The position numbers and the translations under genes were made by a program. This document shows, in pieces, positions 1 through 64,000 of a stretch of DNA of 64,000 bases. A model generated the notes under the pieces. It was not told where the DNA came from. It made no database searches and saw only the letters and a list, made by a program, of their open reading frames with translations. The DNA is taken from NCBI GenBank assembly GCA_013407085.1, contig JACCGJ010010535.1, positions 1 through 64,000 of the forward strand, written 5' to 3'. This stretch comes from Atriophallophorus winterbourni. Lineage: Eukaryota; Platyhelminthes; Trematoda; Plagiorchiida; Microphallidae. How positions within the stretch are numbered: the stretch's first letter is position 1; each line of letters starts with the position of its first letter.

Positions 1-2713
1 GGAGGACACACAATAATCATGCGTTGGGTCAATGGCAAAACTCTTATCCTGTGCTTTTATTGGGGAGCGTCGTGATGACCTTGACGAATATCACAAATTA
101 CTACTACTAACAGGTAGGCGTGAAACATAAAAAACCCATTCGTAACAAAATAATAAATTAGGAATAAACATCCAAATCAACCAGTGCCAGATCACTTGGA
201 ATGAACTAGAAGATAAGATTACAACGAATTTTGATGGCTCATTGTGCAGCCGGGTGTGCATTGAGCAATACTCAACTATGCCACTCTCAAGAAAGCCTAA
301 TAAATGCCTATTCGAGATCATTAAGACGGCGGATCGATTTCCAAGAACTCAAAGTGTGGGTTCACGATATTATACAACTAGGTTTTCGGCGGGCACCCTA
401 GACAAACAACACGCGATAGAGAAGTGCACGATTATTAGCGGAACCCGGATCCAAGACTTCAATTGTGAAACATCATGATGATTTGCTGCACATCACGAAT
501 AATCTACTGCTAAGCAGTCTACCTAAATAATAAAAATCAAATTCTAAACGAGGTGATAAATCAAGAAATAACAATAACATTTTTTCACTGTCTGATTACC
601 TTGCATCCGATTGGATGTTCGGTCACGAAGAGCAGCACGCAACTGATATTGATGGCTCGTTTACGACTTGTCCCACCTGAAGCGCAACTCCAGTGTGCCA
701 GTATAAAGAAATTTCCTCACATGCCAATTCGGGATCAGTTAGATGGACAACTTCAATTAAGACCACAAGGCGTGCGTCCACGATCGCATAAGAACAAGTG
801 GTCGGTGTACACCACAGACAGAATTCACGAAAAACCGATGTGATCGATTGAGTGAGAAAACCGATAACTGTGATCCCATCACAGATATTCGTGTCGACCT
901 ATATGAATATGAAAAAGACTCTGTGGTTAACGAGAAGTCGTCACCCTGAGAAAATAAAATTCGCCCTAAAAGGGTAAATCGAAAAAATATCCATCAATAA
1001 TATTCAGCGTCAGACTATATTGGGCCAGATTACATGTATGGACTCGGAAGTCACGTTACACCGGATAATATTGGCTCGCTGAACGCTGGTCGCGCACGGA
1101 GCGCAAGTGAATTGCGCCAGTCTGGAGAAACTTTATTAAATTGTAATTCGGGATTGGTCAGATTGAGGATGGCTGCGAAGACTACAAAGTGTTCGTCCAC
1201 ACTAGTGCACGAACGGGTGTTCGCCGCGTACCACAGATAGAAAATATGCCAAACAGATGGGCTTGATTTCAATCGGAATCCAGAATAAATGTTTCCTTCA
1301 AAGAGCGTCTTGATGACGTTGATGAATGTCACGAAGATTCCACCACTAACTTGTATACGTATACAGGTGAAATAAATTCAGCACAAAATGTTAAACTGAG
1401 ATGAGCCATGAAATGTTATCGCTGTCAGCTCAATTGCTAACAACTGGATGGATAAACGGACACGGAGATCTGATAAAAACTGATGATCATGACTCGTTCA
1501 AGACTTGTCGAACATTGAAGTCAACTCGGTGTGCAAATCTGGAGAAAGATTAATACATGCCAAATCGGGATCGGTCAAATGGTGACCGGTAGAAAAGACT
1601 TAACCGCGTGGGTTCAAGATAGTATACTGCCGGCTTTCTCAGTCTGTGCCACAGAGGGAATACACAACACTGCAACGTTCGATTAAAAGCAAAACTCGTG
1701 TTCGGTGCTTCCAATGTGGACCGTCGTGATGACTTTGAAGAATATCACGAAAACGTTACTACTGCTAAGTAATCGTAAACATAAAAATTAAATTAGACAC
1801 AACATGGTAATTTGAGAATAGACATCAGATTTCATCAGTTTCATTACAATGAATGTGCGGAAAAGCAGATCAGAACTCAACAGATTTTGATGTATCGTTT
1901 GCGACTAGTTTCACATTAGTCGCTACTTCAGTGTGTCGGTATGCAGAGAGTTTGCTAAAAAGCTGAATAAGGATCGGTGTTTGGCTCGCACTACAGATCG
2001 AAAATACGCAATAGTGATGTGTTCGTTTGGAAACGAAACTGGAAAAGATCGCAGTGCCAAAGTTGTTGAATATCAGAAAGAATCCACTAGTGACGAGCAT
2101 GCGAAAATATACAAAACGAAATCCTAACCAATCGTAAATTAAGGATTAACATAAGATTTATTCAGTATCAGCTCATATTACATCCGATTAATTGAACGGA
2201 ATAAGAGATCTGTTCACAACGAATGTTGATGTCTCATGTTGAAGCTGGTTGTGCATATAGCAGCACTGAAATAGGTCACCTAAGAAAGTTTATATATTGC
2301 TAATTCCCGCTTATCACGACAGCGGATTCATTCTCAAGAAATCAAAGTATGGGTCCTGGAGTCTTCGGCAAACACCATTGATAGAGATCCATCAACAATA
2401 CAGGTGCTGGATTATTGGCGAAACCCGAATACATGGCTGTGATTCTAAAACCTCTTGATTATTTTGTTGTAAATCACGATTAATTTACGACTAACAAGTA
2501 TATCTTATTTTCAAAAACAAATGATACACAGTATCGTAAATCAAGAATAACAAGCAGATACAATTAGTGTCACATTTGCTTGTATCTTATCCAGTTTGGA
2601 TAAAGAAATAATAAATGCCAATGCGGATTCGGTCAGATAGTGAATGGTAAGCAATACGTCAACGTGTGTGTCCACGATAGAATAATGTCATGTTCTCATG
2701 ACCCGCCAGAAAT
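1..2713. repeat. Satellite unit 1, seven diverged monomers
   Basis: Three landmark blocks each recur seven times inside the unit in the same order. The block related to AATTCGGGATCGGTCAGATG lies near 310, 727, 1,145, 1,563, 1,967, 2,301 and 2,620, so monomers are about 417, 418, 418, 404, 334, 319 and 403 bp. A second block (GTCGTGATGAC then ATATCACGAAA) lies near 67, 470, 895, 1,306, 1,721, 2,055 and 2,445. A third (TAAATCAAGAATAACA-like, then CAGTGTCAGCTCACATTAC-like) lies near 160, 558, 975, 1,392, 1,808, 2,135 and 2,537. Monomers are strongly diverged from each other while whole units are nearly alike: a true higher-order repeat. Confidence 0.88.
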
Positions 2714-5414
2714 GGAGGACACACAATAATCATGCGTTGGGTCAAGAGCAAAACTCTTATCCTGTGCTTTTATTGTGGAGCGTCGTGATTACCTTGACGA
2801 ATATCACAAATTACTACTACTAACAGGTAGGCGTAAACATAAAAAAACCCATTCGTAACAAAATAATAAATTAGGAATAAACATCCGAATCAACCAGTGC
2901 CAGATCACTTGGAATGAACTAGAAGATAAGATTACAACGAATTTTGATGGCTCATTGTGCAGCCGGGTGTGCATTGAGCAATACTCAACTATGCCACTCT
3001 CAAGAAAGCTTAATAAATGCCTATTCGAGATCATTAAGACGGCGGATTATTTTCAAGAACTCAAAGTGTGGGTTCACGATATTATACAACTAGGTTTTCG
3101 GCGGGCACCCTAGACAAAGAACACGCTATAGAGAAGTGCACGATTATTAGCGGAACCCGGATCCAAGACTTCAATTGTGAAACATCATGATGATTTGCTG
3201 CACATCACGAATAATCTACTGCTAAGCAGTCTACCTAAATAATAAAAATCAAATTCTAAACGAGGTGATAAATCAAGAAATAACAATAACATTTTTTCAC
3301 TGTCTGATTACCTTGCATCCGATTGGATGTTCGGTCATGAAGAGCAGCACGCAACTGATATTGATGGCTCGTTTACGACTTGTCCCAACTGAAGCGCAAC
3401 TCCAGTGTGCAAGTATGAAGAAATTTCCTCACATGCCATTTCGGGATCAGTCAGATGGACAACTTCAATTAAGACCACAAGGCGTGCGTCCACGATCGCA
3501 TAAGAACAAGTGGTCGGTGTACACCACAGACAGAATTCACGAAAAACCGATGTGATCGATTGAGTGAGAAAACCGATTACTGTGATCCCATCACAGATAT
3601 TCGTGTCGACCTATATGAATATGAAAAAGACTCTGCGGTTAACGAGAAGTCGTTACCCTGAGAAAATAACTTCGCCACAAAATGATAAACCGAAAAAATA
3701 TCTATCACATATATTTAGCGTCAGACTATATTGTGCCAGATTACATGTATGGACTCGGAAGTCACGTTACACCGGATAATATTGGCTCGCTGAACGCTGG
3801 TCGCGCACGGAGCGCAAGTGAATTGCGCCAGTCTGGAGAAACTTTATTAAATTGTAATTCGGGATTGGTCAGATTGAGGACGGCTGCGTAGTCTACAATG
3901 TGTACGTCCACGCTAGTGCACGAAAAGGTGTTCGCCGCGTACCACAGATAGAAAATATGCCAAACAGATGGGCTTGATTTTAATCAGAATCCAGAATAAG
4001 TGTTTCCATCAAAGAGCGTCTTGATGACGTTGATGAATGTCACGAAGATTCCACCACTAACTTGTATACGTATACAGGTGAAATAAATTCAGCACAAAAT
4101 GGTAAACTGAGAAGAGCCATGAAATGTTATCGGTGTCAGCTTATTGCTAACAACTGGATGGATAAACGGACGGAGATCTGATAAAACTGATGATCATGAC
4201 TCGTTCAAGACTTGGAGAACATTGAAGTCAACTCGGTGTGCCAATCTGGAGAAAGATTAATACATGCCAAATCGGGATCGGTCAAATGGTGACCGGTAGA
4301 AAAGACTTAAACGTGTGGGTTCAAGATAGTATACTGCCGGGTTTCTCAGTCTGTGCCACAGAGGGAATACACAACACTGCAACGTTCGCATAAAAGCAAA
4401 ACTCGTGTTCGGTGCTTCCAATGTGGACCGTCGTGATGACTTTGAAGAATATCACGAAAAAGTTACTACTGCCAAGTAATCGTAAACATAATTAAATTAG
4501 GCACAACATGGTAATTTGAGAATAGACATCAGATTTCATCAGTTTCATTACAATAAATGTGCGGAAAAGCAGATCAGAACTCAACAGATTTTGATGGATC
4601 GTTTGCGACTAGTTTCACATTAGGCGCAACTCCAGTGTGCCAGTATGCAGAAAGTTTGCTAAAAAGCTGAATAAGGATCGGTGTTTGGCTCGCACTACAG
4701 ATCGAAAATACGCAATAGTGATGTGTTCGTTTGGAAACGAAACTGGAAAAGATCGCAGTGCCAAACTTGTTGAATATCAGAAGAATCTACTACTGACGAG
4801 CATGCGAAAATATACAAAACGAAATCCTAACCAATCGTAAATTAAGGATTAACATAAGATTTATTCAGTATCAGCTCACATTACATCCGATTAATTGGAC
4901 GGTATCGGAGATCTGATGACAACGAATGTTGATGTCTCATGTTGAAGCTGGTTGTGCATATAGCAGCACTAAAATAAGTCACCTAAGAAAGTTTATATAT
5001 TGCTAATTCCCGCCTATTACGACAGCAGATTATTCTCAAGAAATCAAAGTATGGGTCCTGGAGTCTTCGGCAAACACCATTGATAGAGAACCATCAACAT
5101 ACAGGTGCTGGATTATTGGCGAAACCCGAATACATGGCTGTGATTCTAAAACCTCGTGATTATTTTGCTGTAAATCACGATTAATTTACGACTAACCAGT
5201 ATATCTTATTTTCAAAAACAAATGATACACAGTATCGTAAATCAAGAATAACAAGCAGATACAATTAGTGTCACATTTGCTTGTATCTTATCCAGTTTGG
5301 ATAAAGAAATAATAAATGCCAATGCGGATTCGGTCAGATAGTGAATGGTAAGCAATACGTTAACGTGTGTGTCCACGATAGAATAATGTCATGTTCTCAT
5401 GACCCGCCAGAAAT
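2714..5414. repeat. Satellite unit 2
   Basis: Second full copy, 2,701 bp. It follows unit 1 base for base with sparse substitutions and small indels, for example loss of a few bases near 3,669 and 4,493. All seven monomers are present in the same order. Confidence 0.93.
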
Positions 5415-8123
5415 GGAGGACACACAATAATCATGCGTTGGGTCAAGAGCAAAACTCTTATCCTGTGCTTTTATTGTGGAGCGTCGTGATGACCTTGACG
5501 AATATCACAAATTTTCTACTACTAACAGGTAGGCGTGAAACATAAAAAAAACCCATTCGTAACAAAATAATAAATTAGGAATAAACATCCGAATCAACCA
5601 GTGCCAGATCACTTGGAATGAACTAGAAGATAAGATTACAACGAATTTTGATGGCTCATTGTGCAGCCGGGTGTGCATTGAGCAATACTCAACTATGCCA
5701 CTCTCAAGAAAGCCTAATAAATGCCTATTCGAGATCATTAAGACGGCGGATTATTTTCAAGAACTCAATGTGTGGATTCACGATATTATACAACTAGGTT
5801 TTCGGCGGGCACCCTAGACAAAGAACACGCTATAGAGAAGTGCACGATTATTAGCGGAACCCGGATCCAAGACTTCAATTGTGAAACATCATGATGATTT
5901 GCTGCACATCACGAATAATCTACTGCTAAGCAGTCTACCTAAATAATAAAAATCAAATTCTAAACGAGGTGATAAATCAAGAAATAACAATAACATTTTT
6001 TCACTGTCTGATTACCTTGCATCCGATTGGATGTTCGGTCATGAAGAGCAGCACGCAACTGATATTGATGGCTCGTTTACGACTTGTCCCACCTGAAGCG
6101 CAACTCCAGTGTGCAAGTATGAAGAAATTTCCTCACATGCCATTTCGGGATCAGTCAGATGGACAACTTCAATTAAGACCACAAGGCGTGCGTCCACGAT
6201 CGCATAAGAACAAGTGGTCGGTGTACACCACAGACAGAATTCACGAAAAACCGATGTGATCGATTGAGTGAGAAAACCGATTACTGTGATCCCATCACAG
6301 ATATTCGTGTCGACCTATATGAATATGAAAAAGACTCTGCGGTTAACGAGAAGTCGTTACCCTGAGAATATAAAATTCGCCACAAAATGATAAACCGAAA
6401 AAATATCCATCAATAATATTCAGCGTCAGACTATATTGTGCCAGATTACATGTATGGACTCGGAAGTCACGTTACACCGGATAATATTGGCTCGCTGAAC
6501 GCTGGTCGCGCACGGAGCGCAAGTGAATTGCGCCAGTCTGGAGAAACTTCATTAAATTGTAATTCGGATTGGTCAGATTGAGGACGGCTGCGTAGTCTAC
6601 AATGTGTACGTCCACGCTAGTGCACGAAAAGGTGTTCGCCGCGTACCACAGATAGAAAATATGCCAAACAGATGGGCTTGATTTTAATCAGAATCCAGAT
6701 TAGTGTTTCCATCAAAGAGCGTCTTGATGACGTTGATGAATGTCACGAAGAATCCACCACTAACTTGTATACGTATACAGGTGAAATAAATTCAGCACAA
6801 AATGGTAAACTGAGAAGAGCCATGAAATGTTATCGGTGTCAGCTCAATTGCTAACAACTGGATGGATAAACGGACACGGAGATCTGATAAAACTGATGAT
6901 CATGACTCGTTCAAGACTTGTCGAACATTGAAGTCAACTCGGTGTGCCAATCTGGAGAAAGATTAATACATGCCAAATCGGGGTCGGTCAAATGGTGACC
7001 GGTAGAAAAGACTTAAACGTGTGGGTTCAAGATAGTATACTGCCGGGTTTCTCAGTCTGTGCCACAGAGGAAATACACAACACTGCAACGTTCGATTAAA
7101 AGCAAAACTCGTGTTCGGTGCTTCCAATGTGGACCGTCGTGATGACATTGAAGAATATCACGAAAACGTTACTACTGCCAAGTAATCGTGAACATAAAAA
7201 TTAAATTAGGCACAACATGGTAATTTGAGAATAGACATCAGATTTCATCAGTTTCATTACAATAAATGTGCGGAAAAGCAGATCAGAACTCAACAGATTT
7301 TGATGGATCGTTTGCGACTAGTTTCACATTAGGCGCTACTTCAGTGTGTCGTATGCAGAGAGTTTGCTAAAAAGCTGAATAAGGATCGGTGTTTGGCTCG
7401 CACTACAGATCGAAAATACGCAATAGTGATGTGTTCGTTTGGAAACGAAACTGGAAAAGATCGCAGTGCCAAACTTGTTGAATATCAGAAAGAATCTACT
7501 ACTGACGAGCATGCGAAAATATACAAAACGAAATCCTAACCAATCGTAAATTAAGGATTAACATAAGATTTATTCGGTATCAGCTCACATTACATCCGAT
7601 TAATTGAACGGAATAAGAGATCTGTGACAACGAATGTTGATGTCTCATGTTGAAGCTGGTTGTGCATATAGCAGCACTGAAATAAGTCACCTAAGAAAGT
7701 TTATATATTGCTAATTCCCGCTTATCACGACAGCGGATTCATTCTCAAGAAATCAAAGTATGGGTCCTGGAGTCTTCGGCAAACACCATTGATAGAGAAC
7801 CATCAACATACAGGTGCTGGATTATTGGCGAAACCCGAATACATGGCTGTGATTCTAAAACCTCGTGATTATTTTGTTGTAAATCACGATTAATTTACGA
7901 CTAACAAGTATATCTTATTTTCAAAAACAAATGATACACAGTATCGTAAATCAAGAATAACAAGCAGATACAATTAGTGTCACATTTGCTTGTATCTTAT
8001 CCAGTTTGGATAAAGAAATAATAAATGCCAATGCGGATTCGGTCAGATAGTGAATGGTAAGCAATACGTCAACGTGTGTGTCCACGATAGAATAATGTCA
8101 TGTTCTCATGACCCGCCAGAAAT
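5415..8123. repeat. Satellite unit 3
   Basis: Third full copy, 2,709 bp. It shares several variants with unit 2 against unit 1 (for example the CCATTTCGGGATCAGTCAG form near 6,140), suggesting local homogenisation of neighbouring units. Seven monomers in the same order. Confidence 0.93.
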
Positions 8124-10200
8124 GGAGGACACACAATAATCATGCGTTGGGTCAAGAGCAAAACTCTTATCCTGTGCTTTTATTGTGGAGCGTCGTGATG
8201 ACCTTGACGAATATCACAAATTTTCTACTACTAACAGGTAGGCGTAAAACATAAAAAAACCCATTCGTAACAAAATAATAAATTAGGAATAAACATCCGA
8301 ATCAACCAGTGCCAGATCACTTGGAATGAACTAGAAGATAAGATTACAACGAATTTTGATGGCTCATTGTGCAGCCGGGTGTGCATTGAGCAATACTCAA
8401 CTATGCCACTCTCAAGAAAGCTTAATAAATGCCTATTCGAGATCATTAAGACGGCGGATTATTTTCAAGAACTCAAAGTGTGGATTCACGATATTATACA
8501 ACTAGGTTTTCGGCGGGCACCCTAGACAAAGAACACGCTATAGAGAAGTGCACGATTATTAGCGGAACCCGGATCCAAGACTTCAATTGTGAAACCTCAT
8601 GATGATTTGCTGCACATCACGAATAATCTACTGCTAAGCAGTGTACCTAAATAATAAAAATCAAATTCTAAACGAGGTGATAAATCAAGAAATAACAATA
8701 ACATTTTTTCACTGTCTGATTACCTTGCATCCGATTGGATGTTCGGTCATGAAGAGCAGCACGCAACTGATATTGATGGCTCGTTTACGACTTGTCCCAC
8801 CTGAAGCGCAACTCCAGTGTGCCAGTATAAAGAAATTTCCTCACATGCCAATTCGGGATCAGTCAGATGGACAACTTCAATTAAGACCACAAGGCGTGCG
8901 TCCACGATCGCATAAGAACAAGTGGTCGGTGTACACCACAGACAGAATTCACGAAAAACCGATGTGATCGATTGAGTGAGAAAACCGATTACTGTGATCC
9001 CATCACAGATATTCGTGTCGACCTATATGAATATGAAAAAGACTCTGCGGTTAACGAGAAGTCGTTACCCTGAGAAAATAAAATTCGCCACAAAAGGGTA
9101 AATCGAAAAAATATCCATCAATAATATTCAGCGTCAGACTATATTGTGCCAGATTACATGTATGGACTCGGAAGTCACGTTACACCGGATAATATTGGCT
9201 CGCTGAACGCTGGTCGCGCACGGAGCGCAAGTGAATTGCGCCAGTCTGAAGAAACTTCATTAAATTGTTATTCGGGATTGGTCAGATTGAGGACGGCTGC
9301 GAAGACTACAAAGTGTTCGTCCACACTAGTGCACGAACAGGTGTTCGCCGCGTACCACAGATAGAAAATATGCCAAACAGATGGGCTTGATTTTAATCAG
9401 AATCCAGAATAAGTGTTTCCATCGAAGAGCGTCTTGATGACGTTGATGAATGTCACGAAGAATCCACCACTAACTTGTATACGTATACAGGTGAAATAAA
9501 TTCAGCACAAAATGGTAAACTGAGAAGAGCCATGAAATGTTATCGCTGTCAGCTCAATTGCTAACAACTGGATGGATAAACGGACACGGAGATCTGATAA
9601 AACTGATGATCATGACTCGTTCAAGACTTGTCGAACATTGAAGTCAACTCGGTGTGCCAATCTGGAGAAAGATTAATACATGCCAAATCGGGATCGGTCA
9701 AATGGTGACCGGTAGAAAAGACTTAACCGCGTGGGTTCAAGATAGTATACTGCCGGGTTTCTCAGTCTGTGCCACAGAGGGAATACACAACACTGCAACG
9801 TTCGATTAAAAGCAAAACTCGTGTTCGGTGCTTCCAATGTGGACCGTCGTGATGACTTTGAAGAATATCACGAAAACGTTACTACTACCAAGTTATCGTG
9901 AACATAAAAATTAAATTAGGCACAACATGGTAATTTGAGAATAGACATCAGATTTCATCAGTTTCATTACAATAAATGTGCGGAAAAGCAGATCAGAACT
10001 CAACAGATTTTGATGGATCGTTTGCGACTAGTTTCACATTAGGCGCTACTTCAGTGTGTCGGTATGCAGAGAGTTTGCTAAAAAGCTGAATAAGGATCGG
10101 TGTTTGGCTCGCACTACAGATCGAAAATACGCAATACTGATGTGTTCGTTTAGAAACGAAACTGGAAAAGATCGCAGTGCCAAACTTGTTGTATATCACG
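8124..10200. repeat. Satellite unit 4, truncated in monomer 6
   Basis: Fourth copy, about 2,075 bp. It follows the unit through the ATGTGTTCGTTTAGAAACG block, then departs from unit 3 at about 10,198 and passes into non-satellite sequence that leads into RTE material. The last 500 bp or so of the unit are missing, so this is a real array edge rather than an array between two complete units. Confidence 0.9.
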
Positions 10201-10405
10201 AAGAAATCGCCTAATACCCCTACACAGTTTCTTTGTGTCACGTTTTTCAGGACTGTTGCGAGGTTTTAATAAAAAGCGTCTTTTTCAGCAGTCGTCGCAG
10301 AGAGCGTCGGCGCATAAACGTTTACCAACGTAATGGTACCAGTGATGCACCTCAGATTTAGAGTTCAAATCCGTTCGCTCCCGCTGCTGCTTGGTTCTGT
10401 TGCTT

Positions 10406-10675
10406 TTAGAAGGTCGTTTCGAACGGCAAACCCAACTCCATGCAGTCGAGGCTCTTCAGAACCCCTTCCTTTCCAAAAAACGTGTAATCTCTTTCTGTTA
10501 GTCTACCAGTGTCTGGTAATTGCGCCTCTTGTAGGGATGCCACGTCGACATTTAGTTTCTTCAACTCATTGTTATTCACAGCAGATTTTCTTACGCCCCT
10601 GATATTCGAGACGTCGTCATGAAATCCAGGAAGCATGGACCGGACGTTCCAGGTTCCCAGTTTCAGAAATGACAT
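10406..10675 (-). pseudogene. RTE-type endonuclease N-terminus, truncated
   Basis: Minus-strand frame of 89 codons starting MSFLKLGTWNVRSM. The LGTWNVRSM start, the following ELKKLNVDVASLQEAQLPD block with its catalytic Glu, and the RDYTFFGKEG block are the opening of the apurinic endonuclease domain of RTE elements (family knowledge; such proteins are often mislabelled craniofacial development protein 2-like). A complete ORF would run to about 1,000 residues. This copy meets a stop after about 89 and then runs into satellite DNA, so it cannot make a working endonuclease. A GC-rich leader lies upstream on the same strand. Separate copy from the RTE fragments at 16-19 kb, because the order on the minus strand does not fit. 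Confidence 0.85.
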
Positions 10676-11500
10676 TTGTTTGTTAGTAGTTGGTTTCGCT
10701 GGTGCGGAAAAAACAGTCTGCTTGTCGGTTGATTTCTAATCCTCATGCACCCAATGAGGATAGCAGACCGTGGCGAGACGGCACCATATTGGCTGAGGGC
10801 TGCCCAGCTTGAGGCGGGCGGTAGCCGTCCAATGAGACCTGAAAGTTTCTTCCACCGTCGGAAGCAGCCCCAGGCGCCGAGCTCTACGCCAATCGTGCCA
10901 TAGCTTTTAACCGGTATCTGCTGCTTCCCGTGTTATTATTCGCAGAAGCGGAATGGAGTGTCCTCTCCATTGATGCGTTGTGATATACGCCATGGCAGTT
11001 CAAAGTGCAGAACTAGCTGTTGCCCACGCGGCAAGTGCTCCCTCTCCACGGCACCACCGGAACCAAAGGAACAGCTAGGCTGATACGTTTGGACAACGAT
11101 GCCGTCGCAGAAGTTGGCAGGGCGAAGTTTAATGTAACTTCGGACTACCTAACGGGACTCCAACTCCGGATTTTTCCTCGAGTTTGACTCCTGAAGCCTT
11201 TTCCAAGATCGGATGTTGCCACAAGGCACTGGAGGTTTAAGATAAGGGTTTTCCTTCCCCCAGGTGGACCGCCTGCATGGACTTACGAGCTCCACCTGCC
11301 CGAAGCATGCTGGTTTTGAGGCGCCAGTCAGCCGCCTTCGCCCTTTCTCCTGTCAGTGGAAGCAGTTCTGCCGGGTCACACAGGACCACGCGTGCAGGCC
11401 GGGAGCTGGACATGGTTGTCAGAGGCTATATGAGACGCGTGCCATTGGAGCAATTTTGGAATTAGGAGCTTATCCCCAAAACCACCCCGGCTTTGACAAC
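10676..11500 (-). mobile_element. RTE 5' leader region
   Basis: GC-rich stretch directly upstream (minus strand) of the RTE endonuclease start, unlike the AT-rich surroundings. On the minus strand it includes a block reading TCCAATGGCACGCGTCTCAT, typical of RTE 5' leaders as I remember them. Open frames on the plus strand here (11,264-11,608) have no family signature. The likely 5' end of the element is near 11,500, where a CR1 fragment begins. Confidence 0.6.
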
Positions 11501-11504
11501 CTTT

Positions 11505-12004
11505 GGAATGATGATGATCAGCTCTCTAAAATACTAGTTCTCAACATCCGAAACAAACCTTATAAAGAAAGAATAGCTGACCTGAAGCTGTTCGACTTGC
11601 CTTATTGATGAACCAGAGGAGACCTTATCTTACTTTACAAAATATTCCATACCACAAACCGTCCCTTACAAGATTTAATCACGCGATGCGACACGAGAAA
11701 TTATCAGACCCATGAATATATGATGGTGATACCCAATTCCCGCCTACACTAGAGAAGGTATTTTTATTCTATCCATCCGTTTTTCTTGAAACAGTTTACC
11801 TTCTGCCGTTGCACATTCCACTAGTTTGCATGACTTTAAAATGAAATTAGACGAAATTTTATTGATTTATTCGTTTCTCAAATATGTATATACTGTTTAA
11901 TCTAACTGCTTTTCTTGTTTTATACACGTACCATCCTGTGGTTATTGTTAAGCTTGTTGCTTTTTAGACCATTAAAAACCTTGAATTAACTTGAAATCTT
12001 GAAT
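11505..12004 (+). mobile_element. CR1-like 3' end with microsatellite tail
   Basis: The 5'-truncated end of a CR1-like element. It encodes the region after the reverse transcriptase (NKPYKERIADLKLFDLPY, then RGDLILLYKIFHTTNRPLQ), matching the same region of better copies here, with stops near 11,606. The 3' untranslated part ends with the block GGTTATTGTTAAGC then GCTTTTTAGACCATTAAA at about 11,940-11,976, followed by an irregular CTTGAA tail at 11,978-12,004. Only the last ~500 bp are present, as usual for dead-on-arrival insertions. Confidence 0.82.
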
Positions 12005-13880
12005 GCGGGATGTGACATACTAACGTATCATACAAAGTATAGTGCCCAACCGAATAAAAATGCTCTTCAAAAATATGATGAGAACGTATCAGTCGAGGTC
12101 AATGTGACATTTGCACTATCTACGCACAAAGGTGAGATTGGTCGTGTGGTGGCACAGCCCGATATTGCGACATATTGCATGGCACTTTGACTACGAAAAA
12201 ACTGCGAAATATTAACGGATACTAATTATTCAAGTTCTATGTGCGAGTGCATACACGATGGTGTCTCACTGCACTTTTCCTTTTCTGTGGGGAAACGTAA
12301 AAAATGCACCCGCCTATGTGCAGTCTATGACTTCGTGGCACCACAATTCAGTGAACGCTGGCTGTATAACGATGCGCTTCCTTCCAATAGTAGCGTTGCC
12401 TTGTAACTGGATACTACGAACAATAAAATGCACCACTGGTCAACTGCCACTGAACAATCCATTTATGGTAAATAGTTAGATTTGGTCGATTAGATGTTAT
12501 TTAATTTCTGTGGCAGCGTTGCACGGTCTCTAATTCTATATAAAAAGTTAGATAGAAACATTAAATTGTCAAGGTGTGAACTCATGATTCATGTGATTCA
12601 TAATAGACAGGCGCAAAACATAAAACCAACCTAAAATTGGTAAGTTGAGCATTCATATGAATATGTCTTCAATCTCAACAGTTTTTAATGTTCATCTTAC
12701 CTTATATCCCACACGTTTAATTCCATCATGCCACTTCTGTAGTCGGAATTACAATCTTCGATTTTCAAATGCTTTAATTTTCGCCAGTTGTCTTGTTGCT
12801 GTGATTGTGACCATTTGATCTTTGGAAGATTCAACTCAGCGATGCAAGAGATCGCAAGAGCATAATTTAGGCAATATTGATCTGTGATAACGCAAATAAT
12901 GAATTGGCTTATAGAAAGATCGATATGAAATCATAATCAAGAAATCATCAGCTAATCAAGACATGTATTGGTTGAGGTTCGGTCATGCTAATCAATATGC
13001 GCACAAGCGAATCGTCCTTGGACCGCACATGGCCGCCTCGAAACCTTCACCATTTAATATTATGGATGAGTATGGTGTGATTGAATAAACTTTCTACTTA
13101 AATTTGAGGTTTATTTGATTGTTTCATTTGAATTGTGTCTATTACTCCGTTGCTCTGAATCAATAGCCTACAATCAAGATCATCATGGCTTAATATGGGT
13201 TGCTGATCGTATTCCACAAAGTATACATTAGAAAAATATGGCTCGGTTCTAGAGCTTGGTTCAAATGCTCGTGCCAAGAACGTAGATGATTGAAATGAAT
13301 TTTTACGGTGTCATTCGTGACTAGGAAATCGAAATTGCCGGGCAAGTCTATACATTAGAGTACCATTTATCCATGACTAACTACTAGCAAGAGCATGTTT
13401 GCCATATAACATAGCACTAATCATAAATCTTGAGTTTGTATAATTTTAAACTACCAGAAATCCTCAGTTAATATGTTGTACATTTAGTGGGTAATTTTAG
13501 ACCCTTTAGGTCCTTCGGAAGCACATCGTTGCCCAGCATGCTATATACCTGTTAAAATCCTATGACTATGTCCATGTTTATTTCCGTCAAAGGACATTAG
13601 AGTAGCGTACGGATAATTCATCCACTAGGCGTTTCATTTTAACATGAAGCGGTTTGGACATGCTCGCTGAAATTCATGTTGGACCCAGGAACCATTATCT
13701 TCAAAATGTGTTCTCGGGATTCAATGCCGAAATAGACTGTTGGAACGAAATTTCTGCAGAATCAACGAAAGCTTGTCAAAGTCGTGATCGATTGCGTCCA
13801 AGCTATTGCCCAAATGGCGATTGATTTTTGTGAATTAGATTTCTGCATAATCAATAAAAATTCAGAGTTCTTGGTCACAG
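12005..13880. other. No recognised gene or repeat
   Basis: About 1.9 kb of AT-rich sequence. Two short open frames (11,999-12,190 and 12,258-12,479, plus) begin near the CR1 tail, but neither shows a known motif and codon use looks random. I see no splice-site-bounded exon, RNA gene or terminal repeat. It could be ordinary intergenic DNA or a very decayed repeat. Confidence 0.5.
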
Positions 13881-13884
13881 ACAT

Positions 13885-14165
13885 TTCACCGAGATCGCTC
13901 GAGTACAGGTAGTGGAGTAGTTGTGTATCGCCACGAGCGCCTTAACTGCACTATGTTTACTGTTACACAATTTGAGCTGGTGGTCAACGTGTAGTGTAGC
14001 CTGCGCCTTGATTCGTGGGAAAACTGCATTCTTGGTGTAATTTACCGCTCACCCATCTCATCTAACGCCAACAACAAAATATTGCAAAAAATGCGTAACG
14101 CCTGAAATTTGAGCAGAACCAAACTACTCATAATGGGTAATTTCAACCTTCCACAGAAATACACA
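13885..14165 (+). pseudogene. CR1-like endonuclease fragment
   Basis: Plus-strand remnant of the CR1 ORF2 endonuclease. Visible blocks, in order: RDRSSTGSGVVVYRHERL (13,890s), an ENCILGVIYRSP strand, and KLLIMGNFNLP near 14,125-14,160, which corresponds to the catalytic LIMGDFNLP motif of intact copies with Asp replaced by Asn. In-frame stops interrupt it, and loss of the Asp would itself abolish activity. Confidence 0.78.
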
Positions 14166-14389
14166 TAACGATTGCACCCGCAGCAATCACTTGAGTACAA
14201 ATACCGCGAGATGATTAATCTCATTCCTTTAAAACCACGTAAATGCCTGCAATTGACAGAGATGTATCGACTAATCTTCAATCCCAGATTTGATTCTCAT
14301 ATTCGAAGCAACAGCAATCGAGTCAGTGCAGCATCATATTCCTCTGGGGCCACGTGATCACCCCGTGTTGTTCTTCGAATTAGTGTGCA

Positions 14390-14758
14390 AGGCCAGGACG
14401 GCATCTAATTACGCAGTTCGTGTATGGTTTTTATGGAACAGCTTACCGCCAGAGAATGTTTCATCATCTACTGAAATAATATTCAAACAAACGTTATAAG
14501 CTTTAATGTTGAATAATACAGGGTTGGCCCCAAAGTTACTGAAATCGTTTTGTGATTCCTCCTTACTTGGAAAAACAAATATACCCAAAATATATTTCAG
14601 GTCGCAATTTCCTCACTGCATGTTAGAATTGGAAATACATTTGTTCCGACTATGAAGCGCATAAACAAAAACAATAAAGTAAGGTTTTTTAACCTTTAAA
14701 CGCATATCTTATTGTATCTATTTGCTTTTTGTCACCATGCATCTTGAATCTTGAATCT
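14390..14758 (+). mobile_element. CR1-like C-terminus and 3' tail
   Basis: The frame containing AVRVWFLWNSLPPENV (about 14,417-14,465) matches the conserved C-terminus of CR1 ORF2 seen intact at 62.4 kb. The 3' part includes a TATTTGCTTTTTGTCACCAT block and ends in ATCTTGAATCTTGAATC at 14,741-14,758. Together with the endonuclease fragment just upstream it looks like one element that lost its whole reverse transcriptase by internal deletion. Confidence 0.78.
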
Positions 14759-15240
14759 AGACTGAACCGCAAAGCATGCGACTGCGATAGTGTGGATTAT
14801 TGATTACAAATTTACCCCAGCAGAGGATATGTAATAATGATGAGCTTAAATACGAAAGATACAACAATTCAGTGTTCAATATTATACCAACATATGAATC
14901 TTTTACTAATGATAAGTAGCAAACGTAGATAACAAAATCCCCACATCGCAGTAAGATAACGGCTTAATCAGAGTCAATGGGTTAAATATATACGTGGATC
15001 TAATCTGAAATATGACAAGATATTTTATCGGCTAACTTACGACATGGCATGCACGCATGGCTACTCAATTTTACCTCGATCTGCAATACAGCGAATGGTA
15101 AACCTGAACGCAAAACATAGGACCAACGTATTGATTGTGTATAACCTGATTAACATAACGAATATTTAGAAATATCTGCTACTTGTGATTAGTAACCAAC
15201 AAAGAAAAGATTTTATACACAATGTGACCAAATTACAATC
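14759..15240. other. No recognised feature
   Basis: About 480 bp of AT-rich sequence between a CR1 tail and a PLE fragment. I see no open frame of note, repeat structure or RNA signature. Confidence 0.5.
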
Positions 15241-15244
15241 ATAG

Positions 15245-15660
15245 AAAAGGTTTGCAATTAATCGGTTATAGTAAGATTTTGGGGATCCAATGCCGTCTAC
15301 AATCGGCCTCAAGGGGAAGCCTACCTTATATATCTTCGGAAGTACATAGAACCTGGGTTTCTGAACAGATTTTGGGTAGAGCATGAACCATAATCTTTGA
15401 CCAAGGTTTTCCTTAATTCCTCGCAGGTATTTTGAAACAACCATCTTACGGTTAGTCATAATGGTCGTAGCTCTACGGTTGTCAATGACCTAATACGAAC
15501 CTTCAGTAAGGTGTGACTCTGCCTAATATCTATAATCACTTTTAAAAAGAATCGAGGTTGCCTTGCCTTTATCTGCCTAAATGATCACTATTTCCTCTTC
15601 TTTTCGCAGTTTAAGAAGTGCTCGTTGTTCATCTCGCGTAAGGTTCATCCTAATACTAGA
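15245..15660 (-). pseudogene. Penelope-like reverse transcriptase fragment
   Basis: Minus strand. From high to low coordinates it encodes LTRDEQRALLKLRKEEE, a stop, an ADKGKAT block, TTIMTNRKMVVSKYLRG, and RFYVLPKIYKVGFPLRPIVD. The last is the PLE fingers motif (compare RFYGIPKIHKVGVPLRPIVD at 23.1 kb). Stops and frameshifts are present; palm, catalytic YVDD and endonuclease are missing. Its upstream side abuts a PLE terminal-repeat-like segment. Confidence 0.85.
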
Positions 15661-15667
15661 TAAACCG

Positions 15668-16145
15668 CTTCGCAGGTGAAGACAGTAAGATCAGGTTCAG
15701 TGAGCATTAAAACAGTGGTAAAGTGTTAAACAAAGTTATGCTTGTATGCCACAGTTATATAGGGTTCGCACAACGAACCACGATGTCCAGACACAGAATC
15801 ACAGAGTGATTCTTGGTGAAAGCACTCAAGGCGCTTATGGATGACCAAATTAATGTGTTGCTCATATAATCATTCCTTACACACTTTGTTCCTCACTTTA
15901 CCACTGTTTCAAGGCTCACTGAACCTGATCTTACTGTCTCCACCTGACGACGGCAAATAGCCAGAAACCGGTAATGGTGTGTAAGGGATGGGGATGTGAG
16001 CAACACATAACTTTGGTCATCCATAAGCGCCTTGAGTGCTTTGACCAAGAATCACTTTGTGATTCTGTGTCTGAACATCGTGGTTCCTTGTACGAACCCT
16101 ATATAACAGTCGCATACAAGCATAACTTTGTTTAAACTTAACACT
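15668..16145. repeat. Two PLE terminal-repeat segments in inverted orientation
   Basis: The segment 15,668-15,880 (AAGATCAGGTTCAGTGAGC, a TATATAGGGTTCG block, CAGAATCACAGAGTGATTC) recurs in inverse orientation at 15,885-16,145. Each lies upstream of a PLE fragment pointing outward: one on the minus strand (15,245-15,660), one on the plus strand (16,165-16,366). This fits PLE terminal repeats (pLTRs), known to occur in direct or inverted arrangement. The same family is at 30,613-31,032. Confidence 0.75.
15940..15977 (+). ncRNA. Hammerhead ribozyme motif in PLE terminal repeat
   Basis: Minimal type I hammerhead layout. Stem I is CCAC with ATGG (three of four pairs), core CTGACGA at 15,944-15,950, stem II GGC with GCC around a short loop, GAAA at 15,964-15,967, then self-complementary ACCGGT as a minimal helix III. 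The predicted cleavage site follows the A after GGT. PLE terminal repeats are known to carry such minimal hammerheads. The outer stem I pair is mismatched, so activity is uncertain. Confidence 0.62.
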
Positions 16146-16164
16146 ATTTTAACATCGAAGGATA

Positions 16165-16366
16165 ATTGTTATTCGACTAGTTCTATTATTAACCGTTCGA
16201 AACAATATTCGGAAGTAAGTAACTTATCACACAGGTCGCTGTCGCAGAACGAATAAAGATTGTTGTAAAAAAGATTAAACTTCTCACTAAGTACAAAGGT
16301 TTTATAAGCTGAAGATAACCTTCCGCACGTAGAATCTACATAAATCATCTACCGGAAACTTAGGGA
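16165..16366 (+). pseudogene. Penelope-like ORF N-terminal fragment
   Basis: Plus-strand sequence aligned with 22,580-22,780 in the better PLE: AAGTAAGTAACTTATCA, a TCGCAGAACGAATAAAG block, CTAAGTACAAAGGT and a TCTACCGGAAAC block, with stops. It ends at about 16,366 where the RTE 3' end begins. Only the region before the reverse transcriptase remains. Confidence 0.78.
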
Positions 16367-18055
16367 GATGCACTAGGTAACCGTATATCCAGTTGTTGTT
16401 GTTGGCCTCCTTTGATCGCTGTCCAGGATGGATATAGATCACAATCGCATGAATTTCATGTTCTACAGCTTTTGGAATGACTAAACAGTCCGATTCGGGA
16501 GGAACAATCTCTCCCGCAGCGCTGGCAACGAAAGTCAGAACTCGATTGTTCTCGGTTGTTGCAGGAGTTGCACGCCGGCGTAGTGATCTGCGTTCAGCAG
16601 CCAAGAGCTGTTTTTGCTCCTCCCCGGCTTGCAGACGACGCTTAACAGAATGCATTCAAAAGTGAGCGTCAAGAGCAAGTTCTTCCCAGCTTGCGTGGTC
16701 AATGTCAAGAGCTTTCATATCTCTTTTGCAAACATCTTTGTACCGCAAGTGCGGTCTGCCCAATGGTCAACTTCCTAACTGCAACTCACCGTAGAGTATA
16801 TCTTTCGGAATACGACCATTTTCCATTCTGTAGACATGACCAAGCCACCGCATGCGGCGCTGTCGCAATGGGGTGAACATGCTCTGTAGACCAGCTTTTG
16901 AAAGCACTTCAGCGTTAGTCACTCTGTCCATCCACGATATGTTCAAGATACGACGGATGCTTCGTAGATGGAAAGCATTCAGCTTCCGTTCGTGTCTTGC
17001 ATGAGTGGTCCATGTTTCACTGCCGTACAGTACAGCATTTAGTAAGCACGCGCTGTATACCATCATCTTTGTCTTTACAATTAGCCATTACCCCCAAACA
17101 CGAGAGTTCAATCGGGACAGGATGACAGCTGCTCTGCCAATCCGCTTATCAATCTTCGTGTCTAGCGAGAGGTTATACGCGATATTTGAACCAAGATATG
17201 TGGAATGATATACCGGTTCAAGCTGACAGTTTCCAACAGTAATGATTTGAGACGTTACAGTCCTTTGACCAAGGACTTTAGTCTTGCTCATGCTGATTGT
17301 TAGCCCAAAGTCTTTGCATGGCGACGAAAAACAGTCCATTAGCGACAGGAGGTGCTCTTGGGAGTGAGCAATAAAGGTTGCTTCGTCGGCAAACAGCAGT
17401 CACGGATTAGTACATTTCGTGCCTTGCTTTGTGCTCTCAACCGGTTCAGGTTGAAAAGCTTGCCATCACTTCGCGTGCGTAGGTAAATACCTTCTGTCCT
17501 CGTCCTGAAAGCGTGCTTCAGAAGCAGAGTAAGGAAAATGCCGAACAGCGTGGGAGCAAGAACACACCCTTGTTTGACGCCTCGGCGAATTTCAAAGGCT
17601 TCTGAGCTGAAACCGTTAAAATGGGCTGAGCCCTTCATGCCTGAGTGGAACGAAATAACGAGCTTTAGCAGTCTTGGGGGGCAGAATATCAAATCAAACA
17701 TTTTGAAAAGACCCTCCCTGCTGACGTAGTCGAATGCCTTCGTTAAATCAATAAAAACAGCATACACTGTTCCAGACACTTTTCTTGAAGTTGTCGCAGC
17801 GAAAGGATCATGTCAACGGTTGATCTTCCCTTGCGGAAGCCACATTGAGATTCGGAGAAAATACTGTCAGCTAAAACTTGCAGCCGGATCTGTAAGACCA
17901 TAGCAAACAATTTGCCTACAACATTCAAAAGTGAGATTCCTCTGTAATTGTTGCAGTCGCCTCTATCTCCTTTATTCTCAAATAGCTTGATGATCTTTGT
18001 GTCTCGTATCTTTTATGGGACACACTTCTCCTGCCAGCACTGTAGAAGCAAATGG
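16367..18055 (-). pseudogene. RTE-type retrotransposon, RT and C-terminal domain, broken
   Basis: Minus strand, 5'-truncated. From 18,050 downward it encodes DTKIIKLFENKGDRGDCNNY, NVVGKLFAMVL, the SQCGFRKGRSTVDMI block, FIDLTKAFDYVSREGL, RRGVKQGCVLAPTLFGIF, then (17,340-17,088) DCFSSPCKDFGLTISMSKTK, and the C-terminal VLYGSETWTTHARHERKLN and RMRWLGHVYRME blocks. It ends in a basic, Cys-containing tail near 16,480 and a 3' end with a CAA-type repeat near 16,400. A catalytic FADE variant (instead of FADD) lies near 17,388. An in-frame stop after VWG at about 17,087 is shared with the plus-strand copy at 18.1-19.0 kb. Not functional. Confidence 0.88.
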
Positions 18056-18072
18056 TGGAGAGGTTGTAATAA

Positions 18073-18977
18073 TGCTGCTTTGCAGCATTTGAAGAACCTA
18101 CATTCGCTAATGGACTGTTTTTCGTCGCCATGCAAAGACTTTGGGCTAACAATCAGCATGAGCAAGACTAAAGTCCTTGGTCAATGGACTGTATCGCCAC
18201 CAATCATCACTGTTGGAAACTGTCAGCTTGAACCAGTATATCATTCCACATATCTTGGTTCAAATACGGCGGATAACCTCTCGCTAGACACGAAGATTGA
18301 TAAGCGGATTGGCAGAGCAGCTGTCATCCTGTCCCGATTGAACTCTCGTGTTTGGGGGTAATGGCTAATTGTAAAGACAAAGATGATGGTATACAGCGTG
18401 TGCTTACTAGATGCTGTACTGTACGGCAGTGAAACATGGACCACTCATGCAAGACACGAACGGAAGCTGAATGCTTTCCATCTACGAAGCATCCGTCGTA
18501 TCTTGAACATATCGTGGATGGACAGAGTGACTAACGCTGAAGTGCTTTCAAAAGCTGGTCTACAGAGCATGTTCACCCTATTGCGACAGCGTTGCCTGCG
18601 GTGACTTGGTCATGTCTACAGAATGGAAAATGGTCGTATTCCGAAAGATCTACTTTACGGTGAGTTGCAATTAGGAAGTCGACCATTGGGCAGACCGCAC
18701 TTGCGGTACAAATATGTTTACAAAAGAGATATGAAAGCTCTTGACATTGACCCCGCAAGCTGGGAAAAACTTGCTCTTGACCGCTCACTTTGGATGCATT
18801 CTGTTAAGCGTCGTCTGCAAGCCGGGGAAGAGCAGATGCAGCTCTTGGCAGCTGAACGCAGATCACGCCGCCGGCGTGCAACTGATGCAATACAACATAG
18901 TTCTGACTTTCGTTGCCAGCGCTGCGGGTGAGATTGCTCCCCCCGAATCGGACTGTCTAGTCATTCAAAAAGCAGTT
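18073..18977 (+). pseudogene. RTE-type retrotransposon 3' part, inverted partner
   Basis: Plus-strand copy of the 3' half of the same RTE family. It starts in the palm just after the catalytic Asp pair, runs through DCFSSPCKDFGLTISMSKTK (18,112), VLYGSETWTTHARHERKLN (18,417), PKDLLYGELQLGSRPLGRP and the basic tail, and ends at 18,977. It is about 95% alike by eye to the minus-strand copy and shares the TAA after VWG at 18,359. An extra stop lies near 18,602. It is 5'-truncated and lacks the endonuclease, fingers and half the palm. Confidence 0.88.
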
Positions 18978-19920
18978 GAGACTGGCGTCCGCCAGGGATG
19001 CCTGTTGTCCCCAATGATTTTTCTGTTGGTAATAGACTGGATAATGAAACAGACAGTAAAAGGTGAGAGGAACGGTATCGATTGGAATGAATCCGACCAT
19101 TTGGAGGATCTGGAATACGCTGATGATGTCTGCTTGATATCACGTGACCCCCCACGTCTTCAGAGAAAGACCGATAGACTAGCACATTTTGCTTCATATG
19201 CAGGACTACGCGTGAATACCGAAAAAACAGAAGTCCTCCGTGTGCTAACTGATGAGCACCCATCAATCACCATCAATGTTAAAGCAGTTAAAGACGTCAC
19301 GCAATTCGTCTAACTCGGCAGCCTTGTTTGAATAAGTGGTGGCACGGACGAAGACATAGTCGCCAGAATCGGCAAAGCAAGATACGCGTTCATAGCTTTG
19401 AAACCCATTTGGGAGTCGAAGGTTCTATCAAAACGCACGAAACTCCGTATATTCAGAAGCAACGTCAAATCCGTGCTACTCTATGGATCGGAAACCTGGC
19501 GGGTGACAGCAAATTCTTCTGACCGCTTGCAATCATTCCACAATAATTGTCTTCGTCGAATTATTGCAGTGAAATGGCCAGAAAAGATCAGGAATCAAGA
19601 CCTCTGGCAGATTGCTGCTGAGGACTCGTCGCCCAGCAGATCAGTAGAAGAAAGTGGAGATGGGTTGGGCACACCTTGCGGAAACCTTATGGTGACATCA
19701 CGCGTCATGCTCTGGTATGAAACACAATCGGGAAGAGACGGGTCGGACGCCTAAGGCTATCTTGTAAGCGCTCGTGTGAAGAAGAAATCCGCAAGTGTGG
19801 ACTTAACTGGAACGACATCAAACTAGCTGCTATGGACAGACCAAACTGGAGACAAATTGCCGAGGCACTATGTTCCTCCAGGAACTCAAGGGATTAAGTG
19901 AGTCAAGTGATACAGAGCAC
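18978..19920 (+). pseudogene. Second RTE-type element (SR2-like), 3' part
   Basis: Begins in mid reverse transcriptase with ETGVRQGCLLSPMIFLLVID, then YADDVCLISRD (catalytic YADD near 19,117), VNTEKTEVLRV, a stop at 19,311, GGTDEDIVARIGKARYAF, LLYGSETWRVTANSSDRLQ and the C-terminal region ending SSRNSRD before a stop near 19,897. This differs clearly from the neighbouring RTE (YADD and different flanks) and resembles the schistosome SR2 group in general form. One stop and at least one frameshift make it inactive. The upstream join is abrupt and in an open frame (18,741-19,313). Confidence 0.85.
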
Positions 19921-19944
19921 CCAAGTCCCGTTGTAGCATCAAAC

Positions 19945-20745
19945 AAACTTCAGTAGATCGGATTTGCTTCCGATGCTATTTGAAAAAATGTAAACTTAAG
20001 TGGATTTAAGCCTTTTCCTTGATAGTTCGGCGAACAAGGTATTCTGTATGTGTCGACGGTCACAGAATTTCGTGAACCGAAAGTCACTGCAATAAATGAC
20101 CACTGTTTGCGATCGTGATCTTTTCTTTCATAATCGTTGTGGCCCCTGTATTTTTCGGAAAAGTAGAGCAGAATAATATTTCTCGATGCTGCTTGATCCC
20201 AAACATCAGGTGTTCCTTGTCTTTTCCACCGAGGTACGTCAGCATATATTCGGTGATGTAAGTCGCTTTGTGCTCGGAGGAAATATGAATTCAGTAGGAC
20301 ATTTTCCTTTCCTTTTCGTTGGCAAAAGTGATTCTCAGCAAGCATGATTTTTCTTAATTCGGGTACTTTGGGCGAATGTTGGTTTGTTAGATTTTGACGC
20401 ATGCGCTACGGGCTCTATGGTAGTAACCTCTGAGTCTGGAATCGAAGGTACATGAATGACATTTTTGATGGGTTCATTCAAATGATGAATTCATGTATCC
20501 AGTCCATTTAAACGCGTTTCAATTTCGTCATCATCAGTGCTTGCCTCAGTGGATGTCACTGCCTTGCATGTTTGGCGTCCGTAACAAACACTGGAACAAA
20601 TATCTCCATAAATAATCGATATCAAATTCGAGGTCAGCGATTTGTCGCATTTGACATGTACTTCTAACAAACAAGCCTAACACGTGAAAGATCTCGCCTC
20701 ATGACTTACCGCCTTTTTGGCAACCGTACACATGCAACCCGGTGC
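19945..20745 (-). pseudogene. CR1-like ORF1, PHD finger and RNA-binding domain, decayed
   Basis: Minus strand. Near 20,745 it starts with a PHD-like pattern (CMCTVAKKAVSH, a stop after SFTC, LEVHVKCDKSL). The middle has an acidic linker (EASTDDDEIETR). The second half (20,402-19,950) has NVLLNSYFLRAQSDLHHRIY, NIILLYF, KQWSFIAV and VDTYRIPCSPNYQGKG, the RRM-like core of non-LTR ORF1 proteins. Several stops and frameshifts. ORF1 proteins bind element RNA; this copy is dead. Confidence 0.8.
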
Positions 20746-20999
20746 GCTTTGTTTTCTTTCGGGGTCATCCGGTGAGGGTTGGGAGAAGCACTTTTTGGAT
20801 TGATCTTGTTATCGAATTCAACAAAGATTGTGTTATATCCAGAAAGCTGACTTCAAAGGGATTCCAACAAGGTATATTATTCACACGTACGTGTGTCAGA
20901 ACAGTATATCCTGATAATCAGCCGCTCAAAATAATACGACCGCACGGAGCGAATTATCGAGAGGTAACACACATGCGCGCAACCACATTCATTTACTGA
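20746..20999 (-). mobile_element. CR1-like 5' leader
   Basis: Minus-strand leader before the PHD ORF1. The block GTATATCCTGATAATCAG (20,906-20,923), TATCCAGAAAGCTGACTTC and CACGTACGTGTG recur at 46,330-46,480 next to another ORF1 of the same type. The shared sequence ends near 20,990, giving a candidate 5' end for this subfamily. The plus-strand open frame here is a shadow. Confidence 0.65.
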
Positions 21000-22210
21000 G
21001 TGAGTCCGATCGTTCATTGTAGTAGTGCATTCTTTGGGGTGAAAACTTGGGAATAAAAACCGGCTAGATCGTCAGTGGTTTACATGACAGAATCAATTAG
21101 TCCGTTACCAGCCATGATCGTAAAAACACAGGGTTTCCGCTTTGTCATGTTGTTAGCGGTTCTATAAATTAATTTAGGATTTCTTTGCATTTTACTATAA
21201 GCTGTAGGTGGTGAAATTGTCAATCGTTTTGATGAGATTTATGACGTAATTCTGGAATTCGCGAGAGTTTAAACAAGTCTATTCTGTCCAGGGAACCCTA
21301 CGAATACCTCAGACCAAATTTTGCTTTATGAACCGTTTTCTCGTTTGACTTTAAATTCCTAAATAAGGATTTTGCTGTTAATTGACGGGGCATAGGTACA
21401 ATTATTTAGTGTTGCAATCTGCAAAGCTAGTCCGGATCAGTGAAATTTATATTATAATAATCGATAATCCTAATTATTTCCACCAAGTGTTTTAGTTTTG
21501 TTTGCTTCAGCATTCTACCGGCGTTGCGCACGTTGAAAGAGCAGAATAAATTGGTCGCTTCGACCGAGCGGTGGATGATACTGAAGATCTTTCACGGCAG
21601 TGGCTTTGGAGGTTAATTATAGGTGTAGGATATATTTCTTTTGCAAATTTCTTGTATCGAGTGTATTCGAACGCATGGTTATACATGCGGATGTGATCAA
21701 AAACCTCGCGAAATTTGTTGTCTAGTTATTGAGGTGGATGATAAACTGGGTTATATAGTTAAGGCAGATTAAAGTAATTCATAACTAGTAATTGTAAATT
21801 GCGCCGTGTTCCAAAATACTCCATTGTTTTTAAGAATTTTTAGTTGTTTGAAACAGGAAAGGACGGTTAACTGTAAACTACACAAACGATGTAACTATCT
21901 CCTGAGTCTAGCTGCAAGGTACACCATATACTGTCTTCCAGACCGAGATCATTGTCTGTATAAACATTCATGGTGGTAAAGGCCTACTTCTCCACCTTTT
22001 CTTGAGCGGTACCTCTGAAACTGTGTCATTTTCTGAATAATGATCCCGTGATCGCTTACGTGAGGTTTGAACCACGTCTCACTAATTACTACAACGTCAA
22101 GCGAATGCTGAGCACAGAGAATAATTATTTGACCTAGGTTGTTTACCAGGCATTGTGCATTAGTATAGAGGCAATTGATTATAGTTTTTGTATAAAGTAA
22201 TGGGGTAAAA
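21000..22210 (-). pseudogene. CR1-like ORF2, endonuclease to RT linker, decayed
   Basis: Minus strand. The start is near 22,180 with INCLYTNAQCLVNNLGQI, then VVVISETWFKPHVSDHG (catalytic Glu), and a degenerate GGEVGLYHHECLY. From 21,560 downward only traces remain, ending in a readable linker near 21,200-21,050 (KMQRNPKLIYRTANNMTKRK, DDLAGFYSQVFTPKNALL). No palm or catalytic motif. It is paralogous to 51,650-51,960, which shows the same decay region. Confidence 0.78.
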
Positions 22211-22505
22211 AGCTCGTCTGTTTGACCGATTTGTCGAGAGTCTGACAAGGGTCGTTTTGCAAGTAATTAAATTGATGTTTCGATTCTCGTCTGATTGTAG
22301 AAGCTGCAGTTCATTAGGCGATTTCTGGGTGGAAACTTTTGGGTCATTTATTCTAACACCCGTCGGGATATTCATGTGATTTGCATCCCAGTTGGTCGAG
22401 ATTAATTCCACCATACCTCCTGTTAAAATGTTATTTTAATGGGGTTTCTATCGGTCACTATTGTAGTTTGGTGAAATCGGTAGTGTAAACGTGTTGACGA
22501 CGTTG
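22211..22505 (-). pseudogene. CR1-like ORF1 C-terminal fragment
   Basis: Minus strand. Begins at about 22,505 with NVVNTFTLPISPNYNSDR, corresponding to the VDTFRLPSSANYKG block of ORF1, then a region with LISTNWDANHMNIPTGVRIN. The same version occurs at 51,941-52,150 (DRFRIPQSPNYNSERRKPPK). It ends at the PLE start near 22,520, so the PLE lies directly against it. Confidence 0.75.
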
Positions 22506-22519
22506 CTGTGAATTTCTGC

Positions 22520-24490
22520 AAAATCTATGGAAAACACACCCAGGTCTTGGCCACAAAGACGGAGCAAATTAGAGAGAAACAGAAACGTAAGTTCTTTTGA
22601 TAACAGTGCTAAACAGTATTCTAAAGTAAGTAACTTATCAGATAGGCCGCTCTCGCAGACTGAACAAAGATTGTTGGAAAAAGGCTCAAACTTCTCTCTA
22701 AGTACAAAGGTGTTAAAACCTGAAGATATCATTCCATGCGTAGAATCCACCTTAACTCAGCTACCGGAAACACAGACAAACGCACTACGCAACTATATAG
22801 CCAGTATTATCAAGAAACAAGAGCCAGAAAAGTGTAATGGCACGCAAGATGAACAGCGAGCACGTCAGAATCTGCGGAAGGAAGAGGAAATAGTGATCAC
22901 TAGGGCCGGCAAGAGCAGGGCCGCAGTGATACTCGCAAAAAGTGATTATAGAAATGAGGTTGAAGCACACCTTGCTGATGGTCCTAATGAAAATATTGAC
23001 AGCACGAAAACCACGTCGATTATGAATAACCGTAAGCGGGTGATTTCGAGATACTTGCTCTGAATTAAGGAGGAATTTGGTCAGGTATTATGGTTCGAGC
23101 TATACGCGAAATCTGCTCATACCCCTAGGTTCTATGGGATCCCAAAGATACATAAGGTGGGCGTCCCTCTGCGACCTATCGTTGATGGCATTGGATCCCC
23201 AACACATGAATTAGCGAAGCATCTCGCTCATTTGTTGAAACCGCTAGTCGGGAACTGGGATTCTTTCATCAAGAGCTCTTTTGATTTCGTTCGTCGCTTG
23301 AGTACAATAACGCTCGACAAGGATGAGATGATGGTTAGCTTCGATGTATGCTCCTTGTTTACGAATGTGGACACCACGAGCGTTCTAGAATTAGCAAAAG
23401 AAGCACCTAATTCAGATGCGACTTTGACAGATTGTACAAACTTAAGTGTACAGCAAATCGTCAACAGTATAGCGATTTGTCTAAATATGAACCACTTTTC
23501 GATTAATGGACAGTTATGCAAGCAAGGAAGACTTAGCAATGGGTTCACCTATTTCCCCATTGTTAGCGAATATGTACATGGAGCATTTTGAAGAGTTAGC
23601 TATAACAAATGAAGCTCTTCGACCAAAGATATGGTGGCGTTATGTCGATGATACATTCGTTATCATAAAACAGATTGGAAGCATTCTATAGTTACCTTAA
23701 CAACTTGGATCCCAAAATCCAAGTTACAAAAGAGATTGAGTCGACAGAAGGGACTATTCCATTCTTGGAGTGTCTCGCGAGAAAGCAGAATGGTAAAATA
23801 AGCACTACGGTCTATCGTAAGCCAATCGACACAGATGCGGTGTTGCGGTACTCATCGTCGCACCCCCAAAATGTATTTAATTTAGTTGCAAAATCGCTGT
23901 TGTACAAGGTTGAACGCTTGTGCAGCGATGCCACCAATAGAAAACGAGCCTATCAAGAAAATAGTAGTCGGTTTGCTGATCATGGTTAACCTTAGAGCCT
24001 AATGAAACGCCAACTGAAACGGGTAAAATACCCAGCACCCAAAACAGATAGCGTTTGGCGTGCAACAGTTTCTATACATTACGTTAAGGAAGCGTCAGAT
24101 GTGATAAGTCGAATCTTGAATAACGCAGGTATACGAGTAACGTATAAAAGGTGTAGAACGTTCGGATTCTTATTAACGCATCTCAAGGATAAAACATGTT
24201 CAAGTTGCGCGACGAATTGCGTATATAAAATTAACTGCAAGGGCTGCTCGGGAGTATATATCGGGCAAACATCCAGAGAACTCAGTACTAGGATAAGTGA
24301 ACACAAAAATTGAATCGGTAAGCAGCTACGCAATCCCAGTGAATATCAATCACTGATAAGAGATTCAGCACTAGCTGAACATGTACTGGACACAGGTCAC
24401 AGCGTTAATCTTGATAACGTCGAAGTGATAAGGCGGGGAATAAACCATGCATTGACCGACTTCACGCTGATTAGGTAAGAATGCAGTCAA
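22520..24490 (+). pseudogene. Penelope-like element ORF: RT plus GIY-YIG endonuclease
   Basis: The most complete PLE here. The first frame (22,527-23,063) is a basic N-terminal region ending in RKRVISRYLL and a TGA at 23,061. RT follows in pieces: RFYGIPKIH (23,129), VGVPLRPIVDGIGSPTHELA (23,158), VSFDVCSLFTNV (23,335), a frameshift near 23,535, GSPISPLLANMYMEHFEEL, and the catalytic YVDD at 23,641-23,652. After another frameshift near 23,675 comes the thumb (IPFLECLARKQNGKISTTVY), then the endonuclease: CVYKINCKGCSGVYIGQTSR (24,218) with LSTRISEHKN, a TGA at 24,312, and further homology to about 24,475. PLEs insert DNA using RT and GIY-YIG together. This copy has at least four lesions. Confidence 0.92.
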
Positions 24491-24890
24491 TAACGTAGAT
24501 GGGAATGATATCTCCACAATCTGGCGTCCGGTTTTGCAACGGATAAACATTAACGCGCGTGACCCCTAGTGTCCGCACCGAGTACCCAATTGAGCTAATC
24601 GGTCAGCAGATGTCATTTACATCTGCCAAGACCAAAACATTTAAGGGATTATACGGCAAGTAGGGGTGGTGGTGCGTCAGTTGATGCAGATCGCACCCGT
24701 CTATCTCAACGAGTGCCAAACTCACCATGGGCTGTGTAGTTCTTAACTAGCTTTGGATTGGTCAGGTGAATGAAATTTAAGCTTGATGTCTGTTCGTACT
24801 GACACCCTTGGTCTGACGGAGCTCTGAGTCATAAGCGAAACGTTACCAATAAACACTCCCACCGATTCATTACAAACTTTTTTTTTCATG
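24491..24890 (+). mobile_element. PLE 3' region or terminal repeat
   Basis: Non-coding stretch after the PLE ORF. It carries a hammerhead-like motif at 24,808-24,849 and ends with an AAACTTTTTTTTTC stretch near 24,875. It differs from the terminal repeats at 15.7 kb and 30.6 kb, so it probably belongs to another PLE lineage. Boundaries are approximate. Confidence 0.55.
24808..24849 (+). ncRNA. Hammerhead-like ribozyme remnant, PLE
   Basis: Stem I TTGGT (24,808-24,812) pairs perfectly with ACCAA (24,845-24,849). Between them lie CTGACGGA (core CTGANGA with one extra G), a three-pair stem II (GCT with AGC) around a ten-base loop, GAAA, and ACGT as a self-complementary minimal helix III followed by T. 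Position downstream of a PLE ORF fits PLE hammerheads. The inserted G in the core probably weakens or abolishes cleavage. Confidence 0.5.
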
Positions 24891-24941
24891 ATTATGATTC
24901 CCGGATCGATCATGATCATTTTCCATTACTTTACAATACCA

Positions 24942-24944
<3 letters not shown>

Positions 24945-24981
<37 letters not shown>
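24945..24981. repeat. (AT)n microsatellite
   Basis: About 18 uninterrupted AT dinucleotides directly between the PLE 3' region and a CR1 leader. Confidence 0.97.
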
Positions 24982-24982
<1 letters not shown>

Positions 24983-24989
24983 CAAGTGC

Positions 24990-25583
24990 CTGATAATTCG
25001 TCATTTATTATTACTGATTATTATTACTGATTCCGATGACAGAGATTTGACAAAACTCAGATGCACAATAATCGAACAAAGTATCATTTAAACTGACAGA
25101 AACTGGGACTTACCAACTTTTCACAAAGTTTGCACTTTTTACAAGCGTTGTCATCACGTCGTAGCCCATCGTTACAATTTTGCGAGAGCAAGTTGATGCG
25201 GTAGTCGGCGGGGCAGTTTATTGATAGGTGGCTGTCGGTGGGAGTGAATCACAAACGGATGCGAATCGATGCTTTCCAACGGAAAAAGCGTACGATATTA
25301 CGTAAAGCTGTGCGAGTGTTAACCTGAGAAAGTTTAAGTGTAATATTGTTATATTCCAAATGAGGAATTTGAGACAATTTCAAAGTCATAATAATTAATT
25401 AAAAATAATATAATATATAAAATACATAATAAGGATTATATAATATAATGTAGAATAATAAATTAATTCGGATTTCACAAAATGTTTGAGACTGTGATCA
25501 TAGTAATTGTGTGTTCACCCGAACCACCGATTGAGGAGATGTAATGCAGATTTCGACGATTAATGAGTGAAACTCGAGTCCTT
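24990..25583 (-). mobile_element. CR1-like 5' leader and PHD-finger start
   Basis: Minus strand. Paralogous to 52,910-53,455 along its whole length, including GCACTTTTTACAAGCGT and a TAATATAATATATA-rich part. It encodes a Cys-rich start (DDNACKKCKLCEKLVSP) resembling the first zinc knuckle of the ORF1 PHD finger. The AT-rich part (25,380-25,450) is the probable leader. Homology between the two copies stops near 25,583 and 53,455, a candidate 5' end for this subfamily. Confidence 0.6.
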
Positions 25584-26664
25584 GCTTTCGTTCCATGACC
25601 TTAGCAATAACAGGTAATAGTATGACGGGAGGATAATTTGCAGCGTCAGATCGGCAGCCTCCTTTGAAGATAGGTTTAATGACGTTGGACTTCCAATCTT
25701 TCGGTGCAATTCCTTTAAGCATCGGATGGTTAAACATCATGTAAAGCGGTTCACAAGCTGACGATGACAGAATCTGAGCACATCCGGTGTGATACCATCA
25801 CAATTATTACAATTACTTTGAGCAATTGACTTTGCAACAATCTCTGGATTTATCAAAATTTCGCCCAATGTCTCGATTCCTGAATACTCACAACGTTCCA
25901 CTAAAACGTTTGGCACGAACACTTGAGAGTACTAATTTGCGAGAGCATTCGCGGTTTCCAAAGCGGTCTCAGTGAGTTTTTTTACCATTCTGGACGGCGA
26001 AATTACCTAGTTTGACTTTTGCTTTTGCGTTCATGATTTTGTATAGTAACTTAAGGTTGCGTAAGTGAAATCACTTTGTTGCGTAACATACGGAAACGTT
26101 GCTAAGAAGTAAAAGTATTGTTAGCTTCATGCTGCATCCACGCTACTCGCTTGAGCGGTATCCACTTTTTGTTCTGCTGCGGACAACAAAACGAAGCTCA
26201 AGTTCGGATCTTCTAGGATCGATCTGCGAGTTTTCGTCTATCTTCAGTTTTAGAAAATCTATAAGTTCGTTCCATTGCGACTCAGGACTTATGTGGTCCG
26301 TCTGTCAATGTTGAATCTGCACGAGCGATTTACTCACGGCTAATTTATCTACCCGGCGAACCACCCCATTCAGAGCAAGACATCGATGTTTACTGCAAAC
26401 ATAGTCGAACACAAGCACAGAATGGTCACTAAGACCAAGCGGAGCCTAGAATCCGATCATTTCGACAGATTGTTCTTCCGATGTTCACATCAAACTCAAG
26501 ACGGGTGGACGGTCAGAACCTCTTCCCCGAGTACATTCGTAAACATGGTTGTATAAATGGACTGAATCTAGCACCTCTCTAAATCGGTATTTTAGTGTTT
26601 GTGGGGAGTGAACGTCTCTGAGATAAAGGGTAGGCAGGGTAAAAAAATCGTCCATAATAAGTAT
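25584..26664 (-). pseudogene. CR1-like ORF2 fragment, endonuclease to RT fingers
   Basis: Minus strand, from 26,660 down: LYNHVYECTRGRGSD, then LGLSDHSVLVFDYVCS (the SDH active-site motif near 26,430), a decayed linker, and NPEIVAKSIAQSN, NCDGITPDVLRFCHRQL (25,800), APKDWKSNVIKPIFKGGCRS (25,700) and the RT fingers block ILLPVIAKVMER (25,590). It stops there, at the 5' end of the next element. The same subfamily is at 59.2-61.5 kb. Frameshifted. Confidence 0.82.
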
Positions 26665-28102
26665 TTTTCAGAACTCAGAACGCAGAATGTTTTATGGTAG
26701 ACAAAGCAGTAATTTTAACAATAACCATAGGATGACAGGTATATGGAGTAACATTACAAGATCTCTCAAAAATCAATATGGACAGTCACATATCGCATGG
26801 TTTGTCACATAATCATCGAGTTTATAAGCGAAAACCGCAACAGATTCCGAGCGAGTGATTTCTTCAGGCAAAAAGTTCCATGTGAAACAAATTCTTACCG
26901 AGACAATAACTAGACGCATCCAATCGAGAATGCGGAATGCTTAAATCCTTTAGATGTTTTCGTGTTCCATTAAGGCCATTGTGCTTTAGAAAGTATTTAA
27001 GGGGATGGTTCTCAGTACCTAAGAATTTGAATGCCAACAAGAGGTCACTCCATATCCGTCGTTCGGTAAAATCATGTAGATTTAGTCTTAACATTTGCTC
27101 ATTGAAAGGTGAATTTCTGTAGCGTGGCACCAAATTTGTCGCACAATGACAAATCCTCTCAATTAGTTCGATATCCTTCCTCAGCCATAGTACCCATGCT
27201 TTGATTGAATTTTCCATAACAGGACGTGCACGTATTAATTAACCGGGGTAAGTTTTCTGTTGTGAACATTCTGAATATCTTTTTAAGAAGACTCAAGATA
27301 CGGCAGTCTTTATTGTACACTGTTGGGCAATGATGTCCAGGCTTAAGGTTAAACGACACCCAGATACCGAGATCTTTTTCTGCGGTGGTCCAGACGAGAT
27401 CTTGCATGCCAAGCTGATACGCGTGGTGCAGAGATTTTCCAAGCCGCAGCATTTTACATTTCGCAAGGTTAAATGATAACTCATTTGACTGCGACCGCCG
27501 AAAAGGGTGCACAGGTCCCTTTGTAATGCCATACAGTCATTAACAGACCTGACACGTTTCCATATTTTAAAATCATCGGTGAACAGTATCAAGTTAAATC
27601 CAATATCCTGTACTATATCGTTCATGTATACTAAGTATAGAAGAGATCCGAGTATCGAGCCTTGCGGAACTCCACTCGTGACGTCTATTTTTCTAGATAA
27701 GGTGCTGTCAACGCGAACTTGGACGTGTCTATCAGTAAGATAGTCCCTTATCCAATTCAGCAGTATTCCCGTTATTCCATAGGGTTCGAGCTTTTTAATT
27801 AAGATGTCATGATTGACTCTATCGAAAGCTTTGGAAATATCGATGTAGCAAGCATGTACAGCCTCACCTTCGTCTAGTGCCTTGGTCCAATCCTCGAACG
27901 TTGTAAGAAGGTTAGATAAACAGCAGCGATTTCTCCGAAAACCGTGTTGTGCTGCGGTCAAAATATTTTGGTTTACAAATTGTTCTCTTATTCGCGCAGT
28001 CACAATACTTTCCGTTAATTTAGACATCACTGGAATTAGCCTTACCGATCTATATTTTGCTGTGTCCGAACGGCTACCACCTATATAAATAGGAGTTATC
28101 AT
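26665..28102 (-). pseudogene. CR1-like ORF2, reverse transcriptase and 3' tail
   Basis: Minus strand. RT from 28,102 with PIYIGGSRSDTAKYRSVRL, QHGFRRNRCCLSNLLTTFED, YIDISKAFDRVNHDI, SGVPQGSILGSLLYLVYMND and the catalytic FTDD near 27,580 (Ala replaced by Thr). After a frameshift near 27,490 the C-terminal part is at 27,217-26,864 (IERICHCATNLVPRYRNSPF, CLGKNLFHMELFA). The 3' end near 26,665-26,740 carries the AACAATAACCATAGG block (minus orientation) and a tail of TTCTGAG repeats. Closest relative in the window is 36,470-38,010. Confidence 0.88.
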
Positions 28103-29650
28103 CCCTGCTTTCTAATGCGGTGGTATTTTTCTTTCATGTACGCTAAGATTGAATAAGCGCGTGAGAGGATCAGTCAAAGCAATACGACACCTGCGGAGTA
28201 TGGCAGGGGTAATTTTGTCTGCGCCAAAGGACTTGTTTTCGTTTAGTTGACAAACTTTCCGCCCAACCATATACTCATTCATTTCATTCAATGATTCTAA
28301 GCGAGGCGAATTTGGTAAAATTTTATATGGGATACAATGCTGAGGATTGAAGACAAGTGAGTAAGACGTTACAAAAGCATCGGCATTAACTTGTGAAGAG
28401 TGAGTCAGTCCATTAGATGTTTGTACAGAGAGAATACAGAGAGAATACGCCTGGTTTGATCCTTGATTACTCATTTACTATCTTGTAGAGAAGCTAAGGA
28501 TTCTTTTCTATTCTCTTGAACAAGTTCCATTGGAACTGCGTGCGATCTTCTCATACATGACTCGTGACGTGATTCCGTATCTTACAGAATCTCTTCCAAG
28601 TTGCTTCCCTACCAAAAATATTAGGATTTACACAAGACTCTTTCTTTATAGCTAACCATTTTTTAGTTCTACTCCCGATAACAAACTGGTAGTTGTGGTT
28701 GCATTTGTGTTGTATAAAAATAGAATTTTCGTCAATCTTCGAATTCACATAATTTAGAATTATATTGTAATGCAAGCCCGAATCCATGAAATCAAACTCC
28801 TGAGTGAGTGAATCATGGAAACGGATATTAAAGGATTCAAATTGTATTTTCCTGAAGAATTTTGTCTGTTCGCTTAATCGTTCCGCACTACATACATAAT
28901 CAAAGACGAGCACCGCATGGTCACTCTTTCGCAGTGGTGCCAGGTATTGAATATCATCTACCGTGGTTGCTTCATTCGATAAGACGAGGTCAAGGGTTGA
29001 AGGTTAGTCGAGACCCCGTTTGTGAGTTGGCTGATCATCGTAGTTGGCAGTGAAGCAATTTCGATAACCTCCTTGAATTTATGTTCAAACTAATGCAAGG
29101 AGTGTTCACTTCTTGAAAACAGATGTGGAGATTAAAATCACCCATGATCAGCAACTGAGTTATCTGGCAGCTTGCGATGTATTGGAAGGATTCGATTCGT
29201 TTATCATTAAAGCAACTTTCAGATGATGGCGAGCGTTAAATCTTGCCGATGGTACATTCTAGATGGTACATTCCCTAGATTTACTGAAGACCACATCATA
29301 CCAAAAAATCTGAGGTCAGAATAATCGATTACGTTACACTGCGCTAAACGTTCATGAAAGTAGACGGCAACTCATCCGCAGGATCTTAGGCGATCGCGGC
29401 CGAGTAGTGACATTTTCAGAATCGAGAGCTCAGCGTCAGTCATGTAGGGCTGAAACCAAGTCTCTGTACCTGCAACCAAGTCGGGTGAAAGTCTGTCACA
29501 AGCTCGCATAGTTCAGCTAATTTGTTAGTTAAACACTGAGCATTCCTATATATGTACTTCATCGTATTTATCTTACACAATGTAGGATCGTGTAATGTAG
29601 TTATTGGATAGATTCGCGATGAGTGGCAATGCTCAAGTTCTTTTGAGCTA
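28103..29650 (-). pseudogene. CR1-like ORF2, endonuclease and linker
   Basis: Minus strand, continuous with the RT at 26.7-28.1 kb. The endonuclease starts near 29,560 (NAQCLTNKLAELCELV), passes LLIMGDFNLHICFQEVN near 29,150 with the catalytic GDFN, and LVFDYVCSAERLSEQTKF at 28,910. The linker (KWLAIKKESC, EATWKRFCKIRNHV) and pre-RT region (ILPNSPRLESLNEMNE, ENKSFGADKITPAILRRCR at 28,250) follow. Many stops between 28,920 and 29,500. Truncated at 29,650 by the outer edge of the palindrome. Confidence 0.82.
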
Positions 29651-29651
29651 A

Positions 29652-30580
29652 TACTTGACGTGACGTGCGGTTAGATTAATTTCGACCTCCGATATTTTTG
29701 GATATAACTTTCTTCGTTTTCATCCGATCGGTTTGATTTTTGGATATCTATCTGAAAGCTTGCTACGTCGGATCTATTCATACAAGAATCATCCATCTGC
29801 GACTTGTCGTTCTTTGTGTGCGTCAACCGTGGATTTTTCTACAGTTCGTTCGTTTATTTGAATCGCTTTTGTGTTTCTGCTGTTCGATTAACCCATCGGT
29901 GTTTACCACTGCCAGGAACTACTCGGAGAAATACACAACGTGAAATCAAATTCACGCCAAAAATCTCAAAGGGAATCTGGCAAATTAGCGGCTAAATCGG
30001 GTGACGAAATATCCCTGCAACCCGTCATTTTCCGTCAACTCCACACAATACCGCGCAAACCAACCGCAGCCGTATCGATTTTTGCGTTCCGATTTGTACT
30101 TTTGGTTGACCCCGTTAACATGAAACAATCTGATGTTCGCGAAACGTGCGTCGTCTGCGTGAAAGTCGTCAGTGGTAAGGTCAAATCTGTCACGTGTCAA
30201 AATTGTTTCCACACCTGTCACGCAAAATGTGACAAATCATTGACCCCGGATGAATTATCGATCCTGAATGATGAAAACATGACTGGTGTATGCTACGTGT
30301 GCAAAAGTTGTCGAGATAAACCAAACGCAGATTTACTTTCTGGAACAAGTGTTGCGCAAATCAACCTTTATGATCGGATGACGAGCTTAGAGCTTATCAT
30401 ACAAACGTTGAATACATCGGTAGAGACTCAAAATTCTCAGTTTGCCAGTATATTTTTCGATAAATCCGAAACCACTGACAGTAACACCAGTCAGATAAAC
30501 GCTAAATCTTGGGAGATCTTTCAACACAAAGTTTCAACTGTTGCAAATGTGCCTGTGAGTCTTGAGGAGCGTTCATTTCA
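29652..30580 (+). mobile_element. ORF1 segment with leader, left palindrome arm (outer part)
   Basis: Begins at a sharp boundary, TGACGTGACGTGCG, shared with the inverted copy at 45,252. A leader of about 470 bp (including ATCCGATCGGTTTGATTTT) precedes the PHD ORF1. Similarity to the inverted copy is about 95% by eye and ends at CGTTCATTTCAT near 30,580. It is a 5' part of a CR1-like element that lacks ORF2, tail to tail with the CR1 copy at 31.0-34.7 kb. Confidence 0.8.
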
Positions 30581-30698
30581 TCAAAAGGCCACCTTTACAA
30601 ATTCAATTCATTTCAGAGTATTGTGGTGCTCACATCCACATCCCCTACACACCACTACCGGTTTCAGGCTGTTTGCCATCGTCAGGTGGAGACAGTAA
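30120..30698 (+). CDS. PHD-finger ORF1 protein of a CR1-like element, partial
   Basis: Open frame from the ATG at 30,120 (an upstream in-frame ATG at 29,940 extends it through the leader; I prefer 30,120 because the finger starts a few residues later). Residues about 10-60 form a PHD-type zinc finger: CVVC, CQNC, HAKC, then CYVCKSC. Residues 80-140 (INLYDRMTSLELIIQTLNTS) look like a short coiled coil, a usual ORF1 oligomerisation part. The last ~40 codons read into inserted PLE repeat and are not native. The RNA-binding domain is missing. PHD fingers are known in CR1 ORF1 proteins; a host gene is less likely given the paralogues around it. Confidence 0.72.
   Translation: MKQSDVRETCVVCVKVVSGKVKSVTCQNCFHTCHAKCDKSLTPDELSILNDENMTGVCYVCKSCRDKPNADLLSGTSVAQINLYDRMTSLELIIQTLNTSVETQNSQFASIFFDKSETTDSNTSQINAKSWEIFQHKVSTVANVPVSLEERSFHQKATFTNSIHFRVLWCSHPHPLHTTTGFRLFAIVRWRQ
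30652..30689 (-). ncRNA. Hammerhead ribozyme motif, PLE repeat copy A
   Basis: Minus strand: stem I CCAC with GTGG (perfect), core CTGACGA, stem II GGC with GCC around an A-rich loop, GAAA, then ACCGGT and A as the cleavage-site base. A U-U mismatch sits at the base of stem II. Helix III is only the self-complementary ACCGGT, so two molecules could pair there. Minimal hammerheads of this kind are established for PLE terminal repeats. Confidence 0.65.
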
Positions 30699-30893
30699 GA
30701 TCAGGTTTTAGTGAGACTTGAAACAGTGGAAAAGCGGTAAACAAAGTTATATTTGTATGCCACTGTTATATAGGGTTCTTACAAAGAACCACGATGTTCA
30801 AATACAGAATCACAAAGTGATTACTGGCCAAGCGCTCGAGGCGCATATGAAAGAGCAAAGTATTGTGGTGCTCACATCCCCATCCCTTACACA

Positions 30894-30931
30894 CCACTAC
30901 CGGTTTCAGGCTATTTGCCATCTTCAGGTGG
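30894..30931 (-). ncRNA. Hammerhead ribozyme motif, PLE repeat copy B
   Basis: Same design as copy A, 242 bp away in direct orientation: CCAC with GTGG, core CTGAAGA, GGC with GCC, GAAA, ACCGGT, A. The variable position of the core (C, C and A in the three copies) is the one hammerheads tolerate. A transcript across A and B would hold two cleavage sites bracketing one repeat. Confidence 0.65.
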
Positions 30932-31032
30932 AGACAGTAAGATCAGGTTCAGTGAGCCTTGAAACAGTGGAAAAGCGGTAAACAAAGTGTCATACAAATA
31001 TAACTTTGTTTACCGCTTTTCCACTGTTTCAA

Positions 31033-34000
31033 TTCATTCCGATTCAATTCAATTTTAATGGTCTAAAAAGCATATAGCTTTACAAAAAACCACAGAATAA
31101 TATGGCAACAACGAATAATATAACAAGCAAAAATGGGATTAGGTTGCTTACTGAGCAGTTCAAGAATCAAGTAAATATACAAAGGGCAGAAATTGTTTTA
31201 GATTGGTGGGATAACAAATGTAGATGCATGGTGTTAGATGTATAGTTTTCTTCGATGCACGGGTTTAGGGTCAAAAAGGCCTCAAGGCTTCTCTTGAACG
31301 TTTGCTGATTTGGTGGGTTTACAACATTATCTGGCAGATTGTTCCAAGTAAAACAAACTCGCACGGCAAAAAATGTCGTCTGCAGTTGAGTCTCGAGTGA
31401 GGGACACTTAGAGTAAATGTGTGAGCTCTTGTATTATGCGAGCTCCGTAGATTCAATAAGCATTGTAGAGGGTGATTTTCGGTATTCAAAATATTGTAAA
31501 CCACAATCAAATCCCCTCGGAGACGACGACGTGGATATTCAAATAAATTAAGCGTTTTGATTCGCTCATTGTAGGGTTTCCGGCTGAGCCCGGTGACAAG
31601 TTTGGTAGCTCGATGATATATTCGTTGCAAAGTCGCAACATCTTTTTTAAGCCATGGCGACCATGCTTGAACTGCATATTCCATCGTGCGTCTGATTCAC
31701 GTATTTATAATGCAGGGAATTGTCTGTTTTGAGAACCTACCGAAAATTCTCTTTAGGAGTGACAATTTCTGTGATGTTTTGCGATAGACGTTGTTGCAGT
31801 GGCTCGACATCCATAGGGTGTTGCTTATCAACACAACCAAATCCTTTTGTTCCATGGTCCACGAGAATCTGTGTTCCAAGAAAATACTGGTACTCCACAT
31901 ATAAGCCCATGTTTAACATGTGACACTTTTGGAAATTGAAAAATATGCGATTTTTTAGGGACCAAACCTGGAGGTTGTCCAGATCCTTCTGGAGAAGTTC
32001 GCAGTCTTCTGACTTACTTATCTTCGACCACACTTTTATATCGTCCGCGAACAGTACGATCTTGCATTGATGAGAGCCGGTATGTCATTGGCATAAAGCG
32101 CGAAGAGGATTGGTCCGAGGACGGATCCCTGAGGCACTCCACTTGTCACGGCTACCGACTTCGATAGAGCACCGTCCACAGAGACTTGAACAAGCCGATC
32201 AGTCACGTAATTTTCGAACCATGCTAACAGACTGCCAGTGATACCACAACGTTCCAGCTTCTGCAAGAGAATACTGTGGTTTGCACGGTCAAATGCTTTC
32301 GACATATCGAGGTAGCATACATGGATGGTATCGCCAACATCTACTGCTCGAGTCCAGTCGTCAAGGGTAAGAAGAAGGTTAGTAAGGCAGGAGTATTCCC
32401 TTCTAAAACCGTGTTGCGCTCCGGAAAATAGCTTATTTTCCTCAAGGTATTTGCTCAGTTTTTTTGCCACGATCCTTTCGGGTACCTTGGATACGGCGGA
32501 CAACAAGGTAACACGTCTGTAATTTGCGGGGAGATTATACCAGATTTCCATTCAGTCGGTATGACACTTTGCGACAGCGATTCGCAGAATAACTGAGTCA
32601 GAGGTCCGCATAGAGATTGTGCACAATGCTTGAGTATATTCGGAGTAATTTTATCACAACCGGGGGATTTTCTAAGATTCAACGATAGTAGATTTCCCAG
32701 CACCTCCTCTTTGGTGATGGTTATTGTGTCCAATGGTAGAGGATGCGTTATTTCTGGATCCAGTTGTATATACACGCTTTCCTTTGGATAAAATACTGTA
32801 GCATAATAATATACCAGAACATCCGCGGTGTCAGCTGCATTTGAGGTCATTCCAGAGGGCGTCCGCAAGGCCGCAACTCCTGGTTTCACTGAACACTGCT
32901 TGTTCACAATCTGGTAAAGAAGCTTGGGATTCCGTTTCATTTTAGACATTATGACAGCTTGATACTGTATTTTGTCTTCAGCAATAAGTTTGATGACCTG
33001 GTTTCTTAGTTTTCTAAAGGTCTCCCATGTGGCATCGGTGGTTAACCGGCGATGGTTTCTCCAAGCCATATTTCGCAGTTTAATCCATTTCCGAGTGCGA
33101 CTGCGGATTTTAAATTCGAATGCATTTCCACGCTGTTTTGGTACGAATGCTGAGTTTTAGTTGATTTTTCGGTTTAGCTTGGTTAAAATGCTAGACCACT
33201 GCTCTTTTACTTATATGCCTTCAATTTGCCAATCGGTAATCAAACTTAGGGCCTTTGATAATTTAGATAGGCATACCTTTCTGATGATTTTTGTTGTATC
33301 GTTTGTTCGCTCTGCTCGACATAGGTAGTCAAAATTCAAGACCAAATGGTCGCTCGAACCTAGCGGACAATCGTGTGTAATGTTTTCGACGGAGTCTTCT
33401 TCAGTTGTCAAGATCCGATCGAGCATTGAAGGCATATCTCTACCTCTGTATATTGTATTGCCTTCAACGTGATTATACAAAGGGATTCCGTCCAACAGCT
33501 GCTGGAAGATGGCAGCGGTGGAGGTCTGAGAAATTTTGTTAGTCTCCAGCAAGTTAGGCAGATTAAAGTCTCCCATGATCAAGATTCTGGTATGATATCT
33601 CGAGGCAATCAAGCGTAGCTTGTCAAGTAGATTCGTATTATACATTTCCGGGGCTGTTGGTGGACGATAAATTACGCCAATTGTGCAATCATCGCCTGTA
33701 GTCGTTGTCAACAAACACCATAGCGTGTCCTGAAGCACCAAGTCGGAATCCGTCAGTTCTTTGCACTTGAGTCTCTGATCATAATACAGTGCCACACCTC
33801 CTTCACGTGACGCACGGTCTCGTCGGAGCAGTGACATGCCAGCAATCTCTAACTCACAATCGTGGATTTCCGGGTTCAGCCAAGTTTCGGTAATGGCAAT
33901 TAGCTGAGGTCGTTTAGTCTCACACCGAGCGACAAGTTCGGCAAATTTGTTATTCAAGCATTGCGCATTGGTATAGAGGCATCCAAGAACAGTTTGGTGA

Positions 34001-34675
34001 GCAAAGATGGATGGTGTCGTGTGATGGCATAATCTGAGACAACCGTCATTGTCACGCTGACTTTTCTGATTTTTGACAAGTTAAGTAGCGTATCGGTCAT
34101 TTGAGGTTGAGAGGCGCAAATCGAGTCCTCTTTTTGACCAAAAAGATTTATTTATCTGGCTTCAGTCCACTCTCGGGAGTCATTTGGGGTGGCTTTGCGT
34201 TCGATTGCTGATTTTGTGTCCCAGCTGAAGATTCATTTCTTGGTTCAGTTGATAGGGCTTCATCAATCCTGGCAGTATTTAATACAGAGTGGGCTGCATT
34301 TATATCAGTGTTTATGTGATCGCTAAGGATGACACCTTTTGGGATTTTGTGTTTCCAGCATTTACAGTTGGAACGTACAGTATCAACCATAGAACTCATT
34401 ATTAAGTTTACTTTTGGTGGACGTGGCCCATTACCTTTGTAGTTTGCTGAGGAAGGCAGTCTAAAAGTATCCACGGCAACGGCCTTTTCGACGAAAATGG
34501 TATCAGCCAGAAAACTCCATTGCCTGTAGTCATGCTCAGCTCGCTCGTTAGCCTCAGGATTGCCTGCCAGTTCTGGAACTCCGACGATTATGAGATTGCG
34601 ATTAGATGTCTTTCTTTTGTCATAAGTATTGTCCCTCTTTTCGGACCATGGAATATCAGAATGAATACGAATATT
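31033..34675 (-). pseudogene. CR1-like copy, left palindrome arm (inner part)
   Basis: Minus strand, ORF1 C-terminus to 3' tail. ORF1 end at 34,474-34,148 (FRLPSSANYKGNGPRPPKV). Endonuclease at 33,957-33,211 (IAITETWLNPEI, ILIMGDFNLPN, GSSDHLVLNFDYL). RT at 33,069-32,036 with PQGSVLGPILFALYANDIP. C-terminus at 31,684-31,167. Tail ATTGAA repeats near 31,038. Lesions shared with 40,090-43,745: stop after the endonuclease, a ~32-bp deletion near 32,530, a frameshift near 31,850 and a stop near 31,697. Private lesions: loss of one A near 32,069 (breaks the frame before FADD) and of 17 bp near 34,060. Otherwise the two arms are nearly identical. Confidence 0.92.
31038..31115 (-). repeat. CR1-like 3' terminal block, left arm
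   Basis: Minus-strand 3' end: CTGTGGTTTTTTGTAAAGC, TATATGCTTTTTAGACCATT, then an ATTGA-type tail broken by the PLE insertion. The same block is at 43,690-43,752 and 62,176-62,250, and variants of it end all other CR1 copies here. Confidence 0.85.
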
Positions 34676-36440
34676 CAGCGATTTTCACCTTTGTAAATTG
34701 GAGAAATTATTCTGCGTTTCCAATCTGTAGGAATCACTCCACTTGCCAGTGTTTGCTCGAACAAGTAAGTGAGTGGCTTGTATAGAACACTCGCAAATTG
34801 CTTCCATATTTTCGGGGTTATTCCGTCGGCCCCAGGAGACGTTCCAGTTTCAAGATTAAATAAACCTTGAAGGACTCGTTTCAAAGTGACATTTATTTCA
34901 CTTAGGGCAACCGTGTTTGGAAGTGTTGGATTTGGGATGTTTATTGTATGTTCTATCGGATTGAATACCACTGAACAAAACGTTTCTAAAGCATCAGCAG
35001 TTTCTGCTGCAGTTGTTGCTGGTCCAGCTGATGTGTTCACGGACGCTACTCCAGGTTTCACCTTAGCTTGATCGTTAACCATACGATACAGTACTTTGGG
35101 GTTTCGCTCCATCATGCTTCTTCTTGGAAGCACAACTTTTCTTGGATGACAAATTTGTTTACTTTGTTCCGCAGTAAACGGAATGTTTCCCAGGTCTCGG
35201 ATGATGGGTTTTGCCGATGGTGTTGCCAAGCAATTTTTCGTACCGTTAACCACTTACGAGTTCAGCTTCTTAGTTTAAATTCAAATTTTTTTCTTGAGTT
35301 CATGAGGACAAATTCGGAGCTCACTTCGATTGAACTTTTGAGATTAGATATCAGCCATTAGATATTATCTCATGTACGTTTCTAGCTTCCGGTTGGCAGT
35401 TAAACGTGTTTTTCAGAGCATCACTCAACGCCATAGTGTTGATCCGCCTAAATGTTATACGTGCATCATTTGTTCTTACAGTTTCAAACAGATCGTCAAA
35501 CTGGATGACGACATGATCACTTAGTCCCAGTGGACTTTCGCAAGCAACGTTATCAATGTCGTGTTCATTGCTTGTCACAACGAGATCCAAGAGTGAGGGT
35601 AAATCGTTTCCGCAGTATTGGGTATTACATGTCATGTGGTTATAAAGAGGAAAATCGTCAAACAACTCACTGAATGCGCGCTTGAGGGACTGCTCTGGGT
35701 AAATGGTACTGCTCTGCAGATTCGGTAAATTGAAGTCACCCATAATCAAAAATTCACAAGTGAAGCTGGAAGTAACCATGCGAATTTTATCCAGTAGGGC
35801 GAGATTGTAAGTTTTCTGTGCAGGCAGTGGGCGATATACTACTCCCAAAACACAGTCTTCACCGTTAGCTAGTCGGACTGAGCACCAGAGTGTATCCAGT
35901 AACACGGCGTCTGGATCCGTAATCTCACGACACAGAAGGTTTTGGCTATAATACAAAGCTACTCCTCCTTCTCTGGTTTCACGGCCATGACGAATAAGTG
36001 ACATTCCTGGTTATTCTAGTTCACTATTTGTTTGCTGAGTCTGTAGCCACGTTCCCGTTACGGCGATGATGTCAGGTGAACATCTCAGAAAAACTGCACG
36101 CAGTTCACCGATTTCTGAGACATTGTGCGTTGGTGTAGATGCATTTCATAGTTGTTTTTCTCAACAAGGATGGGGTGTGGGGAAGGAGGCTAGCGGAGTG
36201 CAGAATATATGTTAGGCTGACTCTTCCAGAGTCGGCAACTGAAGGTTTTTTTGCTTTTAAGGATGCTTGATCGTTTTGAGATTGCACTGTTGGAATACAA
36301 TGATATATAGTATCGGCTGAATTTGTTTCTGACACGTCAACTACTGATTGACTTGGTAGTGTTTCCATTGAGCTTCGTGGTGCATCTATCTTTCCAATAT
36401 GAAGTTTCGATGCGCTTAGTCTAATTTCTCGCGACATTTG
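34676..36440 (-). pseudogene. CR1-like copy: ORF1 end, endonuclease, RT start
   Basis: Minus strand. From 36,437: ORF1 C-terminal region (IRLSASKLHIGKID), a conserved ADSGRVSLT block, then ORF2 start (KCIYTNAQCLRNR at 36,150). Endonuclease 36,004-35,351 (GGVALYYSQNLLC, LIMGDFNLPNLQSS, LGLSDHVVIQFDDL). Linker and pre-RT to 34,676 (MMERNPKVLYRMVNDQAKVK, TSPGADGITPKIWKQF, ASGVIPTDWKRRIISPIYKG), where it is cut by the left palindrome arm. The endonuclease motifs look intact, but frameshifts separate the pieces. Confidence 0.88.
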
Positions 36441-36469
36441 TCTGCGGCCATTTTCCCAACGAGTTTTGA

Positions 36470-36545
36470 CCTCAAAACTCAGAACTCAGAAAACTTTTTG
36501 GTAGAAAAAGCAGTAAGCCTAACAATAACCATAGGATGACAAGGT
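36470..36545 (-). repeat. CR1-like 3' terminal block with TTCTGAG tail
   Basis: Minus-strand 3' end: CCTATGGTTATTGTTAGGCT, a TACTGCTTTTTCTACC stretch, then TTCTGAG-type repeats at 36,470-36,495. The equivalent end is at 26,665-26,740. It differs from the ATTGA and TCTTGAA tails only beyond the common block. Confidence 0.8.
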
Positions 36546-38010
36546 ATATGGAATATATAAAAATATATATATATAATATCTCAAAAATTAATAGGGACAG
36601 TCACATACCGCATGGTTCGTCATAAACTCATTGAGTTTGGAAGCGATAACCTCAACAGATTCTGAGCGTGTGATTTCTTCAGGCAAATAGTTTCAAGTGA
36701 AACAAATTCTTGCTGAGGAAAAATTACGACGAATATCCAATCGAGAATGCGGAATGCTTAAAGCCTTTGAATGTGTTCGTGTTCGAGTAAGACCATTGGG
36801 ATTTAGCAAGTGTTTAAGGGGATGGTTTTCAGTATGCAGGATTTTGAATGTTAACAGGAGGACACTACGTATCCGTCGTTGGGTAAAATCGTGTAGGTTC
36901 AGTTTTAACATTCGTTCTGTGAAAGGCAAATTTCTGTAAGGGGGGACCAACTTTGTAGCACGATGATAAATCCTGTCGAGTAGTTCGATGTTCTTCCTCA
37001 GCCATGGTGCCCAGGCTTGGATGGAATATTCCATAACAGGACGTATATACGTGTTAATTACCCGGGGTAGGGTTTCGGGCGTAAAAATCCGGAATATTCT
37101 TTTGAGAAGACTCAAGATACGGCAAGCTTTATTGTACACCATCCGGCAATGATGTCCAGGCTTAAGGTTAAACGAAACCCATATACCGAGATCTTTTACT
37201 GCGGTGGTCCAGACGAGATCTTGCGTGCCAAGCTGATACGTGTGGTGCAGAGATTTTCCAAGCTGCAGCATTTTACATTTCGCAGGGTTAAATGGTAACT
37301 CATTTAACTGGGACCAACGAAATAAGGTGCACAGATCCCGTTGTAATGCCATACAGTCATTAACAGACCTTACACGTTTCCATATTTTAATATCATCGGC
37401 AAATAGTATCAAGTTGCATCCAATATCCTCTACTATATCGTTCATATACACCAAGAATAGAAGAGGTCCAAGAACCGAGCCTTGCGGAACTCCACTCGTG
37501 ACGTCTATTTTTCTAGATAAGGTGCTGCTAACGCGAACTTGGACGTGTCTATCAGTAAGATAGTCCCTTATCCAATTCAGCAATATTCCCGTTATTCCAT
37601 AGGATTCGAGCTTTTTAATTAAGATGTCATGGCTGACTCTGTCGAAAGCTTTGGAAATATCGATGTAGCAAGCATGTACAGCCTCACCTTCGTCTAGTGC
37701 CTTGGTCCAATCCTCGAACGTTGTAAGAAGGTTAGATAAACAGCAACGACCTCTTCGAAAACCGTGTTGTGCTGCGGTCAAAATATTTTGGTTTTCAAAA
37801 TGTTCTCTTATGCGCGCAGTCAAAATGCGTTCCATTAATTTGGAGATCACCGGAAGTAACGTTACCGGTCTATAGTTTGCTGTGTCTGAACGGCTACCGC
37901 CTTTATAAATAAAAGTTATCATCCCTGCTTTCCATTGCGGTGGTATTTTTCCTTCAATTACGCTGAGATTGAATATGCGAGTGAGAGGAGCAGTCAATGC
38001 AACGCGACAC
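36470..38010 (-). pseudogene. CR1-like RT with 3' tail, long open frame
   Basis: Minus strand. A 434-codon frame (37,997-36,693) holds the whole RT: IYKGGSRSDTANYRPVTLLP, QHGFRRGRCCLSNLL, YIDISKAFDRVSHD, SGVPQGSVLGPLLFLVYMND, catalytic FADD (about 37,394), KDLGIWVSFNLKPGHHC, YIRPVMEYSIQAWAPWLRK and KLVPPYRNLPFTERM. Only the last ~40 residues are frameshifted (near 36,705). It ends with the AACAATAACCATAGG block and a TTCTGAG-type tail at 36,470-36,495. The 5' side stops at 38,010 against an unrelated ORF1 copy, so the endonuclease is missing. Confidence 0.9.
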
Positions 38011-38019
38011 CGTGTTCAA

Positions 38020-38940
38020 CATATCTTTGCGCAAAGGGGCTGAAGACCGATGCCCTAGATATTCGTAGATTTGGGGATGCGGAACGTGTCCGTCTCAGCT
38101 ACATCATGCAAACCAAGTATATCACTGAGGAATCGCCATTGTAACTGATTGTATTTGCGCTGCACCGCTTTATCAGCTGCTTCATCAGCTTCTGGGACTG
38201 CAAAAAGCATTAAACTTCGATCATCCCCCTGATTCGTTTGGTCTTGTTACTGGGAATTCCAGTTCCTTTCCCACCAGGGCACATCAGCAAAGATCATTGC
38301 AGTGGTCTCTGAACGCTCCCTACGCAGGATAAAAGCGGATTGTAAGATGTTTTCAAGATCCCTTTCACAAGTGACCTGATTTTAAGCAGCCTTGACTGGT
38401 CCAGATTTGAGGAAGTAGTTTTACGATTTAGTCGTATCAATGATAGTGGTTCAACTGCCTCCAAGTCCATGTTGTTGAACAACATTTTCCATTCTTCTTT
38501 ATTGTGCTTTAGCCTGTCCCCTAGTAAGGTGGCACTCGTTTCCTTTACGTTGGTGCAAATCACGTTTAGTCCATGGAGCAAATGTACACTGTGTTTGTTG
38601 CTTTCGCTGGTTGCTGGACGTTTCAACTGCCCTAAATCGAATACCTATCATGTCCACTTTGGGATTATTTTGCACCATGACTTTTGGTTTTGAACCTGAG
38701 GGTTTTCGCTGAACCTTCAGATGAGCAGGTGGCTTCGGCTTCGTATCTTTTTGCAGTCCAGGGATGTTTTGGGCTGACGGGCCTTTAACAGTCGCTTGGC
38801 GTAATTAATCTACTCGGTCGCATAATTCTGTGCTCCTGCGTTTTTGGATCTACTTCACTCCCACCTCCTCCTATCTAGATAAATTTTACCTTTTTGGATT
38901 CCTCTTAACACAAGCATTGTGTTCCGGAGACAGAACAAGC
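38020..38940 (-). pseudogene. CR1-like ORF1, RNA-binding domain
   Basis: Minus strand. The readable part (38,626-38,294) has VICTNVKETSATLLGDRLKH and WKMLFNNMDLEAVEPLSLIR, the pre-RRM region of ORF1. It continues downward through an RRM-like core in shifted frames (SLMLFAVPEADEAADKAVQR, QWRFLSDILGLHDV, DTFRIPKSTN) to 38,020. The region above 38,700 is weakly similar to the ORF1 linker. Similar sequence is in the mosaic at 52,366-52,610. Confidence 0.72.
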
Positions 38941-39290
38941 AATTTTAGAAAAATCAGTTTTCTACATTTTGAACCAAACTAGACCCACACGGGCAAGTTT
39001 GTGTGCAACACTGAATATTGGATTGACTTTGCCACCTTTCGAAAGAGCTCGCTTTCCCACTTCGCTTGACACATTGGACCGGAAAATCGGATCCAATCTC
39101 AAGGAGCTACGACGAATTTCGTTACCCGCATTTTCTGTGGCAAGAGTATTCACACACCCACTTCCAACAACCTTAAATCCGCTTCGGACCCGACTTCGCT
39201 TCATACGAGCCGACGCGCGCATACCCATTTACCACACAGATCGATCGATAAATCTTTTCACCCCGGCGTCATGACCTTACGAGCAAGCAC
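38941..39290 (+). mobile_element. Probable CR1-like 5' leader of the right-arm element
   Basis: About 350 bp of somewhat GC-richer sequence directly before the PHD ORF1 at 39.3 kb, with a plus-strand open frame (38,969-39,274) lacking any motif. I read it as 5' leader because of its position; I have no second copy to define its boundary. Confidence 0.4.
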
Positions 39291-40620
39291 AGTAAAGGCG
39301 GTCACGTGTGCAAAATTTATCGAAAGGCGGTAAGTCATATGACCTGTGATGTTACCCTGACTGCTGATGCTATTGCAATTATCAATAAAGATGAAATGCC
39401 AGGAGTATGCTATATCTGTCATGTATGCAGAGTTGAACCTAGAAACTCTACAAAGACGACTGCGAGCTCACAGACTGAAACTAATATGGGGTGTTGACTT
39501 TAGAGGACCGCATACAGAGAATTGAATGTTTGTTAAATGACTTATTAATTAGCAAACTGAAGCCTAGACTTGAGTGTGGAGATTGTGTTTCATCTCCGTT
39601 TCTAATGAGACAGGAAGGCGAAAAATGCGATGATGAACATACAGACATACGACCTAGCAATTCAGAACAACTGAGACGTTCCCATGATCCGCGTGCCTTA
39701 GAAAGGTCTGAAACAAATTCCACACAATCCGAGAATAAAAAGCGAGCCGTTAAATAACCATCTGATCCCAAAACAGATAATGCTTCGGAGAAACGAAATA
39801 ACATGTGCATCAAACGTAAGGCACACTCTTTGAGTGTCATTTGTACTGACGTTCCTGAGTCTGAATGCACTCTCTTCAAAGACCGTCAAAGGCATGATGA
39901 AGAATAATGGAAGGAACTGTGTGAACTTATGAACCTTGAAACTGTAGTGCCGTCAGCATTGACCCGTTTACCTAGACGGCGTGATTCACCTCATCAGGAA
40001 AACCCAGACTGTTGAGGGTTAACTTAGAAAATGAGCGTGACCTGGAAAACGTACTACTAAATTCTTACCTACTTGGGTCTTACAATTCACTGAATATTCG
40101 TATTCATGCTGATATTCCATGGTCCGAAAGGAGGGACAATACATACGACAAAAGAAAGACATCTAATCGCAATCTCATAATCCTCGGAGTTCCAGAACTG
40201 GCAGGCAATCCTGAGGCTAACGAGCGAGCTGAGCATGACTACGGGCAATGGAGTTTTCTGGCTGATACCATTTTCGTCGAAAAGGCCGTTGCCGTGGATA
40301 CTTTTAGACTGCCTTCCTCAGCAAACTACAAAGGTAATGGGCCACGTCCACCAAAAGTAAACTTAATAATGAGTTCTATGGTTGATACTGTACGTTCCAA
40401 CTGTAAATGCTGGAAACACAAAATCCCAAAAGGTGTCATCCTTAGCGATCACATAAACACTGATATAAATGCAGCCCACTCTGCATTAAATACTGCCAGG
40501 ATTGATGAAGCCCTATCAACTGAACCAAGAAATGAATCTTCAGCTGGGACACAAAATCAGCAATCGAACGCAAAGCCACCCCAAATGACTCCCGAGAGTG
40601 GACTGAAGCCAGATAAATAA
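39291..40620 (+). pseudogene. CR1-like ORF1, nearly full length but broken
   Basis: Plus strand. PHD finger (VCKIYRKAVSH, CDVTLTADAIAIINKDEMPG, CYICHVC) has lost several zinc ligands by internal deletion. The coiled-coil part is at 39,491-39,757 (LTLEDRIQRIECLLNDLLIS). Pre-RRM: LSVICTDVPESECTLFKDRQ (39,838). RRM-like core in an open frame at 40,012-40,620: NVLLNSYLLGSYNSLNIRI, NLIILGVPELAGNPEANER, VAVDTFRLPSSANYKGNGP. Stops near 39,495, 39,756, 39,906 and 40,013. From about 40,090 onward it matches the left arm; the earlier part has no counterpart there, so this is the longer copy. Confidence 0.85.
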
Positions 40621-43600
40621 ATCTTTTTGGTCAAAAAGAGGACTCGATTTGCGCCTCTCAACCTCAAATGACCGATACGCTACTTAACTTGTCAAAAATC
40701 AGAAAAGTGCCGACTCTTTCGGAGTCAGCGTGACAATGACGGTTGTCTCAGATTATGCCATCACACGACACCATCCATCTTTGCTCACCAAAACTGTTCT
40801 TGGATGCCTATATACCAATGCCCAATGCTTGAATAACAAATTTGCCGAACTATTTGCTCGGTGCGAGACTAAACGACCTCAGCTAATTGCCATTACCGAA
40901 ACTTGGCTGAACCCGGAAATCCACGATTGTGAGTTAGAGATTGCTGGCATGTCACTGCTCCGACGAGACCGTGCGTCACGTGGAGGAGGTGTGGCACTGT
41001 ATTATGATCAGAGACTCAAGTGCAAAGAACTGACGGATTCCGACTTGGTGCTTCAGGACACGCTATGGTGTTTGTTGACAACGACTACAGGCGATGATTG
41101 CACAATTGGCGTAATTTATCGTCCACCAACAGCCCCGGAAATGTATAATACGAATCTACTTGACAAGCTACGCTTGATTGCCTCGAGATATCATACCAGA
41201 ATCTTGATCATGGGAGACTTTAATCTGCCTAACTTGCTGGAGACTAACAAAATTTCTCAGACCTCCACCGCTGCCATCTTCCAGCAGCTGTTGGACGGAA
41301 TCCCTTTGTATAATCACGTTGAAGGCAATACAATATACAGAGGTAGAGATATGCCTTCAATGCTCGATCGGATCTTGACAACTGAAGAAGACTCCGTCGA
41401 AAACATTACACACGATTGTCCGCTAGGTTCGAGCGACCATTTGGTCTTGAATTTTGACTACCTATGTCGAGCAGAGCGAACAAACGATACAACAAAAATC
41501 ATCAGAAAGGTATGCCTATCTAAATTATCAAAGGCCCTAAGTTTGATTACCGATTGGCAAATTGAAGGCATATAAGTAAAAGAGCAGTGGTCTAGCATTT
41601 TAACCAAGCTAAACCGAAAAATCAACTAAAACTCAGCATTCGTACCAAAACAGCGTGGAAATGCATTCGAATTTAAAATCCGCAGTCGCACTCGGAAATG
41701 GATTAAACTGCGAAATATGGCTTGGAGAAACCATCGCCGGTTAACCACCGATGCCACATGGGAGACCTTTAGAAAACTAAGAAACCAGGTCATCAAACTT
41801 ATTGCTGAAGACAAAATACAGTATCAAGCTGTCATAATGTCTAAAATGAAACGGAATCCCAAGCTTCTTTACCAGATTGTGAACAAGCAGTGTTCAGTGA
41901 AACCAGGAGTTGCGGCCTTGCGGACGCCCTCTGGAATGACCTCAAATGCAGCTGACACCGCGGATGTTCTGGTATATTATTATGCTACAGTATTTTATCC
42001 AAAGGAAAGCGTGTATATACAACTGGATCCAGAAATAACGCATCCTCTACCATTGGACACAATAACCATCACCAAAGAGGAGGTGCTGGGAAATCTACTA
42101 TCGTTGAATCTTAGAAAATCCCCCGGTTGTGATAAAATTACTCCGAATATACTCAAGCATTGTGCACAATCTCTATGCGGACCTCTGACTCAGTTATTCT
42201 GCGAATCGCTGTCGCAAAGTGTCATACCGACTGAATGGAAATCTGGTATAATCTCCCCGCAAATTACAGACGTGTTACCTTGTTGTCCGCCGTATCCAAG
42301 GTACCCGAAAGGATCGTGGCAAAAAAACTGAGCAAATACCTTGAGGAAAATAAGCTATTTTCCGGAGCGCAACACGGTTTTAGAAGGGAATACTCCTGCC
42401 TTACTAACCTTCTTCTTACCCTTGACGACTGGACTCGAGCAGTAGATGTTGGCGATACCATCCATGTATGCTACCTCGATATGTCGAAAGCATTTGACCG
42501 TGCAAACCACAGTATTCTCTTGCAGAAGCTGGAACGTTGTGGTATCACTGGCAGTCTGTTAGCATGGTTCGAAAATTACGTGACTGATCGGCTTGTTCAA
42601 GTCTCTGTGGACGGTGCTCTATCGAAGTCGGTAGCTGTGACAAGTGGAGTGCCTCAGGGATCCGTCCTCGGACCAATCCTCTTCGCGCTTTATGCCAATG
42701 ACATACCGGCTTTCATCAAATGCAAGATCGTACTGTTCGCGGACGATATAAAAGTGTGGTCGAAGATAAGTAAGTCAGAAGACTGCGAACTTCTCCAGAA
42801 GGATCTGGACAACCTCCAGGTTTGGTCCCTAAAAAATCGCATATTTTTCAATTTCCAAAAGTGTCACATGTTAAACATGGGCTTATATGTGGAGTACCAG
42901 TATTTTCTTGGAACACAGATTCTCGTGGACCATGGAACAAAAGGATTTGGTTGTGTTGATAAGCAACACCCTATGGATGTCGAGCCACTGCAACAACGTC
43001 TATCGCAAAACATCACAGAAATTGTCACTCCTAAAGAGAATTTTCGGTAGGTTCTCAAAACAGACAATTCCCTGCATTATAAATACGTGAATCAGACGCA
43101 CGATGGAATATGCAGTTCAAGCATGGTCGCCATGGCTTAAAAAAGATGTTGCGACTTTGCAACGAATATATCATCGAGCTACCAAACTTGTCACCGGGCT
43201 CAGCCGGAAACCCTACAATGAGCGAATCAAAACGCTTAATTTATTTGAATATCCACGTCGTCGTCTCCGAGGGGATTTGATTGTGGTTTACAATATTTTG
43301 AATACCGAAAATCACCCTCTACAATGCTTATTGAATCTACGGAGCTCGCATAATACAAGAGCTCACACATTTACTCTAAGTGTCCCTCACTCGAGACTCA
43401 ACTGCAGACGACATTTTTTGCCGTGCGAGTTTGTTTTACTTGGAACAATCTGCCAGATAATGTTGTAAACTCACCAAATCAGCAAACGTTCAAGAGAAGC
43501 CTTGAGGCCTTTTTGACCCTAAACCCGTGCATCGAAGAAAACTATACATCTAACACCATGCATCTACATTTGTTATCCCACCAATCTAAAACAATTTCTG

Positions 43601-43752
43601 CCCTTTGGATATTTACTTGATTCTTGAACTGCTCAGTAAGCAACCTAATCCCATTTTTGCTTGTTATATTATTCGTTGTTGCCATATTATTCTGTGGTTT
43701 TTGTAAAGCTATATGCTTTTTAGACCATTAAAATTGAATTGAATTGATATGA
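40621..43752 (+). pseudogene. CR1-like ORF2 and 3' end, right palindrome arm (inner part)
   Basis: Plus strand. Endonuclease in one frame (40,730-41,575): GCLYTNAQCLNNKF, IAITETWLNPEI, LIMGDFNLPN (GDFN at 41,212), GSSDHLVLNFDYL; all usual catalytic residues are present. Stops follow at 41,573. Linker and pre-RT at 41,717-42,331. A ~32-bp deletion near 42,256 shifts the frame. RT at 42,235-43,050: GAQHGFRREYSCLTNLLLTL, DMSKAFDRANH, GVPQGSVLGPILFALYAND and FADD at 42,736-42,747. A frameshift near 42,880 and a stop near 43,088 precede the C-terminus. The 3' end has TTTTTAGACCATTAAAATTG and a short ATTGA tail (43,725-43,747). Confidence 0.93.
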
Positions 43753-43962
43753 ATTGATTTGCGAATTCGAGGATAAATCCTCATTTGCAAATTAAAATTT
43801 AGCTTTCATGTGGGGACTAAGCTAAGTCCCACAATTGGTGCAATGCAGCACCGGTAACTGTTTGGAATATTTTTCAACATTCCAATAACAGCATGATGGT
43901 TAGGTTTTTTGTTTGAAGCCAGATTTTCATTAGTAAGTAGTATATGACGTTCGAAAAGCAGG

Positions 43963-44019
43963 ACGGAAGCACACGACCGGTTTCGCGGTTGTTGCCGCTC
44001 ATGAGATATGCGTATCCGT
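43963..44019 (-). ncRNA. Hammerhead ribozyme, unit 1, core mutated
   Basis: Same fold as in unit 2: outer stem I ACGGA with TCCGT, inner stem I GCATAT with GTGTGC, stem II GCGG with CCGC and loop CAACAA, GAAA, ACCGGT, C. The core reads CTCATGA instead of CTGATGA (43,999-44,005): the invariant catalytic G at position 5 is C. That G is essential in hammerheads, so this copy should not cleave. Confidence 0.85.
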
Positions 44020-44265
44020 GACCTGACATTCGAACGCCCATCTGACTTTGTGCTAAACCCAATTATTTGCGAATTCGAGGATAAATCATCATTTGCAAAT
44101 TGAAATTTAGCTTTCATGTGGGGACTAAGCTAAGTCCCACAATTGGTGCAATGCAGCACGGTAACTGTTTGGAATATTTTTCAACATACCAATAACAGCA
44201 TGATGATTAGTTTTTTTTGAAGCCAGATTTTCATTAGAAGTTGTATATGACGTTCGAAAAGCAGG

Positions 44266-44322
44266 ACGGAAGCACACGACCGGTTTCGCGATTGTTGCCG
44301 CTCATCAGGTATGCGTATCCGT
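44266..44322 (-). ncRNA. Hammerhead ribozyme, unit 2, conserved core
   Basis: Complete type I hammerhead on the minus strand. Outer stem I ACGGA with TCCGT, an asymmetric internal loop (TAC opposite T), inner stem I GCATAC with GTGTGC (one G-U pair), core CTGATGA (44,302-44,308), stem II GCGG with TCGC (one G-U) and loop CAACAA, GAAA at 44,284-44,287, minimal helix III ACCGGT, cleavage-site C at 44,278. All invariant core bases are present. The internal loop in stem I facing loop II is the arrangement that gives natural hammerheads their fast rate. Helix III is self-complementary and very short, so a dimer may be the active form. Confidence 0.9.
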
Positions 44323-44385
44323 GACCTGAATTCGAACGCCCATCTGACTTTGTGCTAAACCCAATTATTTGCGAATTCGAGTATA

Positions 44386-45252
44386 AATGAAATGAACGCG
44401 CTCAAGACTCTCAGGCACATTTGCAACAGCTGAAACTTTGTGTTGAAAGATCTCCCAAGATTTAGCGTTTATCTGACTGGTATTACTGTCAGTGGTTTCG
44501 GATTTATCGAAAAATATACTGGCAAACTGAGAATTTTGAGTCTCTACCGATGTATTCAACGTTTGTGTGATAAGCTCTAAGCCCAGCATCCGATCATAAA
44601 GGTTGATTTGCGCAACACTTGTTCCAGCAGTTAAATCTGCGCTTGGTTTAGCTCGAAAACTTTTGCACACGTAGAATACACGCTTGTTTTCAACATTCAT
44701 ATTTTGCGTTACGTGTGGGAACAGTTTCGACACGTGACAGATTTGACCTTACCACTGACGACTTTCTTGCAGACGACGCACGTTTCGCGTTAACAGAGAC
44801 AACCAAAAGTACAAATCAGAGCACAAAAATCGATACGGCTGCGGTTGGTTTGTGTGGTATTGTGCTGAGTCGACGTAAAGTGACGGGTTGTAGGGATATT
44901 TCGCCACCCGATTTAGCCGCTAATTTGCCCGATTCCCTTTGAGAATTTTTTCGTGAATTTGATTTCACGTTGTGTATTTCTCTGACTAGTTCCCGACAGT
45001 GGTAAACACCGATGGGTTAATCGAACAGCAGAAACACAAAAGCGATTCAAATAAACGAACGAACTGTAGAAAAATCCACGGTTGACGCACACAAAGAACG
45101 ACACGTCGCAGACGGATGATTCTTGTATGAGTAGATCCGACGTAGCAAGCTTCCAGATAGATATCCAAAAATCAAACCGATCGGATGAAAACGAAGAAAG
45201 TTATATCCAAAAATATCGGAGGTCAAAATTAACCCAAACGCACGTCACGTCA
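44386..45252 (-). pseudogene. PHD-finger ORF1 segment, right palindrome arm (outer part)
   Basis: Minus-strand counterpart of 29,652-30,580, about 95% alike by eye in the leader. It starts at the same TGACGTGACGTGCG boundary (near 45,252) and ends at the same GTTCATTTCAT. The ORF1 start is damaged: a short deletion before the first Cys pair, stops near 44,720, and a deletion of about 40 bp removing CDKSLTPDEL. The readable rest (44,733-44,365) has VFYVCKSFRAKPSADL and INLYDRMLGLELITQTLNTS. The finger has lost several ligands and cannot fold. Confidence 0.85.
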
Positions 45253-46080
45253 CGTATGCATGTAGACTCTGGAGCACATCTAAGCAGGTAAACATTTAAG
45301 AGTACGTTGTCCAATTCCTCTGCAGATTGCAGCACTGTTCGAAAGAGGCGAGAATCATCTTTGTGAGGAAAATTCAGGTGGCGGTTCACCAGAACTATTG
45401 ATGATGGAGTAATTGCGGCCAGTCTCATCTGACTACAGGATTTATACCACTCAACTAAGTCATGTTTTTGCTTAGCTTCGAACAGCGTTTCCCGTGAATC
45501 GGTCACACTGGTACATATAACACTTAGGTTTATACCCGCGGATTTTTGTTTATAATTGGAGCCAGACTTTTAAGAACTGGTTTTGCTGAGTCCCTTCTCG
45601 TTTCGGTTAAGTTGAGGAGACACTGATCCCGACGAACACTTAACTGCTTTAGTCAACATCTGCGCGGTTATCTGGGCAAATGTTGGCTTGTTCGTGTATG
45701 ATGGATTTTCTATCGGCACTTTGGCAGTAACCTCTAAGTCGGGTAACGATGGTGCCCTTATGACGTTTTTTAACAGTTCATTCAGTTTTGTATACTGAAT
45801 TCCCGTCCATTTAGACGCGTCTCAATTTTATACTTAGAGGTTTTCGCCTCCGAGGATGATGCTGTTGGCTTGGCCTTAAGAACCTGGCAAATTTAACAAA
45901 CACCGGGACAACTATCTCCATTAATAATTGATACCAAAACCGATTTTTCGAATTTTTAATGCACTTTCAACAAGCAAGCGTAACACGTGAAACACCTCGC
46001 CTTTGGACTAAACGACTTTTGGCAAACCATACACATGCTTTGTTTTCTTTTCGGGGTCATCCGGTCAGGAGTGTGAGCAG
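45253..46080 (-). pseudogene. CR1-like ORF1, PHD finger and pre-RRM region
   Basis: Minus strand. Starts near 46,067 with MTPKRKQSMCMVCQKSFSPK, then CFTCYACLLKVH, a damaged middle (PGVC, ICQVLKAKPTASSSEA) and a linker near 45,800. The pre-RRM part (45,506-45,265) has TDSRETLFEAKQKHDLVEWY, CSQMRLAAITPSSIVLVNRH and NVLLNVYLLRCAPESTC. Cut at 45,253 by the outer edge of the palindrome. Closest relative is the ORF1 at 61.6-62.2 kb. Confidence 0.82.
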
Positions 46081-46485
46081 CACTGTTCAGTGCTCTATGT
46101 ACAAGCAGTGGTTCTGTCGATCGATCGATGGTGAATATCGTGAGCGCGACAAAATGTGTTGTTCCGCTTTGGTAGTTGATCGCACGATATTGAAAATATA
46201 ACCAATCGATGGCGAAGAAAAAGATCTTTCCGATGACGTTAATCTCTTTGAGGAATTGAAGAGTATTAGCAGCGTTGCACGCGTAGATCAAATATGGTAA
46301 AACCACGAGAAATCCGAATTCGCTCGGATTATCGAATACCGCTATGAGAGTGGTATATCCAGAAAGCTGACTTCGAGGGGACTCCAACAAGGTATAATAT
46401 ATCCACGTACGTGTACGTGTAAGAACAGTATATCCTGATAATCAGGAGCTCATAATAATTTGACTGCACGGTTCGTCATATACTC
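46081..46485 (-). mobile_element. CR1-like 5' leader
   Basis: Minus-strand leader of the ORF1 just below. GTATATCCAGAAAGCTGACT (46,352) and AGTATATCCTGATAATCAG match the leader at 20.8-20.99 kb, which has lost an internal piece of roughly 230 bp. Homology ends near 46,480 and 20,990, so the element's 5' end is probably here. Confidence 0.62.
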
Positions 46486-47183
46486 ATAGAGTTTATGGTT
46501 AAAATCATCAATTATGAGTAGTTCCATATAAAACAATCATGGTCATCTAAGAAGAAACTTCGGCAATTTGACTCAGAGTGTGGAATGGTTAACTTTTTCA
46601 ATGAGATATGCTGTCACGTTCTTCTTGCCGATGAAACAGTTGTTCCAGTGGGTGATTAGCTGTATTACAATAATGAACAGCATGATCAAATCAACCCTGA
46701 CACAGAGGAACAAAAAATCAAATAGGTTCGGCGTTTTCATCCTCACCTCGTATGGCTTGTTGTATAGTACAGTCACCAGTTTTGTAGCGCTGTAGTATAC
46801 ACGTTTCAGCAAAGCCATGTCCTTCTGCAACCATTGGGATTATGCTTGAACAGCGTACTCCATTATTGCCCGGATATAGGTGTTAATTATCCACGGGAGT
46901 ATCTGCTTTGTTAAACTACCGAGAATCCCTCTGAGCAGATTCGTGTTTTGGCAGGACTTTTTGTACACGACATAATACTGCCGTGAAGGCTTCCGGAACC
47001 CATGAATTTGCTGGGATCCCAGAGATTATGTGAATTCGCAGGATTTACCGACGTTCAACATTTTATATTTTTGGATGTTGAATGGTAGGCAGTTTCGTAA
47101 TGGACCACGTATAGAGTGCTTCGAGATCTTTTTGTTGAAGTTGGCGATTATTTTTGGTGCGCACGTTAGTCCAAGCTTTGATG
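46486..47183 (-). pseudogene. CR1-like ORF2 C-terminal region, heavily decayed
   Basis: Minus strand. The only clear stretch is at 46,830-46,573: MQKDMALLKRVYYSATKLVT and YNKPYEVRMKTPNLFDFL, matching the post-RT region (DVATLQRIYHRATKLVTGLS) of better copies. From 46,840 to 47,180 there are traces of the region after FADD. No tail is seen on the low side; it meets the 5' leader at about 46,485. Confidence 0.68.
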
Positions 47184-47700
47184 TCAAGATTCAAGATTCA
47201 AGATTCAAGAATTTATGGTCACAAAAAGCACATAGCTTAACAATTACCATATCATAGTAAATATGCGTTCAAAAAGAGGTATAAAAAACAATTATACGAT
47301 GTCACTGGAGTCAAGTAATATGCTTACCCTGAGTCAATACACAGGCATCGTCGAATCGTTATTAACAAATAAGTGTCCAAGGTTCGAGTGAATGTTTGGA
47401 TACAGGGAGAGCTGATAATTGCTTCGGGAAGGGCATTCCACAGGAAACAGACACGTACCGAATAAAAATATCGGCGACAATTAGTACGGGAATGGGGAAT
47501 TTGTAGTGCCGCTGAGTGGCTACGTGTAATTCCTGATTCACGGTATTTGAACAAATGTTTGAGTGGATGATCTGGAGTATTCAATATTTTGTAAGTAATG
47601 ATAACGTCACTTCGAAGTATACGTTGAAGGGGAGTGGGGAGCTTTAGCTTTTTCAACCTTTCCTCGTATGTAAGTTGAGTATTCACCCGTTCGTTAAAAA
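47184..47700 (-). mobile_element. CR1-like 3' end with TCTTGAA tail
   Basis: Minus strand, 5'-truncated. C-terminal frame at 47,686-47,324: TYEERLKKLKLPTPLQRILR, DVIITYKILNTPDHPLKHLF, SRTNCRRYFYSVRVCFLWN. The 3' end has ACCATATGGTAATTG-type sequence and a CACAAAAAGCACATAGC block (47,219), and terminates in four TCTTGAA units at 47,184-47,211. Confidence 0.85.
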
Positions 47701-47926
47701 GCAGATAACGTTAAATCGTTATGCAACAAATAATTGTCCAAATTTCTAATAAAAGTATCGAAGATAGAGCGATGACAATAGTTTCGGAATGGCATTCCGA
47801 AGGAAACAGACACAGATTAAAGAATATCGGCGACAGCTGATACGGGAGTGGTGAATTTGTAGTGTCATTGAGTGGCTGCGTGTAGTTGTGACTCACGCTA
47901 TTCGAATAAACGTTCTAAAGGATGAT

Positions 47927-48896
47927 GTACCGTAAATACCCGCGTATAGGACGCACTTTTTTTCTTCATAAGTTGCCCTAAAAACCCAGGTGCGTCTTAT
48001 CCATGGATACTATTATTATGCAAATTATGCATTTATCATAATTTAAAAAATTTAGTTCTTCGTCTTATTGATAGGCTATTTCTTCCGAAAAATCTCCTGC
48101 CCCAGTTCATTGACGCCTTAAAATCTGCAATGCTTTGCTCTTCCGCCAATCTCAGTGCCTGTAAAAGAATGGTAGTGGTGCTGACCCGCAGACAGTCTCG
48201 ATGAGTATCTTGAATCCATTTAATGAGCGCCTTTTTCAGGTTAGGGTGGTGAGCCTTCGAGCCTCTGTTCGCCCTCTTCACCTTTCGCATTTCTTTAATG
48301 GTACTTTCGGCTTTTCTCCATTTTCTGATCACGAATTCAGTCGGACCAAATTGCCGCTCAGCTGCCCGGTTCCCGTGTTCTTTCGCGTACTTGAAGTTTG
48401 AAGTATAGCTCTGTCGTTTTGTCTTCGTCATGTTGAAGGGTAATAATGAACTGTATCTTTAAAAAACACCGGTAATAGGTAGGTACTGCCGATGTGTAAT
48501 ATCATGAAAGTGTAATATCAACCAATCATGGAGTAGTATTTTACTCTCGTTGGAGCAGAAACTTTTCCTTAAAAAATGTCATCCAATCATTCGACATGAC
48601 GCCCAAGAATGAGAAGTGCACTTTCCACGACAGTCTACATAGGCTAGACAAACATCTGCTGACTGACAGGATGAATGAGTCAGCAATCAGCACACACGAC
48701 GATCATAGCGATGGTATGGAGTTCACCTTGATTGACTTAAGTTCACCGTTTCTATAAAAATTAATGGAAATTAGGGACTAAAATTAGGATGCGTCCTATA
48801 CATAGGTACACAGTTTTACCATCGTTTGTAGGGTCAAATATTTACTGCGTCCTATACATGGTATCGTCCTATACGCGAGTATTTACGGTATGTAAT
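47927..48896. mobile_element. pogo-like DNA transposon, non-autonomous, TA target
   Basis: Terminal inverted repeats CCGTAAATACCCGCGTATAG (left, from 47,931) and GTATTTACGG with CGTCCTATACGCGAG (right, ending near 48,892), each flanked by TA, the target of Tc1/mariner/pogo transposons. Subterminal repeats of the type GCGTCTTATCCATGG and TGCGTCCTATACATGG occur at both ends. Length about 965 bp. It contains one short minus-strand frame with a transposase DNA-binding domain but no catalytic domain, so it needs a transposase from elsewhere. It sits inside a CR1 copy and is therefore younger than it. Confidence 0.88.
48036..48431 (-). CDS. pogo/Tigger-type DNA-binding domain protein, no DDE domain
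   Basis: 131-codon open frame within the DNA transposon. Residues 1-40 (KRQSYTSNFKYAKEHGNRAA, then RQFGPTEFVIRKWRKAE) form a Psq/Brinker-type helix-turn-helix; residues 60-130 (PNLKKALIKWIQDTHRDCLR, DFKASMNWGRRFFGRNSLSI, RRRTK) resemble the CENP-B/Tigger second helix-turn-helix. A full pogo transposase continues with a DDE domain of about 200 residues or more, absent here; a stop follows RRRTKFFKL. A short deletion after the first helix (FK-YAKEHG where relatives have a longer spacing) is possible. The product could at most bind transposon ends; whether it is made is unknown. Confidence 0.82.
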   Translation of the reverse strand: MTKTKRQSYTSNFKYAKEHGNRAAERQFGPTEFVIRKWRKAESTIKEMRKVKRANRGSKAHHPNLKKALIKWIQDTHRDCLRVSTTTILLQALRLAEEQSIADFKASMNWGRRFFGRNSLSIRRRTKFFKL

Positions 48897-50300
48897 TTAA
48901 TATTTTGTATGTAAGTATCACAACACTCCGAAGGCTTCTCTGAAGGGGAGTAGGAAGTCTCAGTTCTTGCAATCGTTTATCGTACGTTAGCTTTCTGAAA
49001 CTACTTACGAGGTTGGTTCAACGATGGTATATTTTATGAAACAATAATATTTCTTTTCGAACCACAGAGTCCAGGCTTGTGATGCATGCTCCATGGAAGG
49101 AATTAAGTAGTCTTCCATGATGGTGGGCAACGTTCCAGGCGAGAAAGTTCCGAAAGTCCGTCGAAACATACGTAGAATCTTGGAAGTACGCTTGTAGATG
49201 ACCTCACAAAGCAGGCTGTTCTTTAGGTTGCCATTTACGAAGACTCCAAGATGCCTTTCCTACTCAGTTGAGCTCATAATCTTGTGCCTTAAGTAATATT
49301 AGTACTGAAATAGCTCACCAATTTGCAACACCTTGCATTTTTTTGGAAATTGAATTTGCAGCTTATTCTGTACCGAACATTCATGGGGAGAGATTTAGAT
49401 GCACCCTGTAGCTGTACACAGCCGCAGTTGATTTTATCCGCCACCAATGTGTAAATCATCAGCAAAGAGAGACACCTTGGATGAGGTCGTCTCTGGTATG
49501 TCGTTGGTGTAAACCAAGTAAATAACCAGTTATTGTACTCCGTTCATTCCAACGATCGCCTTGCGCCCACTGAGTTAACTTTTAAGCCATACAACAAGGT
49601 GATACCCATCGGCCTCAGCTTTCGTATTAGTCGGAAGTTATCTACCCGGTCAAAAGACTTAGAAATATCCCGATAGCAAGTGTGGATGCTAGCTCCTTCA
49701 TCAAACGCTTGGGTCCAGTCGTTTAACATCGTCAACAAATTTGTCGAGAATGAGCGAGATTAGCGAAAACATTGCTACGCTACAGAGAGTATATTTGTGA
49801 CTCCGTCACTATACGCTTTAGAACTTTGGATATCACAGGCAGTATGATGAAAGGACGGTAGTTTGCAGGATCCTAACTTCTACCACCATTGTAGATATAT
49901 GAAATTATCGCTCTTTTCCAAGCGGTTGGAATCACACCTTCATTTAGAGAATGTTTAAACAATTCACTCAATGGTTCACACTGCAGATGGTCAAAAGATT
50001 ACAGTACAGTTGGTGTGAATCCATCCGCTGCAGGGGATATACTAGGGTTCATTCGACGCAAATGTCGTTGTATAACGGCGGAATTGACCGCAATTTCAGT
50101 CAGCTGCCGCGACACAGTTGATGGAGGTAATTCTTCAGTCGATCTAATCGTTAACGGACTAATCACTTTAGCATAAAATTGAGCGAGCGCATCAGCTGTA
50201 TGTTGAGACTGTTAATCCATTCGCAGTAAGCACAAGAAACACACGTTGTTTCACGCCCGATCGAGCATTGACAAATTTGAATTTCATTTCCTTTTCAAAG

Positions 50301-51640
50301 AGAGGAAGCATCCAAGAACAATTGTGGTGAGCAAAGATGCATGGTGTCATGTGATTTCATAATCTGAGACAACCGTCATTCTCTGTTTTTTTTACAAGTT
50401 CATTTGCACATCGGTCTTTCCAGGTTGAGAGGCGTGAATTACATTATCTTTTTGACCAAAATAGATTGCTCTATCTGGTTTCAATCCACACTCGACAGTC
50501 ATTAAGCATGGCATTGCGCTCCATTGCTGATTGTGTGTCGCAGTTGAAGATTTATTTCTTGGTTCATTTGATAGGGTTTCATCAATTCGGACAGTATTTG
50601 ATTAAGAGTGGGCTGCATTTATATCCGTATTTCTGTACTAGCTAAAGATAACACATTTTGTGATTTTGTGTGCCCAGCATTTCCAGTTGGAACGTACAGT
50701 ATCAACCATGGTACTCATCAGGAAGTATGTTATTAGTGGACGTGGCCCATTACATTTGTAATTAGCCGAGAAAGGCAGTCTGGAAGTATCAACGACAACT
50801 GTCTTTTCGACAAAAAAATAGTATCCGCCAGAAAGCTCCTTTGCCTGTAGTCATGCTCAGCTCACTCCTATGCCTCAGGATTGCCTGCCAGCTCTGGAAA
50901 TGCGACGATGATGAGATTTCGGTTTGATGTCATTCTTATGTCGCATTTATTATCTCTCCGTTCTCACCATGAAATATCAGCATGAATACGAATATTCAGT
51001 TAGACCGAAATAGGTAAGAATTTTATAGAACGTTTTTCATGTCACGCTCATTTTCTAAGTTACCGTGTTTTTGCCGGTATTTCGTGCTCAAGCACGTCAG
51101 TACAAACGACGCTCAAAGATTGTGCGATACGATTGGTGGAAATGTTATTCCGTTCTTACAAAACATTATCTGTATTGGGATCAGTTGGTTGTTTAACGGT
51201 TCGCTTTTATTCGCGGATTGTGTTGAATTTGTTTCAGACCTTTACCAAGCCACGGATAATAAAAGCAGCTCAGTTGTTCTGAATTTATAGGTTGATTGTC
51301 TCTATGTTGATCAACGCATTTTTCGCCTTTCTGACTCACTAGAACCGAAAATTAAACAAGATCTCTACGCTCAAGTGTAGGCTTCAGTTTGCTAATTAAT
51401 AAGTCATTTAACAAACCTTCAATTCTCTGTATGCTGTCCTCTAAATTCCACATTCCCATATTAGTCTCAGTCTGTGAGCTCACTGTAGTCCTTGTACAGT
51501 TTCTCTGTTCAAGACTGCATAAATGACAGATAACGCATACCCCTAGCATTTCGACTTAATTAAGAATTGCAATAGCATCAGCAGTCAGGGTAACATCGCA
51601 CTTCATATGAACTTTATCGTGACAAAAAAGAACTAGCTGG
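50301..51640 (-). pseudogene. CR1-like ORF1, PHD remnant to RRM-like domain
   Basis: Minus strand. PHD second half at 51,549-51,500 (GVCVICHLC), coiled coil at 51,460-51,370 (NLEDSIQRIEGLLNDLLISK), pre-RRM near 51,100 (CTDVL), and RRM-like core 51,010-50,470 in broken frames (the counterpart of 40,090-40,620). It is the same subfamily as the right-arm ORF1. It ends near 50,300 at the ORF1-ORF2 boundary and joins another copy's RT. Confidence 0.75.
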
Positions 51641-52150
51641 AGCCGAAGATATTGCCAATCATTTCGGCTGAGATTTGAGACTTGATTCCGCAAATTGCGA
51701 AAGTTTGCCCGGGTTTATTTTGTTGCAATGAATAGCTTATGACAAATTTCGATTTACGAACCGTATTCTAGTTTGATTATAAATTCTTAAAGGTGGATCT
51801 TTGTTGTTATTCTAGAGGACATAGAAGTTAAATGATTCTCGTTGGTGATACAATCTGCAATGCGAGTCCGGATCATTAAACAGTAATCCACTGTTTAATT
51901 AAGTTTTGTATGCTTCAGTATCCTACTGTCGTTGCACACATTAAACGAATAGCAGCCAGTAGAGGGTGCTGCGGACGTAAAAGGTTTTGGGTAACACATT
52001 TTGACATGCATCGGGTGATTTCTGTGATTTGCTTTCCAGTTGGCTAAGAATAATCCCACCATACCTTCCGTTATTAATTTTATTTTTTGGAGGTTTCCGT
52101 CGTTCACTATTGTAGTTTGGTGACTGTGGTATTCTAAACCTGTCGACCAC
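51641..52150 (-). pseudogene. CR1-like ORF1 C-terminus and ORF2 linker fragment
   Basis: Minus strand. 52,150-51,960 encodes MVDRFRIPQSPNYNSERRKP and NNGRYGGIILSQLESKSQ, as at 22.2-22.5 kb. 51,960-51,650 matches 21,560-21,250 (the region between endonuclease and RT) with no clear frame. The endonuclease between them is deleted here, compared with the 21-22.5 kb copy. Confidence 0.68.
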
Positions 52151-52154
52151 GGTG

Positions 52155-52610
52155 CTGGTTTCCGGTTCGCAGTTAATCGCGTTTTAAAGAGCATCGCACA
52201 ATTCCGTGATATTTATCTGGCATAACGTTTTAATACAGCTTAAAAGAGATAGTCAAACGGGATGGCAGCATAATCACTTAGTCTTGGTGTACTTTCGTAT
52301 ACAACGTTATAAATGTCGTGTTCATCGCTTGTCAGAACAACATATAGTATTGGAGGTGAGTTTAGTCATCCTCAGTTTGTCCAGATTTGGTGAAGTCAGT
52401 TTACGTTTTAGCCGCATCAATGATAACATTTCAATCGGTTCCAAGTCCATGCTGCTGCACAACTATCAAATTTATTCTTTCTTGTCTTTAACCTGTCCCC
52501 AAGTAAGATAGCACTCAGTTCCAGTACATTTGTGCAAATAATGTTTAGTTCATGGAGTGACTGTGCAGTGTGTGCTCGTCACGTTCGCTGAATACTGGTC
52601 TGCTTCTCAG
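52155..52610 (-). pseudogene. Mosaic of CR1-like endonuclease and ORF1 fragments
   Basis: Minus strand. 52,155-52,365 matches the end of the endonuclease at 35,390-35,600 (including ATCACTTAGTC and AATGTCGTGTTCAT). 52,366-52,610 matches ORF1 at 38,370-38,610 (TTCCAAGTCCATG). Frames are lost. The two parts come from different places in an element, joined in non-native order. Confidence 0.68.
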
Positions 52611-52905
52611 AAATAGTGTTTGTACCGAGTTGTTGGTATGGCGTTTGATGGATTTCTGGATTGTGGATTGTTACATGATTAGTTACACCGTTCCTATAAG
52701 ACATAGGCTTCGCGCCGTTGAGGCCTTGTTTTGAGCTGCCTACATTGCTTCCTCACAAGCAAACTATTTGAATGACACTAATGTAGTTTCTATTCGTCTA
52801 CGGTTGGTCTCTACCACGAATATATATCCTTCTATAATCAAATCAGAGTTATCAGCTCCTGCTAAATCAATTTTACAAAACATGGATTATGTATATATGT
52901 AAATA
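52611..52905. other. No recognised feature
   Basis: About 300 bp of AT-rich sequence between CR1 fragments, with no open frame or repeat that I can place. It may be ORF1 linker too decayed to recognise. Confidence 0.4.
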
Positions 52906-53455
52906 TAATAAAAGTTACTTATTCCGATGAAAAAGATGTCACAATTCACGTGAACAACATTTAACTTGATGCGATTTGGGACTTACCAAATTTTGGAAAA
53001 TTTTGCACTTTTTACAAGCGTCGTCGTCGCGTTGTCGGCCAACGTTACAATTTACGAGGGTAAGTTGGCGGCGCGGCCGTATATCGATCGGTGGTTTATT
53101 GGTATGAGGGAATCACAAACGGGTACGAACAGAAAATAAAAAGCGGACAATTTTACGTATAGCGGTGCAGCTGTGCGAGTTTGACCTGAGAAATTAGAAG
53201 TATGATATTGGTATATTCCAAATGTGGAAGCTGAGAAAAAACCCAATGTTATAATAGTTATTAACTAATAATATAATATAATACAGAAAAATCATTTTAT
53301 ATATGATATAATATATAATAATATATTAATTCCGAATTAATAAACTTTTTAAGACTGCGGTTATAGTAATTATGGGCTTAGCATGAACAACGGACAGAAG
53401 AGATGCAATACAGATTTCAACGTTTCATTAATGAAACTCCAGTACATTCTTTTGT
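52906..53455 (-). mobile_element. CR1-like 5' leader and PHD-finger start
   Basis: Paralogue of 24,990-25,583. Shared blocks include TTTTGCACTTTTTACAAGCG (53,003), GTGCGAGTTTGACCTGAGAA (53,175) and the AT-rich part at 53,260-53,330. On the minus strand it reads DDDACKKCKIFQNLVSP, a Cys-rich first zinc knuckle. Homology ends near 53,455. Confidence 0.6.
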
Positions 53456-54280
53456 ATGGTATGGTATGAGAGCACAAGACTGATCCAGGCAAAATGCCGC
53501 ACAGTCAGAGTCTGCACGTGGGCGAAGATACTGTTAGGTTGCCCAGACCTAAACAGATATGAGGAAGAAAAAAGAACAGGAATTGGAACGTGTAGTGGAA
53601 CGTGGTAATAATTTTGGCTGATCTCACCGGGAATCAGCTACTAACCGAAAGTGAGAACATAAATCGAATTCTCCACAAAATGGTGAACTACAAATTGTGG
53701 TCAAATACTTCAGCGTCAACTAACATTTTATCAATTGGATTAACCTAAACGTAGACGACGTGCCGTGCTGTGCGGACGAATAAATTTATGCTTTCATATT
53801 TTTTGATTTATTTCCTCACTGCTTTTTCTGAGCTGGGCGGTTCATAGATATTTGAATTCCTCTCAATTTGTTCGTTTGGAATATACCCGTTTCAACTCCG
53901 AGCAATGCGAATCGTTGAAAATCCAATTTTTCAAGTTTTAACCCAAATGTACCTATGCGTGCAATATCCCTGGTGATTGAGAATATCGTTCCTGTTGAAA
54001 TACTATTGAGATGATCACATCATTTCGAATCGACGTATAGTTTTTTCAACTCTGTCAGATCGAAATTCGTTGAAACGCATCACTTTTATTCAACTCGGTT
54101 ACGTTTTGCTGATGGGATCGCGTGACTCCGATTAAACGCATTCACTCCACATGTAGCTATCGATCGATAAACAACTGCATCACCAAGTGCACTGATTCAC
54201 CACTCACCGGATTGTAACAATGACACGAAAGATGACCTTGATATCCCAGACAAGGAAGGCAGCACGTGATGCGTGTCAAA
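53456..54280. other. No recognised gene; possible leader of the next element
   Basis: About 825 bp with no open frame above background. Its 3' side leads into a decayed PHD finger on the plus strand, so part may be the 5' leader of the CR1 copy at 54.3 kb. I cannot define a boundary. Confidence 0.4.
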
Positions 54281-54759
54281 TGTAAAACAAAGGGATAGAT
54301 CTCACGTAGTTAATTTTTTGGCTGCTTGGGTAAAGTGTGATAAAGCTGTGAGTGTGATAACGTTCTAAGGCAAGAAGTGTTATCGTTTATTAACAAAGTT
54401 GATTTCCCCGGCGTTTGCTACGTATATCGGAGTAAACACCCTAGCGATACACCCACAAATCATCCCCATTAGGTAAAGCTGGAATTTCGAATAGAGATTT
54501 TGGAAAATTGTTATTTAAAATTTGAGGGAACACTTAAACTACTTTTGGTAGATACAATTGCCAACGCAATTCAACCCCTAAATAGATGTTGCTCAAGGCG
54601 GCAAAAAGGATGAGAAAAATACGCCAGAAAGTGTTCCCTTAACTGAGTGTGGTGACTGTTTATCCTGGTGTAATACATATGGACCTAGTGAACCGTGTTA
54701 ACCGTGGTCCACATCTAATAAAATGGCGAACAATCTAGCCAGGACTTCCCACCGTCTAG
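54281..54759 (+). pseudogene. CR1-like ORF1, decayed PHD finger
   Basis: Plus strand. Around 54,335-54,440 it reads VKCDKAVSV, then after frameshifts NKVDFPGVCYVYRS, matching CHAKCDKSL and MTGVCYVCKSC in the better copy at 30.2 kb. Stops and frameshifts are frequent. It is upstream of, and in the same orientation as, the fused frame that follows. Confidence 0.62.
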
Positions 54760-56661
54760 TTGGCAAATCAGAGCAACCCCAAACGCAACACTACCGCTCA
54801 TTCAACTAAGTCCGATATCGCTCTCAGTGTAATCTGCACAAATGTATTTGAGTCGATAGATACACTTTGTTCAGCGTGGGAGTTTCACAAGGCTACCAAC
54901 ACAGCTGATTCTTGGGCACAATTTACACGACTGAGAAACAAAGTTATCAGCTTAATTCGAGATGATAAACAAGCGTTCCAATCGCAATTGATTACTCAGA
55001 TGCACCAGAATCCAAAGCTATTGTATAGACTTGTAAACGATAGAACAAACATTAAACCAGGAGTCTTTGCCCTGAAAACTTCGTCCGGCTTCACAGAATC
55101 CATAAATCAGACCGCTGACCTGTTAGCAGACTTTTATGCCGGAGTTTTTGCGCCGAAATCCATGGAGCCTGATCAGGAACCAATCGTTCGACTTGACCGA
55201 CCGACCTTGAGTGAAGTATTGATTACTCCGATGGTGGTAGCGCAGTACTTACGAAAATTAAACGTAAAGAAATCTCCAGGACCAGACGAGATAACTCCAA
55301 AGCTGCTCAAAACCTGCCATGCGCAGCTATCTGAACCTCTATCTTGCATGTTTAATAATTTGCTTCAAGCTGGCGTAGTGCCACAAGACTGGAAACTGGG
55401 ACAAATAATACCCATTTACAAAGGTGGTTGCCGTTCTGATGTTAAAAATTACAGGCCGGTGACCTTGCTGTCTTCGGTATCAAAAGTTTTTGAGCGAATA
55501 ATAACCGCAGAAATCGTGCGACATCTTGAAACGAATCAACTTTTGGCAGTTGCCCAACATGGATTTCGCAGAAATCGCTCTTGTCTAACAAATTTGCTGA
55601 CAAGCTTAGACGATTGGACGAGGATTGTAGATGCGGGGGGCTGTATCCATGCGTGCTACCTGGACATTTCTAAAGCGTTCGACAGAGTTGATCACAATTT
55701 ACTCTTGAACAAGCTAAAGAAACACGGTGTTGTTGGAAGACTATACGAATTGCTAAGAGATTACCTCAGCAACAGACACATCCGAGTTCGTGTGGACGGC
55801 CTATTATCGAAGAACATCGATGTCACTAGCGGAGTTCCACAAGGCTCAGTGCTTGGACCAATACTGTTTCTAGTCTATATGAACGATATACCACTACCAA
55901 ATGATAGTAAGATGGTTTTGTTTGCTGACGATATAAAAGTATGGAGGCAAATCAGAAATGCTGACGATTGTATCTTGCTGCAAAACGATTTGAGTGCTTT
56001 GTTCAACTGGTCATCTGAAAATAAACTGTCATTGAATATGCAAAAGTCGAAGATGATTCAGATTGGTCGTGACCTTGGCTTTTCCTATCCATACAAGCTC
56101 GGCGACATTAACCTGGAGTACACTGAAAAAGAAAAGGACCTAGGTGTCTGGATTTGCGGCAGTTTGAAAAATGGTCTACAATGCGAAACCGTTTACAAAA
56201 GCGCGTCTCGGCTGCTCGGCATGCTACGGCGGATATTTGGACGTTTTTCCCCGGGGTGTTTTCCTCTCATGATGAATACATATATACACCCGGTTCTAGA
56301 TTATGCCGCACAAGCCTGGACACCATGGCTCCAAAAAGACATCTTACTCCTGGATCGCATATACCGGAGAGCTTCTAAGCTTGTCATTGGTCTCGAAAAT
56401 ATGTCATTCGCCAGGCGACTCAGACAACTGGAAATGAGTACACTTGCACAAAGGAGAATGCGAGGTGATCTCATCCTCGCATACAAAATACTAACTACTG
56501 TTTCCCACCCCCTGGATATATTATTCCACCTTCGAACTTCCAGCAACAGCCGTGGCCATGGTTGCAAGTTGAAATACCACATTCCAAACGGAACTGCCGC
56601 AGGTATTTTTATTCCGTACGTGTGTGCTTTGCTTGGAATTCCCTACCTTCCGATTTGGTAA
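54760..56661 (+). CDS. ORF1-reverse transcriptase fusion of a CR1-like element
   Basis: Longest open frame in the window, 633 codons from the ATG at 54,760. Residues 16-41 (LSVICTNVFESIDTLCSAWE) are the pre-RRM region of ORF1 (compare LSVICTDVPESECTLFKDRQ at 39.8 kb). From residue 42 (HKATNTADSWAQFTRLRNKV) it is the ORF2 linker before RT. The ORF1 RRM-like domain and the whole endonuclease are missing, and the join near 54,882 is in frame. RT is intact: LDISKAFDRVDH with first catalytic Asp at residue 302, SGVPQGSVLGPILF at 357, FADD at 388-391, then the C-terminal IHPVLDYAAQAWTPWLQKD. A single-base frameshift near 56,560 replaces the last ~60 residues; the original frame reads on to a stop at 56,739. 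Could produce an RT; whether it is expressed is unknown. Confidence 0.9.
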   Translation: MANQSNPKRNTTAHSTKSDIALSVICTNVFESIDTLCSAWEFHKATNTADSWAQFTRLRNKVISLIRDDKQAFQSQLITQMHQNPKLLYRLVNDRTNIKPGVFALKTSSGFTESINQTADLLADFYAGVFAPKSMEPDQEPIVRLDRPTLSEVLITPMVVAQYLRKLNVKKSPGPDEITPKLLKTCHAQLSEPLSCMFNNLLQAGVVPQDWKLGQIIPIYKGGCRSDVKNYRPVTLLSSVSKVFERIITAEIVRHLETNQLLAVAQHGFRRNRSCLTNLLTSLDDWTRIVDAGGCIHACYLDISKAFDRVDHNLLLNKLKKHGVVGRLYELLRDYLSNRHIRVRVDGLLSKNIDVTSGVPQGSVLGPILFLVYMNDIPLPNDSKMVLFADDIKVWRQIRNADDCILLQNDLSALFNWSSENKLSLNMQKSKMIQIGRDLGFSYPYKLGDINLEYTEKEKDLGVWICGSLKNGLQCETVYKSASRLLGMLRRIFGRFSPGCFPLMMNTYIHPVLDYAAQAWTPWLQKDILLLDRIYRRASKLVIGLENMSFARRLRQLEMSTLAQRRMRGDLILAYKILTTVSHPLDILFHLRTSSNSRGHGCKLKYHIPNGTAAGIFIPYVCALLGIPYLPIW

Positions 56662-56875
56662 GCTCAAACAGTTTATCTATATTCAAATCAAAACTTGACG
56701 ATTATATGAGAGCTAATCCGAATTTTTCCCCAAACTATTAATAAGCTATCATTGTCCCATTGATTTTGATTTTATTTATACTTATATATATACATTTGTA
56801 CCTATATTTCCACCCTGTGGTTATTGTAAAGTTAATTGCTTTTTCAACCATAAATCTTGAATCTTGAATCTTGAA
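56662..56875 (+). mobile_element. CR1-like 3' end with TCTTGAA tail
   Basis: After the frameshifted C-terminus (FKSKLDDYMRANPNFSPNY in the native frame, ending 56,741) comes a short AT-rich 3' untranslated part, the block GGTTATTGTAAAGTTAATTG (56,818) with GCTTTTTCAACCATAAA, and three TCTTGAA units at 56,852-56,875. This marks the complete 3' end of the fusion element. Confidence 0.85.
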
Positions 56876-57540
56876 GACAAGCACATGTGCTTAAAGAATG
56901 TACTAAAATCTGTACACACATGGGCTTAAAAGCTTTAGTACGTACTTCGATGACGCGCTTAAATCGGCATAAAAGCATCCCACACTTATACCGGCAGCGC
57001 CTATTAAAGGTGATCTTGGGAGCAAAATCTTACACAGAAAGTCATCCGAAATGCGTATATACGCAGTTCTTGTTCCGGTTTGACATCCGAGTCCAAAACG
57101 GTACACACTGGTAGAAAAAGGTCAATTTATTGTTCAAGACAAGTATACTTCACGCAGTTTAATCTTCCACGGTGTTCCCAAACATGCTGATGCAGTATCA
57201 GTTTTGGAATCAAAGCAACAATATTATAAGCAATGGTTATACATTGCTGATACCATTGAATCTCGTGATTCAATTGTTGTAGAAGATTACTTTTCTAACG
57301 ACAGGCATGACTGTTGCTATCAATGCAAACTGGAAATTTAACCGCGAAAAATTTCCACCAGACGTAAGATTAAGCGTGTACAAGCGTGTACCCTCGCTAA
57401 CACCCAGAGATACATCACAGTCACAGTTTGATAGCAATCTTGTCACGGACAGTCAAAATGCTACTCAAAAATCGAATAAGGTCCAACTCGCGTGGAATCG
57501 TACCAATAGCTACTTTACACGATCCTATATTGTGTAAGGT
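56876..57540 (+). pseudogene. CR1-like ORF1 C-terminal half
   Basis: Plus strand. Begins with CTKICTHMGLKALVRTSMTR (pre-RRM), then in shifted frames YTQFLFRFDIRVQNGTHW, YTSRSLIFHGVPKHADAVS and YYKQWLYIADTIESRDSIVV, the RRM-like core of ORF1, then a stop-rich end. It joins ORF2 at about 57,545 in the native order, so this is one element with the next two entries. Confidence 0.78.
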
Positions 57541-58510
57541 AAATACGATCAAGTGTATAAATACGAATGCTCGGGGTTTAACCAGCAAATTAGATGAACT
57601 ATTCGAGCTTTGTGACAGACTTTCACCCAATTTGATTGCAGTTACAGATACGTGGTTCCAGCCCTACATTACTGACGCTAAGCTCTCAATTCCGAAAATG
57701 TCACCAATCCGTCGCGATCGCCCTAGATCCGGTGATGGACTTGCAGACTACTTTCATGAACGTTAAGCGCAGTGTAACGTTATCAATCATCCCGACCTCA
57801 GCTTACCTGATAGAATCTGGTGTTCAGTAAATTTACTGAATGAAGATGAATGTACGATCAGCGTCATTTACCACTCGCAATCATCCGAAAGCTCATTTAA
57901 TGATAAACTAATCAAATCCTTGCAATACATCACAAGCAGCCAGACCACTCAATTGCTGATCATGAGTGATTTTATTCTCTTCCGCATCTGTTTTCAAGAA
58001 GTAAACAGTCACTGCATTCGTAATCGCTTCACTGCACAAGCACGTTCACCAGCCAACTCACAGATGGGTCTTGATTAATCTTCAACCAACGACCTTGTTT
58101 TAACGACTGAAGCGATCGCGGTAGAGGATATTCAATACATGGCACCATTATGAAAGAACTAACATGCGGTGCTTGTCTTTGATTATGTATGTAGCGCGGA
58201 ACGATTGAGCGATCAGACAAAAGTCGTCAGAAAAATACAATTTCAATCCTTAAATATCAGTCTCCATGTTACACACACTTAAGAGTTTGATTTCATGGAA
58301 TCTGGCTTATATTTCAATAAATTTCTAAATTATTTAAATTCAAAGATTCACAAAAACTCTAGTTTTATACCACACAAATGCAACTACAACTAACACTGTG
58401 TTATCCAGAGAAGAATAAAGAAATGGTTAGCTATAAAGAGAGGGCTGTGATAACTCATGTTTTTTTGGTAGGAAAGCAACTTGGAAGCGATTCTGTAAGA
58501 TACGGAATGG
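57541..58510 (+). pseudogene. CR1-like ORF2 endonuclease
   Basis: Plus strand. Start IKCINTNARGLTSKLDELFE (57,549), then LIAVTDTWFQPYITDAKLSI with Asp in place of the usual Glu in ETW, IRRDRPRSGDGLADYFHER, QLLIMSDFILFRICF near 57,955 (GDFN reduced to SDFI), and the end region at 58,300-58,500 (MESGLYFNKFLNYLNSKIH, KKWLAIK, ESNLEAIL). Frameshifts and loss of catalytic residues make it inactive. Closest relative: the endonuclease at 28.6-29.6 kb. Confidence 0.82.
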
Positions 58511-59215
58511 CGATGGTGTGATGTCTGGGAAAATCGAAGCCACTAGCGGTGTCACACAAGGTTCGGTACTTGGTCAGGTTCTCTTTTTAGTCTACATCAA
58601 CGACCGTCCGAAACTTGTCACGGCGAAAATGTTTCTCTTTGCGGATGATGTTAAACTATGGATGCGAATCACGTCAAGCGTGGACTGTTTGCGCTTACAA
58701 AGCGATTTGAATATATTGAACAGCTGGTCGGAGCGAAACAAACTTCCATTCAACTTCCGAAAGTGTAAAATGTTGCAAATAGGCAAACAGTTCCCATTCT
58801 CATACCACCTTGGATCAAAACAACTGGAATGGACAACCAAAGAAAAAGACCTCGAGGTATGGATTAGTGAAGTCTTAAGAATAGCATGCAATGCGAATCA
58901 GTGTACAACCGAGCTAGGCGCATGCTCGGTATGCTTCGGCATATTTTCGGACGTTTTTCTCCCGAATCATTCCCCATACTCATAAATACGTATATTTACG
59001 CGGTGATGGTTTACTCAGTGCGAGCTTGGGCAGCCCCAATCACCGGCAGCCACAATTCTATAGGTCAGAATAATATCGCGTCGTATCCTCCTTTGGGTAA
59101 AGTCACATACACACAGACGTCGCAATCTTTCGGTACACGGAACATTGCGAAGCCACATTACTTACTTTGTTGCTCTATGATAGATTATATCAAAGAGAGC
59201 AATATCTTCTCGCAG
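58511..59215 (+). pseudogene. CR1-like RT palm and C-terminal part
   Basis: Plus strand. Frame 58,518-58,985 starts at SGKIEATSGVTQGSVLGQVL (GVPQGS with Pro to Thr), FADDVKLWMRI (FADD near 58,638), FNFRKCKMLQIGKQFPFSYH and KEKDLEVWISE. A frameshift near 58,885 is followed by ESVYNRARRMLGMLRHIFGR and INTYIYAVMVYSVRAW. The RT fingers and first catalytic Asp are missing: the end of the endonuclease runs straight into the palm. It ends at 59,215, tail-first against a minus-strand copy, without a visible 3' tail. Confidence 0.83.
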
Positions 59216-60532
59216 TCAACGAGCCCAGACCTCTACCGCATACTCCATCGTAGGGCGGAGGTAGACATTCATTATCCTTGGTAAAGTTACCAGAGAGAAT
59301 CTTCCAAATATTCTACGAAATATACCTAACAATCTGTTTGCCCGTCCATATATGTTCTGGCAGTGCGCTGTGATCCTCAGTATGTTGAATGACATGTCAT
59401 TCATGGTCGCATAATCCGACACGCTTTCCAAATCCATTTGTAGTTTCTCACAATCCTCTGCAGAACTAGTTGGCGTCCAAATTTTCATATCATCCGCGAA
59501 CAGGACCATTTTGGACGATATGACGGGGGACAAATCGTTTATGTACAACAGAAAGAGGAGCGAACCTAGCACAGATCCTTGTGGGACTCCACTGGTGGTT
59601 TTGAACGTTTTGGATAGCACTTCGTTAACTTTAACTCGGGCGTCACGATCGGACAGATAGTCGCACAACCAAGAAAGGAGTGGATCACATATTCCTAAAC
59701 GCATCAGTTCTGAACGAAGCAAATGATGATTGATTCTGTCAAAAGCTTTCGAAATGTCTAGGTAACAGACGTGGATGCAAGAACTTCTATCCAACTCCTT
59801 CGTCCAGTCGTCTAACGCTATGAGAAGATTTGTGAGACAAGATCGGTGAGATCGAAATCCATACTGCGCTGGCGAAAACAAATTATGCGATTCAAATGGT
59901 GCAGCCATTCTTCTCAAGACCATACGTTCCATGACCTTAGGTGTAAGTGTGACGGGACGACAATTTGAAGCGTCAGAGCTTCAGCCGCCTATGAATATAG
60001 GTGTTATCACGCCGGACTTCCAATCTTCTGGTACTACTCCCTCAAGCAAAGAATAGTTGAACAGGCTGGAAAGTGGTTCACAAAGCTAACGTTGACAGAA
60101 CCGGAGCACATCCGGTGTGATGCCATCCGCTCATGGAGATTTTCTTACATTTAGTTTGAGCAAATGACTTGCGACAATCACTGGATTCAACGAAATATCA
60201 CACAATGTGTCGATTCCTGTTTCGATTGAATACTCAGAACGTTCCACTAAAACCTTTGGCACGAACACTTAGGAGTAGTAAGTTGACAGAGCATTTGCGG
60301 TTCCCAACGCTGTTTAAGGGAGTTTTTCTCTATTCTGGATTGAAAAAATACCTGGTTTGACTTTTGCATTCGAATTCATGATTTTGTATAGTAACTCAGG
60401 GTTTGGTTCCATTTTTGACAGGAGCATTAATTGGTGCGCTTCCCTATGCTCTCGAATAAGTGCAGTCACTTTGTTGCGTAACATACGGAAATGATGCCAA
60501 GAAGTAAAAATATTGTTGGCTTTATGTTGCAC
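59216..60532 (-). pseudogene. CR1-like RT, minus strand
   Basis: The 238-codon frame (59,932-59,216) has SPAQYGFRSHRSCLTNLLIA, YLDISKAFDRINHHL, TSGVPQGSVLGSLLFLLYIN and FADDMKIW (FADD near 59,500), then a deletion after FNILR into ITAHCQNIYGRANRLLGIFR. It ends in TMEYAVEVWAR at the junction. Pre-RT: a decayed part at 60,150-59,940 and the linker at 60,532-60,320 (NIFTSWHHFRMLRNKVTALI, PNPELLYKIMNSNAKVKPGI). The RT sequence lacks the C-terminus. Same subfamily as 25.6-26.7 kb. Confidence 0.85.
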
Positions 60533-61470
60533 CCACGCTCCTCGCTTCAGTGCTATCCGCTTTTCGTTCTGCTGCGGACAACAAAACGAAGTTCATGCAC
60601 GCACCTTTTCTGAACGATCTGTAAGTTATCGTCTATCTTCAGATTCAGAAAATCTACAAGTTTGTTCCATTGTGAGTCAGGGCTTATGTTGTCCTTTTGA
60701 AAATGCGAAATCTACACGAGCGATTTACTTAGGGCCAATTTATCTACCCGTCCAACCACCCCATTCGGAGCAAGCGATTGCGAGTACTGCAAACATAGTC
60801 GAACACAAGCACTGAATGGTCACTACGACCAAGTGGAGTCTGGAATTCAATCGCTTCGATAGATTGTTCTTCCGATGGTAACAGGGGGGAGGTCAGAACC
60901 TCTTCTCCGGGTGAATTCAAGAACATGGTTGTATAACGGGACTGAATCTCTCTAAATCGGTATTCTAGCGTTTGTGGGGAGTGATCGCCCTGAGATAAAG
61001 GGTGGACAGATTAAAATCACCCATAATAAGTGTCGTTGCTTGCTGTGTGCGAGTCAAGCGCTAAGGCACTTGGATCAACCTTTCCTTGTAAGATTCCGTA
61101 GATGAAGGGGACCGGTAGACTACACCAGTAATGCAAAATTCACCAGGCATCAGCGTTAAAGAACACCAAATTATATCCTCGAGCATGAATTCTGTGGTGT
61201 CTATTGGATGACTTTGGCGTCGATTATGATAATAAAGAGCAACACCACCACCACTTCTTTCTCGGTCGTACGTTATCAAATTCATATTTGGAATTGATAT
61301 TTCCGTTTCAATCATTTGGGAAGAATACCATGTTTCTGTAATGGCGATAATGTCAGGTGAGTAGCGCGAACATATCTCGGTTAACTCAGCTAATTTGTTC
61401 GGAAGGCTTTGCGCATTTGTATATAAACATCTTATAAAGTTTGTGGTGTTCAAATCATTAAAAGTTATCA
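60533..61470 (-). pseudogene. CR1-like endonuclease, minus strand
   Basis: Start at 61,453: NTTNFIRCLYTNAQSLPNKL, IIAITETWYSSQMIETEISI (catalytic Glu kept), RERSGGGVALYYHNRR, and ITGVVYRSPSSTESYKERLI, then a frameshift at 61,070. The DFNLS region is near 61,010, then 60,926-60,744 has SIEAIEFQTPLGRSDHSVLV with the SDH motif, followed by decay down to 60,533. Contiguous with the ORF1 above it, so this was a near full-length element. Confidence 0.83.
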
Positions 61471-61499
61471 GAGGGCCAACTCAGTTAGATTCGGAATGC

Positions 61500-62170
61500 T
61501 CAAGTTTTTTGGAGCAATCGCACGACATTCAGGTTGAACCTCATCAATAGGCGTTTGTGGGTCGGTACTATCCGTTTGATTGCTTCCGGCTATTACTCTG
61601 GGCAAGCTCAATTTGGCGTTTTGGGGTAGGTTTTTTCTATTAGCTTTTCATTCACGTTTGACAGTATCGGTCATTTCGGTTGTGAAGAAGGTTAGCTTTA
61701 AAGGCCTAGGACCTTGCCCTTTATAGTTGGCAGACCGCGGTATCCTAAAAACATCCACAAGTATGGCATTTTTAATACCAATTGTTTCGGCTAGATATTT
61801 CCACTGTTTGTGATCGTGCTCAGAGATTTCTTGAGATCGTACGTCAGCAGCATCTTCCGGAACGCCTAGAATTACAATACTTCTTGGATTACTTTCTTCT
61901 CGAGATTTCTGCGATGACTTTCGCTCCCACCATGGTAAGTTCGCATGGATACGACATGTAGTCTCTGGAACACCTCTAAGAATGTAAGCATTTAAGAGTA
62001 CGTTTTCCACATCCTCCGCAAATTGCAGCGTTATTCTTAAAAGGCGAGGATCATCCGTGTGAGGAGATTTCAGGTGTCGGTTAAAACGAACTATTGATGA
62101 GGGATTAACTGCGTCCAGTCTCATCTGACTACAGAATTTATACCACTCAGCTAAGTCAATTTTTTGCTCT
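61500..62170 (-). pseudogene. CR1-like ORF1, RRM-like domain
   Basis: Minus strand. The 158-codon frame (62,124-61,648) has MRLDAVNPSSIVRFNRHLKS, NVLLNAYILRGVPETTCRI, RSIVILGVPEDAADVRSQEI, KQWKYLAETIGIKNAILVDV and FRIPRSANYKGQGPRPLKL: a complete RRM-like core with the conserved ILGVPE strand. A stop cuts it at 61,648. Upstream it reads EAEQKIDLAEWYKF and is then interrupted at 62,170 by the 3' tail of the next CR1 copy. The PHD finger half is beyond that insertion and not in the window. Confidence 0.85.
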
Positions 62171-64000
62171 GCTTCAATTCAATTCAATTCAATTCAATTT
62201 TAATGGTCTAAAAAGCATATAGCTTTACAAAAAACCACAGAATAATATGACAACAACGAATAATATAACAAGCAAAAATGGGATTAGATTGCTTACTGGG
62301 CAGTTCAAAAATCAAGTAAATATCCAAGGGCAGAAATTGTTTTCGATTGGTGGGATAACAAATGTAGGTATATGGTGTTAAGATGTATAGTTTTCTTCAA
62401 TGCACGGGTTTTGGGTCAAATAGGCATCAAGGCTTCTCTTGAAAGTTTGCTGGTTTGGTGAGTTCACAACATTATCTGGCAGATTGTTCCAAGTAAAACA
62501 AACTCGCACGGCAAAAAAATGTCGTCTGCAGTTTAGTCTCGAGTGAGGGACAGTTAGAGTAAGTGTGTGAGCTCTTGTATTATGCGAGCTCCGTAGATTC
62601 AATAAGCATTGTAGAGGGTGATTTTCAGTATTCAAAATATTGTAAACCAGAATCAAATCGCCTCGGATACGACGACGTGGATAATCAAATAAATTCAGCG
62701 TTTTGATTCGCTCATTGTAGGGTTTCCGGCTGAGTCCAGTGACAAGTTTGGTAGCTCGATGATATATTCGTTGCAAAGTCGCAACATCTTTTTTAAGCCA
62801 TGGCGACCATGCTTGAACCGCATATTCCATCGTGGGCCTGATATACGTATTTATAATACAGGGAATTGTCTGTTTTGAGAACCTACCGAAAATTCTCTTT
62901 AGGAGTGACAATTTCTGTGATGTTTTGCGATAGACGTAGTTGCAGTGGCTCGACATCCCTAGGGTGTTGCTTATTAACACACCCAAGTCCCTTTGTTCCA
63001 TGGTCCACGAGAGGCTGTGTGATCCAAGAAAATACTGGTACTCCACATATTTGCCAATGTTTAACATGTGACACTTTTGGAAATTGAAAAATATGCGATT
63101 TTTTAGGGACCAAGCCTGTAGGTTGTCCAGATCCTTCTGGAGCAGTTCGCAGTCCTCCGACTTACTTATCTTAGACCAAACTTTTATATCGTCCGCGAAC
63201 AGTACGATCTTGCATTTGATGAGAGCTGGTATGTCATTAGCATAAAGCGCGAAGAGGATTGGTCCGAGGACGGATCCCTGAGGCACTCCACTTGTCACGG
63301 CTACCGACTTCGATAGAGCACCGTCCACAGAGACTTGAACAAACCGATCAGTCAGGTAATTTTCTAACCATGCTAACAGACTGCCAGTGATACCACAACG
63401 TTCCAGCTTCTGCAAGAGAATACTGTGGTTTACACGGTCAAATGCTTTCGACATATCGAGGTAACATACATGGATAGTATCCCCAGCATCCACTGCTCGA
63501 GTCCAGTCGTCAAGGGTGAGGAGAAGGTTAGTAAGGCAGGAGTATCCCCTTCTAAAACCGTGTTGGGCTCCGAAAATAGCTTATTATCCTCAAGGTATTT
63601 GCTCAGTTTTTTGCCACGATCCTTTCGAGTACCTTGGATACGGCGGACAACAAAGTAACAGGTCTGTAATTTGCGGGCTCCGAACGCACCCCGCCTTTGA
63701 AAATCGGGGAGATTATACCAGATTTCCATTCAGTCGGTATGACACTTTGCGACAACGATTCGCAGAATAACTGAGTTAGAGGTCCGCATAGAGATTGTGC
63801 ACAATGCTTGAGTATATTCGGGGTAATTTTATCACAACCAGGGGATTTTCTGGGATTCAACGATAGTAGAGTTCCCAGCACCTCTTCTTTGTTGATGGTT
63901 ATTGTGTCCAATGGTAGAGGATGCGTTATTTCTGGATCCATTTGTATATCCACGCTTTCCTTTGGACAAAATACTGTAGCATAATAATTCACCAAAGCAT
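62171..64000 (-). pseudogene. CR1-like ORF2 and 3' end, third copy of the palindrome subfamily
   Basis: Minus strand, running off the window. Tail of five ATTGA units at 62,176-62,200, then ACCATTAAAA and the conserved 3' block. The frame 63,493-62,378 (371 codons) is intact from FIELD DMSKAFDRVNH through GVPQGSVLGPILFALYAND, FADD (63,192), FGRFSKQTIPCIINTYIRP and the C-terminus VRVCFTWNNLPDNVVNS. A frameshift near 63,560 separates it from the pre-RT part (63,995-63,603: SPGCDKITPNILKHCAQSLC, IFKGGVRSEPANYRPVTLLS). It lacks the lesions shared by the two palindrome arms, so it shows what those copies lost. Inserted into the ORF1 at 62,170. Confidence 0.92.

Follow-up and report, generated by a model that had tools for sequence, protein, structure and literature searches.

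The tandem repeat of about 305 bp found in a 64,000-nucleotide stretch of Atriophallophorus winterbourni contig JACCGJ010010535.1 (the window) is probably a fluke retrozyme. Judged from its sequence, it is a hammerhead element of two units without coding capacity, found in hundreds of copies, and its RNA circles would enter new sites through reverse transcription that begins at fixed internal points. The window contains two units and a partial third, as the preliminary description had reported, with a copy spacing of 308 bp at the start and 302 bp at the end of the repeat, and self-comparison of the window aligned 43,752-44,086 with 44,061-44,388 at 95% identity over 335 bp (Table 1). The 305-nt repeat was absent from the list produced by Tandem Repeats Finder on the window. 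The window unit has a GC content of 41%, the longest stop-free stretch of its trimer is 83 codons, and inspection of the unit revealed no LTR, PBS or PPT.

The window consists of retrotransposon-rich DNA with many non-LTR elements, and its longest ORF is similar to fluke elements: among 120 matches listed of 5,064, the best to named proteins were with Paragonimus westermani at 53-56% identity, and other contigs matched at up to 60%. The repeat had been placed in the spacer of a palindrome, a position taken to suggest a recent insertion. We found that it starts directly outside the right one of two inverted arms (element A and its inverted copy in Table 1), which are 98.8% identical. This position, together with the 5% divergence between the two units, leaves a recent insertion unsupported.

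Table 1. Coordinates of the retrozyme insertion and its neighbours in the window.
Feature	Position	Strand	Remarks
Whole retrozyme insertion	43,758-44,388	minus	RNA sense: 21-bp stub, unit 2, unit 1; end at 44,388 uncertain by about 2 bp
Unit 1 (308 bp)	43,758-44,065	minus	From repeat-family comparison
Unit 2 (302 bp)	44,066-44,367	minus	From repeat-family comparison
Stub of third unit	44,368-44,388	minus	RNA-sense 5' end of the insertion, unit position ~196
Unit 2 hammerhead	44,255-44,329	minus	Intact core; predicted cleavage after C17 at 44,278
Unit 1 hammerhead	43,952-44,026	minus	G5 to C at 44,003, predicted inactive; GUC ends at 43,975
RNA-sense 3' end of the insertion	43,758-43,763	minus	...CGCAAA, the beta end, as in 23 of 49 unique simple insertions
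Element A	40,084-43,757	plus	Neighbouring non-LTR retrotransposon copy; 3' tail abuts the insertion
Inverted copy of element A	31,029-34,684		Near-identical; compared with 40,084-43,757
ORF1 remnant of another non-LTR element	44,387-45,257	minus	Flanks the insertion opposite element A; matches 29,651-30,581 at 87%

A covariance-model scan (cmscan) of the window identified both hammerheads on the minus strand with the Rfam model Hammerhead_HH9, at 36.1 bits (E = 2e-5) for unit 2 and 32 bits (E = 4.2e-4) for unit 1, both E values being for the whole window. The check thus gave significant E values for both sites, with both scores below the gathering cut-off of 52 bits for this model, and a scan of the window at Rfam gathering thresholds listed nothing. 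Direct reading of the sequence confirmed the complete invariant core of unit 2 (CUGAUGA...GAAA, with GUC ending at 44,278) and the G-to-C change at the core G5 of unit 1 (CUCAUGA, at 44,003). The unit 2 ribozyme is composed of stem II, GCG(G)...CGC, followed by GAAA, ACCGGU and the cut after GUC. Its stem I is broken by internal loops, as first described, and is made up of three helical parts, with a further 8-bp helix (CGUUCGAA/UUCGAACG) outside. Read from the sequence, the internal loops of stem I and a loop II, which are features relevant to a loop 1-loop 2 tertiary interaction, are both present.

Between GAAA and the cut, unit 2 contains only CCGG closed by a single pair, A15.1-U16.1. A stable stem III is therefore not expected in the monomer, and the two ACCGGU palindromes of two ribozymes are predicted to pair instead. 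Energy folding placed the drawn ribozyme fold 3-4 kcal/mol above the minimum-energy monomer fold. Co-folding of two ribozymes was 2-4 kcal/mol better than two monomers, and the predicted dimers were not all the catalytic one; these energies speak neither for nor against action as a dimer. The same arrangement, one stem III pair capped by a palindromic tetraloop, is found in the axolotl HHR_Amex1 in the published account (PMC7229834), and the newt satellite hammerhead is described as having a weak stem III and dimeric cleavage in tandem repeats (PMC6155905), as predicted for the fluke ribozyme, although the host belongs to a different phylum and the likeness is one of description. Most invertebrate hammerheads, in contrast, are described with a stable stem III (PMC7761336), which makes that of the fluke ribozyme one of the amphibian kind.

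It had been proposed that a minus-strand transcript could release unit-length RNA. This is not supported at the window locus, because two cuts are needed and the core of unit 1 is dead. The fold topology implies that each core in a dimer cuts the partner unit's site; the window copy would then be cut once at most and would set no monomer free. The window copy is a beta-type insertion (see below) that should no longer process itself into monomers, and sister copies with paired intact cores could release unit-length RNA.

Conservation of the ribozyme was examined in an alignment of 232 full units, taken from a sample of 40 genomic regions and the window with two duplicate loci removed. The core was intact in 180 of the 232 units (C, U or A allowed at the cut), and one subfamily had GUU in place of GUC at the cut. 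Variation amounted to 2.5% in the core columns, 4.7% in the other ribozyme columns and 6.3% in the rest, and comparison of the core with random sets of 11 columns indicated a modest excess of conservation (P = 0.017). The stems were mostly kept across units, yet nearly all variation was one-sided, and covariation adds little beyond conservation. The minimum free energy of the circular unit gave z = -5.4 for the window unit and z = -8.6 for the unit of locus L022, the two units tested, suggesting that a circle formed from the unit would be compact.

A genome search for copy number and tandem state found dispersed copies as well as arrays, the longest at least 9.4 kb. Exact matches to the 31-nt core pattern numbered 443 in the 537-Mb assembly and 0 for the reversed control, so the hammerhead is more than a chance resemblance; the first 100 of the 443 matches listed were dispersed over many contigs. 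A 628-base query of two units yielded at least 168 genomic matches (40 scored of 2,046 first-look candidates). The exact core pattern had no match in IMG/VR, GTDB contigs or plasmids, as expected for a eukaryotic repeat. The sample analysed below combined the 40 regions, which came from 38 contigs with matches, with 20 more stretches, each surrounding a core-pattern match and taken in listing order, omitting contigs already sampled and also C6 and C75 (two core matches one unit apart). As loci were chosen by two-unit similarity or an intact core, copies without the ribozyme are missing from it. L012 and L019, whose flanks are identical to those of L011 and L018, were removed before units and ends were counted. 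For the de-duplicated set of ends, three more loci were removed: L061, which repeats the flank of L060, and L027 and L042, which lack a 3' flank and are not true duplicates; L058 and L059 were both retained. Units were mostly 303-309 nt long. The shortest insertions held less than one unit, and the longest, which continues beyond its contig end, spans at least 9.4 kb.

The insertions had fixed 3' ends and scattered 5' ends. With unit coordinates counted from the ribozyme cut, the RNA-sense 3' ends clustered at ~68-72 (alpha, after ...UUUAAACAAAA) and ~216-219 (beta, after ...CGCAAA), and windows of 58-74 and 208-222 were used to score alpha and beta, respectively. Before de-duplication, the 66 3' ends comprised 26 alpha, 28 beta, two near position 185 and 10 others, and 7 of 61 5' ends fell within the alpha or beta windows. 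When head-to-head pairs were set apart, 42 of 49 unique simple insertions ended 3' at alpha (19) or beta (23), and the 5' ends were scattered apart from 4 of 43 in these windows. The clustering of 3' ends gave a binomial p of 2e-34, 3' ends being taken as independent, and the alpha/beta pattern was present in both the 40 regions and the 20 core-match stretches. A third internal end near position 185 was considered, but two blocks are too few to claim it. None of the 60 complete blocks had its 3' end within 5 nt of the cleavage site, and one had its 5' end there. The absence of 3' ends at the cut argues against a linear monomer, copied from the end that the ribozyme made, as the template. That 56 of the 60 copies read through the cleavage junction was dropped as evidence for a circle because the choice of loci forces it.

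Target duplications were evaluated against a null distribution obtained by combining the 5' flank of one insertion with the 3' flank of another (1,229 pairs; 1% level = 6.25). Duplications of 7-14 bp exceeded this level in 12 of 42 simple insertions (0.4 expected), or in 11 of 41 if L058 and L059 are, as is probable, one duplicated insertion, and the remaining 30 of the 42 had no duplication above the 1% level. A perfect 13-bp duplication framed the 5,574-bp array L021, and the window copy had 9 bp with one mismatch (score 5.55), below the 1% level. Eight of the 12 supported duplications opened with AA overlapping the A-rich end of the element. This is suggestive only of short homology at the start site, as the test permits overlap with the element end.

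Eight insertions consisted of two copies arranged head to head with their 3' ends outward, four of them among the 20 core-match loci and four among the loci of the 40 regions. Flanking duplications passed the 1% level in three of the eight, at 9 bp in L047 and L067 and at 13 bp with one mismatch in L025; these three therefore look like single events. Alpha or beta was found at both outer ends in L025, L038, L047 and L051; in L038, the two halves were separated by 95 bp and no duplication was detected. These structures suggest that the head-to-head copies arose by reverse transcription primed from both target strands.

A bolder reading, to which we give somewhat less than an even chance, is that rolling-circle target-primed reverse transcription from two fixed internal A-rich sites inserts the ribozyme-made RNA circle into the genome, with both target strands able to prime at once, so that one insertion produces a whole array or a head-to-head pair. 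In the cycle that we consider probable, a tandem copy would give rise to a read-through transcript, whose hammerheads, having a one-pair stem III capped by the palindrome CCGG, are predicted to cleave mainly as dimers. Circularization of the monomer would follow, with a host ligase the probable agent, as in published work on other animals. Target-primed reverse transcription would then start from the A-rich alpha (~68-72 nt) or beta (216-219 nt) site past the cleavage site, the observed ends marking the putative priming positions. Copying round the circle for a variable distance would allow a single event to insert a dimer or an array flanked by a 7-14 bp target duplication, and the structure and target duplications of the head-to-head copies point to occasional priming by both target strands.

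LINEs or Penelope-like elements (PLEs) have been named as candidates for the return of retrozymes to DNA in the published description (PMC7229834). The proposal that the enzyme is a LINE (CR1- or RTE-like) reverse transcriptase, acting through short T-A pairing of the nicked target with the A-run of the circle, comes close to an even chance. The many non-LTR elements in the window and the target duplications of 7-14 bp agree with such an enzyme, as does, suggestively only since overlap with the element end was allowed, the AA start of 8 of the 12 supported duplications, and the head-to-head copies resemble twin priming. However, LINE twin priming is known to produce a fixed 3' end on one side only, unlike the four head-to-head copies that carry alpha or beta on both sides.

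The reverse transcriptase of a local PLE is a plausible candidate that we would, on balance, not expect to be the enzyme. Anolis PLE was reported to start internally at two sites and to extend both strands in vitro (PMC11167929), a property that the formation of head-to-head copies would require. PLE reverse-transcriptase matches were abundant in the genome (at least 150, scored of 4,832 candidates), with open frames of up to 878 aa and with some of the matches lying in tandem, and the PLE at L069 contained an RVT_1 match (E = 2.6e-8), a GIY-YIG match below the cut-off (E = 0.0038) and a hammerhead-like motif. Five of seven PLE copies ended at L069 positions 2136-2141 and two at 2097-2098, that is, at two spots ~40 nt apart. 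The seven copies counted were those in the window, L060 and L070-L074; diverged fragments in L049 and L055, which ended at 2029, 2129 and 2070, were left out. The window copy (22,504-24,932, plus strand) is 87-89% identical to the PLE at C12109 and shares its 3' end with four other PLE copies. Against this candidate, none of the seven PLE copies ended at TTCGCAAAT, the string in common with the retrozyme beta site, and the AA overlap in 8 of 12 retrozyme duplications contrasts with the Anolis PLE, whose start site was described as not homologous to the cut DNA (PMC11167929). A direct sequence link was also considered, as L069 contains TTCGCAAATTGG, which resembles beta, ~115 nt past its own hammerhead cut. 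It was rejected because a common start of reverse transcription would put PLE copy ends there, and neither the seven PLE copies nor the L049 and L055 fragments ended at this string. Comparison of the retrozyme unit with L069 gave no significant match (best E = 0.45).

The tandem arrays bear on the nature of the template. The longest contiguous arrays were L034 (9.4 kb, off the contig end), L015 (7.5 kb) and the C10329 array L041+L042 (~7.2 kb, off the contig end). Variants confined to a single unit dominated, making up 92% of 62 variants in L021, 95% of 41 in L014 and 84% of 116 in L023, and compared with a neutral-genealogy simulation 7 of 16 arrays had an excess of private variants at an uncorrected P < 0.05 and the other 9 did not. 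The nearest neighbour lay in the same locus for 116 of the 232 units (permuted mean 16). With the two C10329 arrays pooled as one locus, mean divergence was 8.2% within loci versus 9.5% between loci, and for 16 of the 22 multi-unit loci, units were on average closer to those of some other locus than to each other. Such weak closeness within loci is expected if the templates were all near the subfamily sequence, and gives no proof of one template per array. Arrays mostly belonged to one subfamily, the exceptions being 1 of 4 in L009 and 1 of 8 in L014 (up to six haplotypes per locus were judged). Distance between units as a function of their spacing was flat in L021, L023, L024 and L027 and rose slightly in L014, L015 and L034. 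Since there was this slight rise and blocks had been duplicated in L034 and the C10329 arrays (L040, L041), crossing-over also acts. The simplest reading of the arrays is that one near-consensus circular template was copied for several rounds and that ordinary satellite turnover followed in old arrays.

It is unlikely that the same element was instead copied from a multimeric linear transcript with no circle, its tandem copies being inherited from a donor array. Oligomeric transcripts are given as precursors in the published account of retrozymes (PMC7229834), and the units within an array show no clear excess of similarity over units elsewhere, as such a template would have it. The variants of young arrays, however, are mostly private to one unit, and shared variants would be expected from a diverged donor; a young, uniform donor array or a young multimeric template could still account for the pattern. 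That the repeat is ordinary satellite DNA spread by unequal crossing-over, with the hammerhead a relic without a role, is very improbable, since the later duplication of array segments seen as shared-variant blocks in L034, L040 and L041 fits it but scattered single copies, fixed 3' with scattered 5' ends, target duplications and core conservation are not expected from it.

Animal non-LTR retrozymes, platyhelminths being among their hosts, have already been described as tandem units of ~170-400 nt with a type I hammerhead, a GC content below 50% and no LTR or PBS, occurring as dimers to long arrays and with a predicted compact circle (Cervera and de la Pena 2020, PMC7229834). The fluke repeat is like the elements of that description in unit size, type I hammerhead, low GC, lack of LTR and PBS, predicted compact circle and tandem organization from dimers to arrays. 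The retrozyme-like character proposed in the preliminary description is borne out by the type I hammerhead in tandem units of 303-308 nt, by a GC content of 41%, the absence of a long ORF and the dispersal of copies, and by target duplications in part of the sample; an intact type I core, tandem units within 150-450 bp, low-GC non-coding sequence and target duplications longer than 4 bp are all present. The 2020 account proposed tandem cDNA from primed circles and, as far as it describes them, did not map the start points (PMC7229834), whereas the fluke repeat displays two internal ends and head-to-head copies. The schistosome SM-alpha and W-elements, likened here by description, are trematode repeats with a type I hammerhead like that of the fluke repeat (W36.2_W001, 335 bp; PMC8490949, PMC6155905), and a possible target duplication was noted for W25.2 (PMC8490949, PMC6155905). 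The portions of these accounts consulted do not mention fixed internal 3' ends (PMC8490949, PMC6155905), which the fluke repeat has. PLEs, as reported, likewise have hammerhead RNA and tandem copies, and their internal initiation at two sites and extension of both strands in vitro parallel what is proposed for the fluke repeat (PMC11167929, PMC7761336). They differ in carrying an RT/GIY-YIG ORF and a minimal ribozyme (PMC11167929, PMC7761336), whereas the fluke unit has no stop-free stretch above 83 codons and a longer, multi-part stem I.

Among the open-access literature entries listed, we found neither a prior description of the 305-nt family nor any retrozyme described with fixed internal 3' ends or a head-to-head arrangement. 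The two mapped end points and the head-to-head copies raise a defined biochemical question, namely which reverse transcriptase and endonuclease start at alpha or beta on a 305-nt circle. The repeat would also extend dimer-type hammerheads to a fluke and suggests one route by which satellite arrays may arise in a single step.

Several other repeats were observed in the window. Positions 1-10,205 are taken up by a tandem repeat whose units recur every ~2.7 kb with 97% identity, a period above the limit set for Tandem Repeats Finder, and which has a weaker internal repeat (~70%). Positions 29,651-34,684 and 40,084-45,257 form an inverted duplication of non-LTR elements, 98.8% identical in the inner and 87% in the outer part, and the joints between these parts are filled by different hammerhead families, the 305-nt repeat on the right and a second, much commoner hammerhead-like tandem family of ~242 nt on the left. 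The latter occurs at 30,582-31,028 (minus strand) and 15,944 (plus strand) and is characterized by CTGACGATGGC...GCCTGAAACCGGTA, a U-U at the base of stem II and the same ACCGGU palindrome as in the 305-nt repeat. An Rfam search of 30,500-31,100 listed no hammerhead even up to E = 10, and a 40-mer of this family had 5,881 genomic matches (up to 3 mismatches), with 0 in the reversed control. At L055 (1400-1734), a copy of the 305-nt retrozyme adjoins a ribozyme of the 242-nt family. A strong hairpin at 30,960-31,031 of the window scored with miRNA models on both strands below the cut-off (mir-965, 38.9 bits versus 43). Formed by an inverted repeat where the 242-nt insertion ends, it may be another head-to-head joint rather than a miRNA.
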